Origin: a virus
Reading direction: 5' to 3' (one strand)
Length of the DNA: 54,714 bases
Virus record (IMG/VR): IMGVR_UViG_3300030329_002091
Span: 1 to 54,714 of that record
Made by a program: the position numbers and the translations under genes. The notes under the pieces are model-generated. The model saw nothing but the letters and a program-made list of their open reading frames with translations, did not search any database and was not told where the DNA came from. Shown one piece after another: positions 1 to 54,714 of this stretch; position 1 is the stretch's first letter, and the number at the start of each line of letters is the position of its first letter.

Positions 1-60
1 ATTTACTCATAATTTTAATTTATTTATTTAAGTTTAACATTTATTTTATTCTCATATTTA

Positions 61-297
61 TTATCCAATTCGTCTCGTATTTACATTGTAAAAGTATGTC
101 ATTTGTTTAGTTATAAATTTACATTGACTAGCACTGTCCGACTCGTCTGTGTGACTAACTGTCATTGACATTATGTCATTGTCATATTGTCATGACTTAT
201 TGTCATTGTAATTGTATTAAAGAACTGTAGAAAAAACGTGAAACATTCAAACGTCTTTCATATATATTATCCATTTGAATTCGTATTTACATAGTAT
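61..297. repeat. Imperfect direct repeat pair, ~30 bp, 206 bp apart
   Basis: The copies begin at 61 and 267. Both start with TTATCCA and, after the same spacing, carry CGTATTTACAT (76-86 and 282-292); the nine bases between are only partly conserved. Equal spacing of two conserved blocks suggests a protein-binding or promoter-like element present twice. What binds it is not visible. Confidence 0.5.
157..209. repeat. TGTCAT word cluster
   Basis: Five TGTCAT words, three extended to TGTCATT, occur within about 50 bp, and a further copy lies near 97. Spacing is irregular, so this is not a CRISPR-type array. It could be a cluster of operator or initiator-binding sites, or simple low-complexity sequence. 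Confidence 0.4.
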
Positions 298-314
298 TTT
301 GAGATAAAAACGAA

Positions 315-404
315 ATGAAAAACGAAAAGATGATGGGGAGGCCCGATTTAGAATTCAGTTTTAATGGGGAAGAGGGGGGCCCGGGGGGTGGGGGTAACAC
401 TTAA
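315..404 (+). CDS. Possible 29-aa Gly-rich peptide
   Basis: ATG at 315 opens a 29-codon frame ending in TAA at 402-404. The peptide starts MKNEKMMGRPDLEF and ends in a run rich in Gly with Glu and Pro. The G-rich island lies in this frame as Gly codons. The ATG is preceded by an A-rich tract, as for other starts here. Its shortness and composition make chance possible. If real, its Gly-rich end recalls the tail of the protein at 1767-2090. Confidence 0.25.
   Translation: MKNEKMMGRPDLEFSFNGEEGGPGGGGNT
366..394 (+). other. Potential G-quadruplex
   Basis: Four G runs of 4, 6, 6 and 5 bases are separated by short loops of four, three and one bases. This meets the canonical G-quadruplex pattern on the + strand and stands out sharply against the AT-rich surroundings. 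A further GGGGAGG lies at 335-341. Folding and role are inference; part of the run may also be coding (315-404). Confidence 0.5.
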
Positions 405-429
405 CCCCAATATTTATAATATTTTTTTT
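391..429 (+). terminator. Hairpin(s) with T tract, possible terminator or attenuator
   Basis: GGGGT (391-395) can pair with ACCCC (404-408). Directly after it, AATATT (409-414) can pair with AATATT (418-423), followed by six further T residues. The first stem overlaps the end of the G run and the stop codon of the possible 29-aa ORF. It could end a short upstream transcript or attenuate transcription into 534. Confidence 0.3.
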
Positions 430-533
430 GTGACATAAGCCTATTAATAAGGATAGAGTAACTAGCTAGTGTCACACTTTACTTAAATAATTATTTTTCC
501 ATGTAATTATTAGTATAACTAATAAACGAAATT

Positions 534-1175
534 ATGGCATTCAAAATGAAGGGATCGTACCATTACGGAAAGAACCCACTTAAACAAGAAGGGACTAAAG
601 AACAACAAAAAGGAGAAGAAGGTCCAATAGAGACTTACGCAGAGAAAATGAAAAAACGTGATTGGGAGGCTGGTAGCACGTTGGAAGAAGGAGATTACGC
701 TACGTATGGACAACAAGCTTATGATAAGAAAGGTAATAAAATTGACTTTGAAGATTTTGAAAGTACTGGTACTGTAAAAATCGATGATAAAGGTAGACCA
801 TACACTTATCATGGAACAGAAAAAATATACTTATCTTCTGCGGATGAAGAAGGACGTCCTCAATCTCCAACCAAACAAACGAAAAGTGGTAAAGGTAATA
901 TATTCACTAAGAAAGGTAGAATTCAGAGACTAGTAAACAAACATTATGAAACTCCCAAAGGTACAAAAAAGAGACAAAAACTTGCAAAAAAATTAGGAAA
1001 ACAGGGTGTTTTCGGCTATGGAGACGTAATGGAACATGGATTTTATCATGGTGGTGAACACAAAGACAGAGGGTATTACAAAGACACTGGCGTCAAGAAA
1101 TTTGTTCCTAATTTAAAATCCTACGATGCTAATCTTTTAGATGAAATAACTCCAAGAAAAAAATCTAAAAAATAA
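534..1175 (+). CDS. Basic 'MAFKMKG' tag protein with PxKQ motifs (213 aa)
   Basis: Function not recognised. The protein opens with MAFKMKGSYHYGKNPLKQ, nearly the same start as the gene at 1767 (MAFKMKGSHHYGKNPLKH). It is rich in Lys and charged residues with no membrane segment or signal peptide. A PxKQ motif in the tag (PLKQ) is followed by a second (PTKQ) at residues 112-115. That second motif opens a 25-codon block (residues 112-136) repeated almost intact in the 567-aa protein at 8279. The nucleotide differences between copies are mostly synonymous, so the peptide is under selection. It is the first of a run of similar genes with tiny gaps. A packaged virion or DNA-associated protein is a guess only. 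Confidence 0.8.
   Translation: MAFKMKGSYHYGKNPLKQEGTKEQQKGEEGPIETYAEKMKKRDWEAGSTLEEGDYATYGQQAYDKKGNKIDFEDFESTGTVKIDDKGRPYTYHGTEKIYLSSADEEGRPQSPTKQTKSGKGNIFTKKGRIQRLVNKHYETPKGTKKRQKLAKKLGKQGVFGYGDVMEHGFYHGGEHKDRGYYKDTGVKKFVPNLKSYDANLLDEITPRKKSKK
867..941 (+). repeat. 25-codon cassette shared with 9725-9799 (copy 1)
   Basis: Residues 112-136 of the 534 gene: PTKQTKSGKGNIFTKKGR followed by a short basic tail ending LVNKH. The other copy lies at residues 483-507 of the 8279 gene. Most codon differences are synonymous. Confidence 0.85.
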
Positions 1176-1181
1176 AACAGT

Positions 1182-1442
1182 ATGATATATCAAAAATTAC
1201 CGGGTATATATAGAGTAGAATCTCCAGTTAAACAAGAAGATAAAAAAACAAAGAGATTAGAAAAGAAATTAGATAAATTATCTAAAAAAGCATACAAGAG
1301 CCAACGTAAAGGATTTAAAATGTCCGGTATGAATAACTATATGGAATACATGGCAAAAGGAGAGCATTCTAGAAGAACAAAAAAACTACATAAAAAGTTT
1401 GATAAAATAGAAGAGAAATTACACGAACATTTAGACAAATAA
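1182..1442 (+). CDS. Small Lys-rich coiled-coil protein with SPVKQ (86 aa)
   Basis: Function unknown. After MIYQKLPGIYRVE comes the SPVKQ motif shared by the neighbouring proteins, then a very Lys/Glu-rich segment with heptad-like Leu spacing (around residues 24-38 and 65-85), suggesting helical coiled coil. It lacks the MAFKMKG tag but keeps the PxKQ element, so the two signals can be separated. It lies 6 bp after the 534 gene and 1 bp before the 1444 gene, indicating co-transcription. Confidence 0.7.
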   Translation: MIYQKLPGIYRVESPVKQEDKKTKRLEKKLDKLSKKAYKSQRKGFKMSGMNNYMEYMAKGEHSRRTKKLHKKFDKIEEKLHEHLDK

Positions 1443-1443
1443 T

Positions 1444-1749
1444 ATGGCGTATAAAATGAAAGGTCCAGCTTTTTTTAAATCAGCTTTAAAGCATAGCAAA
1501 GACGTAAAGCATAATAAACAATTTGGTCCAGGTCATGATTGGACAGCTGTTTCAACTGGATCGGAACCAAAAACTATACACGAGGCTCCTGGTCCAGAGA
1601 GTTCTCCAACAAAGTTTTTAGAAGCTTCTGATCAAGAAAGTTTCTTAGAAGGTGGAGATTGGGACTCTTTTAAGTACCCGTTAAAAAAGAAAAAGTTAAA
1701 ACAAAACGTGCCTGATGAAACACTGAAAGCACAAGTTAGGTCAATATAA
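1444..1749 (+). CDS. Tag-family protein MAYKMKG (101 aa)
   Basis: Function unknown. It begins MAYKMKGPAFFKSALKH, a variant of the family tag that resembles the starts at 2092 (PPLFFKTSIKG) and 7136 (PTFFGSALKQ). A later SPTKF matches the PxK element with Q replaced by F. The middle is acidic and the C-terminus is Lys-rich. There is no signal peptide or membrane helix. It starts 1 bp after the stop of the preceding gene. Confidence 0.7.
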   Translation: MAYKMKGPAFFKSALKHSKDVKHNKQFGPGHDWTAVSTGSEPKTIHEAPGPESSPTKFLEASDQESFLEGGDWDSFKYPLKKKKLKQNVPDETLKAQVRSI

Positions 1750-1766
1750 ATAAAACTATAGATAAT

Positions 1767-2090
1767 ATGGCATTTAAGATGAAAGGATCTCACCACTATG
1801 GGAAGAATCCATTAAAACATGTAGGTAGAGGCGCTCCATGGTGGGGATTAAATAAAGGAAATGAAGATCCAATATTCCATCCACATCCTCACGGATCTGA
1901 GGGACATATAGTAAGAGGCGCAAAAGCTATTGGTAAAGCTGGTAAAGCTGTTGGTAAGGCTGGAAAGTGGGTTGGTAGAGGAGTTGAGAAAGCCTGGAGA
2001 AATAGACCTAAAATGAAAATTCGCCTTAAAGGCGGTGGACGAGGAGGATACGAAATGGGTCCTGGCGGAAGAGGAGGTTGGAGAGGATAG
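1767..2090 (+). CDS. Tag-family protein with amphipathic basic segment and Gly-rich tail (107 aa)
   Basis: It opens with MAFKMKGSHHYGKNPLKH; compared with the 534 gene, the first 18 codons differ mostly at synonymous positions. Residues 50-80 form a Lys/Gly/Ala repeat (KAIGKAGKAVGKAGKWVG), predicted amphipathic and strongly cationic, of a type seen in membrane-active or nucleic-acid-binding peptides. Residues 88-107 are Gly/Arg-rich. No signal peptide is present. A role in the virion, in DNA condensation or in membrane disruption are all possible; none is shown. Confidence 0.7.
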   Translation: MAFKMKGSHHYGKNPLKHVGRGAPWWGLNKGNEDPIFHPHPHGSEGHIVRGAKAIGKAGKAVGKAGKWVGRGVEKAWRNRPKMKIRLKGGGRGGYEMGPGGRGGWRG

Positions 2091-2091
2091 T

Positions 2092-2832
2092 ATGGCTTAT
2101 AAACAAAAACCACCATTATTTTTTAAGACTAGTATAAAAGGCTATAGAAAAGACTCGCCAGATAAAAATGAACCTCAACTCAAAATACCTAGTAATAAAA
2201 TTACAATGAAAGGAGTTGATCATAAAGTACATGGCAAAGACAATCTTGGCAACGAAAAAATAATGAAACCAGGTAAAAATTATGAGTTTCCAGGTGACTA
2301 TGTAATAGAAACTCCGTTAGCACAACATCAAACAGCTGATTTAATAGGATCCGAAGGTGGTGGAGGAACAAAAGATAAAACACAATCTCAACTACTATTA
2401 GATAGACAAAAAGAAAAACTAAATAAAACAGGTACATGGAGTGATACTCCTATACAATCACCTACGTTACAAGTTGATTGCGATGAAAGATTTAAAGGTA
2501 GTTGTAAACCAACTAGAAAACAAAAAAGAAAAAGTAATAAACTAAGGCGTAAGAAAAAAGGCACAAATTTCAGATCTCGAGTAAATAAAGTAACTGACTT
2601 TATAGGATTGACAGATCACGAGGATGATGGAACTATAATCAGTAGAGCAGTAGATAAAAGAAAAGATAAACGTACAAGAATTCCAGACGGATATAGAGCT
2701 AACCCAAATTGGCATCCTAATTGTGGTTGCGTAAAATTTCTGCCAATAAAAGGGCCGGATATAGTTAATCCTCGAGAACTTAACGATCGGTGGGAAAGCA
2801 GGAAAAAATGGGTAAAAAAATGGAGAGAATAA
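2092..2832 (+). CDS. Tag-family protein MAYKQKP, Lys/Arg-rich (246 aa)
   Basis: Start chosen at ATG 2092, two bases after the upstream stop: it gives MAYKQKPPLFFKTSIKG, matching the family, whereas an in-frame GTG at 2035 would overlap the previous gene. The protein has a SPDK element near residue 23, a strongly basic Lys/Arg stretch around residues 140-170 and a C-terminal segment with Cys residues (NPNWHPNCGCVKF). The basic middle suggests nucleic-acid contact. Function unknown. Confidence 0.7.
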   Translation: MAYKQKPPLFFKTSIKGYRKDSPDKNEPQLKIPSNKITMKGVDHKVHGKDNLGNEKIMKPGKNYEFPGDYVIETPLAQHQTADLIGSEGGGGTKDKTQSQLLLDRQKEKLNKTGTWSDTPIQSPTLQVDCDERFKGSCKPTRKQKRKSNKLRRKKKGTNFRSRVNKVTDFIGLTDHEDDGTIISRAVDKRKDKRTRIPDGYRANPNWHPNCGCVKFLPIKGPDIVNPRELNDRWESRKKWVKKWRE

Positions 2833-2862
2833 TTAATTAATTAATAAATAAAAACAAAAAAA

Positions 2863-3465
2863 ATGGCATTTAAAATGAAAGGAAGTCCTATGAAGAGAAA
2901 CTTCGGAATAGGAGCTTCACCAGTAAAACAAAAAACATGGCCTGGTAAACCGGACCCTACTAAGGAAACACCAGAGCAAGCAGCAAAAAGAAAAGAGACT
3001 TTTAAGAAAGCTTTTGAGAAATCTAAAAAGAAAGGAGGAAAGAAAGATTTTAAAGATATGAAACCAGGTGATCTTGGAATATGGGGAGATAAAATACCTC
3101 CATTAAAACAAAGAACAACAACCACTTATACTGATGAAGATTTAGAAGGTGGCGAGAAAAAAGTTACAACCGTAAAAGGTAGAGAAAACAAAAAAGGACA
3201 ATCTCAAAGTGATGTTATGAATATGAGATGGAAAAAGTATCAAGACGCGTGGAAAGATTTAAATGCTCTTGGTGAAAAAATTACAAAATATGGAAAAGAT
3301 AAGTGGCGAATGTTATCTGACAAAAAACAAAAGGAAATAATAGCTGATTTAGAAAGAAGAGAACAATCGGTTAAAGACATGAGAAAAGATTTTGTTCACT
3401 CTGCTGACTCTATTGGTACAAGAAACATAATGATGGATAAAGCGGCTGATTCAGACTGGGATTAA
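2863..3465 (+). CDS. Tag-family protein MAFKMKG with two PxKQ motifs (200 aa)
   Basis: It begins MAFKMKGSPMKRNFGIG and has SPVKQ (Pro at residue 20) and PPLKQ (Pro at residue 80). Between the motifs lies a Lys-rich region (about residues 38-70). After residue 110 the protein looks helical and charged. Function not recognised. The ATG follows a long A-rich leader, the usual start context in this genome. It closes the first cluster of family genes, before a small unrelated gene and groEL. Confidence 0.75.
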   Translation: MAFKMKGSPMKRNFGIGASPVKQKTWPGKPDPTKETPEQAAKRKETFKKAFEKSKKKGGKKDFKDMKPGDLGIWGDKIPPLKQRTTTTYTDEDLEGGEKKVTTVKGRENKKGQSQSDVMNMRWKKYQDAWKDLNALGEKITKYGKDKWRMLSDKKQKEIIADLERREQSVKDMRKDFVHSADSIGTRNIMMDKAADSDWD

Positions 3466-3503
3466 ACAATAAAAAACCAAATATTAACCTAAAATAAAAC
3501 CAA

Positions 3504-3797
3504 ATGACTTATTTGTATTACAAGTCCAGTACATATAATACTGGCAACCAAAAACCGAATGAAAAAACTATTAACCAATGGAAGCATCTTTCAGAAAAGA
3601 AAAACTGGAGGATTACTCAACTACCTAATGGTTTCTACCAAACAGAATGCTCAAATCCTGAAAACGAGGAATGGCACGCTGTTACAAGAAGAGAAACAAT
3701 AGAAGGTGCAGAAGCAGCAATAAATGGAAGCATCGACCATTTCTCTAAAAAGTTAGAAGCTATAAAAGGACCAAAAGTAGTTAAAACATTTAAGTAA
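3504..3797 (+). CDS. Conserved-looking hypothetical protein (97 aa)
   Basis: Small soluble protein beginning MTYLYYKSSTYNTGNQ, without the family tag. The middle segment (WRITQLPNGFYQTE) looks like beta strands and the C-terminal part like a helix. Its leader contains ATTAACCTAA, also found before the gene at 6123. It lies just upstream of groEL in the same direction. No function assigned. Confidence 0.65.
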   Translation: MTYLYYKSSTYNTGNQKPNEKTINQWKHLSEKKNWRITQLPNGFYQTECSNPENEEWHAVTRRETIEGAEAAINGSIDHFSKKLEAIKGPKVVKTFK

Positions 3798-3817
3798 TAA
3801 CAATTTAATTTAATTTA

Positions 3818-5383
3818 ATGGAATATAATCAACCTAGCGAAATCGTCAAGGATTTAAACTTTGGTGATAACGCAAAACAACGAATAATAAAAGGCGTAGA
3901 GAAACTAGCTAATGCTGTTTCGTCTACCTTAGGAGCTTCTGGTAAATGTGTAATTTACGAAGATGCTTTAGGTAAACCGGTTATCACAAAAGACGGAGTA
4001 ACAGTAGCAGAATCTGTTGTCTTATACGATCCGGTTGAAAACATGGGTGCTACTTTAATTAAAGAAGCAGCTAGAAATACAGTGAAAGAAGCAGGTGATG
4101 GTACCACAACGGCTACCGTCCTTGCTGAAGCACTTATTAAAGAAGTTAATAGACAAGAAAAAGAAGGATCTATTAGAGAAGTAAAGAAAGGAATAAATTC
4201 TGGCCTTAAAAAAGTAAATACATATTTAGACTCTATAAAAATAAACATAGAAGGAGACATGTTAAACAACGTATCTTCTATTAGTTGTAATAATGATGTA
4301 GAGTTAGGAACTATAATCGCTAATGCTTACAATAAAGTTGGGAAAGATGGCGTTGTTTTAATGGAAGAATCAGAAACAAACGAAACTTATATAGATGTGG
4401 TTGATGGCGTACAGATTGAATGTGGTCTTACTTCTCCACATTTTATAACTGATAATGAGAAACAAAGATGTATATTAGAGAATTCGCTTGTTTTAATAGT
4501 AGCTTCTGAAATACCTAATGTTAGAAAAATACAAAATATATTAGAATTTGCAATAAAAAATAACCGATCTTTACTAATAGTTGCTCAAGTTAGTCAACAA
4601 GTAAAATCGGCACTTTTAATGAACAAAGTTAAAGGGAATATCAAGGTCAACATAGTTGACTTGCCGGGTTTTGGACCAACAAAACAAGATACTATTAAAG
4701 ATTTAGCAATTTTAACTGGCGCTGAAGTAATAAATGAAGAATTAGGTGATGATTTAGACGGAATATCACTAAACGTACTTGGGGAAATTGAAAAATCAGT
4801 TACAGACAGTAAAAACACTGTAATTGCTTTAGAAAAAACTGTCGAAGACGTAAAAGAACGTATAAAAGAAGTACAAAAACTACACAAAAAAGAGAAAAAC
4901 CCATTTCTAAAAAAGAAAATAGAACAAAGAATAGCTATGTTATCTGGTTCTGTTGGAATTATACGTGTAGGAGCTGATTCTAAGGTAGAATTAAAAGAAA
5001 AGAAAGATAGAGTTGAGGATGCTATATACGCTACAAAAGCGGCCCTGAAAGAAGGTATCGTCCCAGGTGGTGGTATTGCGCTACTCAATGCGTCTCAAGT
5101 TATAGATAGTGAAAATGTTGGAGAAAAAATACTTTTAAAAGCTATAAAATCACCTTTTGAAACAATAATTGACAATGCTGGCTTTACACAAGTAGCGCCT
5201 AGACCAGAAAAAGGATTAGGAATTGACGTTGTAACTGGGGAAAGTGTAAATATGATAGAAAAAGGGATTATTGATCCTGTATTAGTAACAAAAACCGCCT
5301 TAAAAAATGCCGTAAGTGTGGTTTCAACTATAATTTCTGCTGATTGTGTAATTTCAAATAGAAGAATCAATGAAAGCAGTTAA
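3818..5383 (+). CDS. groEL: Phage-encoded chaperonin GroEL (Hsp60)
   Basis: ATP-driven chaperonin ring subunit, 521 aa against about 545 in bacteria. Visible signatures: the nucleotide-binding GDGTTTATV (Asp at residue 94), IVPGGGIAL near residue 416, and RVEDAIYATKAAL containing the Asp (401) equivalent to the ATP-hydrolysis Asp of E. coli GroEL. The apical region is present. The C-terminus lacks the GGM-rich tail and ends in a short polar segment. Gene order is groEL then groES with a 14-bp overlap, the reverse of the usual bacterial groES-groEL order. Probable role: folding of capsid or giant virion proteins in the host cytoplasm. Identification is confident; substrates are inferred. Confidence 0.96.
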   Translation: MEYNQPSEIVKDLNFGDNAKQRIIKGVEKLANAVSSTLGASGKCVIYEDALGKPVITKDGVTVAESVVLYDPVENMGATLIKEAARNTVKEAGDGTTTATVLAEALIKEVNRQEKEGSIREVKKGINSGLKKVNTYLDSIKINIEGDMLNNVSSISCNNDVELGTIIANAYNKVGKDGVVLMEESETNETYIDVVDGVQIECGLTSPHFITDNEKQRCILENSLVLIVASEIPNVRKIQNILEFAIKNNRSLLIVAQVSQQVKSALLMNKVKGNIKVNIVDLPGFGPTKQDTIKDLAILTGAEVINEELGDDLDGISLNVLGEIEKSVTDSKNTVIALEKTVEDVKERIKEVQKLHKKEKNPFLKKKIEQRIAMLSGSVGIIRVGADSKVELKEKKDRVEDAIYATKAALKEGIVPGGGIALLNASQVIDSENVGEKILLKAIKSPFETIIDNAGFTQVAPRPEKGLGIDVVTGESVNMIEKGIIDPVLVTKTALKNAVSVVSTIISADCVISNRRINESS

Positions 5384-5627
5384 TTACTATCTTATAATAG
5401 AAAAAGTTAAAGAAGGACCTAAAAAAGTAGGTGGATTAATTTTAACAGATGAAATCAACGAAGATAATAGATATACAAAAGCTAAAGTTATATCTATTGG
5501 TAGTAATGTCGAGGGGATAAAGCAAGACGATATTATCTACTACGATAAACACGCTGAACACGGGATTCAGCATAAAGATAAATTTTACCATGTTATAAAG
5601 CAAGCAGACGTGGTTTTAATAGATTAA
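5370..5627 (+). CDS. groES: Co-chaperonin GroES
   Basis: 85-aa single-domain Cpn10, slightly shorter than bacterial GroES (about 95). The mobile-loop motif GGLIL is at residues 21-25, followed by the core strands KAKVISIGSNV and a conserved end FYHVIKQADVVLI. It would cap the GroEL ring. It overlaps the end of groEL by 14 bp in another frame, so expression is probably coupled. The segment after the core (YYDKHAEHGIQHKDK) is His-rich for this family. Confidence 0.9.
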   Translation: MKAVNYYLIIEKVKEGPKKVGGLILTDEINEDNRYTKAKVISIGSNVEGIKQDDIIYYDKHAEHGIQHKDKFYHVIKQADVVLID

Positions 5628-5628
5628 A

Positions 5629-6048
5629 ATGGAAAGATATATAGTTTTTTACGCTAGCGCGGTAGATTCATCTTCTTTAACCGCTCATGATTCTGGAACA
5701 GATGTAGATTTAGGATGCTTTAAAGTATCTAATATCACAGCTATTATGGGCGAAGAAGATATGGTTTATATATATTTCAAAAACTCCGGTAGATTTGAAG
5801 AAGGAGCTCATCCATTTGTTGGTGGATCCGCTGCTGAGATAATGGAACAATCATTCGTTAGATTAACGGTTGCCGAAGGAAAAGAAATAGACGTTGTTAA
5901 TGACTTAGCGACGCTTTTCGGAGATACTAAACATAAACATGGAGGTAAAATATTATTTGATGCTGTAAACAACACTTGGCCAATAAGTAATGTAACAGCT
6001 ATTCAAATTAGAAGACACTTAACGACGCACACAATAGCGTCTGATTAG
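5629..6048 (+). CDS. Small virion-like protein, related to 6123 product (139 aa)
   Basis: Starts one base after groES. MERYIVFYAS at the start parallels MEKYLYFRGT of the 6123 protein; both continue with a beta-rich segment, a 'V..I..I' stretch and an acidic patch before a strand ending in Phe. No signal peptide or membrane helix. Size and composition fit a capsid decoration or accessory virion protein, but this is inference. Position next to groEL/groES hints at chaperonin-assisted folding. Confidence 0.6.
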   Translation: MERYIVFYASAVDSSSLTAHDSGTDVDLGCFKVSNITAIMGEEDMVYIYFKNSGRFEEGAHPFVGGSAAEIMEQSFVRLTVAEGKEIDVVNDLATLFGDTKHKHGGKILFDAVNNTWPISNVTAIQIRRHLTTHTIASD

Positions 6049-6122
6049 ACCCAAACCAAAAACCCAAACCTTAAAACGCAAAACGACAATTAACCTAATT
6101 ATTAACAAAAAAATTTAAAACA
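6049..6122 (+). other. C/A-rich leader before 6123
   Basis: The 74-bp gap begins with an ACCCAAACC-type C/A-rich stretch (about 6048-6069), lacking T and G, followed by A-rich sequence leading to the ATG. It also contains ATTAACCTAA, shared with the leader of the gene at 3504. It may be a 5' leader of a strongly translated gene; no hairpin or promoter is convincing. Confidence 0.3.
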
Positions 6123-6506
6123 ATGGAAAAATACTTGTATTTTAGAGGAACTGCTGGTGTTGCAGGTGATCAAGATGAAACTTCTGGATCTGTAATGTGG
6201 CCAGTTTCAGCTATCCGTGGAATATCCGCTGGTGATGCTCAAGCTTCAGGATCTATAACTGATGATGACGATAGATTTACAATCTTCTTCAACACTATGG
6301 TAAATGATACTGATGCTGTTGATCATGTTGTTCTAGATGTGACTTCTGGTAACTTTGACTTTAAAACTCTTTTCGAAGAGATATTAATGCACATCAATGG
6401 TGGTCCTAATGCTACTGGTATGATAACAGTTTACGATGGCGTTACTTCAACTGGTCTTACTGGTATCACTGGAATACATCAAGTAACAAAAGCTGATGTT
6501 GACTAA
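6123..6506 (+). CDS. Small virion-like protein, related to 5629 product (127 aa)
   Basis: MEKYLYFRGT start, acidic (pieces such as ITDDDDRFTIFF), beta-rich and soluble. It resembles the 5629 product in start, length and strand pattern, so the two are probably diverged duplicates. A long leader without gene overlap suggests separate or stronger expression than its neighbours. Candidate capsid decoration or cement protein; not proven. Confidence 0.6.
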   Translation: MEKYLYFRGTAGVAGDQDETSGSVMWPVSAIRGISAGDAQASGSITDDDDRFTIFFNTMVNDTDAVDHVVLDVTSGNFDFKTLFEEILMHINGGPNATGMITVYDGVTSTGLTGITGIHQVTKADVD

Positions 6507-6512
6507 TCTTGA

Positions 6513-6953
6513 ATGAGATTAACCGCGCAAGATCTGCGTGAAATGAATATCCTTAAGTATTACAGGCTCACACGAAAGTGGGCTTGTAAGACTTACGGGT
6601 TAACAGATGCAGATTTAGAATTATTAATTTATTTAGATTGTAAAGAAAGATTTACACGACAAGAGTTTATAGATGGTGTTTATACCATGAGTTGGGATAA
6701 AAACCGTTGGGAAAGACTAAGAAGAAAAGGCTGGATAGAAGTTTGGAGGCATAGAAATCGCACTACAATAAAATACTCTGTGTTTAAAACGTCGTTTCAG
6801 TGTTCTCAGTTAATAAGTAGAATATATAGGATACTTTTAGGTGAAGAAGATTTGCCCACATCAGAAAGAAGTATTTTTTTTAATAATAAATCATATACAG
6901 ATAAAGTTTATAATAAAGCTATAGATGATATGATAAAAGACAAAACAAGATGA
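6513..6953 (+). CDS. Winged-helix DNA-binding protein (MarR-like), candidate regulator
   Basis: 146 aa. The central pattern 'YGLTDADLELLIYLDCKER' followed by FTRQEFIDG, a recognition-helix-like WDKNRWERLRRKGWI and a basic beta-hairpin wing (RHRNRTTIKYSV) reads as a winged helix-turn-helix. No membrane part. It could control the structural operon or act as a virion-associated DNA-binding protein. Its stop overlaps the next start as ATGA. The only clear transcription-factor-like protein in the window. Confidence 0.65.
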   Translation: MRLTAQDLREMNILKYYRLTRKWACKTYGLTDADLELLIYLDCKERFTRQEFIDGVYTMSWDKNRWERLRRKGWIEVWRHRNRTTIKYSVFKTSFQCSQLISRIYRILLGEEDLPTSERSIFFNNKSYTDKVYNKAIDDMIKDKTR

Positions 6954-7135
6954 CTACAGTAAAAAATATGGCTTATTGGAGAGCTAAAAATAATTGTAAA
7001 GCAGATGGTTCGTATGATGGTGGAAGCTTAAAAGCTAAAAGATCACCAATGAAAAATTATAAAAATCCACAAGATTACGAAATTTTTAACATGGGTAACA
7101 AAGCTACACCTGTAAAAAAGAAGAAAAAATATTAA
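6950..7135 (+). CDS. Small tag-like basic protein (61 aa)
   Basis: The ATG at 6950 overlaps the previous stop (ATGA). A second in-frame ATG at 6968 gives MAYWRAKNN, which fits the MAY/MAF start of the family better. SPMKN and ATPVKKKKKY recall the PxK motifs, and the C-terminus is a Lys run. Function unknown; it sits directly before another family member with no gap. Confidence 0.6.
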   Translation: MTTVKNMAYWRAKNNCKADGSYDGGSLKAKRSPMKNYKNPQDYEIFNMGNKATPVKKKKKY

Positions 7136-7921
7136 ATGGCTTATAGACAAAAAAAACCTACATTTTTTGGAAGTGCTTTAAAACAATATTATAGTTACGA
7201 AAACGAATCTAAAACAGAAATATCTAAAGAAGAGTTTATAAAGCAATCAAATAGCCTTAAGCATGTTGGTGCTGAAGGTAAGGCTGCTATTGACCTTTGG
7301 AAATCTTCTTTAATGGGTAAAACTGGTATACATGAAATAGACGCAATGTCTAAACATGATAAACAAAACGAGTATTCAAGAGTATTAAAAAAATACCAAA
7401 CTCCTAAAGAAAATCTTACTAAAGAAGAAATGGACAACGCTAAAGAAGTGTCTCCAACAAAAAGTTTAGATGATATGATACTATCAGGCGCTGGAAAAAT
7501 AGGTACACATAAATATACTTCTGGCTCTAGATCTTATAGAGGAACTTGGGACGTAGACACAATGATGAATAAGCCACCAAAGAAAGATGACTTAATAGAT
7601 AAAAACGGTGGGGACGATAAAGACAATGGAGGTGGAGACGGCTCGAATGGAGGTGGTATAAAAAAACCTAATTTTGGAAAATTAAAATTTCCTAAATTTA
7701 AGAAAAATACAAACTCTAAACAAAAACAATATATCACAACAGCTTGTCCTGTTTTTGGAGAACCAGGTTCGGCTAGTTACAGAGCTGGTATGTTAGAAAA
7801 TAAACGTAGTATGTCTAAAGCAGATTGGAAAATATTTAAAAGACAACAGAGAGATAAACATAAAAAAGGAAAAGGACACAAAGGTCTTTTTGGTGATCTC
7901 CAAAGAAACACAATGATATAG
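7136..7921 (+). CDS. Tag-family protein MAYRQKKP with RGTWDVD motif (261 aa)
   Basis: Begins MAYRQKKPTFFGSALKQ. A SPTKS element lies mid-protein and a YRGTWDVDTMM motif is at about residues 134-144 (7538-7564). Nearly the same RGTWDVD occurs near the start of the 33472 protein in the ejection-gene region. An Asp/Gly-rich low-complexity linker (about residues 154-175) precedes a Lys-rich C-terminal part with ITTACPVFGEPGSASY. Function unknown; the shared motif ties this cluster to virion proteins. Confidence 0.7.
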   Translation: MAYRQKKPTFFGSALKQYYSYENESKTEISKEEFIKQSNSLKHVGAEGKAAIDLWKSSLMGKTGIHEIDAMSKHDKQNEYSRVLKKYQTPKENLTKEEMDNAKEVSPTKSLDDMILSGAGKIGTHKYTSGSRSYRGTWDVDTMMNKPPKKDDLIDKNGGDDKDNGGGDGSNGGGIKKPNFGKLKFPKFKKNTNSKQKQYITTACPVFGEPGSASYRAGMLENKRSMSKADWKIFKRQQRDKHKKGKGHKGLFGDLQRNTMI

Positions 7922-7922
7922 T

Positions 7923-8282
7923 ATGGGATATAAAATGGGATCACAATCCAGAACACCCTGGAAAGTAATAAAAAAGAAATTAGGACACGGTATATTAGGA
8001 GAAGCAAATAACGATGGTACTATATTCGTAGATAAAAGTATACCAAGTGGAAGTAAAAAAGAAAAAGAAGTTGTTGCTCATGAAGGAAAACATATGGATG
8101 ATATGCAATCTGGAGTTTTAGCTTATGGAGATGACTTTATTAGATATAAAAACAAAACATACCATAGAAAAGATGGTAAAATAAATTATAACGGCAATTG
8201 GCTTCCAGAAGGTAGCAAACAATTCCCTTGGGAAAAAGTGGCTTACAAAGAAGGTAATAAAGCAAAAAATCAAAATTCATGA
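7923..8282 (+). CDS. Mini zinc-metalloprotease-like protein (119 aa)
   Basis: Starts MGYKMGSQSRTPWK, a loose version of the family tag. AHEGKHMDD carries HExxH (His53, Glu54, His57), and a C-terminal PWEKVAY (Glu104) resembles the third-ligand region of many gluzincins. That arrangement is enough for a minimal zinc peptidase fold, though some small HExxH proteins are inactive. No signal peptide. Lying among the PxKQ proteins, it could process them or the capsid; substrate unknown. It ends overlapping the 8279 gene by 4 bp. Confidence 0.6.
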   Translation: MGYKMGSQSRTPWKVIKKKLGHGILGEANNDGTIFVDKSIPSGSKKEKEVVAHEGKHMDDMQSGVLAYGDDFIRYKNKTYHRKDGKINYNGNWLPEGSKQFPWEKVAYKEGNKAKNQNS

Positions 8283-9982
8283 AAAAAAGATCAGGTTTTA
8301 AATTAAAATCATCATTAAAATTTGGACAAAAATCAGCGTTTAAATTAAAAACGTATAATAGTCCTAATAAACAGAAAAGTCCAGTTAAACAAAATGCTGT
8401 GGCAGATCCAAATATAGCTAATCCTAAAACTAAAGTTGAGCATAGTACTCCTAGTGATAAAACGTACGAAATGTTAAAAGAATGGTTAATGACAACAAAA
8501 GGATTTAATCAAGAAGACGCTGATCACATGATCAAAGACGGTGCTTATACAATGAAAGACGTCATAAAAGACATGGGTATGGATAAAGATGTTCCAGCTG
8601 AACCAAAAGGTAAAAAATCAGAAGGTGCTCCAAGTAAACAACTAAAAGATAAAGGAAAAGAAACTGGAGAAACTCAAGAGACTTGGGAGCCAGCTTATGA
8701 AGGTGGTGATCATAGTTGGAAAGATCTTCAAAAAATGAGTGATAAAGATATAATGAAAAATTGGCCTGATGTTGGTAAACATATTATAGAAGATCTTCAT
8801 AAAAAAGGTTATAGAAAAAAGAAAGGAGAGGCTGGACCTTTAAGACAAGAAGGACCTATAACTAAAGAAAATATACCATCAATTGATGTAAAAGAAGGAG
8901 GAAGTGGCGCTTGGGTATATAAAGGTAGTAACTTACATGAAAGACTTAATGACTATGAAGATAGAATAGGATTTATCTTAGAAGATATTTGGGATAAACA
9001 ACCTGGACCTGCTAATGCGCCTGTAGACGAATCACACGCAACCCCAGAACAAGCTAAGGCTCTAAAGACATTGAGAATGGAAAGAGATATAATTCATAAA
9101 AGACTACTAAATCAAAGAGAAGGAAATATAAAACCAGGATATACAGAAGGCGAAAGAGATAAATCTAAAGATGAATCGTATGATAAAAAACCTCCATTGA
9201 AACAAACTAAAAATAAATTAAAATTAGATTTATCAAAGCCAGAAGATGTGGCTATAAAAGAAAGGATGATGGAGATGTTTGGAACTACTGATCTCGATGC
9301 TATATGGGAATATAATAAAAAACTTACGCGTTCTAAAAAGAAAACAAACAAAAAGAAAAACTTAACAAAAGATGGACATCTTAATTTAAGTTATTTCCAA
9401 TCAGACGAAGAAGGTCCAGATTTAACAAAAAAACTAATACCTTCAAAAAAAGCAGCTCCAAATAAACAAATAAATCCAGATAAATATAGAAACATGAGTA
9501 ATGAAGAGCTAAATAAAATTAATATTCATGATTTAGGTAAAGATAATTTTAGAGGAACTGCTGCTGAATATGTAAAAAAATATGGATTTACAAAAGATAT
9601 AATGAAGCATTTCGCTAAAGAACTTCCTAAGGCTGTAAAAAGAGGAGTTAAAAAATCAATTTCTCCAGAAGGAGTATTTGCTGTGCCTAAAGCTATCATC
9701 AAAACAGGTAAAAGATTTTTAGCTCCAACTAAACAAACTAAAAGCGGAAAAGGTAATATTTTTACAAAAAAAGGTAGAAATCAAAGAGTAGTCAATAAGT
9801 TTAATAAACTTGAAGATAAACAATTAAAAAGTAACGCTAAGTTAAATGAATATGGTACTGTTAGAGAGCTTAATAAATTTAGTAGAATAAGTAAAAGAAA
9901 GGATAAAGTAGAGAAAAAAATTCACAAAAAAGGATTAGAGCTAACTAGAAATAAAAAAGGTAAATTAGACTTTAAAAAATAA
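8279..9982 (+). CDS. Large PxKQ-repeat basic protein (567 aa)
   Basis: The longest member of the PxKQ set. After MKKRSGFKLKSSLKFG it has PxKQ motifs with Pro at residues 29, 35, 118, 306, 394 and 483. The last opens the 25-codon cassette shared with the 534 gene. Segments between motifs are unlike each other and mostly charged, as if separate modules were joined by a common linker. Lys-rich throughout, with no signal peptide or membrane helix. Could be a polyprotein-like virion cargo or a scaffold of short modules; unproven. The start overlaps the upstream stop (ATGA). Confidence 0.75.
   Translation: MKKRSGFKLKSSLKFGQKSAFKLKTYNSPNKQKSPVKQNAVADPNIANPKTKVEHSTPSDKTYEMLKEWLMTTKGFNQEDADHMIKDGAYTMKDVIKDMGMDKDVPAEPKGKKSEGAPSKQLKDKGKETGETQETWEPAYEGGDHSWKDLQKMSDKDIMKNWPDVGKHIIEDLHKKGYRKKKGEAGPLRQEGPITKENIPSIDVKEGGSGAWVYKGSNLHERLNDYEDRIGFILEDIWDKQPGPANAPVDESHATPEQAKALKTLRMERDIIHKRLLNQREGNIKPGYTEGERDKSKDESYDKKPPLKQTKNKLKLDLSKPEDVAIKERMMEMFGTTDLDAIWEYNKKLTRSKKKTNKKKNLTKDGHLNLSYFQSDEEGPDLTKKLIPSKKAAPNKQINPDKYRNMSNEELNKINIHDLGKDNFRGTAAEYVKKYGFTKDIMKHFAKELPKAVKRGVKKSISPEGVFAVPKAIIKTGKRFLAPTKQTKSGKGNIFTKKGRNQRVVNKFNKLEDKQLKSNAKLNEYGTVRELNKFSRISKRKDKVEKKIHKKGLELTRNKKGKLDFKK
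9725..9799 (+). repeat. 25-codon cassette shared with 867-941 (copy 2)
   Basis: Residues 483-507 of the 8279 gene, PTKQTKSGKGNIFTKKGR plus basic tail. It matches the cassette in the 534 gene with mostly synonymous nucleotide changes and few amino-acid replacements. Confidence 0.85.
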
Positions 9983-9985
9983 AAA

Positions 9986-10378
9986 ATGAATATATTAGGA
10001 ATGTTAACTGGCGGAGGAGCTAAAGATCTTGTAAAAGGTGTAGGTGGTGTAATTGATAGTTTACATACATCTGAAGAAGAAAAGCTTGAAGCTAATCAAA
10101 AAATAAAAGAGTTAGTATCCAACTACGAGGTAGAAATGGAGAAAACCATAACAGAAAGATGGAAAGTAGATATGAATTCAGATTCATGGCTTTCTAAAAA
10201 TATACGACCTATGGTTCTTATATTTCTAGTAGTAGCAACAGTATTAATGATATTTATCGATGCTGGTGTAGTACAATTTGAGGTTAAAGACACGTGGGTT
10301 GATTTATTACAATTAGTATTAATAACGGTGATCGGTGCTTATTTTGGCGGTAGATCACTAGAAAAAGTAAAAAAATAA
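9986..10378 (+). CDS. Holin-like membrane protein (3TM holin family type)
   Basis: 130 aa. A Gly-rich N-terminal segment is followed by a charged helix (residues 25-65), then hydrophobic segments at about 75-95 and 103-120, and a basic C-terminus (RSLEKVKK). The 'NIRPMVL' turn before the first strong helix is typical of the holin family of gene-transfer agents and many phages. It would permeabilise the inner membrane to release the endolysin (candidate at 51660). It lies far from the endolysin, unlike a compact lysis cassette. Confidence 0.75.
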   Translation: MNILGMLTGGGAKDLVKGVGGVIDSLHTSEEEKLEANQKIKELVSNYEVEMEKTITERWKVDMNSDSWLSKNIRPMVLIFLVVATVLMIFIDAGVVQFEVKDTWVDLLQLVLITVIGAYFGGRSLEKVKK

Positions 10379-10382
10379 AAAT

Positions 10383-11015
10383 ATGGGATCAAAAAGTGAT
10401 GTAGTAGATTATGGCTTTGGCCAAATGGGAAGCATGCTAGTAGATGGAACTAGCGCGTTTTACCCACCTAAAGGAATGGTTATAGTAGCTATAACTTCTT
10501 TATCAGATTCAACAGCGTTTAACGCTACCAATGGTTTAGTTTCAGATTTAGAAACTTATTCTGACAATAATAATAGTCCTTGGATATCAACTGATGCAGA
10601 TGCTCATGGTACTGGAGAAGCAGCTGCTCAAAACGGTCATACAGATGGAAGCAGCAACGCAGATGGAGTTATTACACTAGCTAGTGCTGATGCTACAATA
10701 AAACCAGGTATGATAGTAGAATCAGCAACTATGTGCCCTAGGAGTTTAACTAATCCTTACATGGTTAAATCTATAGATAGTACTACTTTAACAGTTACTA
10801 AAAAGGATAATTACCATAAGCAAACTATAGATGTTGCAGGTGAATTAGCGTCTGGAGCTGCAGAACCGGTGTATTTTTTCCGTACTCATGGACAAGGTTT
10901 TGGTGGTGTAGAAATGGACGCTTCAAATACTATACCAAAAGGAATTAGTATATACGGTAGATGGACGGCTGGTAAACTAGCAGGTGGAGCAGTAATAGTT
11001 TATTTCGGAGTATAA
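10383..11015 (+). CDS. Virion-like beta-rich protein (210 aa)
   Basis: Gly/Ala/Thr/Ser-rich soluble protein with segments such as GMIVESATMCPRSL and STTLTVTKKDNY that look like an OB- or Ig-type beta barrel, and an ending GKLAGGAVIVYFGV typical of small phage decoration proteins. No membrane segment or signal. It is followed without gap by the LamG-like gene (TAATG overlap). Candidate head decoration protein; not proven. Confidence 0.55.
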   Translation: MGSKSDVVDYGFGQMGSMLVDGTSAFYPPKGMVIVAITSLSDSTAFNATNGLVSDLETYSDNNNSPWISTDADAHGTGEAAAQNGHTDGSSNADGVITLASADATIKPGMIVESATMCPRSLTNPYMVKSIDSTTLTVTKKDNYHKQTIDVAGELASGAAEPVYFFRTHGQGFGGVEMDASNTIPKGISIYGRWTAGKLAGGAVIVYFGV

Positions 11016-11719
11016 TGTTAGGACTAGCGAATAGTATAACAGGAGGTGTACTTTCAGGTTTTGAACCTACAAGCGTTAGTAATTTATCGATGTGGTTAAA
11101 GAATGACACTGGTATTACGGCAGCAAAATGGGAAGATCAATCTGGTAATGACAACTTTATTTCACAAAGTTCTACTGGTGATCAAGCAACTGTAACAGCC
11201 GGTGGTTATGACTTTGAGGGAGATCAAGATGATCATTACGATATTCAAACAGCTATTGATTTAGGAACAACTAATGCTTTCACGGTATTCGTTGTTGTAA
11301 AATTAGAAAGTTACGACTCACAAAACACTTTATTAAGTGTAACATCTGGTAATGATAGATTTTTAGAGTTTCAAAACGCTGATCAAATGAGATATAGACA
11401 AAGTGGTACAACAGCTGTATTAAAATTTGAAGAGGAAGGAATGTTTCCATTGACCACAAAAATGCTAATAACTTTCAATAAACATACCGATAGAAATATA
11501 CGTGTTTATAAAAACGGCACTATATTAACCCAAGGAGAATCAACTGGAGTCCCAGTTGGAAGCGGCGCTTTTTTAGCAAATCAATTTGGTGGAAGATCTA
11601 GCGGTCCTGATAGAGATTTTGATGGAATTATCTATGAATTTTTACTCTATGAAGCGACTTTATCAGCAGGAGATTTAAGTGATATGCATGACTATTTGAC
11701 AACAAAACACGGTTTATAA
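11015..11719 (+). CDS. LamG/concanavalin-like lectin domain protein (234 aa)
   Basis: After a short Gly-rich N-terminus, LSMWLKNDTGI and KWEDQSGNDN start a jelly-roll typical of LamG-type domains of marine Bacteroidota and phages. Later strands include AFTVFVVVKLES and RNIRVYKNGT, and the family ending IIYEFLLYEATLS with a final helix SDMHDYLTTKHG is present. Such domains bind sugars, so this is a candidate receptor-binding or capsid-surface protein. Its start overlaps the previous stop by one base. Confidence 0.7.
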   Translation: MLGLANSITGGVLSGFEPTSVSNLSMWLKNDTGITAAKWEDQSGNDNFISQSSTGDQATVTAGGYDFEGDQDDHYDIQTAIDLGTTNAFTVFVVVKLESYDSQNTLLSVTSGNDRFLEFQNADQMRYRQSGTTAVLKFEEEGMFPLTTKMLITFNKHTDRNIRVYKNGTILTQGESTGVPVGSGAFLANQFGGRSSGPDRDFDGIIYEFLLYEATLSAGDLSDMHDYLTTKHGL

Positions 11720-11745
11720 AAAATAATTAAATAAAATAAAATAAA

Positions 11746-12009
11746 ATGGCAAAAAGAAAAACAAAAAAGGCTGAAAAGCCTACAAAAATCAGTATTGAAC
11801 ATTTAAGTAAATTACAACAGGTAATAAGTAGAATAAGTAAGGGTCAATTACAAATAGGTATACTACATACTAATATTCACGAGTTACTACATCATATAGC
11901 AGGATTAAACGACGAGTTAACGCTGTTACAACAAGAGTTTGAAAAGGATTATGGTACTATAGATATAAATGTTACTGACGGAACAATTAACTACAATGAA
12001 ACTAATTAG
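11746..12009 (+). CDS. Small coiled-coil protein (87 aa)
   Basis: Lys-rich start (MAKRKTKKAEKPTKISIEH) followed by a long helix with heptad Leu/Ile pattern (about residues 18-70), then a short strand-like end. The ATG follows a run of AAATA repeats, the A-rich start context typical here. Function unknown. Confidence 0.65.
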   Translation: MAKRKTKKAEKPTKISIEHLSKLQQVISRISKGQLQIGILHTNIHELLHHIAGLNDELTLLQQEFEKDYGTIDINVTDGTINYNETN

Positions 12010-12214
12010 AAAAATTACAGTAGGTAAAGACTACAAAGAAAACGCTATGCATTACGCTGTTGGACAAGAAGTATATGGTGGGCATACTATTTCTGATATA
12101 ATAGAAGAAAAAGACAAATATTCTATTTATATCAAAAAAAATAAAGATGTTTTACCATGGAAAGACTTTAATAAGAACATGGCAGTATCTATAGAATATA
12201 ATTTAGAATACTAA
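11996..12214 (+). CDS. Small hypothetical protein (72 aa)
   Basis: Start placed at ATG 11996, giving MKLIRKITVGKDY and a 14-bp overlap with the previous gene; an ATG at 11969 would add nine residues read through the upstream gene. The product is soluble with short beta strands (GQEVYGGHTISDII, KYSIYIKKN). The stop overlaps the next start (TAATG). Function unknown. Confidence 0.6.
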   Translation: MKLIRKITVGKDYKENAMHYAVGQEVYGGHTISDIIEEKDKYSIYIKKNKDVLPWKDFNKNMAVSIEYNLEY

Positions 12215-12804
12215 TGAAAGCGCCTTTTGACTTTGTTATAGAGCCAAAGGGTAATAGATACAACAATACTAAAAAAGTTGGCGACAAAGATCTTATTGTT
12301 AATGCTGAGATTTTTAATCACCAATATGTAAATAGAGAGGCGGTTGTTAAATCTATTCCTACAGCTTTTGAAACAGATATAAAACCTGGAGACACTATTA
12401 TAGTACATCATAATGTTTTTAGAAGATGGCACAATCAAAAAGGAATTGAAAAAAACAGTAGAAGTTATTTTAATGAAAATACTTATCTTGTAAAAGAAGA
12501 TCAAATATTTTTATATAAAAGAGAAAACAACTGGAAAGCCTATAAAGGTTATTGTTTTGTTCAACCTATAAAACAAAGAGATAAATTAAGTACAAATAAA
12601 GAAGAAAACTGTATAGGTATTGTAAAATATACAGATGGAGCTTATAACGTGGGTGATTTAGTAGGTTTTATGCCTTTTTCAACTTATGAATTTGTAATCG
12701 ATGGAAAACGATTATATAGAGTTATGACACAATTTATTACAATTAAATATGAATATCAAGGAGACGAAGAAGAATATAATCCAAGCTGGGCAGAAAGCTG
12801 TTGA
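12214..12804 (+). CDS. Double GroES-like (Cpn10-fold) protein (196 aa)
   Basis: Two segments each read as a GroES-type fold. First: VNREAVVKSIPTAFE and PGDTIIVHH (Gly59-Asp60). Second: NCIGIVKYTDGAYNVGD (Gly147-Asp148), then FVIDGKRLYRV and a final strand. These match the order of GroES elements (core strand, vkvGD turn, idG hairpin, C-terminal strand). Neither half shows a clear mobile loop with GGIVL, so binding to GroEL is uncertain. It sits immediately before the terminase genes, unlike the groES at 5370, so a structural or specialised chaperone role is plausible. Confidence 0.55.
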   Translation: MKAPFDFVIEPKGNRYNNTKKVGDKDLIVNAEIFNHQYVNREAVVKSIPTAFETDIKPGDTIIVHHNVFRRWHNQKGIEKNSRSYFNENTYLVKEDQIFLYKRENNWKAYKGYCFVQPIKQRDKLSTNKEENCIGIVKYTDGAYNVGDLVGFMPFSTYEFVIDGKRLYRVMTQFITIKYEYQGDEEEYNPSWAESC

Positions 12805-13024
12805 TGAATTAATTAAAGTAGCAAAAGAACCAATAGTAGATTCAGATGATGATATATCTGCTGATCGATTAAAAAACGCAGCTGCTACTAAAAAACTAGC
12901 TATATTTGATGCGTTTGAAATACTAACTAGAATCCAAGAAGAAGAAAATCTTTTAGAAGGAAAAGAACCTGAAGAAAAGAAAGAAAGAACTTTTAAAGGA
13001 TTCGCTGAAGGTAGATCAAAATAA
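12749..13024 (+). CDS. Small helical protein upstream of TerL, candidate small terminase (91 aa)
   Basis: ATG 12749 is the only ATG near the start of this frame and overlaps the previous gene by 56 bp, unusually long here. The protein is all-helical and acidic (SDDDISADRLKNAAATKKL, FDAFEILTRIQEEENLL), ending in a basic tail. The stop overlaps the TerL start (TAATG). Size and position fit a small terminase subunit, but no helix-turn-helix is clear, so this is a positional guess. Confidence 0.45.
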   Translation: MNIKETKKNIIQAGQKAVDELIKVAKEPIVDSDDDISADRLKNAAATKKLAIFDAFEILTRIQEEENLLEGKEPEEKKERTFKGFAEGRSK

Positions 13025-15240
13025 TGTACGAGCAGACTTTATACAAAATAATAGAACCCATAAAACGTACCACTATAACCCGTATGAATAGAGGTAAAAA
13101 ATGGAAATATGGGTATAATAAAGAGCATGATGTTATTGTTATATCTAGAACTGGAGAAATTGGAGAAATACTAGATATTCAAAACCTCAAAATAGCACTA
13201 CCTAAAGAACCTAAAAACGTTTATAAGCATCCAAAAAATAAATGGGTTAAACAAGAGTATCCTAAAGAATTACAAAGGATTAAAAATATCTTTGATTGGA
13301 GAAACTATCCGGACGAACAAAAAGAACAATGGTACGATTATATAGACGAAGAGTTCAAAAGAAGAGATGATGGTTTTTGGTTTGTTAATAATTCTAAACC
13401 AATCTATATAACGGGTACTCATTATATGTATTTACAATGGAGTAAGATTGATGTTGGTGCTCCAGATTTTAGGGAAGCAAATAGGTTATTCTTTATATTT
13501 TGGGAAGCGTGTAAAGCAGATAAAAGATGTTACGGAATGTGCTATCTTAAAAACCGTAGATCAGGATTTTCTTTTATGTCAAGCGCGGAAACAGTTAATT
13601 TAGCCACTTTAGCAAGTGATAGTAGATATGGTATATTATCAAAAACAGGTGCAGATGCGAAAAAAATGTTTACAGATAAAGTTGTTCCTATATCAATTAA
13701 TTATCCGTTCTTTTTTAAACCTATACAAGATGGAATGGATCGTCCAAAATCCGAGTTGGCTTATCGTGTTCCCGCTAGTAAGTTTACGAGAAAGAAAATG
13801 TCAGCTACAGATGGCATGGAAGAAATGGAAGGCTTAGATACAACTATTGATTGGAAAAACACTGGAGACAATAGTTATGATGGGGAAAAACTAAACCTTT
13901 TAGTTCATGATGAAAGTGGTAAATGGGAGAGACCAGACAATATATTAAACAACTGGAGAGTTACAAAAACATGCTTACGATTAGGTAGTAGAATTGTTGG
14001 TAAATGTATGATGGGCTCTACTTCAAACGCATTAGATAAAGGTGGGGATAACTTTAAAAAACTATACAACGCATCAGATGTCACTAAAAGAAATAGAAAT
14101 GGTCAGACAAAATCTGGTCTATACTCTTTGTTTATCCCAATGGAATGGAACTACGAAGGATTTATTGATGAGCACGGATTTCCAGTATTTGATAATCCTG
14201 ACACAGACGTCTTTGACCCAGACGGTGAATTAATAGACATAGGAATAATAGAGCATTGGAATAATGAAGCGGAAGGATTAAAATCTGATCATGACGCGTT
14301 AAATGAATTTTATAGACAGTTTCCAAGAACTACAGAACATGCGTTTAGAGACGAGGCTGTTGGAAGTATATTTAATCTTATAAAAATATACGAACAAATA
14401 GATTATAATGAAGAAATGTCGAGTTCTGGATTATTCTCAACTGGAAACTTTCAATGGGTTAACGGTATTAAAGATTCGCAAGTAATATTTTATCCAGATG
14501 CAAAAGGAAGATTTAAAGTTAGTTGGACACCACAGATTCACCTTCAAAACAATATAGTAATTAAGAATGGTATAAAATACCCTGGCAATGAACATATGGG
14601 TGCCTTCGGGTGTGATAGTTACGATATATCAGGAACTGTAGATGGAGGAGGTTCAAAAGGAGCTTTACATGGTTTAACTAAATTCAGCATGGAAGACGCT
14701 CCTTCTAGTAGTTTCTTTTTAGAATATTTGTCTAGACCACCAACTGCAGAAATGTTTTTTGAAGATGTACTAATGGCAATAGTATTTTATGGAATGCCAA
14801 TATTAGTAGAAAATAACAAACCTAGATTACTTTATTATCTTAGAAGAAGAGGATATAGAGGGTTTAGTATGAATAGACCTGATAAAGTTTGGAACAAATT
14901 ATCGGTCGCAGAAAAAGAGGTTGGAGGTATACCAAACTCAAGTGAAGACATTAAACAGGCCCACGCGGCTGCTATTGAGATGTATATACAAGATCATATT
15001 GGTTTAAAAAAAGATGGTTCTTACGGAGATTTTTACTTTAATAAAACATTAAACGATTGGAGTAGATTTGATATAACTAAAAGAACTAAATATGATGCAA
15101 CAATAAGTTCCGGATTAGCTATAATGGCATGTAATAGGCATTTATACGCGCCAAACGCTAAAGTAGAAAAACCAAAGTTAGATATTAACATTGCTAAATA
15201 TTCAAATAGAGGTAATGTTTCAAAATTAATTAAAAAATAA
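13024..15240 (+). CDS. terL: Terminase large subunit
   Basis: DNA-packaging motor, 738 aa. The ATPase has a lambda gpA-type P-loop, KNRRSGFS, with the Lys (176) at the front instead of a GKS/T end, and a Walker B LNLLVHDE (Asp296, Glu297). The C-terminal nuclease region has FGCDSYDISGT (Asp531, Asp534) with later acidic residues. It docks on the portal encoded 2 bp downstream and cuts concatemeric DNA into heads. The order TerL, portal, scaffold, capsid is the classic tailed-phage head module. Confidence 0.88.
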   Translation: MYEQTLYKIIEPIKRTTITRMNRGKKWKYGYNKEHDVIVISRTGEIGEILDIQNLKIALPKEPKNVYKHPKNKWVKQEYPKELQRIKNIFDWRNYPDEQKEQWYDYIDEEFKRRDDGFWFVNNSKPIYITGTHYMYLQWSKIDVGAPDFREANRLFFIFWEACKADKRCYGMCYLKNRRSGFSFMSSAETVNLATLASDSRYGILSKTGADAKKMFTDKVVPISINYPFFFKPIQDGMDRPKSELAYRVPASKFTRKKMSATDGMEEMEGLDTTIDWKNTGDNSYDGEKLNLLVHDESGKWERPDNILNNWRVTKTCLRLGSRIVGKCMMGSTSNALDKGGDNFKKLYNASDVTKRNRNGQTKSGLYSLFIPMEWNYEGFIDEHGFPVFDNPDTDVFDPDGELIDIGIIEHWNNEAEGLKSDHDALNEFYRQFPRTTEHAFRDEAVGSIFNLIKIYEQIDYNEEMSSSGLFSTGNFQWVNGIKDSQVIFYPDAKGRFKVSWTPQIHLQNNIVIKNGIKYPGNEHMGAFGCDSYDISGTVDGGGSKGALHGLTKFSMEDAPSSSFFLEYLSRPPTAEMFFEDVLMAIVFYGMPILVENNKPRLLYYLRRRGYRGFSMNRPDKVWNKLSVAEKEVGGIPNSSEDIKQAHAAAIEMYIQDHIGLKKDGSYGDFYFNKTLNDWSRFDITKRTKYDATISSGLAIMACNRHLYAPNAKVEKPKLDINIAKYSNRGNVSKLIKK

Positions 15241-15242
15241 AT

Positions 15243-17639
15243 ATGGCTGGAGTTATTAGAGATATTTTCCCGAGTCAAGTCGCTAGCGATTTGGAAAAAA
15301 TGAGCATGGAATACGGTTTCAAAGTAGGTAAGGCTATTGAAAACGAATGGTTTAATAATTCTAATAATTATAACCGAGGAAATAGATACGCTAGTAATAA
15401 AAATAATTTTCATAATTTAAGATTATACGCTAGAGGAGAACAATCAATACAAAAATATAAAGATGAGTTATCTATTAATGGTGATTTATCTTACTTAAAC
15501 TTAGATTGGACACCAGTTCCAATTATACCAAAATTCGTTGACATAGTAGTAAATGGTATAGCAGAAAGAATGTATACTGTAAAAGCAACTTCTCAAGATC
15601 AATATGGAGTTAGTAAAAGAACAGAATACATGGAGTCGTTATTAGGAGATGTAATGACAAGTGAGCTTTCTCAATTAGTAGAGTCTCAATTGGGTGTTAA
15701 TCTTAATGAAAATCAAGGGCCAGATTTACCAAGAACAAAAGAAGAATTAGATCTTTATATGCAATTAACTTACAAGCAAGGTGTTGAGTTAGCAGAAGAA
15801 CAAGCTATAAACGTTTTGATGGAAGGTAATAGATATGAATTAATAAAAAAGAGATTTTATTACGATTTAACTGTTTTAGGTATTGGAGCTGTAAAAACAG
15901 GATTTTCTAAAGCAAACGGAGTTACTATTGATTATGTCGACCCTGCTAATTTAGTTTATTCTTACACAGAATCTCCGTATTTTGACGATGTTTATTATGT
16001 TGGCGAGGTAAAGCAGATACCTATAAACGAGTTAGTGAAACAATTCCCTCATTTAACCCACTCTCAATTAGAAGAAATAACTAAAGGAAAATCCACGCAA
16101 AGTAGATATTTAAATAACTTTTCTTCAAATAAAGACGAAGATGACAACAAGGTAGAAGTTTTATATTTTAACTATAAAACCTATATGAATAGTGTTTACA
16201 AGGTTAAAGAAACAAAATCTGGAGGTCAAAAAGCCATAAAGAAAGATGATTCTTTTGATCCTCCAAATGACAAAACTGGTAATTTTTCTAAAATTAATAA
16301 AACTTATGAAGTTTTGTTTGATGGCGCTTTAATATTAGGAACAGATAAATTGCTAAAATGGGAGTTAGCAAAAAACATGATAAGACCGAAAAGTGATTTT
16401 ACTAAAGTTAAAATGAATTATCATATGGTTGCCCCTAGAATGTATAAGGGAAGAATAGAATCTTTAGTAAAAAGAATAACTGGTTTTGCTGATATGATTC
16501 AATTAACACATTTAAAACTCCAACAAGTGTTGTCTAGAATGACGCCTGACGGCGTGTATCTTGACGCAGACGGGTTAGCTGAAATAGATCTAGGTAACGG
16601 TACTAACTACAACCCACAAGAGGCTTTAAATATGTTCTTCCAAACAGGTAGTGTTATAGGTAGATCAATGACACAAGAAGGAGACATGAATCCTGGTAAA
16701 GTCCCTATTCAAGAAATTGGTAGTGGGGCTGGTGTTGGTAATAAACTTCAAAGTTTAATCCAAACGTACAATTACTATTTACAAATGATAAGGGATGTAA
16801 CCGGTTTAAATGAAGCTGCAGATGGTTCTAAACCTGAAAAATATTCTTTAGTAGGTGTTCAAAAATTAGCAGCGGCAAACTCAAACACAGCAACTAGACA
16901 CATATTAAAGTCTGGATTGTTTTTAACGTCAGAAGTAGCGGAAGCGTTATCGCTTAGAATATCTGACATTATAGAATATTCTCCAACTAGAAACGCTTTC
17001 ATACAAGCTTTAGGAGCTCATAATGTTTCTACTTTAGAAGAAATGAGTAGTTTACATTTATATGATTTTGGTATATTTATTGAATTAGAACCAGATGAAG
17101 AGCAAAAAGCAATGTTAGAAAACAATATACAGGCTGCTTTAGCTCAACAAAGCATAGAGCTTGAGGATGCTATTGATCTTAGAGAAGTTCAAAATGTAAA
17201 ATTAGCTAATCAATTATTAAAGGTTAGACGTAAAAACAAAATGGAAAAGGATCAAATGATCCAACAACAAAACATGCAAGCTCAAGCTGAGGCGAATATC
17301 CAACAACAACAGGCCTCTGCTCAAATGGAGATGCAGAAAAAACAAATGGATATACAATCAGACACCCAATTAGAACAAGTTAAAGCTGAATTAGAATCTA
17401 ATAGAATGATGCAGGAGGCTCAAATAAAAATGAATTTGTTAGAAAAAGAGTATCAATTAAAAATGCAACTTGAACAAATGGGGGCTGGAAAAGTTGAACA
17501 AAAAGAAGTTTTTAAAGAAAATAGAAAGGACGAAAGAACAAAAATACAAGCTACACAACAAAGCGAAATGATTGATCAAAGAAATTGGGATAAACCACCT
17601 AAAAACTTTCAACAATCACAAGCTGAACAAATGATGTAA
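15243..17639 (+). CDS. Portal protein (798 aa)
   Basis: Placed directly after TerL and before scaffold and capsid. It has long helical and beta segments typical of portals, with conserved-looking pieces such as LDWTPVPIIPKFVDI, VDPANLVYSY and ITGFADMIQLTHLKL. From about residue 655 the C-terminus is a Gln/Met-rich coiled coil, as in portals with a long barrel or crown. It forms the dodecameric DNA gate at one capsid vertex. At 798 aa it is in the size range of portals of large short-tailed phages. Confidence 0.8.
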   Translation: MAGVIRDIFPSQVASDLEKMSMEYGFKVGKAIENEWFNNSNNYNRGNRYASNKNNFHNLRLYARGEQSIQKYKDELSINGDLSYLNLDWTPVPIIPKFVDIVVNGIAERMYTVKATSQDQYGVSKRTEYMESLLGDVMTSELSQLVESQLGVNLNENQGPDLPRTKEELDLYMQLTYKQGVELAEEQAINVLMEGNRYELIKKRFYYDLTVLGIGAVKTGFSKANGVTIDYVDPANLVYSYTESPYFDDVYYVGEVKQIPINELVKQFPHLTHSQLEEITKGKSTQSRYLNNFSSNKDEDDNKVEVLYFNYKTYMNSVYKVKETKSGGQKAIKKDDSFDPPNDKTGNFSKINKTYEVLFDGALILGTDKLLKWELAKNMIRPKSDFTKVKMNYHMVAPRMYKGRIESLVKRITGFADMIQLTHLKLQQVLSRMTPDGVYLDADGLAEIDLGNGTNYNPQEALNMFFQTGSVIGRSMTQEGDMNPGKVPIQEIGSGAGVGNKLQSLIQTYNYYLQMIRDVTGLNEAADGSKPEKYSLVGVQKLAAANSNTATRHILKSGLFLTSEVAEALSLRISDIIEYSPTRNAFIQALGAHNVSTLEEMSSLHLYDFGIFIELEPDEEQKAMLENNIQAALAQQSIELEDAIDLREVQNVKLANQLLKVRRKNKMEKDQMIQQQNMQAQAEANIQQQQASAQMEMQKKQMDIQSDTQLEQVKAELESNRMMQEAQIKMNLLEKEYQLKMQLEQMGAGKVEQKEVFKENRKDERTKIQATQQSEMIDQRNWDKPPKNFQQSQAEQMM

Positions 17640-17667
17640 AAAATTACTAATTATATAATATTTTATT

Positions 17668-18816
17668 ATGGCAAAAACAAAAAAAGAGCCAGAGGTGGCT
17701 AAAGAAGAACCTAGAGAAGAACCTAAGGTTGATAATACCGTAGATAAACTAAAAATTAAAAAACCTAAAAAGTTTAGCAAAGCGAGCGAAGAAAAGGTTA
17801 CTAAAATAGATATAAAAGAGTTAGCAAAGAAAGCTGAAGAAGTAGTTAAGGTTGATTTAAAAAAACCTGAAGAAATATCTAAACCTGAAGAAATAAAAGA
17901 ACCTGAAAATATAGATGAAAAAACTCCTTTGTTAGAAGAGATAAAAGAAGAGGATGTTAAACCCATAAAAACACCAGAAGAACCAAAAATGGTTTTACCT
18001 GAAAACGTTCAAAAGTTAATGAACTTTATGAATGAAACAGGTGGTGATATAAATGACTACGTTAATCTTAATCAAGATTATGAAAAATGGGATAACGATA
18101 CTTTGTTAAGAGAGTACTACAAAAAAACAAAACCTCACCTAAACAATGAAGAAGTTGATTTTATTATAGAAGATAAGTTTCTATATGACAACGATTCAGA
18201 TGATGAAAAAGAAATAAAAAGAAAAAAACTGGCGTTAAAAGAGCAAGTTGCCGACGCTAGACAGCACCTGGACGGCTTAAAGTCCAAATACTATGAAGAA
18301 CTTAAAAGTGGATCTAAGCTCACTGAAGAGCAACAGAAAGCTATTGAGTTTTTTAATAGATATAACGAAGAATCAGAGAATAATGAAAAAGCTAAAAATA
18401 CTTTTTTAAATAAAACTGACGAGGTTTTCAATGACGAATTTAAAGGATTTGAATATAAAGTTGGTGATAAAAAGTATAGATTTAACGTTAATAACATTAA
18501 GGAGATTAAAGACAAGCAGAGTGACATTAAAAACTTTATTGGGAAGTTCCTAAATGAAGAACAACAAATGGAAGATGCTAGTGGTTATCATAAAAGTCTT
18601 TTTACTGCTATGAATGCAGATCAAATAGCCAATCATTTTTACGAGCAAGGAAAAGCTGATGCTTTAAAACAAAGCGCTGCTCAAGCTAAAAATGTTGACA
18701 TGGACCCAAGACAGTCTCATGGAGATAATATTAGCGTAGGTGGTTTAAAGTTTAAAGCGTTAAATGACGATGCTCCTGATTTTAAGTTTAAGTTTAAAGG
18801 AAAAAAGAATAAATAA
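17668..18816 (+). CDS. Candidate capsid scaffolding protein (382 aa)
   Basis: Highly charged, with no hydrophobic core visible. The first ~110 residues are Lys/Glu/Pro-rich with repeated KPEEI-type elements, followed by helical segments (EEQQKAIEFFNRYNEE). Between portal and major capsid genes, 15 bp before the latter, this is the usual location of a scaffold. No prohead-protease signature is seen in it. The call rests on position and composition. Confidence 0.65.
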   Translation: MAKTKKEPEVAKEEPREEPKVDNTVDKLKIKKPKKFSKASEEKVTKIDIKELAKKAEEVVKVDLKKPEEISKPEEIKEPENIDEKTPLLEEIKEEDVKPIKTPEEPKMVLPENVQKLMNFMNETGGDINDYVNLNQDYEKWDNDTLLREYYKKTKPHLNNEEVDFIIEDKFLYDNDSDDEKEIKRKKLALKEQVADARQHLDGLKSKYYEELKSGSKLTEEQQKAIEFFNRYNEESENNEKAKNTFLNKTDEVFNDEFKGFEYKVGDKKYRFNVNNIKEIKDKQSDIKNFIGKFLNEEQQMEDASGYHKSLFTAMNADQIANHFYEQGKADALKQSAAQAKNVDMDPRQSHGDNISVGGLKFKALNDDAPDFKFKFKGKKNK

Positions 18817-18831
18817 TTAAAAATTAAAAAA

Positions 18832-20301
18832 ATGGCAATTACAGCAGGAGATAATTTGAATAGTGTTGCTCTTCCACAGAGACAAACATTATCTACAAAT
18901 TATATCGATTTTACAAACGCTAACACTCAGGGTTGGGCACAGCAATACTTACCTGATCTAATGGAGAAAGAAGCTGAGGTTTTTGGAAACAGAACTATCT
19001 CAGGATTTTTATCTCAAGTTGGCGCAGAAGAGGCTATGGCCTCAGACCAAGTTATTTGGTCAGAACAAGGTAGATTACACTTATCATATAATGGTACAGT
19101 TGTAACTGCTCAAAACTACATTACTATTGGTACTGATATCGATGGAAATGCAGCAGGAACAGAACACGGTATTAGAGCTGGAGATACAATTTTAGTTTCT
19201 AGTGCTACTACAACTGTTAGATGTTATGTTCAAACAATTGACCCAGACACGGACAATAGAGCTGAGATTTTAGTTTTACCTTACACAGGTGCAGCTACTC
19301 TTGGTGCTCACTTTGGTTCTAATGACACGGTTACAGTTCTAGTTTACGGTTCTGAACACGCTAAAGGTACAACTGGTAGAACTGGAGCTAACACTCCACA
19401 GTTCCAAACTTTCACTAACAAACCAATGATTTTAAAAGATAAGTATGAGATCTCAGGATCTGATGCATCTGCTATTGGTTGGGTTGAAGTTTCAGGTGAA
19501 GATGGACAAAATGGTTACATGTGGTATTTAAAAGCTGAAGGTGATACTAGAGCTCGTTTCACGGATTACTTAGAAATGTCTATGTTAGAAGCTGTTAACG
19601 GTGGCGCTAATAATACTATTGATACAACTTTCGCAGCTGGAGGTTTCTCTGGTATCGCAGCTACTGGTGCTGGTGCAGCAGTTGGTTCAGAAGGTTTATT
19701 TGCGGCTATTGAGTCAAGAGGTAATATGACTTCTGGAGTTACAGGTGTTAACTGGGCTACTGATTTAGCTGAATTTGATGCTATATTAGCTGAATTTGAT
19801 AGACAAGGTTCTATTGAAGAAAACATGATGTTCGTAAATAGAACTACATCTTTAGCAATAGATGATATGTTAGCTGGTATTAACGGAGGTTACGCTGGTG
19901 GTGCTTCTTACGGAGTTTTTGATAACGAAGAAGACATGGCGCTTAACTTAGGTTTCTCTGGATTCCGTAGAGGTTCTTATGATTTCTATAAATCAGATTT
20001 CAAATATCTTAACGATAGAGGCACGAGAGGTGGAATGTTAGACACTGTTAACGCTATCAGAGGGGTTATTATCCCAGCTGGTGTTACTTCAGTTTATGAC
20101 CAATCTTTAGGTAAAAACCTTAAGAGACCATTTTTACACGTTCGTTATAGATCTTCTAAAACTGACGATAGAAAAATGAAGACTTGGGTTACTGGTTCCG
20201 TTGGAGCTACTACATCTGACTTAGATGCGATGGAGATTCACTATCTATCTGAAAGATGTTTAATCGTACAAGGTGCTAACAACTTTATGTTGATGAACTA
20301 A
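18832..20301 (+). CDS. Major capsid protein (HK97-fold type, 489 aa)
   Basis: Follows the scaffold gene and ends at a strong UUCG terminator, as expected for a heavily expressed gene. The N-terminal helix region (WAQQYLPDLMEKEAEVFGNR) is followed by beta-rich domains, including a likely inserted barrel (around residues 90-190, e.g. GDTILVSSATTTV). The core includes ISGSDASAIGWVEVS and FTDYLEMSMLEAV. Size and order fit the shell protein of a large-headed tailed phage. Confidence 0.82.
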   Translation: MAITAGDNLNSVALPQRQTLSTNYIDFTNANTQGWAQQYLPDLMEKEAEVFGNRTISGFLSQVGAEEAMASDQVIWSEQGRLHLSYNGTVVTAQNYITIGTDIDGNAAGTEHGIRAGDTILVSSATTTVRCYVQTIDPDTDNRAEILVLPYTGAATLGAHFGSNDTVTVLVYGSEHAKGTTGRTGANTPQFQTFTNKPMILKDKYEISGSDASAIGWVEVSGEDGQNGYMWYLKAEGDTRARFTDYLEMSMLEAVNGGANNTIDTTFAAGGFSGIAATGAGAAVGSEGLFAAIESRGNMTSGVTGVNWATDLAEFDAILAEFDRQGSIEENMMFVNRTTSLAIDDMLAGINGGYAGGASYGVFDNEEDMALNLGFSGFRRGSYDFYKSDFKYLNDRGTRGGMLDTVNAIRGVIIPAGVTSVYDQSLGKNLKRPFLHVRYRSSKTDDRKMKTWVTGSVGATTSDLDAMEIHYLSERCLIVQGANNFMLMN

Positions 20302-20316
20302 GTACTATATTTTAAA

Positions 20317-20350
20317 GAGTCGGGGCTTCGGCCTCGACCCTTTATTTTTT
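20317..20350 (+). terminator. Intrinsic terminator with UUCG tetraloop after the capsid gene
   Basis: A ten-base-pair stem (20317-20326 with 20331-20340, one mismatch and one G-T pair) closed by TTCG (20327-20330) and followed by TTTATTTTTT. The GC-rich stem contrasts with the AT-rich genome. It lies 15 bp after the capsid stop and would limit read-through or stabilise the capsid mRNA end. Confidence 0.85.
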
Positions 20351-20374
20351 ATTAATTTTATTATATATTATATT

Positions 20375-21193
20375 ATGGCAAAGAAAACAAAAAAAGACGA
20401 GGTAGAGGTACCTGTTGTTGAAACTCCAGTAGTTGAAACACCAAAACCTAAAAGAATCCCACGTATAGATGACAATTGGGAAATTAAAGATAGAACGTAT
20501 TTCTTAAAAGGAGATATGACACCTATTTCTAGAATTATTAAATCTACAGGATTGTATTGGTTTGATGAAGAAAAAGGTTACGAAAGAGAATTAAAATATT
20601 GTGAAAATCAAAAAACTTGTTTTGTTGATGAAATGAAAGGAGACCAAAGATTATCGCATATAATTTTTAGAAATGGAGCTTTAGAGGTTCCTAAAAATAA
20701 ACAAACTTTACAAAAATTACTTTCTTTATACCACCCTCACAAAGGTAGTGTATACAGAGAACACACACCAGTTAAAGATGCGGAAAGTCATTTAGACTGG
20801 TTAGAGTTTGAAGTAGCAGCAATGAACGCCGCGAATAACTTAGACATAGACATGATGGAAGCAGTTATGCGTGTTGAGATTGGATCTGACGTGACTAAGA
20901 TGACTTCTAAGGAACTTAAACGTGATTTATTATTATTTGCTAAAAAGAATCCAAAACTGTTCTTAGAATTAGTTACTGATGAAAATGTACAACTTAGAAA
21001 CTTTGGAATAAAAGCTGTAGAAGCTAACATTATAAAGTTATCTGGAGATCAAAGAACATTCACATGGGGAAGCACAGGTAGAAAATTAATGAACGTTCCG
21101 TTTGAAGAACATCCTTACTCAGCTTTAGCCGCTTGGTTTAAAACTGATGAAGGTATGGAGATATATAAAAATATCGAAAAAAGATTAAAATAA
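20375..21193 (+). CDS. Structural-region protein of unknown function (272 aa)
   Basis: Begins with a Lys/Val/Pro-rich linker (residues 1-30), then a compact domain with TYFLKGDMTPISRIIKS and Cys residues (KYCENQKTCFVDEMKG), and a helical C-terminal half. It is flanked on both sides by hairpin terminators, so it may be a separate transcription unit. Its place between capsid and connector genes suggests a head or head-completion protein. No function assigned. Confidence 0.6.
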   Translation: MAKKTKKDEVEVPVVETPVVETPKPKRIPRIDDNWEIKDRTYFLKGDMTPISRIIKSTGLYWFDEEKGYERELKYCENQKTCFVDEMKGDQRLSHIIFRNGALEVPKNKQTLQKLLSLYHPHKGSVYREHTPVKDAESHLDWLEFEVAAMNAANNLDIDMMEAVMRVEIGSDVTKMTSKELKRDLLLFAKKNPKLFLELVTDENVQLRNFGIKAVEANIIKLSGDQRTFTWGSTGRKLMNVPFEEHPYSALAAWFKTDEGMEIYKNIEKRLK

Positions 21194-21202
21194 TCTAACT
21201 GT

Positions 21203-21236
21203 AGTAAGCGATCGCCCTACGGGGCGATTGTTTTAC
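21203..21236 (+). terminator. Hairpin terminator after 20375 gene
   Basis: ATCGCCC (21211-21217) pairs perfectly with GGGCGAT (21222-21228) around the loop TACG. An outer AGTAA/TTACT pair extends the structure. A short T run (TTTT) lies after the inner stem. It starts about 10 bp after the stop codon. Confidence 0.75.
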
Positions 21237-21251
21237 TATAAAAAATAAAAT

Positions 21252-21425
21252 ATGAATTTATCAAATTATAAAAAATCAATAGGATTAGGAGACACAATAG
21301 AAAAGATAACAAAAGCAACTGGAATAAAAACAATTGTAGACACTGTTAGCAAAGCAACAGGTAAAGATTGTGGTTGTAATAAAAGAAAAGAAAATTTAAA
21401 TAATAAATTTCCATATAAAAAATAA
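21252..21425 (+). CDS. Short Cys-containing basic protein (57 aa)
   Basis: ATG 21252 to TAA 21423-21425, with A-rich upstream sequence. It begins MNLSNYKKSIGLGDTIEKI and ends with a Cys-Gly-Cys pair in DCGCNKRKENLNNKFPY. That ending, CGC followed by KR, Asn-Leu-Asn and a final FPY, looks like a structured tail rather than random coding. It lies between the 20375 terminator and the 21431 gene. Function unknown; possibly a small head or neck component. Confidence 0.6.
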   Translation: MNLSNYKKSIGLGDTIEKITKATGIKTIVDTVSKATGKDCGCNKRKENLNNKFPYKK

Positions 21426-21430
21426 CAATA

Positions 21431-22267
21431 ATGGCGGTAAGTATAGACACGGTATATCAAAGAGTTTTAGCAATAGCTAATAAAGAACAAAGAGGTTATA
21501 TAACACCACAAGAGTTTAATCTATTAGCCAACCAAGCTCAAATGGCTATATTTACACAGTATATATATGATATAAAGATGGCTCAATCAGCACATCAAAA
21601 TGATACTATTTTTTCTAATGAAATAGATTTTTTAAACGAAAAATTAGAACCTTTTAGAAGTTGGGATTATTGTAGTAAAGTAACAAATGGCTCAACAGTA
21701 TTATCAAACAACGAACCTGTTCCAGCTGGAATAGCTACTTTGCCAGCGGGTACAGATTATTTAGGTAGTGTTGTTTACGAAGAAAATCCTGGTGTTTGGG
21801 GAACAACTCAAGTTGAAATTCAAGAGGTAACAGAAACCGATCTTATTCATTTGAGACAAGCGCCTTTAGCTGCCCCAACATTAGAGAGGCCAATATTCGT
21901 AAGGCACTCTGCTAACCAAATAAGAATATATCCAGCGATTGTTCACCCTGCAGCAAGCGCTACTGTTACTATAGCTGGTACACCATCACCTGTTGGAGAA
22001 AACTATCAAACAAGGTTAAAGTGTAATATTTTAACAGCACCTAAAAGAGAGAACGGTACAGATGCTAGATGGGGTTATGCCGTTGTAAATGGACAGGCTT
22101 TATACAACGCAAACGAAACAGCGAATTTTATATTACATCCTTCTGAAGAAGAAAAATTAGTTTTAAAAATTTTAGAATTAGCAGGTATAGTATTAAATAA
22201 GCCTGGAGTTGTTCAAATAGCTGGACAAGAAGAAGGCGAAGTTATTGCCAAGCAAAAAATGACATAA
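21431..22267 (+). CDS. Head-tail region structural protein (278 aa)
   Basis: N-terminal helical part MAVSIDTVYQRVLAIANKE followed by GYITPQEFNLLANQAQ, then a beta-rich middle and a helical C-terminus (EEEKLVLKILELAGI). It lies six bases after the 57-aa gene in the connector region. The pattern of an N-terminal helical domain with beta insertion fits a connector or ring protein of the neck. The exact role is inference. Confidence 0.6.
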   Translation: MAVSIDTVYQRVLAIANKEQRGYITPQEFNLLANQAQMAIFTQYIYDIKMAQSAHQNDTIFSNEIDFLNEKLEPFRSWDYCSKVTNGSTVLSNNEPVPAGIATLPAGTDYLGSVVYEENPGVWGTTQVEIQEVTETDLIHLRQAPLAAPTLERPIFVRHSANQIRIYPAIVHPAASATVTIAGTPSPVGENYQTRLKCNILTAPKRENGTDARWGYAVVNGQALYNANETANFILHPSEEEKLVLKILELAGIVLNKPGVVQIAGQEEGEVIAKQKMT

Positions 22268-22284
22268 TAATTAAAAAAAAATAA

Positions 22285-23196
22285 ATGGGATTAGCATCAG
22301 CAGCAAACGCGTATTATGGTGGTAGCAGTTTTGGAACTTACCAATTTATATCTTTAAAAGATATTATTAATAATTTTATAGTGGCTTACGTTGGCGAAGG
22401 AAAAATCATAAGTAAGATAAAAAGAGGTGATATACAGTTCCATGCTCAACGTGCTATACAAGAATTAAGTTTTGATACTTTTAAATCTACTAAATCTCAA
22501 GAAATAGAAATACCACCGTCTTTAGTAATGGTTTTGCCTCATGACTATGTTAATTACGTAAAGTTAACTTGGATTGATGGTAATGGTTTAGAGCATATAA
22601 TATATCCAACTAGATACACTTCAAATCCTTTTTCTATAAAACAAGATACAGATGGTTCTTATAGTTTTGATGCAAATGATGATGGAGTTGACGATTCTAC
22701 AGATTTAGTAGAACAAGATTCTACAAACAACATATCAGACACTTGGAATAAGTATAAAAATATGAAGGTAGACAATAACGTTGGAACTGGAGCTAGTGAT
22801 GATTTAGATACAGATATATATGATTACAATGAAGGACAGCGTTATGGAATAGAACCTGAAACAGCTCAGGTTAATGGCTCTTTCTTTATAGATAATTTAA
22901 GAGGAAAAATACATTTTAGTTCTAATATAAAAGGAAAAACTGTAATATTAAAATATATAAGTGATAGTTTAGGTACAGACGCGGAAATACAAGTTCATAA
23001 ATTTGCTGAAGAAGCTATGTACAAATGGATAGCTCATGCTATATTGTCAACACGATCTCAAACACAAGAATACTTAGTCGCTAGATTTAAAAAAGAAAGA
23101 ACAGCAGAAATAAGAAAAGCTAAATTAAGGTTATCGAATTTAAAACTTGAAGAATTAACTCAAATATTAAGAGGTAAGTCTAAACAAATAAAATAA
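22285..23196 (+). CDS. Head-tail connector/adaptor-like protein (303 aa)
   Basis: Helical N- and C-terminal parts with a middle strand segment. IQFHAQRAIQELSFDTF followed by EIEIPPSLVMVLPHDYV and YVKLTWID resembles adaptor proteins that bind under the portal. An Asp/Asn-rich insert lies at about residues 125-180, and the Lys-rich C-terminal helix ends in RGKSKQIK. It lies 5 bp before the 2108-aa tail protein, as expected for a neck protein. Confidence 0.6.
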   Translation: MGLASAANAYYGGSSFGTYQFISLKDIINNFIVAYVGEGKIISKIKRGDIQFHAQRAIQELSFDTFKSTKSQEIEIPPSLVMVLPHDYVNYVKLTWIDGNGLEHIIYPTRYTSNPFSIKQDTDGSYSFDANDDGVDDSTDLVEQDSTNNISDTWNKYKNMKVDNNVGTGASDDLDTDIYDYNEGQRYGIEPETAQVNGSFFIDNLRGKIHFSSNIKGKTVILKYISDSLGTDAEIQVHKFAEEAMYKWIAHAILSTRSQTQEYLVARFKKERTAEIRKAKLRLSNLKLEELTQILRGKSKQIK

Positions 23197-23201
23197 TAAA
23201 T

Positions 23202-26200
23202 ATGCCAGAGTTAAATCAAAACTTTATAAAAGGTCGAATGAATAAAGACCTGGACGAAAGATTGGTTCCTAATGGTGAATATAGAGACGCTTTAAATATA
23301 GAGGTTTCTACATCTGAAGGTTCTGATGTCGGTTCAGCACAGACAACAGGAAGTAATGTTAAGTTACCAACTCTATCTGTTTTAGATACCAATGGAGGAC
23401 CTTATACTTGCGTGGGATCTATAGCTAATGAAAAAACAAATAAAATATATTGGTTTGTGTCAGGTTCTGATAGAGACGCTATAGTAGAATTTGATTCTGA
23501 TACAGAACAAGAGACTTTAGTTTTTGTAGACATATACAAAACAACTGTTTCTTTATTATCAGATGGGCACACCGGTACTAATCCTTACGATCACCTTCAT
23601 ATTCCAGATAATGGTAATTCTACAGAGAACATAACAAATATAAGAGTTGGAATGAATGTTACAGGTACGTTTACTTACCCTTCTGGACATTCGTTATCTG
23701 GACAAAGTTATAATATTACGCTAAACGAAAACTTCACTGTAGACGATATGCAATTAGACGCCCCGTCTGGTTGGCGTGTTTATTTATCTAAACCTTCTCC
23801 ATCTCAACAATTCCCCTCTTCGGCTGGCGACACACTTACATTTATATCAAAAAGAGTATTAAATTTTGATGACGAAAAGTACATAACAGGAATAAATATA
23901 ATTGATGATTTATTATTTTGGACAGATAATAGATATGAACCTAAAAAAATAAATATTCCAAGATCTATAGAGGGTACAACATCAATAGATCAACACACTA
24001 AATTAAAAGTTAGAGATAACGATAATCAATTAATATCACACAATTATAATCTTCATAAAGGTAGAGAATATGTAGAAGTAGAGCATATTACAGTAGTAAA
24101 AAAATCACCATTAATACCTCCTAAATTAGAAATGGATACAACCGCTGTGTCTAGAGGTAGTATAAATGGTACTTGGACAACCAACTTTACTCAAGGTACA
24201 GGAGACGAATTGATAAACGATCCTGTTAACACAATGTACACAGGTGTATCATTGCCTAGTGGTCCTGATTTTAGAGAAGGAGATATTATAATTTTAACTA
24301 ACACTCAACCAAACAATCCCTTAAGTTTTACAAAGCATGAAGTAAGATTAGAAGTTAGAGCCATAAACAACGGTCTTTTTGATTTAATGTTAATAGCTAT
24401 AACAACGTCTCCTTTACAAGAAGCTGATCAAACATGGTGGTTTCTTTTAGAGCAAGAAAAACCTATGTTTGAATTTAAGTTTCCTAGATTCGCGTACAGA
24501 TGGAGATTTAAAGACGGTGAATATTCGTCATTTTCTCCATTTTCAGAAATAGCATTTCTACCTTCTACGTTTGATTATTATCCTAAAAAAGGATACAACT
24601 TGGGAATGACAAATAATGTTAGATTTTTAAAAATAAAAGATTTTGTAGCAGAGAGAGACATGTTGCCTACCGATGTTATCTCTATAGACATACTGTACAA
24701 AGAATCTAATTCTAACAATATATATACGGTAAAAACGATAATGTATGGAGATTCAGAGTGGGAAGCTGGAGCAACGTCAAATAAGTTATTAAAAGGTGAA
24801 ACTGTTATAGAATCAGAAATGATATACGCTACGGTTCCATCTAATCAATTATTAAGACCTTGGGATAACGTTCCAAGAAAAGCATTAGGACAAGAAATAA
24901 CTGGAAACAGATTGGTTTATGCTAATTATTTACATCAATACAATATTAAGGATGGAGAATTTGGTAAAGTTATACCTATAAAACTAATACCTACATTATC
25001 TACCGATCCACCTGAACCAAAGGTTCCTAAAAAATCTATAAAATCATTAAGAACATATCAATTAGGGGTTGTTTATAGAGATGCTTATGGTAGAGAAACT
25101 CCTGTATTAGCATCGTCAGAAGAAGATAATAATATTACTTCTGGTACAATTGTTACTAAAAAAGGATTAGCAGATAATTATAATAGATTAGAAGTTAGAT
25201 GTGCTAATAATAAACCATATTGGGCAGAAAGTTATAAGTTCTTTATAAAAGAAACTTCAAATGAATATTATAACTTAGCAATGGATCGTTGGTACAACGC
25301 AGAAGATGGTAACGTTTGGATATCTTTCCCTTCGGCAGAGAGAAATAAAATAGACGAAGATACCTATTTGATACTCAAAAAACAACATGATAATGATACT
25401 TTTGTAGCGGATGAAGGTAGATACAAAGTTATAGCTATAGAAAACGAAGCCCCTAAGTTTATAAAATCTTCTTTAAGATCTTTTGGTAGTGTGCCTATGA
25501 CTTGGGTGTCTGGAGGTGAACCAATAGAAAATTACACACAAATATACGCGGACACAACTAAGTTTGAAGCCGGTGGATTTGGAGACGCTGTAGGATTATC
25601 TGATCTAAGATTAAGAATAAAAAATAGCGCTAATAGTTCTGCTTGGTACGAGGTATCTGGTATATCTCAATCTACAACTAATAATTATTATTTAATTTCA
25701 TTGGCAAAAAAGTTTAACGAAGATATAGCATGGTGCGACCCAGATGGAGATGGTACTGTTATAACAGGTTTAGAGTTAGAAATAGCACAAGCTGTTTATA
25801 CTGATAAACCTGAATTTGATGGTAGATTTTTTGTTAAAATATATAAAGATATAGCTTTAGTAAATAATATATTAACTATTGCGATGACAGCTCCTACGTT
25901 TGCTATAAAAATGGCTAAACATCATTATTACTTAAACAGCGCCTCAGGAAGAGATATGGAGTGGTGGGAAGAAGGTTGGAATAGAACCGACTTTTTTATT
26001 GACGGTGAAAGAAGAGGTTTTGTAGGAGCAGGATATCAAAATACTGTTATTGGGTGTGTAGATCCGCTTCAAGGATACTTATCTAATATAACTGGAAATA
26101 TTCCAACTGGTGGTGTTTTAAATAGTGCTTATTATGCTGGTCACGCAGGTCCTTATACATCAGATCATGGAGCTGGTATATCAGGGTTCCATTCTGGTCA

Positions 26201-29200
26201 TCCAAGTTTAAACTGTTCTATGGAGTTTAGTGTTTCTAAATTAGAAAATGGAATTGACTTCCAAGAGGCAGAGGCATTTAGTTTAGTTAATACCGATCAA
26301 AATGATTTTTGGCAAGCTTTAAAATCAGTTGGAACTATGTTTAGATGGCAAAACGATCCAGATGGAGTTATATATGTAGTGGAAAGTGCACAAGACTCTG
26401 GAGATCCAGGCCCTCCTAATAGCGGTACTAATGGCAATGGAATACTAAACTTTAGTAGTAGTAACTGTTCTGGTAACACTAAAGGTGAGCAAGATGACAA
26501 CAAAACAAGAAGACTTTATCTAAACTTTAGAACACACGTAAAAGGATGGAGAAAAGATTCGCAAAATACCAACGTTAGTCTACAAGAAACTTATATTTCC
26601 GATCCAGCTTTAAAAGCCTCGGTGGGAACAAATATTGGACAATTGCCTCATTGGCAAGGAGGACCAGTTCCACCTAGTCTTTTTAGGCCAATTGATAATT
26701 TTAGTGACGCATCTAATATAGCATTAGCCGCGGCTGGAACTCCAGTTTCTATAGGACACTCAACTGGATCAAAGAGTACAACTTTAACTGAAATACCAAA
26801 AGAAATAACAGAAACTAGTAGAGCTGCATATACAAATAAAATAGAAATATTAGATGTCTTTTATGAAGACGAAAACTCATATCAAAGCGAGAACCCTGCT
26901 ATATGGGAAACAGAACCAAAGGAAGATGTAGGATTAGATATATACTACGAAGCTAGTCAAGCTTATCCAATGCAAATAAATTCTAAGACAAACGAAATGT
27001 ACGCGCCTATAGGAAGTGTGATAACTTGCGAAGATACTAGTATAGAAATAACACCTGGGACAACATTACAATCGTGGAACGATAACGAAATTATAATATC
27101 TAACCCACATTCTACCACGTTTGACGCTTCTACAAAGCAAGGTGGTATTGAAATTATGACTGGTTTAGCAAATGGAACTGTTTTAACTTTCTCTGTAATA
27201 GACCAACAAGGTAATCTCGTTAGCGCTACTAGAGCTGTAGTTGGATCATGTTTATTGTTGAATAAGATTCAACTACAAAGAGACGTTAGTAAGCAAAGAC
27301 AAACGTTACCATGGTTTAATTGTTATTCATTTGGTAATGGAGTTGAATCAGATAGAATAAGAGATGACTTCAACACACCAACAATAGATAATGGCCCTAA
27401 AGCGTCTACTACTTTAGCTAAACATTATGAAGAAGAAAGAAGAGGTAATGGTTTAATATATTCTGGTATATACAACTCTACTAGCGGTGTAAACAATCTT
27501 AATCAGTTTATAATGGCTGAAAAAATAACAAAAGATTTAAATCCTAGATTTGGTACTATACAAAAGTTACACTCTAGAGATACTGATATTATTGCTTTGT
27601 GTGAGGATAAGGTGTTAAAAATATTAGCAAATAAAGACGCTGTATTTAACGCTGATGGAGATCCACAATTAGTGGCGACGGATAGAGTTTTAGGACAAGT
27701 AGTTCCTTATACTGGTGAATATGGTATATCTAAAAATCCAGAATCATTTGCTTTCCAAGCATACAGATCTTATTTCTCTGATAAAGCTAGAGGAGTCGTA
27801 TTGAGATTGTCTAGAGATGGTTTAACACCTATATCATCTCATGGTATGAAAGATTGGTTTGCTGATAATTTAAAAACCGCTAAAAATATTATAGGTAGTT
27901 ATGATGATAAAAAAGAACTGTATAATATTACTTTAGCAGATACATCTATAGTTATAAGCAGAGATGATGTTCCAAATTCACCTATAGAATGGACAGACGT
28001 GAATGCATTGGGAGATTGGAGAATGGGAGACACCGCTAGCGCTGGTAAATGGGTACAACACGGAGATAACAATACAAATCTTTTAACTGGAAATTCAAGT
28101 TTACCAAATGTCACTAATATAATACTAGCAACAACAGATGCTTTTCCGACGGATCAAACATCTAATTTTACAGATTTAATATCTGCTTTTAATACACATG
28201 GAGCTAGTAATGTCTTATTACATTATCAAGTTCTTCACGGTGGATTAGGATCTCAATCACCAACGTTAAACGCTGGTAATAATGCCCCTATAATAACATT
28301 TGAAATTTTAGCAATTAATTCCACAACTCATAATGGGTTCCCAACATACACGTTTACCGTATCTTACGATTCTGGTGATTGGTCCCAACAAGATATAACT
28401 CATTTTTGGTGGAGTTTAAAAAGTGTTGATGGAAATATATTACCAAAAGGAGGAGATAAAAGTATTAAAGATTATACTGTAAGTTTTTCTGATAAAGTAA
28501 ATGGATGGGTAAGTTTTAAATCATTTATTCAAGAAAATGGATTAAGTTTAAATAATAAATATTACACATTTAAAGCTGGTAAACTATACGAGCATAGAAG
28601 AGATAATACAGTAAATAACTTTTATGGCACACAATATAATTCTTCTATAAATGTTTTATTGAATGGATCTCCGAATACTGTTAAGAGTTTAAATACGATA
28701 AATTATTCTGGAAGTCAAGCTAAAATCACACAGAATTTATTAACAGGGGTTAACGCGGATGGTTATAATCAGTTTGACGGAGAATATTTTAATAATTATT
28801 CTGCTCTTGGATGGTATGTTGATTCTATAGAGTCAGACTTACAGTCTGGAGCGAAATTAGAATTTAAAGAAAAAGAAGGTAAATGGTTTACATTTATAAA
28901 AGGAGTTAAAACATATTTTAACGATGACAAAGATACTAATTTAGATATGACTGAATTTTCTGTTCAAGGAATAGGTTATTCTGGAACGGTAATATGTCCT
29001 GACTGTGGAACTGGAGAACCTGAAGAACCTGGTTACGCGTGTGGAGATAAAATTATAATGACAAGCGATGGAGATAATATAGTATATGGAGTCACGGGTA
29101 ACATAACACAGTTAAACGATTTGTTAAACTGGTTTAATCAAGATTCTATTTATAGAACTTATAATTTCCAAGATTACGTATTTGAACTTCAACAAACACC

Positions 29201-29528
29201 TCCTGCTATAGTAGCCCCTTGTCTTACTGGTAATGGAGACAATAGATGGGAATATATAGTAGACGTTAAAATAACTATACCTACGAACACCAATGGTCAC
29301 CCAGCCGGATTACATACATTCAACAAGTATATTGATATAATAGCGTTTATAGAGCCTATTTTAGGTTCTTCAGTTACTTCTTGGGATGAAATAGCTCAAG
29401 GCCTTCATAATCTTTATAGTTACGAGGCTTATACTAGTATTCAACACGCACCTTGTGAATGCGACCCTATAGACCCAACACCTTCGGATTACACGTTAAC
29501 AGTATTAGACGATCCTTCGGATCATTAA
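23202..29528 (+). CDS. Very large tail structural protein (2108 aa)
   Basis: The start contains GRMNKDLDERLVPNGEYRDA and VSTSEGSDVG, a motif typical of large tail proteins that follow the adaptor gene in marine phages. The rest is almost all beta-strand with many aromatic and Gly residues, and no signal peptide. A Cys-rich patch (CPDCG around residue 1932, then CGD) and a C-terminal CECDP lie near the end. In short-tailed phages this position holds the tubular or nozzle protein, but at 2108 aa it is much longer than T7 gp12 (about 800), suggesting fused extra domains. Exact role inferred. Confidence 0.65.
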   Translation: MPELNQNFIKGRMNKDLDERLVPNGEYRDALNIEVSTSEGSDVGSAQTTGSNVKLPTLSVLDTNGGPYTCVGSIANEKTNKIYWFVSGSDRDAIVEFDSDTEQETLVFVDIYKTTVSLLSDGHTGTNPYDHLHIPDNGNSTENITNIRVGMNVTGTFTYPSGHSLSGQSYNITLNENFTVDDMQLDAPSGWRVYLSKPSPSQQFPSSAGDTLTFISKRVLNFDDEKYITGINIIDDLLFWTDNRYEPKKINIPRSIEGTTSIDQHTKLKVRDNDNQLISHNYNLHKGREYVEVEHITVVKKSPLIPPKLEMDTTAVSRGSINGTWTTNFTQGTGDELINDPVNTMYTGVSLPSGPDFREGDIIILTNTQPNNPLSFTKHEVRLEVRAINNGLFDLMLIAITTSPLQEADQTWWFLLEQEKPMFEFKFPRFAYRWRFKDGEYSSFSPFSEIAFLPSTFDYYPKKGYNLGMTNNVRFLKIKDFVAERDMLPTDVISIDILYKESNSNNIYTVKTIMYGDSEWEAGATSNKLLKGETVIESEMIYATVPSNQLLRPWDNVPRKALGQEITGNRLVYANYLHQYNIKDGEFGKVIPIKLIPTLSTDPPEPKVPKKSIKSLRTYQLGVVYRDAYGRETPVLASSEEDNNITSGTIVTKKGLADNYNRLEVRCANNKPYWAESYKFFIKETSNEYYNLAMDRWYNAEDGNVWISFPSAERNKIDEDTYLILKKQHDNDTFVADEGRYKVIAIENEAPKFIKSSLRSFGSVPMTWVSGGEPIENYTQIYADTTKFEAGGFGDAVGLSDLRLRIKNSANSSAWYEVSGISQSTTNNYYLISLAKKFNEDIAWCDPDGDGTVITGLELEIAQAVYTDKPEFDGRFFVKIYKDIALVNNILTIAMTAPTFAIKMAKHHYYLNSASGRDMEWWEEGWNRTDFFIDGERRGFVGAGYQNTVIGCVDPLQGYLSNITGNIPTGGVLNSAYYAGHAGPYTSDHGAGISGFHSGHPSLNCSMEFSVSKLENGIDFQEAEAFSLVNTDQNDFWQALKSVGTMFRWQNDPDGVIYVVESAQDSGDPGPPNSGTNGNGILNFSSSNCSGNTKGEQDDNKTRRLYLNFRTHVKGWRKDSQNTNVSLQETYISDPALKASVGTNIGQLPHWQGGPVPPSLFRPIDNFSDASNIALAAAGTPVSIGHSTGSKSTTLTEIPKEITETSRAAYTNKIEILDVFYEDENSYQSENPAIWETEPKEDVGLDIYYEASQAYPMQINSKTNEMYAPIGSVITCEDTSIEITPGTTLQSWNDNEIIISNPHSTTFDASTKQGGIEIMTGLANGTVLTFSVIDQQGNLVSATRAVVGSCLLLNKIQLQRDVSKQRQTLPWFNCYSFGNGVESDRIRDDFNTPTIDNGPKASTTLAKHYEEERRGNGLIYSGIYNSTSGVNNLNQFIMAEKITKDLNPRFGTIQKLHSRDTDIIALCEDKVLKILANKDAVFNADGDPQLVATDRVLGQVVPYTGEYGISKNPESFAFQAYRSYFSDKARGVVLRLSRDGLTPISSHGMKDWFADNLKTAKNIIGSYDDKKELYNITLADTSIVISRDDVPNSPIEWTDVNALGDWRMGDTASAGKWVQHGDNNTNLLTGNSSLPNVTNIILATTDAFPTDQTSNFTDLISAFNTHGASNVLLHYQVLHGGLGSQSPTLNAGNNAPIITFEILAINSTTHNGFPTYTFTVSYDSGDWSQQDITHFWWSLKSVDGNILPKGGDKSIKDYTVSFSDKVNGWVSFKSFIQENGLSLNNKYYTFKAGKLYEHRRDNTVNNFYGTQYNSSINVLLNGSPNTVKSLNTINYSGSQAKITQNLLTGVNADGYNQFDGEYFNNYSALGWYVDSIESDLQSGAKLEFKEKEGKWFTFIKGVKTYFNDDKDTNLDMTEFSVQGIGYSGTVICPDCGTGEPEEPGYACGDKIIMTSDGDNIVYGVTGNITQLNDLLNWFNQDSIYRTYNFQDYVFELQQTPPAIVAPCLTGNGDNRWEYIVDVKITIPTNTNGHPAGLHTFNKYIDIIAFIEPILGSSVTSWDEIAQGLHNLYSYEAYTSIQHAPCECDPIDPTPSDYTLTVLDDPSDH

Positions 29529-29538
29529 AATAAAATAA

Positions 29539-31959
29539 ATGGCACACGCAAATTACTCAGTATCTACATATACATCTACTGAAACAGAAAATGATTCAGT
29601 TGCTTTAGGTCAAATAGCTAGTTCTATAATACTAATAATTACACCAGATTCTGGTTTTAGTGTTAGCGCTAGTGCTTTTAGTGTTGGTGGGGCAACAGAG
29701 GGGCCAGCAAATACATTCACAGGTGGAAACGTTAGTCCAGAAGTAGCTAGCGTAACATTCACAGATACAACCGTAGCTGGTCAAGGAAATAATTTAGTAC
29801 ACGCTGAGGTTATTTTTAACAACTTTATTATGCCTGCTTCTAATAAAGATATTTTAGTAGATATAGATGGAGAAGCACAACCTATTGTTAGTGACGAAAA
29901 TATATCTTTTTGTGTAACAGACAACGTGCAGTTCGACGGTTATTGCCCGCAGACTTCTTGGCCTGCCAGTGGTGATCCTATAGAACCTGGTGTTTATTAT
30001 CCAACAGGAGCAAATCTATGTCATGGGCACTTTATAAATACAGAAGAAGGAAGTGGAATAACAGCATCCCAAACAACAAATCCATCTTGGACAAGCCCTT
30101 TACTTAACCAAACTTTAGACGCCGAAGCGACTGCTCATAGCGGAACAATTCTTAGCGGTGTTGAAAAAGTTGTATTTACAAAAAGTTTTTGGACGCCACC
30201 GTTAAAAGCTTTTCAAGTTGAACCTTTTTATATTTTAAATGCCGGGAGCGACGCTAGTAACTACACGATAGAAGAAACCCCTTCAAACTTTCAAGTGGAC
30301 AAAGTTATGACGCAAGACACGGTGAATAGTGATAGGATTTTTTGTGATACAACTGATATTATACCTGGCATGCAGATTCAAGGAAGCTCAATAAATAGTT
30401 GTAGCTTAGAAATGTCAAATCAATCTGAGACCTGTTGGCCAGGAAACGGATGGGGATTTGATGACGTTAGAGTTATAAGAGTAATATCTGCAAATGAAAT
30501 TCAAATAACAGAGAAGATACCTGGATTAACCACAGGCGATACTTTAACGTTTACAACTTTTATAAATAATACTTATACAACTCCAGGTGGACAAACATAT
30601 GGATGGGCGCCATGGTGTTGTGCTAAACAGTTTGTAGTTAAGTATACTGGCACAGAAGAGGTCGAGTGTGGTGAACATAGCATTGACTTTGCCGCGCAAG
30701 ATGGCGATCCAGCTGGGGCAGGTTGGACCGACGATGTGTTAGGTAAAATTACTAGTATTGATATAAACACAAACACTATATCTCCAAGAGGAGAAACTAG
30801 AAAAATTAGCGTAACAGGGAATGAGCATGCTGTTTTTACTATAAAAATAACTAGCAACGAAGGAAAAACTTATGATTTCACTTCAGACACTTTCACAACA
30901 GCAAACACTGATTCTGGAGAATTAAATTTAGATAATAGAAACACCTATGAAAAAACTATAGTTTATCCAAGCGTTAGCAAAGACGTTACATATACAGCTA
31001 CTGTAACGCCTAAATTAGGAATGATTATAAACGAAGGAGACAACGTTGTAAATACAAACACTGATGTGGTTAGTGGTGTAGAAAAAGAATATGCGTTAAC
31101 ACAGTACGACAACAAAACAGTAACTTTTACAGCCGACGCTACAAGTAGTGGTATGACGCTTTCTTCTGGATTAACAGCACCAGGTAATATTAAAAGACAA
31201 GCTAACACTGTTTATAGTGGAGGTATAACTATACCTACATGGACAGGTACTATAACTCATGCCAGCGGTGGTGTGATATATGCGTCTAGATTACCAAGAA
31301 GATCTAGTAACAATGTAGCTGGAGATTTTACTAATTCTACTTCGACTGATCACATCATGAATCTAAGTCCTAGTTTTAATGGAACTGGAAAAGTAACTAT
31401 AACAGCAACAATAACTGGAACTTTAGATAAAATGGGTACAGCAAACCAAACTGTTACTTTTGATATTGATGATTTTGTTAGTAGAACTCCAAATTGCTAT
31501 GATTACACAATGACTTACAGTATAAGTAGACTTGAATCTAATCCTGCGGTCGCTATTAAAGTCCACACAGGAAATCAACTTTATGGGAGCGAATACGGAA
31601 CTGGAGGAACTGTATTTGAGCAAGGTAGCACTCAATTATCAGCACCTAATACTACAGCTAATGGTCGAGATACTGACGAAACCTATAAAGATTCGGCAGG
31701 AACGCCTAGAAAAGTATTTACTGTTGTCAGTACAAGTTTAACGCATGTTACTATTGGATCTAACGATCCTGATTATGACGATGGATATTTCTTTGGTCAT
31801 CCGAGCAGCACAGTTACTGGCTCTACCCACAATGATCAAATAGTGCTTATGTACACTGGCGGCGCTACAGTTGGTGATACAGAAACGTTTACCTATAAAT
31901 GCAACGATGGTACTACTGATAGTGCCACTAAAACTTTTACATTAACTTACACTGAATAA
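29539..31959 (+). CDS. Ig/cadherin-like tail-surface protein (806 aa)
   Basis: Thr/Ser-rich and beta-rich throughout. Repeated Ig-like pieces such as TVAGQGNNLVHAEVIF and GKVTITATITGTLDKMG are visible, and the end resembles the cadherin-like pattern 'dtFtYkcnDGttdSatktftl'. Cys and Trp residues cluster around residues 130-300. No signal peptide. It follows the large tail gene, so a tail fibre, spike or decoration protein that contacts the host surface is likely. Host range may depend on it. Confidence 0.6.
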   Translation: MAHANYSVSTYTSTETENDSVALGQIASSIILIITPDSGFSVSASAFSVGGATEGPANTFTGGNVSPEVASVTFTDTTVAGQGNNLVHAEVIFNNFIMPASNKDILVDIDGEAQPIVSDENISFCVTDNVQFDGYCPQTSWPASGDPIEPGVYYPTGANLCHGHFINTEEGSGITASQTTNPSWTSPLLNQTLDAEATAHSGTILSGVEKVVFTKSFWTPPLKAFQVEPFYILNAGSDASNYTIEETPSNFQVDKVMTQDTVNSDRIFCDTTDIIPGMQIQGSSINSCSLEMSNQSETCWPGNGWGFDDVRVIRVISANEIQITEKIPGLTTGDTLTFTTFINNTYTTPGGQTYGWAPWCCAKQFVVKYTGTEEVECGEHSIDFAAQDGDPAGAGWTDDVLGKITSIDINTNTISPRGETRKISVTGNEHAVFTIKITSNEGKTYDFTSDTFTTANTDSGELNLDNRNTYEKTIVYPSVSKDVTYTATVTPKLGMIINEGDNVVNTNTDVVSGVEKEYALTQYDNKTVTFTADATSSGMTLSSGLTAPGNIKRQANTVYSGGITIPTWTGTITHASGGVIYASRLPRRSSNNVAGDFTNSTSTDHIMNLSPSFNGTGKVTITATITGTLDKMGTANQTVTFDIDDFVSRTPNCYDYTMTYSISRLESNPAVAIKVHTGNQLYGSEYGTGGTVFEQGSTQLSAPNTTANGRDTDETYKDSAGTPRKVFTVVSTSLTHVTIGSNDPDYDDGYFFGHPSSTVTGSTHNDQIVLMYTGGATVGDTETFTYKCNDGTTDSATKTFTLTYTE

Positions 31960-31961
31960 CT

Positions 31962-32330
31962 ATGCCGATAATAACATTAAATTTTACTTTTCCAGTTCAA
32001 ACATCCGTACAGATAAATGATATAGCTTATTATGTAGAAGTTTGGGAGAAAGGAGGTTTTGACATGAAAAATAAAGACTTAGTAAAAATAGGTAAAATAC
32101 TTTCTGTTGGGATAAATAGTATTACCTGTGAGATTTCATCTAGCACTGTTCCTCCGGTGGCTTATCAACCCGGAACGCCTCCATATCATTTGATAATGTT
32201 TAGTAAAGATAATGAAGCTAACATGTCTAGTTTATTAGGTTATTACGCGGATATAAAACTAATTAATGATTCTACAGAGAAAGGAGAAATATTCTCTATA
32301 GGTTCAGAATACTTTGAAAGTAGTAAATAA
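31962..32330 (+). CDS. Small tail-region protein (122 aa)
   Basis: Soluble, beta-rich: ITLNFTFPVQTSVQINDIA at the start, then GKILSVGINSITCEI and a C-terminal LLGYYADIKLIN followed by GEIFSIGSEYFESSK. No membrane segment. It lies 2 bp after the 806-aa protein, in what appears to be the same operon. Probably a minor tail component; function unknown. Confidence 0.6.
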   Translation: MPIITLNFTFPVQTSVQINDIAYYVEVWEKGGFDMKNKDLVKIGKILSVGINSITCEISSSTVPPVAYQPGTPPYHLIMFSKDNEANMSSLLGYYADIKLINDSTEKGEIFSIGSEYFESSK

Positions 32331-32339
32331 TATACAAAA

Positions 32340-32361
32340 ACTGTAACTATATTGTTATAGT
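32340..32361 (+). terminator. AT-rich hairpin between genes
   Basis: ACTGTAAC (32340-32347) can pair with GTTATAGT (32354-32361) with one G-T pair around a six-base loop. It is followed by AAATTAAATTAA rather than a T tract, so a terminator role is weak; it may be an RNA-processing or stability element. Confidence 0.25.
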
Positions 32362-32373
32362 AAATTAAATTAA

Positions 32374-32838
32374 ATGGATAAAAATATAACTCTTAGTAAA
32401 AGAAAAGAAATACAAGAACTACAAGATTTATTAATAGAAAACGCTGACGGAGTAAATATAGAGGGAGATGGTAAATCTATAGTTCATAGTAGTAATTTTC
32501 CTTTAAAACACACATTTGCAGATGGTATATACGTTAGACAAATGGATATGAAAGCTGGATCAATGGTAGTTGGAGCTATACACAACCATTTACATGTTTG
32601 GTTTTTATTAACTGGCAAATTGAATATCGCAACAGAAAAATCAATAGAAGAGTTTATCGCGCCATGTTATGTTTTAGCAGAGCCAGGTAGTAAAAGAGTT
32701 ATATACGCGGTAGAAGATTCTATATTTGTAAACGTACATAAGAACCCAAAAAACGTAAAAGATATAGATAAATTAGAACTAGAAATAGTTTCTAAAACAT
32801 TTAAAGAATATGAAGAATATACTAATAAAAATAAATAA
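32374..32838 (+). CDS. Cupin-fold protein in the virion gene block (154 aa)
   Basis: The first cupin motif is visible in VGAIHNHLHVWFLLTGKL with His70, His72 and His74, and the second in PGSKRVIYAVEDSIFVNVH with a further His. These could bind a metal. Cupins range from enzymes to sugar-binding or structural proteins. Here, between tail and ejection genes, a structural or host-interaction role is as likely as catalysis. Confidence 0.65.
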   Translation: MDKNITLSKRKEIQELQDLLIENADGVNIEGDGKSIVHSSNFPLKHTFADGIYVRQMDMKAGSMVVGAIHNHLHVWFLLTGKLNIATEKSIEEFIAPCYVLAEPGSKRVIYAVEDSIFVNVHKNPKNVKDIDKLELEIVSKTFKEYEEYTNKNK

Positions 32839-32841
32839 GAT

Positions 32842-33456
32842 ATGAGTTTTATGGTAGCAGGTATAGTCGCCGGAGCTGGTGGACTAACAAAAATAATATT
32901 AGCAAATCAAGGTAGAAAAGCTAGAATAGAAGAACAAAGACAAGCTAATCAAGAGTTGGCTAAACGTAAGGTTGATATAGAGGGTATAGACACAAGTAAC
33001 CCATATGCTAACTTAGATAATGCCTATGAAGATTTAACAGTTAATAAACAACAAGCCGAGTTTCAAAACCAAAAGAATCAACAAAACATGGCTAATATGA
33101 TGCAAAATATGGGAGGCGCTGCTGGTGGAAGTGGTATAGCTGGATTGGCTCAAGTAATGGCTAATCAACAAACACAAGCAACCCAAGCTGCTTCAGCCTC
33201 TATAGGTCAACAAGAGGCTGCTAATCAAAAATTACAAGCTAGAGCACAGCAAGAAATAGAGATGAAAGAAGGATATGGAAAAAGTATATCACAACAAAGA
33301 GAAGCGCAAAAAAGAAAATTATTAATGGGTCTGTCTCAACAAAGAAAAATTGGTGCTGACGCAGCTAGACAAACAGCTAGAGATCAAATGGCTTCTGGAA
33401 TCGGTGATATGGTTGGAGGCATTACTAGCGCTGCCACAGGCATGCCTATGGGATAA
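32842..33456 (+). CDS. Ejection/internal virion protein-like (gp14-type) protein (204 aa)
   Basis: A hydrophobic Gly/Ala-rich start (MSFMVAGIVAGAGGLTKII) suggests a membrane-inserting helix. It is followed by a long Gln/Ala/Asn/Lys-rich coiled coil (about residues 25-190) and a Gly/Met-rich end. This layout resembles T7 gp14-like internal proteins that are ejected and form a channel in the outer membrane. Sequence identity to gp14 cannot be tested here. It lies upstream of two larger proteins, which parallels the gp14-15-16 order. Confidence 0.55.
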   Translation: MSFMVAGIVAGAGGLTKIILANQGRKARIEEQRQANQELAKRKVDIEGIDTSNPYANLDNAYEDLTVNKQQAEFQNQKNQQNMANMMQNMGGAAGGSGIAGLAQVMANQQTQATQAASASIGQQEAANQKLQARAQQEIEMKEGYGKSISQQREAQKRKLLMGLSQQRKIGADAARQTARDQMASGIGDMVGGITSAATGMPMG

Positions 33457-33471
33457 TAAACAAATAAGTAT

Positions 33472-34971
33472 ATGAAAAAGAAAAAAACACCTTTACAACT
33501 TAACGAAGGCTTAATAAAAAGAGCTAGATTAACTAATCAATATAGCGGTGGCGATATGTCTACACGTGGTACTTGGGATGTTGACGCTATGTTTGATCCC
33601 GTAAAAGAAGTAATGGCTCAAAGAATGTTAAAAACAGAAGAGGATAATAAAAAAATAAAAGAAGAGATAAATAATCCAAATAAAAATAATAAAAAAAATA
33701 AGAAGGATAATATCGAAGATATTATAAACAGAGGAGAAAACGAAGCAAAGAAAGAAGAAAAAGTTATACCGCCTGAACCAACAAAATATTTAACTGTAGA
33801 GTGTGATGATAGTACGGATGATGAATGTTGGATGGGGATGAAAGAGATTTTAACAGAAGAGTGGATAAAATGGAACAACGAGTATGGGGATCCAAGCGCT
33901 ATAAAACAGTTAAAAAGTCCTTTTAAAAAATATTCAGCATTAAAAACAAATATAAGAGAGAATTATATACCAGGACAAAATAGTCCTTTTCAACAAACAG
34001 TTGGTATGGGGCCAAAGGGAAGAGATAATGTTGGTCTTACGGGGGATACAACTTACGGCCGTGCGGAAGACGAAAGATATGATATATGGAAAACTTTTAT
34101 AGATTTACCAGAAAAAGAACTTCAAAAAAGAATAGGAAACGCTATAGCAAATGATGTATCTAATAACGAAGAATATGGAGTTATTTTAAAACCAATAGAA
34201 AAATTACCTAATAAACAATGGAGAGAATCTATAACAGAGTACATGGGATTTGTTAAAGAAAATATGATAAACTCAATTAAAGACGGTCAATTAGAGTATA
34301 AAGACGCTTGGATGAGTAATGCTCAAAGCGCTATAACTAACGTTCAGAAGTTTATTAACAAAAGAACAGATTGGATGCAGCAAATGGGAGGAGATCAAAC
34401 TTTAACAAATAAAGGTGGTTCTACTATGTCTGCCGCTAGTCATAAAGGTGATAAACGCCAATGGGATTTAACTTATTTAGGAGATAAAAATATTCAAATG
34501 GATTTGTCAGAGGAAGGTGGTATATATTTTAAACTTGAAGGTGTTGACGATATCTGGTCTGTTGATGATTTAGACGCAAACACTTACAACAAAGATTATA
34601 GAGGTTTACAAATATGGAACGAGTTAAAGAAAAAACTAAAAGAATCAGCCTCTGAAGGAATTGAGTTTAACGAGCCAGCGGTAGAAAGCGTTATTGATGG
34701 TATACTACAATCAGATGAAGCTGTTGGATCTTGGGCTCATGATAATTTAGATGGAGAAAGTTTTTTTGATAGATATTATAAGGCTGCTCCAGAAGAATTC
34801 GATATAAATCCTTTTATGCCAGAACACTCTGATTACAATGTAGAATTAATAAGAGATATGGTGAAAAACGGGATGATTAATATGGCTAAACAAACATTCG
34901 CTACATACGCTCCTAAAGTCGCAAAAACAGCTTTAACAGTTAAACAATTAATAGATAAATATAGAAAATGA
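33472..34971 (+). CDS. Ejection-region protein with RGTWDVD motif (499 aa)
   Basis: Starts Lys-rich (MKKKKTPLQLNEGLIK) with a PLQ element recalling PxKQ, then STRGTWDVDAMF (33565-33591), matching YRGTWDVDTMM of the 7136 protein. Further on are KSPFKKYSALK and NSPFQQ, again PxK/PxQ-like. The remainder is charged and helical. It is followed by the giant protein with a 4-bp ATGA overlap. A virion ejection protein is likely by position; the shared motif suggests that the 534-9982 cluster encodes virion-associated proteins. Confidence 0.6.
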   Translation: MKKKKTPLQLNEGLIKRARLTNQYSGGDMSTRGTWDVDAMFDPVKEVMAQRMLKTEEDNKKIKEEINNPNKNNKKNKKDNIEDIINRGENEAKKEEKVIPPEPTKYLTVECDDSTDDECWMGMKEILTEEWIKWNNEYGDPSAIKQLKSPFKKYSALKTNIRENYIPGQNSPFQQTVGMGPKGRDNVGLTGDTTYGRAEDERYDIWKTFIDLPEKELQKRIGNAIANDVSNNEEYGVILKPIEKLPNKQWRESITEYMGFVKENMINSIKDGQLEYKDAWMSNAQSAITNVQKFINKRTDWMQQMGGDQTLTNKGGSTMSAASHKGDKRQWDLTYLGDKNIQMDLSEEGGIYFKLEGVDDIWSVDDLDANTYNKDYRGLQIWNELKKKLKESASEGIEFNEPAVESVIDGILQSDEAVGSWAHDNLDGESFFDRYYKAAPEEFDINPFMPEHSDYNVELIRDMVKNGMINMAKQTFATYAPKVAKTALTVKQLIDKYRK

Positions 34972-37900
34972 TTCAAGAGCAAGAATTAGAAAGTATTATA
35001 GAAGGTATGTTAGCAGATGGTTACTCAGAAGATTCTCCTGAGATACAATCTGTTATACAGCAATTTGATAGTGAAAAGAAGATTGAGGACGCTCAAGAAC
35101 AATCTAATAAATTAAAAAAAGAATATAATTTTAGCGAAAATATTCCTTTAGAAGATAAAAAACCAACTGAAGATCAAGAAGATCAAGAAGTTATTAGCGA
35201 CGAAAGTGTTACTACGGAAACAGACAACGAAGATAAAGTTAAAATGTCTGCTGATATACTTCCAGACGTTAATATTAGAGCAGTTGATAAAACTATTACT
35301 ACAGATTCTCCTGATATTGATTTTATTAATGATGATGAAATTGAAGAAAAAGAAGTAAAAGCAGAATTAGCAGAAGAAGATCAGAATTTTGATGACATTA
35401 TTGTTGATCTTGATTTTGATGAAATAGAAAAAGAAGAGAATACTGAAGTTCAAAAAGAGGCTATACAGTATAATCCTGAAATGAATATTAAACTTTTAGA
35501 CAAAGAAGAAAAAGAAGAGTTTAAAGTAGCAGAAAACAAAAAAAATTCAACAACTCAATTTCTAAATGGAGAATACAATCAAGAAGAGTATGTAAATAGT
35601 AAACTAGGTGATGATTTTGATGTTACTCTATTTAAACGTAATATTGGAGATGGTTGGGTAGTATATTCTAATTTATCTGTGGCAACCTTAGATCCTATGA
35701 GTTGGAGAGAAGAAAAAGTAGCACCAGATCCTTTAGTTAGAACAAATAAAAACCCAGATGACGCGTGGGAACACGCTTATCAATTAGGACAATATTGGAG
35801 CTTCACATCTGAAGATTCTGCTGATGCTTTTATAAATAGCAAAACAGATGTTTGGGATTTAGTTCAAAACAACGAAATATTCAACATGAAAGATGCTCAG
35901 AATATTTTAAAAGGAAAAATTACTAGTCCAGATAAAATACTTAAATACAAGTCTCCATCAGGGCCTAATTTAGAACTATCATTGTTTCATGGGGCACGTT
36001 TAACTCCTAATGAATTTAAGTATTATAAACTTGATTTTGATTCTGAAGCTGGGTTTAATGAAAAAAGAAATAAAGTTATAGATTATACTAAAAAAACATT
36101 AAGCTTTGAAAAGAAAAGTAAGAATATTAAAAAGTACCCTGAAACATTTAAAGATTTAAGCGATACTTCTATTAAACACTTATTAGACGGTATAGCTTTT
36201 GTAAAGCAATCAATTAATGGTATTGTCGGGACTAATGAAAACAAAACAATTTTTACATTATTAAATAGTGATTTATATAATAATGAAATTCAAGTTTTAA
36301 AAGACCTAATTGAAAAAGCTATAGATAATCCAACGGCAGAAAACATCGATAACATGAAGACGCAGCTTGATCGTACGGCCAATGGGGAAGACTGGGCTGA
36401 TATACATTGGTACATGAACATGGTCAATGTAGATGTTAGTAACATGAGAAAAACTACTTTTAGTACTTCTGATACAAAAGATTGGATTGGTAGTGAGTTT
36501 ATGAAATATTCTGACAAGGTGTCAATGGATTTTTATACGGTAGATAATCAATTTCTTTTTCCTGGGTGGAAAGATAATAAAAAGGCTAGAGAATCAGCTA
36601 AAGGACTTAAAGATTTTTCATCGTATATTTATGCTCATACTAATAAAAAATTTAAAACTCCAATATCTAATGATAATTGGGAAAGAATAAAAAAGAACGC
36701 TGGAAAGGGTAATATATTTCTAACTAGCAAAGAATTAAGTTACGCAGATCTTTGGAATAGTCCCACTAATAATCTCGCATGGTTAATTGGACAATCTGGT
36801 TGGGGTGTTAATGTTACTTTTATAATAAATGAAGAAGCGTATAATAATTTTGTAAATAGAGAAGGACATTATTGGTATATATTAGAAGGTGGGTATAGAT
36901 ACGGAGACCCTGAAAGTTTTGCGTTCCAACCTATTGGGTTAGAGGCTATATTAAGCATTTTATCATATGGACTTAATAGAGAGTATGTTATATACGAGGA
37001 TTACGCAAATAGATACAACAAATATCAAGAGCAAATCTCAAAAGAAAATTTATATTCTATTATAGGTGAAAGTGGAAAAAGAGTAGCTGTTAATGGTCAA
37101 AAAGTTTTAAACGAGATTGAAGAGCTTTCTAATTTTTTAGGAACTAAAGATAATCCAAATGCTATTACGGAAGAAATTAAGAAAAATATAGAAACAAAAA
37201 CCAAGCAATTAGTAAATCTTTCGGAAAATAATAATATAAAAAGCGCTCATAGTGAGTATGTAAGTAAGTTATTAGAAATATCTTTTAAGTATAACTTAGA
37301 ATTAGAAAGATATAAAAACACGCCTTTATTGAATGATGACGGAAGTGTTATGAGGTTTGATAATGGAAACCCTGTTTTTCCTAAAGACGTAGAATATGGG
37401 GAAAATTTAATATTAGCAAAAGAAAAAGAATTAGAGGCACTTGCTAATGCTGAGTCAAAAATTGCTTATGTTGAGTTTCAAGAACATCCAGATGTTAAAA
37501 ATAGCGCAGAACTGTTTAATTATTTAACAAGCGAAGAAGTTACAACATTTATAGACACTTATGATTTAGCCGTTAGAAGATATAATTCTATAGTTAATTG
37601 TAGAAGTTTTCAAGAAGATTTAGAAGATTTAAAACAACTTGGAAAAGCTACTAGCGCTCAATATAGTATAGTAGAAGCTATAAGATTACAATACATAAAA
37701 GAACTTGATGTTTTAGAAAATTTCAACGAACAACAAGCTTTAGCTTGGGACCGTATTGCTCAATTTTCACCTTTAGGGGCTGATATTACAAAAGGAATAT
37801 TTGATGGTGTTTTTAATAGGTTTTTAGGAAGTGCGAACGAAATGGTTTCAGGTGTTTTTGGGTTGTTTGATGAATTAGATCCTCAAGATTATATAAGTGT

Positions 37901-40900
37901 AGAAGAGCAATATGCCTTTGAGTATAATCAAAAATATGGTTGGTTAGACGTGTTTGATTCATATGCCCCATTTATTAGTAGCCCGAAAACACTGTACGAG
38001 ACAAGAACTAGATCAGGTGATAATATAACCACTGATGATGATGATGGTTGGACTGGTGAAGACGGGAGAAAATATTGGACTAGATTCGATAAGGATATGA
38101 ACATAATAGGTCATTACTATGTGGGACCTGATGGTAGATTTAGAGACGTTACAACAGAAGAGGCTAGAGTTTTAAATTTAGATAATCAAGCAACTAAAAT
38201 TCTTGAAAAAGGAGAAATGGAAATTGATTATCAAAATTGGTCTTTAAGAATGTCAACTCAAAATAGTGTTGCCGAAGCCATTAAAATGTTTGGTGTTGCT
38301 AGAATTATGGGTGGACTTGGAACATTTACAAGTGTTAGAATACCTATTTACGGTAAAACTGGTTTAAATATCGCGCCTTCACTTTCATTATGGTATGGTG
38401 TAGAACAATATAGAGATTCTTTTCATCAGTATAAAATGGCTAATCCTTTAGCTACAGACGACCAAGCAAACGAATATGCTTTTTGGAGTGGTATAATTAC
38501 AGGTGTAGCCGCTTCTATTAGTCCAGAATCAGTTTGGTTGATTAAAGGAACAGGAATACCGGCTGTAATGACAAAAGAGCTTCAGAAACTAATGAAAAAA
38601 GGTAAGTTAACAAGGCTTGATGTGTCGCAGTTGATTTTTAGACATATTGGTACTAGAGTCACGTTTGAAGTGGTTCAAGAAATGACAGATTATGTTTTTC
38701 AACAAGTAAACAACTCTGTGCATGATGATATTAATCTAGCTCTTATACAAACTGGTGATTTAAATAGTATGACCAGTTCAAATCAATTTAACGAAGCATG
38801 TGAGATTATAGTACAAACTGCTTATTCTACTACGCTTACCGCTGGTCTTGGAGGTATAAATTCTTTCACTAAACTTGGCACAAACGATAACTTTACTAGA
38901 GCATTATTATATCAATTAAAAAACGGTAGAGTTGATGAGATGTACAAGTGGGTTGATAAGTGGCAAAAAAGTAATAAAATAGATGCTGAGAATGCTCAAG
39001 AGCTTAGAAGGTTGATAAAGTCGGCTAATGATTGGTTTACAAACGTAAATAAAGAAGAGTTTAACAAGAAAACAGAGTACGAACAAATGTTAGCAGCTCA
39101 ACTTTATATTCAAAAAAGAATAATTGATTTAGACATTAAAAAAGAAGGTCTTACAGAAGATCTTAAAAAAGCAAAAGAAGCTAATGATAAAAATATAAAA
39201 AACTTAGAAAGCGGTAAAATACATCTTGCTATGGTACCTAGTATACCGTTTCTTAAAGGACAACAGACAGTAGTTAAGAATATGGACTTTGGTAGTGTTA
39301 GAGGTCTTAATGGTAAAAAATTAGTTGAATTAAAAGATAAAATAGCTTTAATAGAAGCCTTAAAAAAGAGAAAACGAGACGGTGGAAGACTTACAAAAAA
39401 TCAACAAGATATTTTAAATATATATGAAGCTAATATAAAGAAAGTAAAAACAGCCGTTGATCAGAAATTACAAATAGAAGTAGATAGTTATTTAAAAGAT
39501 AAAAATATAACTAACCCTTCTGAAAGAGACAGAAATTTAGCTTTAGCAGAAATACTTAGAAGAAAATTTCATCTAAACGCGATGGATCAAAAAGACAACC
39601 AAAGAAAAGTAGATCATATAAACCAAGTAAAAGAATTAACAGAAGAAGAAAGACAGGAGTGGGAAAACAATCCTATTGTTGATATTACATGGGATCTTAT
39701 AAACACTGAAGATGGTATAGCGTTATTACAAAGTTTATGCAAAACAAGAAACCAAAGAGAAATGCTTTTAAACGCTGTTAGAATAATACAAACAGCCAAA
39801 AGCAACGGTATAGACTTAAATATAAAATTTCATTTTACAGATGCTTCGTACAGAAAAGTACCAGGCACGCATAGAACCAATGGTATAAAAGTAAGTAAAA
39901 AAGGAGAAAATCCTTTAATACATATTAGAGCAAATGGAAAACACGCAAGTCAAGTAGCGATTTCCAGCGACGTATTACACGAAGGTTTTCACGTGTTTTT
40001 AGATTTATTAGAAGCGAAACCTGACGGAAAGGAGTTTGTGAAAAAACTAAGAAGCATAATGTTTGACCATATTAAAAAAGACGAAAGTCTTTCGTTTATA
40101 TTGCGTTTTGCGGACCAATATAGAAATGATTTTGTGGAAAAATATCCTAGAAAACCAGATCAATCAGAAGCGGAATACAATGCCTTTATAGATGATAAGT
40201 TAGCTGACGAAGCTCTTGTAGAGTTTTTAGCAAGAGCAACTTCAGATCACGCAGGAGATGAATCGGTTGACATAAGTGATTTGCAAAAATCTAAAATTAT
40301 ACTTAGTATGAAGAAGTTTTGGAACTATATGGTTCCAGCTTCTAAATGGTCTTTCGATTTAGGTGAAATAGATTTTGACGAAGCGATGTCTTATGCTAAT
40401 CATTTGATTAATGGAGTTAGAAAAGGAAAAGTTGATTTAGAATTAACTGGAGAAGAAGAAGTAGAAGGAGTAGTAAAATCATATCAAAGAAAAGGAAATC
40501 AAATTAACAAATTAGCTGCTGACGATTTTTATGGTAATCTTTTAGAAATACAAGGTTTGTTTGAAGAGGTTATTATAGACATCGCCTCGAGAGATAGAGT
40601 AAGTGAAAAAGGGAATCTTTATAGAATACAGGATTTAGAAGGATATAATGAAGATGCTTTTATGGCAGCAATGTTAAATATTGTAGATGATTATACCTGG
40701 GGTAAATCTGCTTTTGATATAGAAAAAACTTATACTACTGATGAAAATGGTAATCCTGATTTGTTTGCTTATGTTAATACTATATTAAACAAACGTGTGG
40801 CTTACGAAACCGATAAGATGTTAAAACAAGCTCCTGATACTAAGCCTTTTGATCCAACTGTTGGATTGCCTCCATTAGAAGGAACAGTACCAGAAGTAAC

Positions 40901-43900
40901 AGTTACACCAGAAGACGCTGTAGATAATAATGATAATTTAAATTTAGAAGAAGAAAATTTAAATACAACGCCTATAGAAGATAATATTAAAGTTGAAGAA
41001 GAAACTACTTTAGTTGATGTAGAGCAAGAAGGTGAAACAACTACAGAAGAAGTTAGAACAGAAAAAGGTCTTGATCAAACAGTTAAAGATCCTTCTGGAA
41101 ATGATATTACCTATAAGCAAAGAGCTATTAATATTATTAGATCTATATTAGCGACTAAGCTACCGGACTTTACAATTACTGGAACTAAAAATGATAGATC
41201 AACCCCGTTTTTACGTGAACTTCAAAGAGAGTTAGGTAAAGATTTACAATTTGAAACTCAACAATTAATGGGTAAAACAGTTGAAGAATTTACTGTATTT
41301 TTAAATGAAAATAAAGAGTTATTAATATCACAACTACCTGTTACTTATTTAGCTAAAAACATACCAGAGGTAATAGAGAAATTAGTTATACAAGAAGATG
41401 GTACTAAAGTATGGACAACAGATTGGAAGGGTAGAAAAAGAGGTGCTAAACCAGGCAATATTGATTTTTGGAAATCGGAAGATGGTATTGCTTGGAAAGG
41501 TATTACATCTGGCCCTCAAAAAATAAGAGTAAAGAAAGATATAGATTACGATAAAATTGATTTAACAAAAATATTTATACCTGGTGGAAAACAAAAACAA
41601 TCCAAAAAAGAAGGTTTAGCTTTAGCTCTTGGAAAACAAATAGGATTAGAAATTTTTACTAAGCAAATAAGTATAGGTAAACACTTAAACGATAAAATCG
41701 AAGAACTTACATATCTAAAAAATAAAAAACAACTTCAAAACGGTAAACAAACATACGTATTAAGCGAACAAGAAAGAAACGAGTTACAAAGACAAATAGA
41801 CGTACATAAAGAAGCAATAAAAGAAAAGGCTCCAATTTTTGATACTTTTAAAGAAGTTGAAGGTTTACAAAATAGAATTTTACAAGGAAACTTTGTTAAT
41901 GTATTACGAAGAGACATTGAGTCAGGTAATGTTAAACAAAAGAAAATTAGAAGTTTAGATCCTGTACAGTTTGATGGTTTATGGGAAGAGCTTCCAAATA
42001 TTGGTATTCAAATAGCTAAAACAAATAGACGTAATCCTAATAATATTTATAGAATAATAGAAAAGAGTTTAAAAGATAAAGGAGTTTTTTCAGATAAAGA
42101 TATTAAAGAGATTTCTGACGAAATGTTTAATATAGTAAGCATGTATCAAGATTTTACTGAAGAAGGTAAAGACATGTTGAGCTTAGACAACTTTATTAAG
42201 TTTGAAGTGGAAGATAGAAATTTATCTATAGTAATGTCAGAACAATTAGGTCTAATTGATTTAAATGGAAAAACAATTAAATTATCTAATGAGTTTGATA
42301 ATATAGATAACTTAACAGTACAAAGAAGTATACCGTTAGATTTTGCTAGAGATATGATAGAGCAGCAAGGTATGAGTAAACTAGAAGTTGTTACTATGTT
42401 GTTAAAGTACTTTAAGGCTCATTACGCAGGTGCTAGTAAAATAAGTAGAGGTAACTTTGATATAATAGGTGGTTTATTAACGCCTATTATAGATTTTGTT
42501 AAAGGAACGCAAAGATATCAAGCATGTAAGAATGTGAAAGATTATGTTAATAACATAGTAAATGAAATTGATGGTGTCGAAGTTAAAGTTAGCGCTACAG
42601 GAAGAATAACTTCAGTTAAAATAGACGGTGAAAATGTGCCTTTAAGCGTGTTTTCTAGTTTCCCTCAAACTAAGAAAAACCTAAGAAAAAAAGGAACTGA
42701 AGCAAGTAAGGCTGATGCTTTAGGAGCTCAAGACGCGTTAAAGCTATTATTGACTTATGTAAAAGGACAAATAGACGCAGGTTATCTTACTAATAAAGAT
42801 TGGGCGTTGTTGATGATGAGCTTAAAAAGTAACATGAACACTGTGTTAAGAAGATCTGCTATTTATAAGTTTGATCACAATGGAACGTTAAATTCTGATG
42901 ATGTTTTAGAGCACTCTCTTCCAGCAGATAAATTAGTACATATATTAACTGATTTTTATTTAAACCCAGAAACTGAAATAACTGAAGATATGATGGAAGG
43001 GTTATGGGAAAATTATACATCAGCTATAATAACTAAAGAGATGGATAACGTGTTAAAAAACGCTGGTTTTCAAAAATCTATGCCTCCTGGGTGGAAAATA
43101 GGAGATCCTATACATTTACGTTATTACAACCCTGCTACTATAATGCAAGATGGTTTACATTCTATAGTAGATTTAGAATCTGGAGAGGTTATAGGTGAAA
43201 AATACTCTCAAGTTTCAAACATTGGAAATACTCTTAAAGATTCTGAAAATATTAAATTAAAAAACGAAGGTATAAAAAAATCTAGACAAAGAAACCATGA
43301 TTCTAAAGGTATAGCTGTTTTTGATTTAGATGACACTCTTATTAAAAGTAATTCTAAAGTTATAATAAAATACGCAGACGGAAGAATTGTAAAGTTAACA
43401 CCATCTCAATTTGCAGAACAAGGAACAAAATTAAGAGATTTAGAAGAAAATGGAGAGTTAGAATTAGATTATTCAGAGTTTTCTCAGCTTATAGATGTTG
43501 TAGAATCAGAATACATGGCAGATTTAGAGAAAAAATATGGTAAGTATGGAGGTCAAGATATATGGATATTAACAGCAAGACCACACTCTGCGTTTGAAGC
43601 TATATATGAGTACATGAAAGAAAAGGGATTAAAAATAAATATAGTCACACTTCAAGACGGTACAGAACAAGCTAAATTAAACTTTTTCATAGAAAGATAT
43701 GCTGAAGGTTATAATGATTTTTACTTTGCGGATGATCATATAGGCAACGTGGAAATTGTAAAAGAATTTTTAGAGCAATTTGATGTTAAATCTGATATAA
43801 TACAAGCAGAGATAAAAGCTAGTAAAAATATAGATACTAGGTTTAATATTATTTTAGAAGAAAAAACAAATATAAACGCAGAAGAAGTAGTATCAGACGC

Positions 43901-46142
43901 TGAGGCGGTATTAAACGCCGCAAGAGGAAGATGGAGTTTATTTCCTCCTTCTGCTTATGATTTTAAAGATTTTATATATTCTTTCTTGCCAAAAGGAGAA
44001 AAAGGAGAACAAGCAATGAAGTTTTTTGAAGAAACTTTAATAAATCCATATAATAAAGGTGTTCAAGATTTAAATAAAGCTAATATACAATTAAGAAAAA
44101 ATTACAAAGAGTTAATAAAAAATCTACCTGAAATTAATAGGAGTTTACGTGAAAAAATTGGTGAGAGTTATTTTACTTATGACCATGCTATTAGAGTTTA
44201 TTTATGGGTGGAAGTTATGGGAATATCTAAATCAAAAATACCTGGAGTTGATGTTAGTGAAATAGATTTTTTAATCGCAACTGTAAAAAGAGATACAGAT
44301 TTACAAGCTTTTGCCGACGCATTAAGTATAATGTCTCAACAAGTTGATGGTTATGTTAAACCAGGAGAAAATTGGATAGTTGAAAATATAGCTTCAGATA
44401 TATTTAAAATAAGTAGAGAAGGTAATAGAAAAATTCATTTAGCTAAATTTTTAGAAAATAAAGATATAATATTTTCTAAGAAAAACTTAAACAAACTTGA
44501 GAAAGCTTATGGCAAGAAATTTGTTGAAGCTTTAAAAGATATGTTAAGTAGAATGGAATCTGGTCAAAATAGAAAAATGAATCAATCCAGAATAGAAAAA
44601 GCTTGGGATAATTGGATGAACAATTCCGTGGGTGCTATTATGTTTTTTAATATGAGATCTGCTGTTTTACAAACTATATCTTCGTTGAACTACATGAACT
44701 GGAATAATAATAATCCTTTAAAGGCAGCTAAAGCTTTTGCTAACCAACCTCAATATTGGGCTGATTGGTCTTTTTTATTCAATTCTAATTATGTTCAAAA
44801 TAGATTAGAAGCTATGGGGTTTGATCTTCAAGCTGAAGAAATACAAAGAGCAATAGAAGGCAAACAAAATAAAGCTAAAGCGCTTTTAGAATATCTTTTA
44901 AAATTAGGATTTACACCAACTAGAATAGCAGATGCTTTTGCTATTTGTACTGGGGGAGCAGCGTATTATAGAAATCAAATTAATTTTTATTTAACTCAGA
45001 TAGATCCAGATACAGATGAGCTATATACAAAGGAAAAAGCAGAGGAATTAGCTTATTTAGATTTTGTTGCTACGTCTGAAGAATCCCAACAGTCAGCTGA
45101 TCCTTCTAAAATATCTCAACAACAAGCGTCAGGTTTAGGTCGTATTTTACTTTCGTTCAAAAATACACCTATGCAATATATGCGTATAATAAGAAGAAGT
45201 ATAATAGATTTATATTCTGCTAGAGGTGATGTAAAAACTAATTTAGGTAAAATTATATATTATGGAGGTGTGCAAACTTTTCTTTTTACAACTTTACAAC
45301 AAGCAGTTTGGGCCGCTTATGGAGACGAAGAAGAATGGGATGAATCTAAAGATAAGGCTATACAAGGTATGATAGACAACCTTTTAAATGGTCTTGGTAT
45401 TGGTGGAACAATAACTATTACTGTTAAAAACGGTTACTTGGAATATATTGATCAAAAAGGAAGGGAATGGGGCGCTGATCATACTTACACTATATTAGAG
45501 TTTGCTAATTTATCACCTACATTAGGTAGTAAATTAAGAAAATTATATTCTTCTATAAAAACAGAACAGTTAAATGCAGATGTAATAGCAGAAATGGGTC
45601 TTACTATAGAAAACCCAGCTTTTGATGCTCTTGCTAATTTAATATCCGCTTTTACAAACGTGCCTAGTGATAGAATAGTTAGAAAAATAAACAATATAAT
45701 ATTAGCTTCTAGTGATGAGGCTGAGGTTTGGCAAAAAGTCGCGTTATTATTAGGTTGGAGTGCTTGGGATGTTGGTTTAGATACAAAAGCTAAAAAACTA
45801 CAAAAAGAAATTAAAGAAGAAAAAGCAAAAGAAAAAGAAAAACAATCTGAAAAAATAAAACAAAAAAGAATTCAAGATCTTTTAAACGAAGAAGTTTTAC
45901 CTTTAGAAATAGAAGCAGAAAAAAAGGGAGATAAAGGACCTTGGTATTGTCCTCATGTAAAAAAGAGTGGTAGTAGATGTGGGGTTGAAGTTGATAAAGC
46001 CGGTCAGCTTTGTACTTACCATGAAAAGGTACCACAAAACGAAAGCGGTGAAAAAACACAATGTACTTTTATTAGAACCAAAGGAGGTAGATGTGGTAAT
46101 CAAACCTCTGCTAAAAGTGGATTGTGCCCTATACATGATTAA
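34968..46142 (+). CDS. Giant polyvalent virion-type protein with zincin, HAD and zinc-binding modules (3724 aa)
   Basis: A multidomain protein of the kind called phage polyvalent proteins, usually packaged and injected. Visible modules: an acidic N-terminal region (about residues 1-200); a gluzincin-like site DVLHEGFH (His1671, Glu1672, His1675) with DEALVEF (Glu1748, Glu1752) downstream; a HAD phosphatase with FDLDDTLI (Asp2786, Asp2788), WILTARPHS and FADDHIGN (Asp2922, Asp2923); a helical late region (about residues 3110-3350); and a C-terminal pair of Cys/His units from residue 3661, each Cys-x8-Cys then CxxH. It starts overlapping the 33472 gene. It may help DNA entry, process host or virion proteins, or remodel nucleotides or RNA ends. 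Substrates are unknown. No RNA-polymerase DxDGD signature was seen. Confidence 0.8.
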   Translation: MIQEQELESIIEGMLADGYSEDSPEIQSVIQQFDSEKKIEDAQEQSNKLKKEYNFSENIPLEDKKPTEDQEDQEVISDESVTTETDNEDKVKMSADILPDVNIRAVDKTITTDSPDIDFINDDEIEEKEVKAELAEEDQNFDDIIVDLDFDEIEKEENTEVQKEAIQYNPEMNIKLLDKEEKEEFKVAENKKNSTTQFLNGEYNQEEYVNSKLGDDFDVTLFKRNIGDGWVVYSNLSVATLDPMSWREEKVAPDPLVRTNKNPDDAWEHAYQLGQYWSFTSEDSADAFINSKTDVWDLVQNNEIFNMKDAQNILKGKITSPDKILKYKSPSGPNLELSLFHGARLTPNEFKYYKLDFDSEAGFNEKRNKVIDYTKKTLSFEKKSKNIKKYPETFKDLSDTSIKHLLDGIAFVKQSINGIVGTNENKTIFTLLNSDLYNNEIQVLKDLIEKAIDNPTAENIDNMKTQLDRTANGEDWADIHWYMNMVNVDVSNMRKTTFSTSDTKDWIGSEFMKYSDKVSMDFYTVDNQFLFPGWKDNKKARESAKGLKDFSSYIYAHTNKKFKTPISNDNWERIKKNAGKGNIFLTSKELSYADLWNSPTNNLAWLIGQSGWGVNVTFIINEEAYNNFVNREGHYWYILEGGYRYGDPESFAFQPIGLEAILSILSYGLNREYVIYEDYANRYNKYQEQISKENLYSIIGESGKRVAVNGQKVLNEIEELSNFLGTKDNPNAITEEIKKNIETKTKQLVNLSENNNIKSAHSEYVSKLLEISFKYNLELERYKNTPLLNDDGSVMRFDNGNPVFPKDVEYGENLILAKEKELEALANAESKIAYVEFQEHPDVKNSAELFNYLTSEEVTTFIDTYDLAVRRYNSIVNCRSFQEDLEDLKQLGKATSAQYSIVEAIRLQYIKELDVLENFNEQQALAWDRIAQFSPLGADITKGIFDGVFNRFLGSANEMVSGVFGLFDELDPQDYISVEEQYAFEYNQKYGWLDVFDSYAPFISSPKTLYETRTRSGDNITTDDDDGWTGEDGRKYWTRFDKDMNIIGHYYVGPDGRFRDVTTEEARVLNLDNQATKILEKGEMEIDYQNWSLRMSTQNSVAEAIKMFGVARIMGGLGTFTSVRIPIYGKTGLNIAPSLSLWYGVEQYRDSFHQYKMANPLATDDQANEYAFWSGIITGVAASISPESVWLIKGTGIPAVMTKELQKLMKKGKLTRLDVSQLIFRHIGTRVTFEVVQEMTDYVFQQVNNSVHDDINLALIQTGDLNSMTSSNQFNEACEIIVQTAYSTTLTAGLGGINSFTKLGTNDNFTRALLYQLKNGRVDEMYKWVDKWQKSNKIDAENAQELRRLIKSANDWFTNVNKEEFNKKTEYEQMLAAQLYIQKRIIDLDIKKEGLTEDLKKAKEANDKNIKNLESGKIHLAMVPSIPFLKGQQTVVKNMDFGSVRGLNGKKLVELKDKIALIEALKKRKRDGGRLTKNQQDILNIYEANIKKVKTAVDQKLQIEVDSYLKDKNITNPSERDRNLALAEILRRKFHLNAMDQKDNQRKVDHINQVKELTEEERQEWENNPIVDITWDLINTEDGIALLQSLCKTRNQREMLLNAVRIIQTAKSNGIDLNIKFHFTDASYRKVPGTHRTNGIKVSKKGENPLIHIRANGKHASQVAISSDVLHEGFHVFLDLLEAKPDGKEFVKKLRSIMFDHIKKDESLSFILRFADQYRNDFVEKYPRKPDQSEAEYNAFIDDKLADEALVEFLARATSDHAGDESVDISDLQKSKIILSMKKFWNYMVPASKWSFDLGEIDFDEAMSYANHLINGVRKGKVDLELTGEEEVEGVVKSYQRKGNQINKLAADDFYGNLLEIQGLFEEVIIDIASRDRVSEKGNLYRIQDLEGYNEDAFMAAMLNIVDDYTWGKSAFDIEKTYTTDENGNPDLFAYVNTILNKRVAYETDKMLKQAPDTKPFDPTVGLPPLEGTVPEVTVTPEDAVDNNDNLNLEEENLNTTPIEDNIKVEEETTLVDVEQEGETTTEEVRTEKGLDQTVKDPSGNDITYKQRAINIIRSILATKLPDFTITGTKNDRSTPFLRELQRELGKDLQFETQQLMGKTVEEFTVFLNENKELLISQLPVTYLAKNIPEVIEKLVIQEDGTKVWTTDWKGRKRGAKPGNIDFWKSEDGIAWKGITSGPQKIRVKKDIDYDKIDLTKIFIPGGKQKQSKKEGLALALGKQIGLEIFTKQISIGKHLNDKIEELTYLKNKKQLQNGKQTYVLSEQERNELQRQIDVHKEAIKEKAPIFDTFKEVEGLQNRILQGNFVNVLRRDIESGNVKQKKIRSLDPVQFDGLWEELPNIGIQIAKTNRRNPNNIYRIIEKSLKDKGVFSDKDIKEISDEMFNIVSMYQDFTEEGKDMLSLDNFIKFEVEDRNLSIVMSEQLGLIDLNGKTIKLSNEFDNIDNLTVQRSIPLDFARDMIEQQGMSKLEVVTMLLKYFKAHYAGASKISRGNFDIIGGLLTPIIDFVKGTQRYQACKNVKDYVNNIVNEIDGVEVKVSATGRITSVKIDGENVPLSVFSSFPQTKKNLRKKGTEASKADALGAQDALKLLLTYVKGQIDAGYLTNKDWALLMMSLKSNMNTVLRRSAIYKFDHNGTLNSDDVLEHSLPADKLVHILTDFYLNPETEITEDMMEGLWENYTSAIITKEMDNVLKNAGFQKSMPPGWKIGDPIHLRYYNPATIMQDGLHSIVDLESGEVIGEKYSQVSNIGNTLKDSENIKLKNEGIKKSRQRNHDSKGIAVFDLDDTLIKSNSKVIIKYADGRIVKLTPSQFAEQGTKLRDLEENGELELDYSEFSQLIDVVESEYMADLEKKYGKYGGQDIWILTARPHSAFEAIYEYMKEKGLKINIVTLQDGTEQAKLNFFIERYAEGYNDFYFADDHIGNVEIVKEFLEQFDVKSDIIQAEIKASKNIDTRFNIILEEKTNINAEEVVSDAEAVLNAARGRWSLFPPSAYDFKDFIYSFLPKGEKGEQAMKFFEETLINPYNKGVQDLNKANIQLRKNYKELIKNLPEINRSLREKIGESYFTYDHAIRVYLWVEVMGISKSKIPGVDVSEIDFLIATVKRDTDLQAFADALSIMSQQVDGYVKPGENWIVENIASDIFKISREGNRKIHLAKFLENKDIIFSKKNLNKLEKAYGKKFVEALKDMLSRMESGQNRKMNQSRIEKAWDNWMNNSVGAIMFFNMRSAVLQTISSLNYMNWNNNNPLKAAKAFANQPQYWADWSFLFNSNYVQNRLEAMGFDLQAEEIQRAIEGKQNKAKALLEYLLKLGFTPTRIADAFAICTGGAAYYRNQINFYLTQIDPDTDELYTKEKAEELAYLDFVATSEESQQSADPSKISQQQASGLGRILLSFKNTPMQYMRIIRRSIIDLYSARGDVKTNLGKIIYYGGVQTFLFTTLQQAVWAAYGDEEEWDESKDKAIQGMIDNLLNGLGIGGTITITVKNGYLEYIDQKGREWGADHTYTILEFANLSPTLGSKLRKLYSSIKTEQLNADVIAEMGLTIENPAFDALANLISAFTNVPSDRIVRKINNIILASSDEAEVWQKVALLLGWSAWDVGLDTKAKKLQKEIKEEKAKEKEKQSEKIKQKRIQDLLNEEVLPLEIEAEKKGDKGPWYCPHVKKSGSRCGVEVDKAGQLCTYHEKVPQNESGEKTQCTFIRTKGGRCGNQTSAKSGLCPIHD

Positions 46143-46183
46143 ACAATTTTAAAAACAAGTGATTATATAACAAACTAGTAATA

Positions 46184-46507
46184 ATGACAAAAGAATTAAA
46201 CGAAGACACTACATTTAAATTAAGCGTTAAAACAATGATAGCTTTAGGTTTTGCTATTGCCACTTTAATAGCTGGTTGGTATTCTTTAATGGCTGAAATA
46301 CAAGAAGCAAAAGAACAACCCGTACCTGTAGATGTTACAATAATTAAAGAAGAAATTTTAAAAGAAATTCCTGAGGCTGAAATAACTAGAATGGAATTTG
46401 ATATGAAAGATCAAATGATTAGACAAAGTATTATAACTACTCAACAAGACGTTGAAGAAATTAAAGAATCTATTGAAAAAATAGAAGATAAACTTTATAA
46501 CAGATGA
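46184..46507 (+). CDS. Single-helix membrane coiled-coil protein, candidate holin/spanin-like (107 aa)
   Basis: N-terminal cytoplasmic part, one strong hydrophobic helix at about residues 16-36, then a charged helical region with heptad-like pattern (EEIKESIEKIEDKL) to the end. This N-in, periplasmic coiled-coil layout fits inner-membrane spanins and some holin or antiholin proteins. It overlaps the next gene (ATGA). Together with the lipoprotein at 49812 it could form a two-part spanin, but the two are separated by several genes. Confidence 0.5.
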   Translation: MTKELNEDTTFKLSVKTMIALGFAIATLIAGWYSLMAEIQEAKEQPVPVDVTIIKEEILKEIPEAEITRMEFDMKDQMIRQSIITTQQDVEEIKESIEKIEDKLYNR

Positions 46508-46866
46508 TGAAATTTAGCGCTAAATGGAGAATATTCACGGTATACATGTTAGTAATTATACTAACTATATTTGCTAATTCCGCTTTTGGACAAATAACAG
46601 TAAAACATTTTAACGCTGAATGGAACAAAAATAATGGCGTAGATTGGATAATGAATTTAAAAGACTGTCAAACTAAAAGCTATGTTGATATAGGTAAAGA
46701 ACCAGAAGCTCAAAAAAAATACAAAATAGCAGTTGTACCAACAATTATAATATTTAAAGACGGTGAAGAGGTCGCTAGATTTCAAGCTGATTTAAGTTTT
46801 AAATTACTAGCAACAAGAGAAGAAGTACAAGAAGAAATAGACGAACAATTAATGAGTGATTTTTAA
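46504..46866 (+). CDS. Thioredoxin-fold protein lacking CxxC (120 aa)
   Basis: A hydrophobic segment at residues 10-28 ending near FGQ looks like a signal peptide or anchor. A thioredoxin-like core follows: VKHFNAEW, then KIAVVPTIIIFKDGEEV with the conserved cis-Pro (Pro79). The CxxC site after the Trp is replaced by NKNNG, and only one Cys (55) remains, so it cannot act as a normal dithiol reductase. It may be a structural or redox-inactive adaptor in the periplasm. The start overlaps the upstream stop; an ATG one codon on is equally possible. Confidence 0.65.
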   Translation: MMKFSAKWRIFTVYMLVIILTIFANSAFGQITVKHFNAEWNKNNGVDWIMNLKDCQTKSYVDIGKEPEAQKKYKIAVVPTIIIFKDGEEVARFQADLSFKLLATREEVQEEIDEQLMSDF

Positions 46867-46867
46867 T

Positions 46868-47128
46868 ATGGCTTTTAAAATGCGAGGTTTTACACCTTTT
46901 ACACAAAAAACAGAAAATCCTTATGGGTGGACAGATTCAGAGTATAAAATAGTTAAAAAAGAAACTATAGATAAACTAAATAAATATAAAGAGTTGTCTA
47001 CTACAAACCCTGATGGACACACTTTAGATTACGGTGAGACTCCAGATGATAATTCAGGTGTTACTAACAAAGTAAAATATAACGAGTTAGTGGACTATGC
47101 TAGAGAAATAAATATAAATTGGCCATGA
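46868..47128 (+). CDS. Tag-family protein MAFKMRG (86 aa)
   Basis: Start chosen at ATG 46868, right after the previous stop, giving MAFKMRGFTPFTQKTENPY, the family tag with a TPFTQK version of the Px[K/T]Q motif. An in-frame GTG upstream (46856) would overlap the previous gene. The rest is soluble and polar. It is a distant outlier of the cluster at 534-9982, so the tag is genome-wide rather than a local duplication. It ends overlapping the next start (ATGA). Confidence 0.65.
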   Translation: MAFKMRGFTPFTQKTENPYGWTDSEYKIVKKETIDKLNKYKELSTTNPDGHTLDYGETPDDNSGVTNKVKYNELVDYAREININWP

Positions 47129-49353
47129 AAAAATTATTATTATTATTATTATTACCATTTACCTTATTAGGACAAAAACCTTTAACGGTTAATGTTACAA
47201 CGGACTCATATCCAACAGAAACATATTGGATAGTTTTTAAAGACAGTCTTTACGGGGACACTATAGCTGAAGTTTCAGCGGGCCATTATACATCCGCTAA
47301 CACCTCATATACGGATACGGTAATATTAGCTGATAGTATAACTAATATTACGTTTTTAATAAGAGACACGTATGGTGACGGGATTATGGCTCCAGGTAGT
47401 TTTTATATAACTTTATGTGAAGACACTATAATATCTGTACCAACCCCTAACTTTAACACTGGTATGTATTGGAATAGACCAACACCAAATTGCATGCCTA
47501 TTCCACCACCAGCACAATGTGTGCCAGCTTTGGTTAATATTAATTTAGATCAATATCAAAGCGAAACAACATGGGATATAAAAGATTCAACGGGCGCTTT
47601 AATAGCAACAGGAGGGCCTTATACAAACGCTCCTGATTATGAACCACAGTTTGAACCAGTATGTTTACCCACAGGTAATCTAACTTTTACAATATATGAT
47701 TCTTATGGAGATGGACTAGCTGGTAGCTTGTGGGGAGGACAAGACGGGTCATACTACCTGATACAATGTGGAGATACCTTAGTGCATGGTACCGTTGCTA
47801 ACTTTGGGACAGATTCCACTCATACTTTTATATCAGACACCTGCGTTCCTCCACCACCAGTGCCAGGATGTATGGATGAGAATTATTTAGAATACAATCC
47901 GTTAGCTACAATTAGTGACAGTAGCTGTTTAACTATGAAAGTTATTGGATGTACTGATTCAACAATGTTCAATTATGATTCTACCGCTAACTATATGGAT
48001 TATATAGATAGTTGCGATTACACCCTTATACTACATGATCTTGTAGGTAATGGCTGGGTAGGAAGTAAATTAGAAATATATCAAGGTGATGATACTAGTG
48101 TGTTTTATATGAATACACCTAGTTTAAATCAATCCTTTACGATACAATTAAATGCTCCAGAAATAGTTAAAGCTAAATTCTTTGTAACATCACAAGCTCA
48201 ACACACAGCTTTAGAATGTGGATTTACTTTACGTAACCCAATGGGTGATACAGTATTAAGTGTAACACCACCGTTTATTGTTCCATTTCAAACCTACACA
48301 GGAACAACATATTGTGGCAACGAGTGTATTGAAGTAGTTAATGGATGCATGGATTCTACTGCTTTTAATTATAATTCTTTAGCGAATACAGCAGAGCAAT
48401 GTTACTATATTCCAGGATGTATGTCTCCTGCGTATCTAGAGTATCATATCGATACTTCTAATGCAGTTTATTCAGATTTTAATATACAGGACAGTTGTCA
48501 AACTTTAGCTGTGTTTGGGTGTACGGATTCAACCGCGTTTAATTACAATCTCGAGGCTAACGTAGATAATGGTGGGTGTGTTCCTGTGATATATGGATGT
48601 ATGGAAAGTTTAGCTTTTAATTATAATCCACTAGCTAATACTCCTGATACATGTATAGCTTATCTATACGGATGTACAGATCCTACAATGTTCAACTATG
48701 ATTCATTAGCAAACGCTGATGACGGTAGTTGTATTGAGTTCGTGTATGGTTGTATGGATTCAACAATGTTTAATTTTAATCCTTTAGCAAATGCTCCTAG
48801 CAATCTCGTTCCTTGTGTTCCTTATACTTATGGTTGTACTGACCCAAGTATGTCCAACTACAATCCAGAAGCTAACACAGAAGATTTTAGTTGCATACCA
48901 TATATTTATGGTTGTACTGATTCTACTGCTTTTAATTACGATTCAACTGCTAATACAGACAACGGTTCTTGTATCGAAATTGTTACGGGTTGTATGGATC
49001 AAAACGCTTGGAATTACGATATCATGGCGAACGTCCACGATACTAGCACTTGTCTTTATGACGCTGGTTGTATCACTGGGCCTGGTAATCCTTATTGGTT
49101 AAATGATCCTTGTTACGAATGGGTTATAGTAGTTGATGAATATTGTTGTGAGAACGAATGGGATACAATTTGTCAAGCTACATATAATTATTGTGAAGGA
49201 ACTTGGATAGGTCCTTTACCAAAAAGATTTAATAAAGAATTAATAATGGTCACTGATATATTAGGTAGACCAGCTAAACCAAATAACAAAAAACAAGTAC
49301 TGTTATTCATTTATAATGATGGAACAGTAGAGAAGAAATTAATAAAACAATAA
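47125..49353 (+). CDS. Secreted Cys-rich repeat protein with T9SS-like C-terminal domain (742 aa)
   Basis: Start at ATG 47125 (ATGA overlap); an upstream TTG is unlikely. Signal peptide MKKLLLLLLLPFTLLGQ. Residues ~20-245 hold two related beta domains ending in IRDTYGDG and IYDSYGDG. Residues 248-643 hold eleven Cys-bounded repeats of the GCTDSTAFNYDSTAN type, interrupted by a beta domain (about residues 305-405). The last ~42 residues (MVTDILGRPAKPNNKK followed by LFIYNDGTVEKK) match the type A C-terminal signal of the Bacteroidota type IX secretion system. The protein is therefore predicted to be exported by the host and attached to or released from its surface. Possible roles: superinfection exclusion, adhesion or lysis aid. 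Confidence 0.75.
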   Translation: MKKLLLLLLLPFTLLGQKPLTVNVTTDSYPTETYWIVFKDSLYGDTIAEVSAGHYTSANTSYTDTVILADSITNITFLIRDTYGDGIMAPGSFYITLCEDTIISVPTPNFNTGMYWNRPTPNCMPIPPPAQCVPALVNINLDQYQSETTWDIKDSTGALIATGGPYTNAPDYEPQFEPVCLPTGNLTFTIYDSYGDGLAGSLWGGQDGSYYLIQCGDTLVHGTVANFGTDSTHTFISDTCVPPPPVPGCMDENYLEYNPLATISDSSCLTMKVIGCTDSTMFNYDSTANYMDYIDSCDYTLILHDLVGNGWVGSKLEIYQGDDTSVFYMNTPSLNQSFTIQLNAPEIVKAKFFVTSQAQHTALECGFTLRNPMGDTVLSVTPPFIVPFQTYTGTTYCGNECIEVVNGCMDSTAFNYNSLANTAEQCYYIPGCMSPAYLEYHIDTSNAVYSDFNIQDSCQTLAVFGCTDSTAFNYNLEANVDNGGCVPVIYGCMESLAFNYNPLANTPDTCIAYLYGCTDPTMFNYDSLANADDGSCIEFVYGCMDSTMFNFNPLANAPSNLVPCVPYTYGCTDPSMSNYNPEANTEDFSCIPYIYGCTDSTAFNYDSTANTDNGSCIEIVTGCMDQNAWNYDIMANVHDTSTCLYDAGCITGPGNPYWLNDPCYEWVIVVDEYCCENEWDTICQATYNYCEGTWIGPLPKRFNKELIMVTDILGRPAKPNNKKQVLLFIYNDGTVEKKLIKQ
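47866..49053 (+). repeat. Eleven GC[TM]D..FNY Cys-rich protein repeats
   Basis: Coding repeats of about 20-28 residues, each starting Gly-Cys and ending at a Cys, with the core FNY and a later 'AN' element. Sequences differ at DNA level, so the array is old rather than a recent tandem copy. One non-repeat domain interrupts it. Confidence 0.8.
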
Positions 49354-49370
49354 CTAAATAAATAAAAATT

Positions 49371-49811
49371 ATGGCAACAATTACACCGACATTTACACTG
49401 TCATCAAACGCTTCTTCGGCTAGCACTAGTCCTGGTCCTTTAAGTGTAGCTTTATCATTATCAGCAACAGACTCATTAGACGTTACTGTTGTTCAATCAA
49501 AAATAATATCACCTTCAGGTACACATGGTATTCTTTGGGATGCTAGTACAATAGCTTCTTCATTAGCAGCTGGTACTGATGGTGCTTTTGTATATTTAAA
49601 AAACTCACATGCAACAGCTCATATTTATATTGGACATGGATCTAGTACTGCATTAGAAGGTGGTACAGAAGCAACAAGATTAATGACATTATTACCTGGA
49701 GAATTTGCATGGTTCCCATGGGATCTAACAGCTGATATAATTCATGACGCTAATGGTACTGCTACTGATGGTCTTGAAAGCTGGATATTTGTAAGAACAG
49801 GAACTGCATAG
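49371..49811 (+). CDS. Beta-rich virion-like protein (146 aa)
   Basis: Ser/Thr/Ala-rich start (TPTFTLSSNASSASTS) and a beta-sandwich-like body (GAFVYLKNSHATAHIYIG, LLPGEFAWFPWDLTADI). No signal peptide. The pattern of a repeated-strand jelly roll with a Pro-Trp turn resembles small phage decoration or head-fibre proteins. It is out of place in the envelope cluster, so it may be virion-associated. No confident family. Confidence 0.55.
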   Translation: MATITPTFTLSSNASSASTSPGPLSVALSLSATDSLDVTVVQSKIISPSGTHGILWDASTIASSLAAGTDGAFVYLKNSHATAHIYIGHGSSTALEGGTEATRLMTLLPGEFAWFPWDLTADIIHDANGTATDGLESWIFVRTGTA

Positions 49812-50021
49812 ATGAGAAGATTATTAATATTATTATTATTAATAACTTTAGTATCTTGTGTTGTGCCGCAGCATATTGAGCCTGATAAATGTTGTGATAA
49901 AAATACTTACTATGAACCTTATTATTCACCCACACGTGTAATCGTAGTAAATAAAAATAAACCAATATATAAAAAAAGGCATATAAAAGTTAAAATTAAT
50001 AAACATAGAAAAAGAAAATGA
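49812..50021 (+). CDS. Small lipoprotein, candidate outer spanin (69 aa)
   Basis: Signal peptide with lipobox LVSC (Cys16) predicts an outer- or inner-membrane lipoprotein. The mature part is short, with Tyr/Pro-rich sequence and a very basic Lys/Arg/His C-terminus (KKRHIKVKINKHRKRK). Small lipoproteins near lysis genes are often outer spanins. It begins directly after the previous stop and overlaps the next gene by 4 bp. Spanin function is inference. Confidence 0.6.
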   Translation: MRRLLILLLLITLVSCVVPQHIEPDKCCDKNTYYEPYYSPTRVIVVNKNKPIYKKRHIKVKINKHRKRK

Positions 50022-51115
50022 AGAAAATATTAACATTGCTTTTATTGCCTTTACTTAGTTTTTCACAATTTAACTATAAAGGCTATGATTACGATATTCA
50101 AGATATAATTAAAAACCAATTAAAATTTTCCACCATATACTTTGCGGTTAATGGAGGAAACTCTATATCTGACGTTAAAGAATTTTCTATTCTCGATGGT
50201 TTACAAACATCTATAGTAGAAACTCCTTATGATTATTCTGTAACAATAGGTATTAGAAAAATAGCTAGATTTGGTTATGAAAATAAAGCTAATACATTTT
50301 ATGATGGTACAGAGTCTAACTATACGGACGCTGCTACAGTAGGTAAAGTCAAGGGTTTTGAGTATTTATTTGAGGTAGATTACGCTAGACAACAAGGTGT
50401 AGATTACGTAGATCAACATCATTTTATTAGATATAGTTCTGACGATGATTGTGATGGTCCTTTATGTATAGATCATTTTGCTGCAAAATTAGAGTATTTA
50501 AAAGATGGTTTTGCAGATGTTGAATATTTTGAATTATCAGAAAGATATCGATTAAAAAAAGATAAAGATTTAGCTTTTAGTATAGGTGCAGTGCATAGAT
50601 TAGCAGAGCCATACGGTTATGATCCACTGGCAGAATGGATGTTATCGAATGGTAATTTACATTATACTTATTTAGCAATACAAGAAGGTTACAACGTGGA
50701 CGTCGCTAATGATGTGTATACAGATCCAAATGGGAATGTAGTTGCCAACAGTTCTGATGTTTGGAAAGAAATTGTTATACCTCAAGTATTAGCTGATTAT
50801 ACAACTAAAAAAAGAAATGAATTAGAAAGAATCATACAACACTCTATTGTAATTGGATTTGATTATTATAAGTTTAATAAATCTAGATGGTTACATGCTT
50901 GGGGTAATTTAATGCCTTATCACTATAATGATGGTAATGAATTTTCTTATCATAACTATATTGAAAACGATCAATGGTATGATTATTCAGGTGGAATCAT
51001 ATTTGGACAAAAGGTAAGCAAACAATTAGGGTTATTTGCAGAGGGTAAGTATAATAAATACTGGAATCGCGAATGGTATGATTTTAAATTTGGTATTAAC
51101 TATATAATAAGATAA
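50018..51115 (+). CDS. Outer-membrane beta-barrel-like protein (365 aa)
   Basis: Signal peptide MKKILTLLLLPLLSFSQ, then alternating beta strands, Tyr-rich, ending in a strand with aromatic residues (FKFGINYIIR) typical of outer-membrane barrels. About 350 mature residues would suit a 12-16-strand barrel. Phage-encoded barrels may alter the host surface, block superinfection or act late in lysis; none is shown. The start overlaps the lipoprotein gene. Confidence 0.55.
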   Translation: MKKILTLLLLPLLSFSQFNYKGYDYDIQDIIKNQLKFSTIYFAVNGGNSISDVKEFSILDGLQTSIVETPYDYSVTIGIRKIARFGYENKANTFYDGTESNYTDAATVGKVKGFEYLFEVDYARQQGVDYVDQHHFIRYSSDDDCDGPLCIDHFAAKLEYLKDGFADVEYFELSERYRLKKDKDLAFSIGAVHRLAEPYGYDPLAEWMLSNGNLHYTYLAIQEGYNVDVANDVYTDPNGNVVANSSDVWKEIVIPQVLADYTTKKRNELERIIQHSIVIGFDYYKFNKSRWLHAWGNLMPYHYNDGNEFSYHNYIENDQWYDYSGGIIFGQKVSKQLGLFAEGKYNKYWNREWYDFKFGINYIIR

Positions 51116-51483
51116 TGTACACTTATAAAATATCTCCATTAAAAGTAGTAGATGGAGACACTATTGATGCTGAAATCGATTTAGGTTTTGATATCAAAGT
51201 AAAAAAAAGAGTTAGATTTATGGGGATAAACGCTCCAGAATCTAGAACCAAAGATTTAGAAGAAAAAGCTAAAGGTTTAGCAGCTAAAGATAGAGTTAAA
51301 GCTTTATTAGATGGTTGTGAAAATATAACTTTGAAATCTCATGGAATAGGAAAATTTGGAAGATGTTTAGGTGAGATAATGTTAGATATGGTTGACGGCC
51401 AAGAGAAACTAACTTTGGTAAGTTTAAACGAATTATTAATTAACGAAGGCCATGCTACAGAGTATCATGGCGGAAAAAGATAA
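51115..51483 (+). CDS. Thermonuclease (SNase-family) nuclease (122 aa)
   Basis: SNase fold motifs: VVDGDT near the start, VRFMGINAPE with the Arg and Glu of the active site, and GKFGRCLGEI with the second catalytic Arg. The protein has no signal peptide, so it acts in the cytoplasm or is packaged. It would cut DNA or RNA with calcium. Possible roles: host-DNA breakdown, removal of competing DNA or recombination. It begins at the overlap with the previous stop (TAATG). Confidence 0.85.
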   Translation: MYTYKISPLKVVDGDTIDAEIDLGFDIKVKKRVRFMGINAPESRTKDLEEKAKGLAAKDRVKALLDGCENITLKSHGIGKFGRCLGEIMLDMVDGQEKLTLVSLNELLINEGHATEYHGGKR

Positions 51484-51486
51484 AAT

Positions 51487-51660
51487 ATGATAAATTGGAT
51501 TAACGGTTATGCTGCCGGAAACAAAAAGCAAAAATATGAAATAACTTTCAGATTAGGCACGTTTACAGTTTTAGAAATTAAAGCTTGTTTGTTCTGTGAA
51601 AAAGGATGTTCGTCTAAAAAATTTAGATTAATGGTGTTAAATTTAGGGTTTGAAATATAA
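51487..51660 (+). CDS. Small hypothetical protein with Cys pair (57 aa)
   Basis: ATG 51487 to TAA 51658-51660, coding MINWINGYAAGNKKQKYE and a strand-like FRLGTFTVLEIKACLFCEKG with Cys34, Cys37 and Cys41. The CxxC plus a third Cys might bind zinc, but a zinc site needs a fourth ligand. The stop overlaps the start of the M15 gene by one base. Function unknown. Confidence 0.5.
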   Translation: MINWINGYAAGNKKQKYEITFRLGTFTVLEIKACLFCEKGCSSKKFRLMVLNLGFEI

Positions 51661-52154
51661 TGGAACGAATTAGCAAGCACGTAAGTTGGCACGAAGGAAC
51701 ATACAGTAGAACAGGAGAAAGAAGGGGTTTAGATAATACTCCTAACGAAGAACAAATTAAATGCATGAAAGAAGTTGCTGAAAATTTGTTTGAACCATTA
51801 AGAGAATGGGTTGGTGGACCAATAAAAATAAATAGTTTTTTTAGAGGTGAACCTGTAAATACCGCTATAGGTGGTAGTAAATACTCTCAACATATGAAAG
51901 GTCAAGCTATAGATATAGATGATACTTTTGGACATAAAACAAACGCGGAGATGTATCATTATATAAAAGATAATTTAGATTTTGATCAAATGGTTTGGGA
52001 ATTTGGTACTGAGTATCCTGATGGTAACCCTAACTGGGTTCATATTAGTTGGGTTTCAGATAGACCAAATAGAAAACAAGAGGTTATTGCCATTACAAAA
52101 AACGGCAGAACTAAATATTTAAAAGATATTGAGAAATATTTAAAAAGTAAATAA
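51660..52154 (+). CDS. M15-family peptidase, candidate endolysin (164 aa)
   Basis: The peptidase M15A fold (DD-carboxypeptidase/endopeptidase) is seen in SQHMKGQAIDID, giving zinc ligands His78 and Asp85, and NWVHISWV with His128. It would cut peptide bridges of peptidoglycan. No signal peptide, so it needs a holin (candidate at 9986) or ejection. It is the last gene of the + strand block and ends 2 bp before a bidirectional terminator. Confidence 0.85.
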   Translation: MERISKHVSWHEGTYSRTGERRGLDNTPNEEQIKCMKEVAENLFEPLREWVGGPIKINSFFRGEPVNTAIGGSKYSQHMKGQAIDIDDTFGHKTNAEMYHYIKDNLDFDQMVWEFGTEYPDGNPNWVHISWVSDRPNRKQEVIAITKNGRTKYLKDIEKYLKSK

Positions 52155-52155
52155 A

Positions 52156-52181
52156 AAAAGGGAGCAATTAAGCTCCCTTTT
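52156..52181. terminator. Bidirectional intrinsic terminator between convergent blocks
   Basis: AAAAGGGAGC (52156-52165) pairs fully with GCTCCCTTTT (52172-52181) around AATTAA. A/T tracts flank both sides, so it can stop both the + strand late block ending at 52154 and the minus strand block ending at 52185. Confidence 0.88.
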
Positions 52182-52184
52182 ATT

Positions 52185-52385
52185 TTAAGCAGTAACAGAG
52201 TTTTTCTGTTGCTGAATTTCAACTCTAATTTGTTGGGCTAAACTCTTTATAACCTGCATAGACTTTCTAACTCTCGTCCCTGCTGAGTTATTACCTTCTA
52301 CAAACTTCTCTGTATCAGGTATACATTTTTCAAATTCATCACCCATTTTTTGATATAATTTAATTACATTATTTTCTCCGTACAT
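52185..52385 (-). CDS. Hc1-like histone H1-like small protein (66 aa)
   Basis: The segment AGTRVRKSMQVIKSLAQQIR matches the core of Bacteroidota Hc1-like proteins (histone H1-like), with basic residues spaced along a helix. The N-terminal part is helical and polar. The classical Lys-rich tail is absent and the protein ends shortly after QQQKNSVTA. It may bind DNA to condense phage or host chromosomes. Last gene of the minus block, 10 bp downstream of the 52396 gene. Confidence 0.6.
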   Translation of the reverse strand: MYGENNVIKLYQKMGDEFEKCIPDTEKFVEGNNSAGTRVRKSMQVIKSLAQQIRVEIQQQKNSVTA

Positions 52386-52395
52386 ATTTATTTAT

Positions 52396-52794
52396 TTAAA
52401 ATTTATAAGATATTCCTAGTTTAAACTCTCCTTCTGAATCTTCTTTTGTAGACATCATATAATTTGGTTCTACGTATAATTCATTCCATACTTTCATAGA
52501 ATAACCTACGCCAAAAGTCATATTATCCATCATTTCTTCAGTCGGAGCTTGCACAATAGCGTAGCATTTACTAAAATAGTATCTACCCCACATATCATAC
52601 TCTTCACCGTTTTTCACAAGTCCTAAAGTTATATTATCATTTAGCATATAACCAATACCCATGTTATCAGTGATATTTGACATTTCCCATTTTGCATCAT
52701 CTTCTGGCATGTTAACGGTTGTGACAACCATAAATTGAGCAGAAGCAAACATTGTAGCAAAAGCTAATGCCATAGTTAAAAACATTTTTTTCAT
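52396..52794 (-). CDS. Small outer-membrane-like protein with signal peptide (132 aa)
   Basis: Signal peptide MKKMFLTMALAFATMFASAQ, then alternating strands and a C-terminal FKLGISYKF of the type recognised by the outer-membrane assembly machinery. About 110 mature residues would allow a barrel of about eight strands. Met-rich. It could be inserted in the host outer membrane to alter receptors. The ATG follows an A-rich tract typical of Bacteroidota starts. Confidence 0.6.
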   Translation of the reverse strand: MKKMFLTMALAFATMFASAQFMVVTTVNMPEDDAKWEMSNITDNMGIGYMLNDNITLGLVKNGEEYDMWGRYYFSKCYAIVQAPTEEMMDNMTFGVGYSMKVWNELYVEPNYMMSTKEDSEGEFKLGISYKF

Positions 52795-52815
52795 AATTTT
52801 TGTTTTAGTTAATAA

Positions 52816-54678
52816 TTAAGTTACTTCACAACTTCCACCCGCACAAGCTAATTCACCAGATAAATCTGTATTGTCTTCGACTTCTACTATCTTTGATAAA
52901 TCAACTTCTTGTAAGGTTTTAGTCATTTCATCATATTTCCGTTTTGTTATATCCTCAAATGGAGCCTGAGTATATGTACCACCATCATACGGTAAAACGG
53001 AAAGCCCGTTATAATGGTCTCTGTTTTTCCACATCCACTCACCAGCGTCATACCAATCGTTATCTTTTAGGGATATTGTGGCAGAAACATTATGAGTATT
53101 TGAACCAGTTTTATGTCCTGGTTTAACCCATTCTTTAGCTACCTTTTTAACTCTTTCTAAAAGATCAAAAGCAGACTCCGTTCTAACTATAGAACCTTTT
53201 GGTGAAGACTGTGGAATACTAATAATTGCAGTATCGTGTGGTCTAAAATAATCATCTTCTAACAACTCTGGATGATGTATAGTAAGGTAATCATAAATTG
53301 CTTCATTTTTACCCACACGTATTCTACGTATATAGTACTTATTATGCCAAGCATGTATACCTGAGCTAGTGCCTAAAACTAAAGATGTTGTTCCTGCTGG
53401 TTTAACAGTTGTGCATCTAGCAGCTTTATTAATACCTATAGTTTTAGATACTATATTATTCATCATTTTTACTTGCTTAGCAGCTTCTTTCATATCTAAT
53501 TCAAGAACTTTACCAGAGGCTATACCTGTCATTGACACTCCTATAAGAGCGTCTTTTTCAGTGGTCTCTTGCCAAACCTCTCTTAGATAATGAAAGTCAG
53601 TGTAACCAGCTTGCAATGTTCCTATAAAAGCAGCGGCAGCAACTCTATCATTTAATTCTTCTTGAGTTTCTACATCTGAAACATTTACTTCACATAGGTT
53701 ACAAAATTGGAATGGACGTAATGCTATTTCACAACAGGGATTAGTCCCCCAATCTTTATCGTTATTTAAATATATTCCTGGTTCGCCAGATCCAGATAGT
53801 TCAATTCGTTTCCATAAATCCATAAAGAAATCTTTAGTAACTTTATGTCTCATTAAAACAGCTGAATTATTTGCTCTACCTCTTTGTGGATTTGTTTCCC
53901 ACCAAGAACCAGACTTACACGCTATCATTTCTTCATCATAAGCCGAAAAGAGCGATATAAGTGCTGCACGCCTGATACCACCTGCCAATACTGCGTCGGC
54001 AATATGGCATATAATATCGTGGACTTCCACTGACGATAATTTTTCCCCATCTTCTTTATTTTCTAATATTCCTTTAATTTTTACAATACATTCTTTTAAT
54101 GGTTGTGGTCCAGGTGCTTTTCCTCCAGAGGTCACGAGACGTGCTCCTTTAGGCCTAATATCAGAATAATCAAATTTGATCCTAGATGATCTCTTAGAAC
54201 CTAAATAGGACTTGATTAAAACTTTTATTGCGTCTGACCATCCTTCTATTGAATCTCCTATTACAAACCTTCTAGTTCTTTTGCTATGAGGCTTTATAAC
54301 TTCAGGAAGCTTTTTTATATTATGTTGTTGTACAGAATAACCAACACCACAACCTGATAGAAGTAAAAACATTACTTCTGGAAAAGCGTCAATATGGTCA
54401 ATAGGTAAAAAAGCGCAGTTGTAAAGTCTATTAGGTGAAATTTCAATGGGTTTACCTCCGAATTGTAAACTTCTCATAGATGGTAAGACTTTCTTTTTAT
54501 AGACATATCTATAGTAAGTCTCTATATCATCTACCAATCCAGGGTATCTACGCTTGTGCATTTCTTTATTACGAGTAACTAATTCTTCCCATGTTTCTCT
54601 TCTTTGTAATTCTGGGATATATTTAGCATACTTCATATGCACTGTTATATCAGATAGTATTTTATTATTTAAACTCAT
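52816..54678 (-). CDS. nrdJ: Adenosylcobalamin-dependent (class II) ribonucleotide reductase
   Basis: Converts ribonucleotides to deoxyribonucleotides using vitamin B12 coenzyme, supplying DNA synthesis. 620 aa from ATG 54678; an in-frame TTG at 54702 was not chosen. Motifs: GGKPIEISPNRLYNC, GGIRRAALISLF, the active-site NPCCEIALRPFQFCNL (Asn313, Cys316, Glu317 by the usual NxCxE pattern), KPAGTTSLVLGTSSGI and a C-terminal redox pair CAGGSC. The length and single-chain layout suit the monomeric class II type. It is near the window edge but appears complete. It starts the minus-strand block. Confidence 0.93.
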   Translation of the reverse strand: MSLNNKILSDITVHMKYAKYIPELQRRETWEELVTRNKEMHKRRYPGLVDDIETYYRYVYKKKVLPSMRSLQFGGKPIEISPNRLYNCAFLPIDHIDAFPEVMFLLLSGCGVGYSVQQHNIKKLPEVIKPHSKRTRRFVIGDSIEGWSDAIKVLIKSYLGSKRSSRIKFDYSDIRPKGARLVTSGGKAPGPQPLKECIVKIKGILENKEDGEKLSSVEVHDIICHIADAVLAGGIRRAALISLFSAYDEEMIACKSGSWWETNPQRGRANNSAVLMRHKVTKDFFMDLWKRIELSGSGEPGIYLNNDKDWGTNPCCEIALRPFQFCNLCEVNVSDVETQEELNDRVAAAAFIGTLQAGYTDFHYLREVWQETTEKDALIGVSMTGIASGKVLELDMKEAAKQVKMMNNIVSKTIGINKAARCTTVKPAGTTSLVLGTSSGIHAWHNKYYIRRIRVGKNEAIYDYLTIHHPELLEDDYFRPHDTAIISIPQSSPKGSIVRTESAFDLLERVKKVAKEWVKPGHKTGSNTHNVSATISLKDNDWYDAGEWMWKNRDHYNGLSVLPYDGGTYTQAPFEDITKRKYDEMTKTLQEVDLSKIVEVEDNTDLSGELACAGGSCEVT

Positions 54679-54714
54679 ATATTCTATTTTAAAGTTATAC
54701 AAAAATCTACAAAC

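What the first reader, a model, noticed from the sequence alone, without database searches (positions are those of the whole stretch)
534..9982. A dispersed family of basic proteins with a conserved N-terminal tag and PxKQ motifs
At least nine genes at 534-9982, with related ones at 33472 and 46868, share one or both of two signals: an N-terminal tag (MAFKMKG, MAYKMKG, MAYKQK, MAYRQK, MAFKMRG) and short P-x-K-Q motifs. The rest of each protein is different, short and Lys-rich. Between the genes at 534 and 1767 the first 18 codons differ mainly synonymously, so the tag peptide is under purifying selection. A constant signal on variable bodies recalls phage internal proteins sorted into the head by an N-terminal signal, or a protease- or partner-recognition tag. 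That function is inference.
Basis: partly seen in the sequence, partly recalled or inferred. Interest (0 to 1): 0.82.

Follow-up and report, generated by a model that had tools for sequence, protein, structure and literature searches.

The report
Shared N-terminal tag on phage cargo proteins
A lineage of marine phages puts the same short starter peptide (MAFKMKG...SPxKQ) on many otherwise unrelated small proteins, and part of that signal also appears on the proteins such phages inject with their DNA, which suggests an address label for loading swappable cargo into the virus particle.

Summary
Eight of 51 window ORFs begin M[AG][FY][KR][MQ]; no other order of those residues occurs. Ten adjacent genes (534-9982) carry the tag and/or an S[PA]xK(Q) motif, with relatives at 33472 and 46868. 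In two syntenic relatives, each slot keeps its own 18-20 residue N-terminus while several bodies are replaced. The window is a Pervagoviridae-like podovirus. Three indirect lines tie the tag to the virion interior. (1) A tagged protein shares its next ~65 residues with the N-terminus of an MS/MS-annotated virion protein of phage phi4:1. (2) Tagged genes adjoin homologues of a Lys-rich, MS/MS-annotated virion protein of phi40:1. (3) Orthologues of the gp14-like ejection protein carry SPxK within their first 35 residues in 17 of 75 cases (background 2.6%, P about 7e-12), with at least 9 forced changes on their tree; one begins with a tag-like peptide. Best reading: a capsid-targeting/ejection signal that works like the T4 internal-protein CTS but is not shown to be related to it. 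No tagged protein has been seen in a virion.

The parts
534..1175 (+). Tagged protein, 213 aa (MAFKMKGSYHYGKNPLKQ...; second motif SPTKQ at aa 111)
   Evidence: shares the 26-aa block PTKQTKSGKGNIFTKKGRxQRxVNK with 8279
1182..1442 (+). Untagged motif protein, 86 aa, SPVKQ at aa 14, 24% Lys
1444..1749 (+). Tagged protein, 101 aa (MAYKMKGPAFFKSALKH; SPTKF)
1767..2090 (+). Tagged protein, 107 aa (MAFKMKGSHHYGKNPLKH); slot A, same N-terminus with different bodies in L209 and L211
2092..2832 (+). Tagged protein, 246 aa (MAYKQKPPLFFKTSIK + GYRKDSPDKN...FPGDYVIETPL module + swapped body); slot B
   Evidence: module matches N-terminus of phi4:1 gp40 (MS/MS-annotated virion protein)
2863..3465 (+). Tagged protein, 200 aa (MAFKMKGSPMKRNFGIGASPVKQ; PPLKQ); slot C
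6950..7135 (+). Short motif protein, 61 aa (SPMKNYKNPQDYEIFNMGNKATPVKK)
   Evidence: the SPxKNYKNPQDYxxFNMGN module recurs in tagged proteins of other phages
7136..7921 (+). Tagged protein, 261 aa (MAYRQKKPTFFGSALKQ; SPTK; RGTWDVD block shared with 33472); slot D
7923..8282 (+). Tagged HExxH protein, 119 aa (MGYKMGSQSRTPWK + minigluzincin-like metallopeptidase body, VVAHEGKH, PWE)
   Evidence: H53, E54, H57, W103, E104 invariant in 71; body mostly pLDDT 70-90, residues 1-10 below 50
8279..9982 (+). Multi-module motif protein, 567 aa, degenerate N-terminal tag (MKKRSGFKLKSSLKFGQKSAFKLKTYNSPNKQKSPVKQ) and six PxKQ motifs; syntenic orthologues in L209 and L211 start MAFKLK/MAFKMK; slot E
32842..33456 (+). 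gp14-like ejection protein (204 aa); orthologues elsewhere carry N-terminal SPxK
33472..34971 (+). Putative ejection-cassette protein, 499 aa; N-terminus KKTPLQLNEGL resembles relatives' SSALKVNEAL/KSPLK; SAIKQLKSPFKKYSALK cluster; RGTWDVD block shared with 7136
46868..47128 (+). Tagged protein outside the cluster, 86 aa (MAFKMRGFTPFTQK)

Best explanation
The N-terminal peptide M[AG][FY]K[MQL]K(G)-x(5-10)-S[PA]xK(Q), with S[PA]xK(Q) as its likely core, is a sorting signal that loads proteins into the head or ejection compartment of a Pervagoviridae-like podovirus of marine Bacteroidetes. The bodies behind the signal are interchangeable modules (an HExxH metallopeptidase-like domain, a DUF6321 domain, the GYKR..SPD..FPGD module and many unknowns) that are swapped between phages while the N-terminus of each genomic slot is kept. 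The same core motif is repeatedly gained and lost at the N-terminus of the gp14-like ejection protein. Shown: tag, motif, purifying selection on the peptide, swapped bodies at conserved slots, near-absence from prokaryote genomes, same-strand clustering, motif on ejection-protein orthologues. Inferred: presence in the virion, the binding partner (portal, scaffold or capsid interior), entry into the host, and that the bodies act there early, for instance against host defences as the T4 internal protein IPI does.
For: Peptide-level signal in the window: (9 synonymous, 2 non-synonymous). Constant N-terminus with changed bodies at syntenic positions: slot A 15-17 of 20 N-terminal residues identical with body similarity near or only modestly above shuffled (Z -0.9, 8.8, 3.4); slot B conserved to ...FPGDYVIETPL, then unrelated sequence, total length 246/103/288 aa; GroEL next door 78-81% identical. 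Near-absent from cells: one hit with an unrelated body in about 85,000 genomes. Virion links: phrog_36695 and the N-terminus of phi4:1 gp40, annotated by MS/MS; homologues of phi40:1 gp080, annotated by MS/MS, directly beside tagged genes in L010 and L119 and in the same gene block in L057. Ejection links: the gp14-like protein is present in 44 of 49 records of the lineage; SPxK in its first 35 residues in 17 of 75 non-redundant orthologues against 2.6% background, P about 7e-12; at least 11 changes on the tree, 9 forced by supported branches; L318 begins MYKQKGSTFYSNLKSPFKSKGGVSPVKQ; tagged genes sit immediately upstream of the ejection gene in L306, L309, L317; RGTWDVD block shared by 7136 and 33472.
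Against: No tagged protein has been detected in a virion, and no isolated phage in the collection was found to carry the tag. phi40:1 gp069 and gp080 are virion proteins without the tag, so packaging of small basic proteins in this family does not need it. The phi4:1 match is to the module behind the tag, not to the tag. 15 of 32 terminase-selected records lack the exact pattern, though many are fragments. Most gp14-like orthologues, including the window's own, lack SPxK. No binding partner is identified.
Confidence: 0.6

Rival explanations
1. The tagged proteins are made in the infected cell and never packaged; the tag is a docking or stability signal for a host or phage factor (for example the phage GroEL/GroES encoded in the same gene block, a protease adaptor or RNA polymerase) that brings takeover proteins together.
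For: GroEL and GroES lie inside the cluster (3818, 5370) in the window, L209, L211, L010 and L057; no direct virion evidence for tagged proteins.
Against: Does not explain SPxK on gp14-like ejection proteins, the match to an MS/MS-annotated virion protein or adjacency to virion-protein homologues.
Confidence: 0.17
2. They are head proteins whose job is to neutralise and condense packaged DNA, with the basic tag as part of a DNA-binding surface rather than an address; bodies drift because only charge matters.
For: Lys-rich, median net charge +0.06 per residue against -0.01 for other genes; phi40:1 gp069 and gp080 are Lys-rich virion proteins.
Against: Some tagged proteins are neutral or acidic; bodies include a conserved HExxH domain with invariant putative catalytic residues; the motif is not the DNA-binding SPKK type, since K at position x is depleted to 0.3-fold; drift does not explain a precisely kept N-terminus and sharp body swaps.
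Confidence: 0.12
3. S[PA]xKQ is a cleavage site: multi-module proteins such as 8279 are polyproteins cut into single modules during head maturation.
For: Motif starts are enriched about 2-fold 5-14 residues before the start of shared modules (41 against 16.6 and 26 against 14.4 per 5-residue bin; pairs not independent); modules of 8279 occur as single-module tagged proteins elsewhere.
Against: No head protease found among the structural genes scanned; the motif also sits near the start of short single-module proteins and of ejection proteins.
Confidence: 0.06
4. The tag is only a relic of recent gene duplication and recombination, without function.
For: Several copies lie side by side and blocks are shared between genes.
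Against: Mostly synonymous change, glycine-7 codons fully mixed (GGT 86, GGA 53, GGC 51, GGG 40), conservation across hundreds of divergent phage genes, and degenerate variants (M/Q/L, F/Y) that keep the chemistry.
Confidence: 0.03

Closest known systems
T4 internal proteins (IPI, IPII, IPIII, Alt) with the N-terminal capsid targeting sequence (CTS)
   Same: Short conserved N-terminal signal on a very diverse set of bodies, described in PMC3012670 as a highly diverse set of defence proteins with only a conserved CTS; the signal can package foreign proteins.
   Different: Unrelated phage type (P22-like portal podovirus against myovirus); here the core motif is also found on gp14-like ejection proteins; motif copies occur inside the bodies; no maturation protease or cleavage shown.
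Virion proteins gp069 and gp080 and the gp099-gp101 cassette of Cellulophaga phages phi40:1/phi38:1 (Pervagoviridae)
   Same: Related major capsid protein (36% identity), similar genomic neighbourhood, small Lys-rich virion proteins annotated by MS/MS, gp080 homologues beside tagged genes.
   Different: They carry no MAFKMKG tag and no SPxKQ; the tag was not found in any isolated phage examined.
Crassvirus cargo proteins (crAss001 gp45, gp46, RNA polymerase subunits)
   Same: Packaged and ejected cargo in a podovirus of Bacteroidetes (PMC10172136).
   Different: gp45 has no tag or SPxK signal and no significant similarity to phi4:1 gp40; the crassvirus cargo named there is a few large proteins, not many small swappable ones.
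N-terminal packaging leaders of contractile injection system toxins and encapsulin cargo-loading peptides (recalled from memory)
   Same: Short, probably disordered peptide that loads diverse cargo into a phage-derived particle.
   Different: No sequence or structural comparison made; only an analogy. Some HExxH bodies weakly match the eCIS_core profile (best E 0.0016).

Membership tests
T4-type CTS internal proteins | Short conserved N-terminal signal on otherwise diverse proteins | tested here: met
T4-type CTS internal proteins | Protein packaged in the head and injected | not testable with these tools
   Needs virion mass spectrometry; only indirect links
T4-type CTS internal proteins | Signal removed by a prohead protease (gp21 type) | tested here: inconclusive
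   No protease among 10 structural and late genes scanned with PHROGs; not every window gene was scanned
T4-type CTS internal proteins | Sequence relationship to the T4 CTS | not tested
   No alignment to T4 sequences was made
Pervagoviridae-like podoviruses (the phage itself) | Related capsid, portal, chaperonin and terminase genes | tested here: met
   MCP matches Cellulophaga Callevirus phages; portal phrog_6547, terminase phrog_6681 and GroES; core genes of the family include portal and cpn10 (PMC8776804). Formal family membership was not tested by whole-genome comparison
Crassvirus C1 cargo protein | Sequence similarity to crAss001 gp45 | tested here: not met
   (for the phi4:1 relative)
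SPKK-type DNA minor-groove binding proteins | S/T-P-K/R-K/R repeats | tested here: not met
   Lys at position x of SPxK depleted to 0.3-fold; SPK below shuffled expectation
Minigluzincin / M90-type metallopeptidases (body of 7923) | HExxH plus downstream Glu in a small alpha/beta fold | tested here: inconclusive
   HExxH and PWE invariant in 71 sequences apart from the P; Foldseek top hits are metallopeptidases but E about 0.1 and TM below 0.45; M90 best E 6e-5 among members
Encapsulin cargo-loading peptides | Peptide bound to the inner face of an HK97-fold shell | not tested
   Analogy only

The most novel reading that the evidence does not exclude
A broad lineage of marine phages uses one short linear code (aromatic-Lys tag plus S[PA]xKQ) as a general cargo label, shared by structural ejection proteins and by a rapidly exchanged arsenal of small effectors including metallopeptidase-like proteins. 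Each phage would then deliver its own protein cocktail with its DNA, a phage counterpart of polymorphic toxins behind a constant leader.
Probability: 0.35. Interest if true: 0.88.

Novelty: new variant of a known kind. Interest (0 to 1): 0.74.

Why it matters
If true, a simple sequence search would reveal the injected protein arsenal of a large, mostly uncultured group of marine phages, whose bodies are nearly all of unknown function, and would place many counter-defence candidates in one list. It would also extend the T4-style address label to podoviruses and supply a peptide for delivering chosen proteins into marine Bacteroidetes. The question of how podoviruses choose which proteins to load becomes testable with a short peptide.

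Tried and rejected
Literature search for the tag string: no paper. The nearest record by capsid protein, MW202828 (47% identity), has no tag and no motif cluster in the 50 kb read, so the tag does not simply follow the capsid clade. crAss001 gp45 as a carrier of the same module: rejected. HExxH protein in isolated phages: no hit. A concatenated query of diverse tagged proteins found only the DUF6321 module in Pelagibacter phages and cyanophages, not the tag. 33472 used directly as a search query found nothing. SPKK-type DNA binding rejected by residue preference. Motif-before-module punctuation gave only a two-fold effect with non-independent pairs, so it is not used as a main argument. NCBIfam added nothing convincing; of the Pfam families matched by tagged proteins only DUF6321 was convincing. 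The one cellular hit of the tag (L289) has an unrelated body.
Full report
What the window is. The window is an IMG/VR virus record (G000). The major capsid protein at 18832 matches Cellulophaga phages phi38:1 and Calle (36% identity), Flavobacterium elemo phages and Maribacter phage Panino. The terminase, P22-like portal, GroES and holin were identified by profiles. Portal and cpn10 are core genes of the proposed family Pervagoviridae, whose environmental members were predicted to infect Bacteroidetes (PMC8776804). It is therefore a Pervagoviridae-like podovirus; formal family membership was not tested.

The observation. Eight of 51 ORFs start with M[AG][FY][KR][MQ], and none of the other 23 orders of those residue sets occurs at an ORF start. 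Ten genes between 534 and 9982 carry the tag, the motif or both. The motif is best written S[PA]xK(Q): in 390 non-redundant tagged proteins from this and related records there are 73 S[PA]xKQ against 1.9 in shuffled sequences; the reversed motif is not enriched (1 against 4.0); where a motif is present the first one usually falls at residues 5-25, most often 11-15. After SPxK, glutamine is 12-fold over-represented; x prefers Ala, Met, Asn or Leu and avoids Lys.

More than one genome. In 32 records chosen by terminase alone there were 28 tag hits in 17 records and none for the reversed control. In 80 loci chosen by the HExxH body, 126 other tagged ORFs lay on the plus strand and none among 158 minus-strand ORFs. 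The longer pattern MAFKMKGF had one hit in about 85,000 prokaryote genomes, with an unrelated body. The tag is thus a virus feature. It seems to belong to one broad lineage, since 44 of 49 records, chosen by tag, terminase or HExxH body, carry the same gp14-like ejection gene.

Constant start, changed body. L209 and L211 are syntenic with the window from the tag cluster to the holin. At each slot the N-terminus is kept while much of the rest changes. Slot A: MAFKMKGSxHYGKNPL[KR][HQ], 15-17 of 20 residues identical, lengths 107, 174 and 131, body similarity at Z = -0.9, 8.8 and 3.4 against shuffles. Slot B: the first ~76 residues are conserved to ...FPGDYVIETPL, then the sequences are unrelated (lengths 246, 103, 288). 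Slot C: MAFKMKG[ST]PxxRN[FY]G[IV]G. Slots D and E keep more of the body. GroEL in between is 78-81% identical. This is the architecture of a leader with exchangeable cargo. Modules are also recombined between tagged proteins: L060 joins the slot B module to DUF6321, and modules of gene 8279 occur as single-module tagged proteins elsewhere.

One body in detail. The tagged gene 7923 belongs to a family with invariant HExxH and a downstream WE (71 sequences). AlphaFold gives a body mostly at pLDDT 70-90 and a disordered tag (residues 1-10 below 50). Foldseek ranks metallopeptidases first (PprI, selecase, abylysin), but weakly (E about 0.1). Pfam gives Peptidase M90 at 6e-5 and weaker hits to M91 effectors and the eCIS core domain across members. 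A small zinc peptidase is likely, not proven.

Links to the virion. (1) The slot B module matches the N-terminal part of phi4:1 gp40, annotated as virion protein by MS/MS (47% identity, E 3e-5), and phrog_36695, head and packaging. (2) phi40:1 gp069 and gp080 are small Lys-rich proteins annotated from MS/MS; gp080 lies two genes from gp078, a homologue of the 146-aa gene family found among the tagged genes. gp080 homologues lie directly beside tagged genes in L010 and L119 and in the same gene block in L057. (3) The gp14-like ejection protein of these phages (window 32842; by position phi40:1 gp099, MS/MS) carries SPxK within its first 35 residues in 6 of 30 orthologues and in 17 of 75 of a set gathered by its conserved core (background 2.6%, P about 7e-12; the two sets overlap in part). 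On a tree built without the N-terminus the motif needs at least 11 gains or losses, 9 forced by well supported branches, so it has come and gone repeatedly. L318 starts MYKQKGSTFYSNLKSPFKSKGGVSPVKQ, close to tagged proteins such as MGYKMKGTAFYGKSPLKQ. In L306, L309 and L317 a tagged gene sits immediately upstream of the ejection gene. The protein downstream starts with SSALK or SPLK in L349 and L386; the window's own (33472) starts KKTPLQLNEGL, has SAIKQ, SPFKK and SALK later, and shares an RGTWDVD block with tagged gene 7136 (E 9e-5).

Mechanism. Most likely (0.6) the tag is a loading signal for the head or ejection compartment, bound by a structural protein not yet identified, and the bodies are carried into the host with the DNA. 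T4 offers the precedent: internal proteins with a conserved N-terminal capsid targeting sequence and diverse bodies, one of which blocks a restriction enzyme after injection (PMC3012670). Here the loading step is inferred from virion relatives and shared motifs; injection and function in the host are inference one step further. Membership in the T4 system is not claimed: only the architecture was tested and met, and no prohead protease was found in the genes scanned.

Limits. No tagged protein has been seen in a particle. phi40:1 packages small basic proteins without the tag. Nearly half of the terminase-selected records, many of them fragments, lack the exact tag, and most ejection orthologues lack SPxK. 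The MS/MS statements are taken from record annotations, not from the original spectra. Correspondence of window 33472 and 34968 to phi40:1 gp100 and gp101 is positional, not shown by sequence. The name gp14-like rests on gene order, size and composition, not on a profile match (one search gave none for 32842).

Noticed in passing
47125-49353 (+): 742-aa protein with a signal peptide, many GCxDxxxxNYxxxANxxxxxC repeats and a C-terminus (DILGRPAKPNNKKQVLLFIYNDGTVEKKLIKQ) that looks like a type IX secretion sorting domain, i.e. a phage-encoded candidate T9SS substrate.
   Followed up: no
3818-5383, 5370-5627, 12214-12804 (+): A phage GroEL with an adjacent GroES-like gene inside the tag cluster and a second GroES-type gene (phrog_13932) before the terminase.
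   Followed up: partly
34968-46142 (+): 3724-aa protein directly after the putative ejection cassette, probably the giant ejected protein; contains a DLDDTL HAD-like phosphatase motif.
   Followed up: no
L211:813-1679: The swapped body of slot B in this relative carries its own HENIHH motif, a possible second, different metallopeptidase behind the same leader.
   Followed up: no
L060:4325-4846 and L105:1427-1738: DUF6321 (KKSFCARS...RRWKC) occurs in Pelagibacter phages and cyanophages, and here is fused behind the tag, once together with the slot B module.
   Followed up: partly
L290:27423-32498 (phi38:1 gp101): N-terminus has a tandem ELDEFGIPVKK / ELDEFGIPLKK repeat, another P-x-K-K motif at the start of a giant virion protein; possibly an analogous signal.
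   Followed up: no
52816-54702 (-): Ribonucleotide reductase-like gene on the opposite strand at the contig end.
   Followed up: no
L054:8872-9303, L094:1634-2461, L125:8261-9352: Tagged proteins with long arrays of (S/A)AMKMKK(E/D) repeats; some tagged proteins (L065, L071, L116) also carry an EF-hand-like DxDGDGNxTESMK segment.
   Followed up: no

What the first reader, a model, noticed from the sequence alone, without database searches (positions are those of the whole stretch)
34968..46142. 3724-aa polyvalent protein combining zincin, HAD phosphatase and terminal zinc-binding repeats
One gene fills about a fifth of the window. Catalytic-type motifs are widely spaced: HExxH at 1671-1675, DLDDTLI at 2786-2792. 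Such proteins are thought to be injected with DNA. The combination of a peptidase and a phosphatase with a Cys/His end points to attack on host defence or host regulators soon after entry.
Basis: partly seen in the sequence, partly recalled or inferred. Interest (0 to 1): 0.66.

Follow-up and report, generated by a model that had tools for sequence, protein, structure and literature searches.

The report
Giant phage entry protein, two enzymes
This is the largest protein of an uncultured marine phage, probably carried in the particle and pushed into the bacterium with the DNA; it has two intact-looking enzyme sites (a metallopeptidase and a phosphatase of the kind that trims nucleic-acid ends) that hundreds of related marine phages keep, while its front third is swapped or rewritten from phage to phage.

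Summary
In detail: one intact 3724-aa ORF, HEGFH at 1671-1675, DLDDTL at 2786-2791, two Cys/His knuckles at the C-terminus. It belongs to a large family: the HAD-plus-C-terminal part is found in at least 553 IMG/VR contigs. In relatives the gluzincin site (HExxH plus a distal Glu) and all four HAD motifs are essentially invariant. It is the last gene of the structural block of a Flavobacteriia-type podovirus with a crassvirus-like muzzle, and the third gene of a small/medium/giant trio whose positional counterparts in Cellulophaga phage phi18:3 were seen by MS/MS in virions. A profile of residues ~1087-1390 matches that virion protein and those of phi38:1, Panino and elemo. The predicted zincin resembles anthrax lethal factor and the C1 domain of N4 virion RNAP. 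The HAD fold is closest to the T4 Pnkp 3'-phosphatase. The helical C-terminal domain resembles regions of other phage polyvalent proteins. The N-terminal third turns over between close relatives. Best reading: a virion-packaged, ejected polyvalent protein, a new variant of a known kind. Packaging and ejection are inferred, not shown.

The parts
34968..46142 (+). giant polyvalent / ejection protein, 3724 aa
   Evidence: homologues
34968..38207 (+). residues 1-1080: acidic N-terminus (31% D/E in 1-200) and a variable segment with no detectable relative
   Evidence: no matches; composition
38226..39137 (+). residues ~1087-1390: conserved domain shared with last-gene giants of phi38:1, phi18:3, Panino, elemoD
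39687..40445 (+). residues ~1574-1826: zincin (gluzincin) domain, lethal-factor-like / N4 vRNAP C1-like fold
39978..39992 (+). HEGFH (1671-1675)
40209..40211 (+). Glu1748, invariant, presumed third zinc ligand
41115..43295 (+). residues ~2050-2776: moderately conserved region of unknown fold
43296..43850 (+). residues 2777-2961: HAD phosphatase domain, Pnkp 3'-phosphatase-like
43323..43340 (+). HAD motif I DLDDTL (2786-2791)
43572..43580 (+). HAD motif II TAR (2869-2871)
43674..43676 (+). HAD motif III Lys2903
43731..43736 (+). HAD motif IV Asp-Asp (2922-2923)
43851..45887 (+). residues 2962-3640: best-conserved, all-helical C-terminal domain; similar folds in other phage polyvalent proteins
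45948..46022 (+). Cys/His knuckle 1 (3661-3685)
46062..46136 (+). Cys/His knuckle 2 (3699-3723)
32842..33456 (+). 204-aa first gene of the trio: N-terminal hydrophobic helix, Gln/Ala-rich; homologue of phi38:1 gp099
33472..34971 (+). 499-aa second gene of the trio; positional counterpart of phi18:3 gp121
   Evidence: weak sequence match
23202..29528 (+). 2108-aa tail muzzle homologue (crAss_MUZ_C domain), context marker

Best explanation
The gene encodes the largest ejection (cargo) protein of a short-tailed phage related to Pervagoviridae, Pachyviridae and Elemovirus, with a crassvirus-like muzzle. It is packed in the capsid, threaded out through the tail with two smaller partners (204 and 499 aa), and enters the cell ahead of or with the DNA. 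The middle domain (1087-1390) is the part shared with other virion giants of these phages and is presumably the packaging or membrane/channel part. The gluzincin that follows most likely cuts the polypeptide, freeing the variable N-terminal cassette from the constant C-terminal half. The C-terminal half carries a HAD phosphatase of the polynucleotide 3'-phosphatase type next to a conserved helical domain, and acts on nucleic-acid (or nucleotide) phosphate ends at the start of infection. Shown: architecture, conservation, synteny, domain folds (predicted), N-terminal turnover. Inferred: packaging in this phage, ejection, self-cleavage, HAD substrate.
For: Last gene of the structural block in the same order as phi38:1, elemoD, Panino and phi18:3; trio adjacency in 65 of 79 relatives; phi18:3 gp120/gp121/gp123 annotated from experimental MS/MS proteomics. 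A profile of residues ~1087-1390 built only from this family matches phi38:1 gp101 (98.5%, 3e-15), Panino (97.9%), phi18:3 gp123 (97.3%, 2e-11), elemoD gp72 (89.9%), against below 1% for unrelated controls. 25 of 25 relatives tested carry the muzzle homologue. Zincin: H, E, H and E1748 invariant in 54 sequences, lethal-factor-like fold Z 7.2, N4 gp50 C1 Z 5.7, zincin profile matches elemoD gp72. HAD: four motifs conserved, best fold match T4 Pnkp phosphatase Z 13.1, phrog_415 'polynucleotide kinase' in 33 of 52 members. C-terminal helical fold similar to ART-PolyVal/LPD/MuF-C proteins. Cassette turnover. N4, crassvirus and P1 precedents: PMC12633501, PMC10172136, PMC5512222.
Against: No virion proteomics exists for this phage, and the phi18:3 giant lacks both the HExxH and the HAD, so virion presence is shown only for a relative of the middle domain. 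The T4 Pnkp residue R176 has no conserved counterpart. None of 19 records (window and 18 relatives) has the AAA_33 kinase and only one has a sub-cutoff RNA-ligase match, so a T4-style repair pathway was not found (records may be fragments). N4 vRNAP keeps its zincin uncut in the virion (PMC5512222), so self-cleavage is not a given. The zincin fold Z values are in the range the tool calls middling, though the top hits over this segment are lethal-factor-like proteins and the N4 zincin.
Confidence: 0.55

Rival explanations
1. One reading: an injected effector whose zincin cleaves host defence or regulatory proteins and whose HAD dephosphorylates host regulators.
For: Zincin fold of the lethal-factor type; rapid turnover of the N-terminal part, as in arms races; PMC5512222 lists host-protein cleavage as one possible role for such zincins.
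Against: HAD is closest to polynucleotide phosphatases, not protein phosphatases; no host target identified.
Confidence: 0.2
2. Maturation protein: the zincin acts in the producing cell, trimming this or other internal proteins before packaging, and the HAD is needed in assembly; the protein is mainly an internal scaffold or ejection-channel part.
For: Iyer et al. propose pre-packaging autoproteolysis for P1 DdrB (PMC5512222); the best-conserved part is the helical C-terminal domain, and the middle domain is shared by giants without HExxH or HAD.
Against: N4 vRNAP with the same kind of zincin is packaged unprocessed (PMC5512222); a polynucleotide-type phosphatase has no obvious assembly role.
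Confidence: 0.2
3. N4-type virion RNA polymerase that has diverged beyond recognition in its N-terminal half.
For: Same order: N-terminal part, then zincin, then large helical C-terminus; same position after two smaller ejection genes.
Against: The N4 RNAP domain finds none of 79 relatives nor the window by phmmer, and there is no profile match; no RNAP Pfam match in A1 or A5 members; the N-terminal segment is not conserved, unlike a polymerase.
Confidence: 0.03

Closest known systems
Polyvalent proteins of phages and conjugative elements (Iyer et al. 2017, PMC5512222)
   Same: Giant multidomain protein beside virion genes, zincin with HExxH plus a Glu in a later helix, helical domain with fold similarity to ART-PolyVal/LPD proteins.
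   Different: Carries a polynucleotide-type HAD phosphatase, which the 2017 main text does not describe ('phosphatase' absent); no match to the curated LPD models in Pfam.
N4 virion RNA polymerase gp50 (Schitoviridae)
   Same: About 3500 aa, last of three ejection-protein genes, lethal-factor-like zincin followed by a large helical C-terminus; fold match to C1 in 9pnt.
   Different: No RNA polymerase module found; N4 C2 does not match by profile; HAD added.
Last structural-block giants: phi18:3 gp123, phi38:1 gp101, Panino CDS0069, elemoD gp72
   Same: Same position and homologous middle domain; gp123 is MS/MS-verified; elemoD also has a matching zincin.
   Different: phi18:3, phi38:1 and Panino giants lack HExxH, and none of the four has the HAD motif; C-terminal half not matched by profile.
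Crassvirus cargo proteins gp45/gp46/gp47 (crAss001)
   Same: Similar gene order after the muzzle gene: protein with an N-terminal-region TM helix, medium protein, giant; weak profile match of the 204-aa gene to the gp45 TM segment.
   Different: No sequence match of the giant to gp47 or gp49.
T4 polynucleotide kinase/phosphatase (PseT), phosphatase domain
   Same: Best fold match of the HAD: Z 13.1, 125 residues, rmsd 2.5; motif I aligned.
   Different: No kinase domain; R176 equivalent not conserved; fused into a virion-type giant.

Membership tests
Polyvalent proteins (Iyer et al. 2017) | two or more unrelated activities in one polypeptide | tested here: met
   zincin and HAD, both with conserved catalytic residues; activities themselves not assayed
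Polyvalent proteins (Iyer et al. 2017) | zincin with HExxH helix and Glu in the following C-terminal helix | tested here: met
   invariant H/E/H and E1748 on predicted helices
Polyvalent proteins (Iyer et al. 2017) | phage type encoded beside late virion genes | tested here: met
   last gene of the structural block
Polyvalent proteins (Iyer et al. 2017) | presence of catalogued LPD or hub domains | tested here: inconclusive
   no Pfam LPD match; fold similarity to LPD/ART-PolyVal proteins in BFVD
Polyvalent proteins (Iyer et al. 2017) | carried in the virion and delivered on entry | not testable with these tools
   only a homologue of the middle domain is MS/MS-verified
N4-type virion RNA polymerase | single-subunit RNA polymerase module | tested here: not met
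   no phmmer or profile match of N4 998-2103 to the window or 79 relatives; a very divergent polymerase is not excluded
N4-type virion RNA polymerase | zincin C1 domain | tested here: met
   fold match to 9pnt 2127-2348, Z 5.7, 181 residues, rmsd 6.4; middling Z
Pnkp-type 3'-phosphatase (HAD) | HAD motifs I-IV | tested here: met
Pnkp-type 3'-phosphatase (HAD) | closest fold is the Pnkp phosphatase domain | tested here: met
   top five rows are T4 Pnkp and bacterial Pnkp1, Z 12.1-13.1
Pnkp-type 3'-phosphatase (HAD) | substrate-binding Arg after motif I (T4 R176, from memory) | tested here: not met
   aligned position is K2797 in the window and varies in the family; single-sequence alignment, low probability
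Pnkp-type 3'-phosphatase (HAD) | activity on 3'-phosphate ends | not testable with these tools
   needs an assay
Crassvirales | crass-fold muzzle protein | tested here: inconclusive
   PF25729 crAss_MUZ_C at 27.6 bits, cutoff 27, in window 23202-29528, but single-sequence profile comparison with crAss001 gp44 was weak
Crassvirales | crassvirus cargo/RNA polymerase proteins gp47/gp49/gp50 | tested here: inconclusive
   no profile match of the giant to gp47 or gp49; gp50 not compared; the record may be incomplete

The most novel reading that the evidence does not exclude
A polymorphic delivery protein built back to front: a constant C-terminal half (helical domain plus a nucleic-acid-end phosphatase that works on arrival) and a zincin that releases an exchangeable N-terminal effector cassette, used across a common group of marine Flavobacteriia phages. 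The phosphatase would make broken, 3'-phosphate-ended nucleic acids left by host nuclease defence repairable before any phage gene is expressed.
Probability: 0.25. Interest if true: 0.75.

Novelty: new variant of a known kind. Interest (0 to 1): 0.52.

Why it matters
It ties a common but mostly uncultured marine phage lineage to the ejection-protein machinery of N4 and crassviruses, and adds an apparently near-universal nucleic-acid-type phosphatase to the list of activities that phages may bring with them. It also offers natural pairs of related phages whose giants share the back half but not the front, so the role of the N-terminal cassette could be tested directly once a member is cultured.

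Tried and rejected
Direct search with the whole protein found nothing in viral contigs and its two halves found only one weak HAD-region hit in phage records, until the neighbouring 204-aa gene was used as bait. The N-terminal 2000 aa found no relative. Profiles of the C-terminal half and the HAD found no solved structure at E 1, and the zincin region only chance-level rows (best E 0.08). N4 C2 homology by profile: none. crAss001 gp47/gp49 homology: none. T4-style RNA repair partners in 19 records: no kinase, one sub-cutoff ligase. A first profile match of the middle domain to phi18:3 gp123 was partly circular because phi38:1 was in the alignment; it was rebuilt from the family alone and held. 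PADLOC and NCBIfam gave nothing useful. The HAD of one relative found no match in phage records by tblastn.

Full report
Observation. The window is an uncultured IMG/VR virus record of 54,714 bases. The reported gene is real: ATG at 34968, stop at 46142, 3724 aa without a stop. Shuffles of the protein contain HExxH in 2.7% and the HAD motif in 0.7% of cases, so the motifs needed support from relatives.

Relatives. The protein as a whole finds nothing directly. Using the 204-aa upstream gene as bait gave 16 viral contigs; 11 of the 17 records then searched hold homologues of the C-terminal half. A profile of the C-terminal part then matched at least 553 contigs, of which 80 were kept. From these, 79 reading frames were taken, most of them complete giants of 2146 to 3448 aa. 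HExxH in the expected place is present in 74 of 79. A HAD motif I is present in 77, and the other two have DFDET. In 54 aligned sequences the only invariant residues of the zincin region are H1671, E1672, H1675 and E1748. In 52-53 aligned sequences the HAD motif residues (D2786, D2788, T2790, TAR 2869-2871, K2903, D2922-D2923) are invariant or nearly so. Both sites are therefore under strong selection.

Phage. Neighbouring proteins match Flavobacteriia phages: phi38:1 (Pervagoviridae), Panino, elemo (Elemovirus), phi18:3 (Pachyviridae). A GroEL gene and phi38:1-type structural genes fit the 'group 2' putative Flavobacteriaceae phages of PMC5332604. The 2108-aa protein at 23202-29528 carries the crassvirus muzzle C-terminal domain just above its cutoff, and its homologue occurs in 25 of 25 relatives tested.

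Position. The giant is the last gene of the structural block and follows a 204-aa protein with an N-terminal hydrophobic helix and a 499-aa protein. The trio is adjacent in 65 of 79 relatives. N4 gp52/gp51/gp50 and crAss001 gp45/gp46/gp47 have a similar layout. In phi18:3 the counterparts gp120, gp121 and gp123 are annotated from experimental MS/MS proteomics; there one small gene lies between gp121 and gp123. A profile built only from this family, covering residues ~1087-1390, matches phi38:1 gp101 (98.5%), Panino (97.9%), phi18:3 gp123 (97.3%) and elemoD gp72 (89.9%), while unrelated controls stay below 1%. So a homologue of the middle domain is an experimentally detected virion protein. Presence of the window protein itself in virions is inferred.

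Domains. The predicted zincin segment (block pLDDT mostly 83-93 around the active-site helices) matches anthrax lethal factor and Certhrax (Z 6.5-7.2) and the C1 domain of N4 virion RNAP, 9pnt (Z 5.7). PMC5512222 described the N4 zincin as lethal-factor-like and places the third ligand Glu in the second C-terminal helix, as seen here. The HAD has T4 Pnkp and bacterial Pnkp1 as its five best fold matches (Z 12.1-13.1), and phrog_415, annotated 'polynucleotide kinase', matches 33 of 52 members. The T4 R176 position is not conserved, and no kinase and only one sub-cutoff RNA ligase was found in 19 records, some perhaps incomplete, so the substrate remains open. The model of the HAD plus helical C-terminal domain has fold matches over long stretches in other phage giants labelled ART-PolyVal, LPD or MuF-C. 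Eight of 79 relatives end in Cys/His knuckles like those of the window, five of them as a pair.

N-terminal turnover. Between relatives whose HAD-to-C-terminal part is 60-69% identical, 63% of pairs have no N-terminal BLAST match, and two pairs in the 80-89% bin also have none. L066 and L088 are 81% identical over the last 1026 residues and 49% over the zincin region, but share no detectable match before about residue 790. L045 and L068 are 80-81% identical in DNA on both sides, including the first ~83-95 residues, while roughly residues 84-590 do not align. In elemo phages most of the giant also differs between isolates. This is the reverse of the usual polymorphic toxin layout: the variable part is at the front, the constant part at the back. 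Exchange and very fast divergence are not told apart here.

Mechanism. Most likely the protein is packed with its two partners, threaded through the muzzle-type tail, and works on entry: a middle packaging or channel domain, a zincin that cuts the chain (self-processing favoured over host targets), and a phosphatase acting on nucleic-acid or nucleotide phosphate ends. N4 vRNAP is a close analogue in layout, but no polymerase module was found. Overall this is a new variant of the polyvalent/ejection protein kind. The combination with a polynucleotide-type HAD is not described in the 2017 survey main text, and one full-text search found no paper on it; jumbo-phage HADs of the polynucleotide-kinase type are reported in RNA-repair contexts (PMC7824862).

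Noticed in passing
window 23202-29528: 2108-aa protein with a crassvirus muzzle C-terminal domain (PF25729, just above cutoff), linking these marine podoviruses to crassviruses at the tail tip.
   Followed up: partly
L045 and L068, giant gene: Two contigs ~80% identical in DNA on both sides differ completely in about 500 codons inside the giant gene: a cassette exchange or very fast divergence.
   Followed up: partly
window 32374-32838: 154-aa protein with a cupin-like look lies between the muzzle region and the ejection trio; no Pfam match.
   Followed up: no
window 3818-5627: GroEL-type chaperonin gene (Pfam Cpn60) followed by an 85-aa ORF in the position of GroES.
   Followed up: no
window 51115-52154: SNase-like nuclease (51115-51483) and an M15 peptidase, a possible endolysin (51660-52154), downstream of the giant gene.
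   Followed up: no
window 52816-54714 (-): B12-dependent (class II) ribonucleotide reductase on the opposite strand at the end of the record.
   Followed up: no
window 50018-51115: 365-aa gene of unknown function downstream of the giant; a homologue sits directly after the giant gene in L014.
   Followed up: no
L003 18482-29755 (elemoD gp72): The elemoD giant shares only about its first 312 aa (55%) with most other elemo phages.
   Followed up: partly
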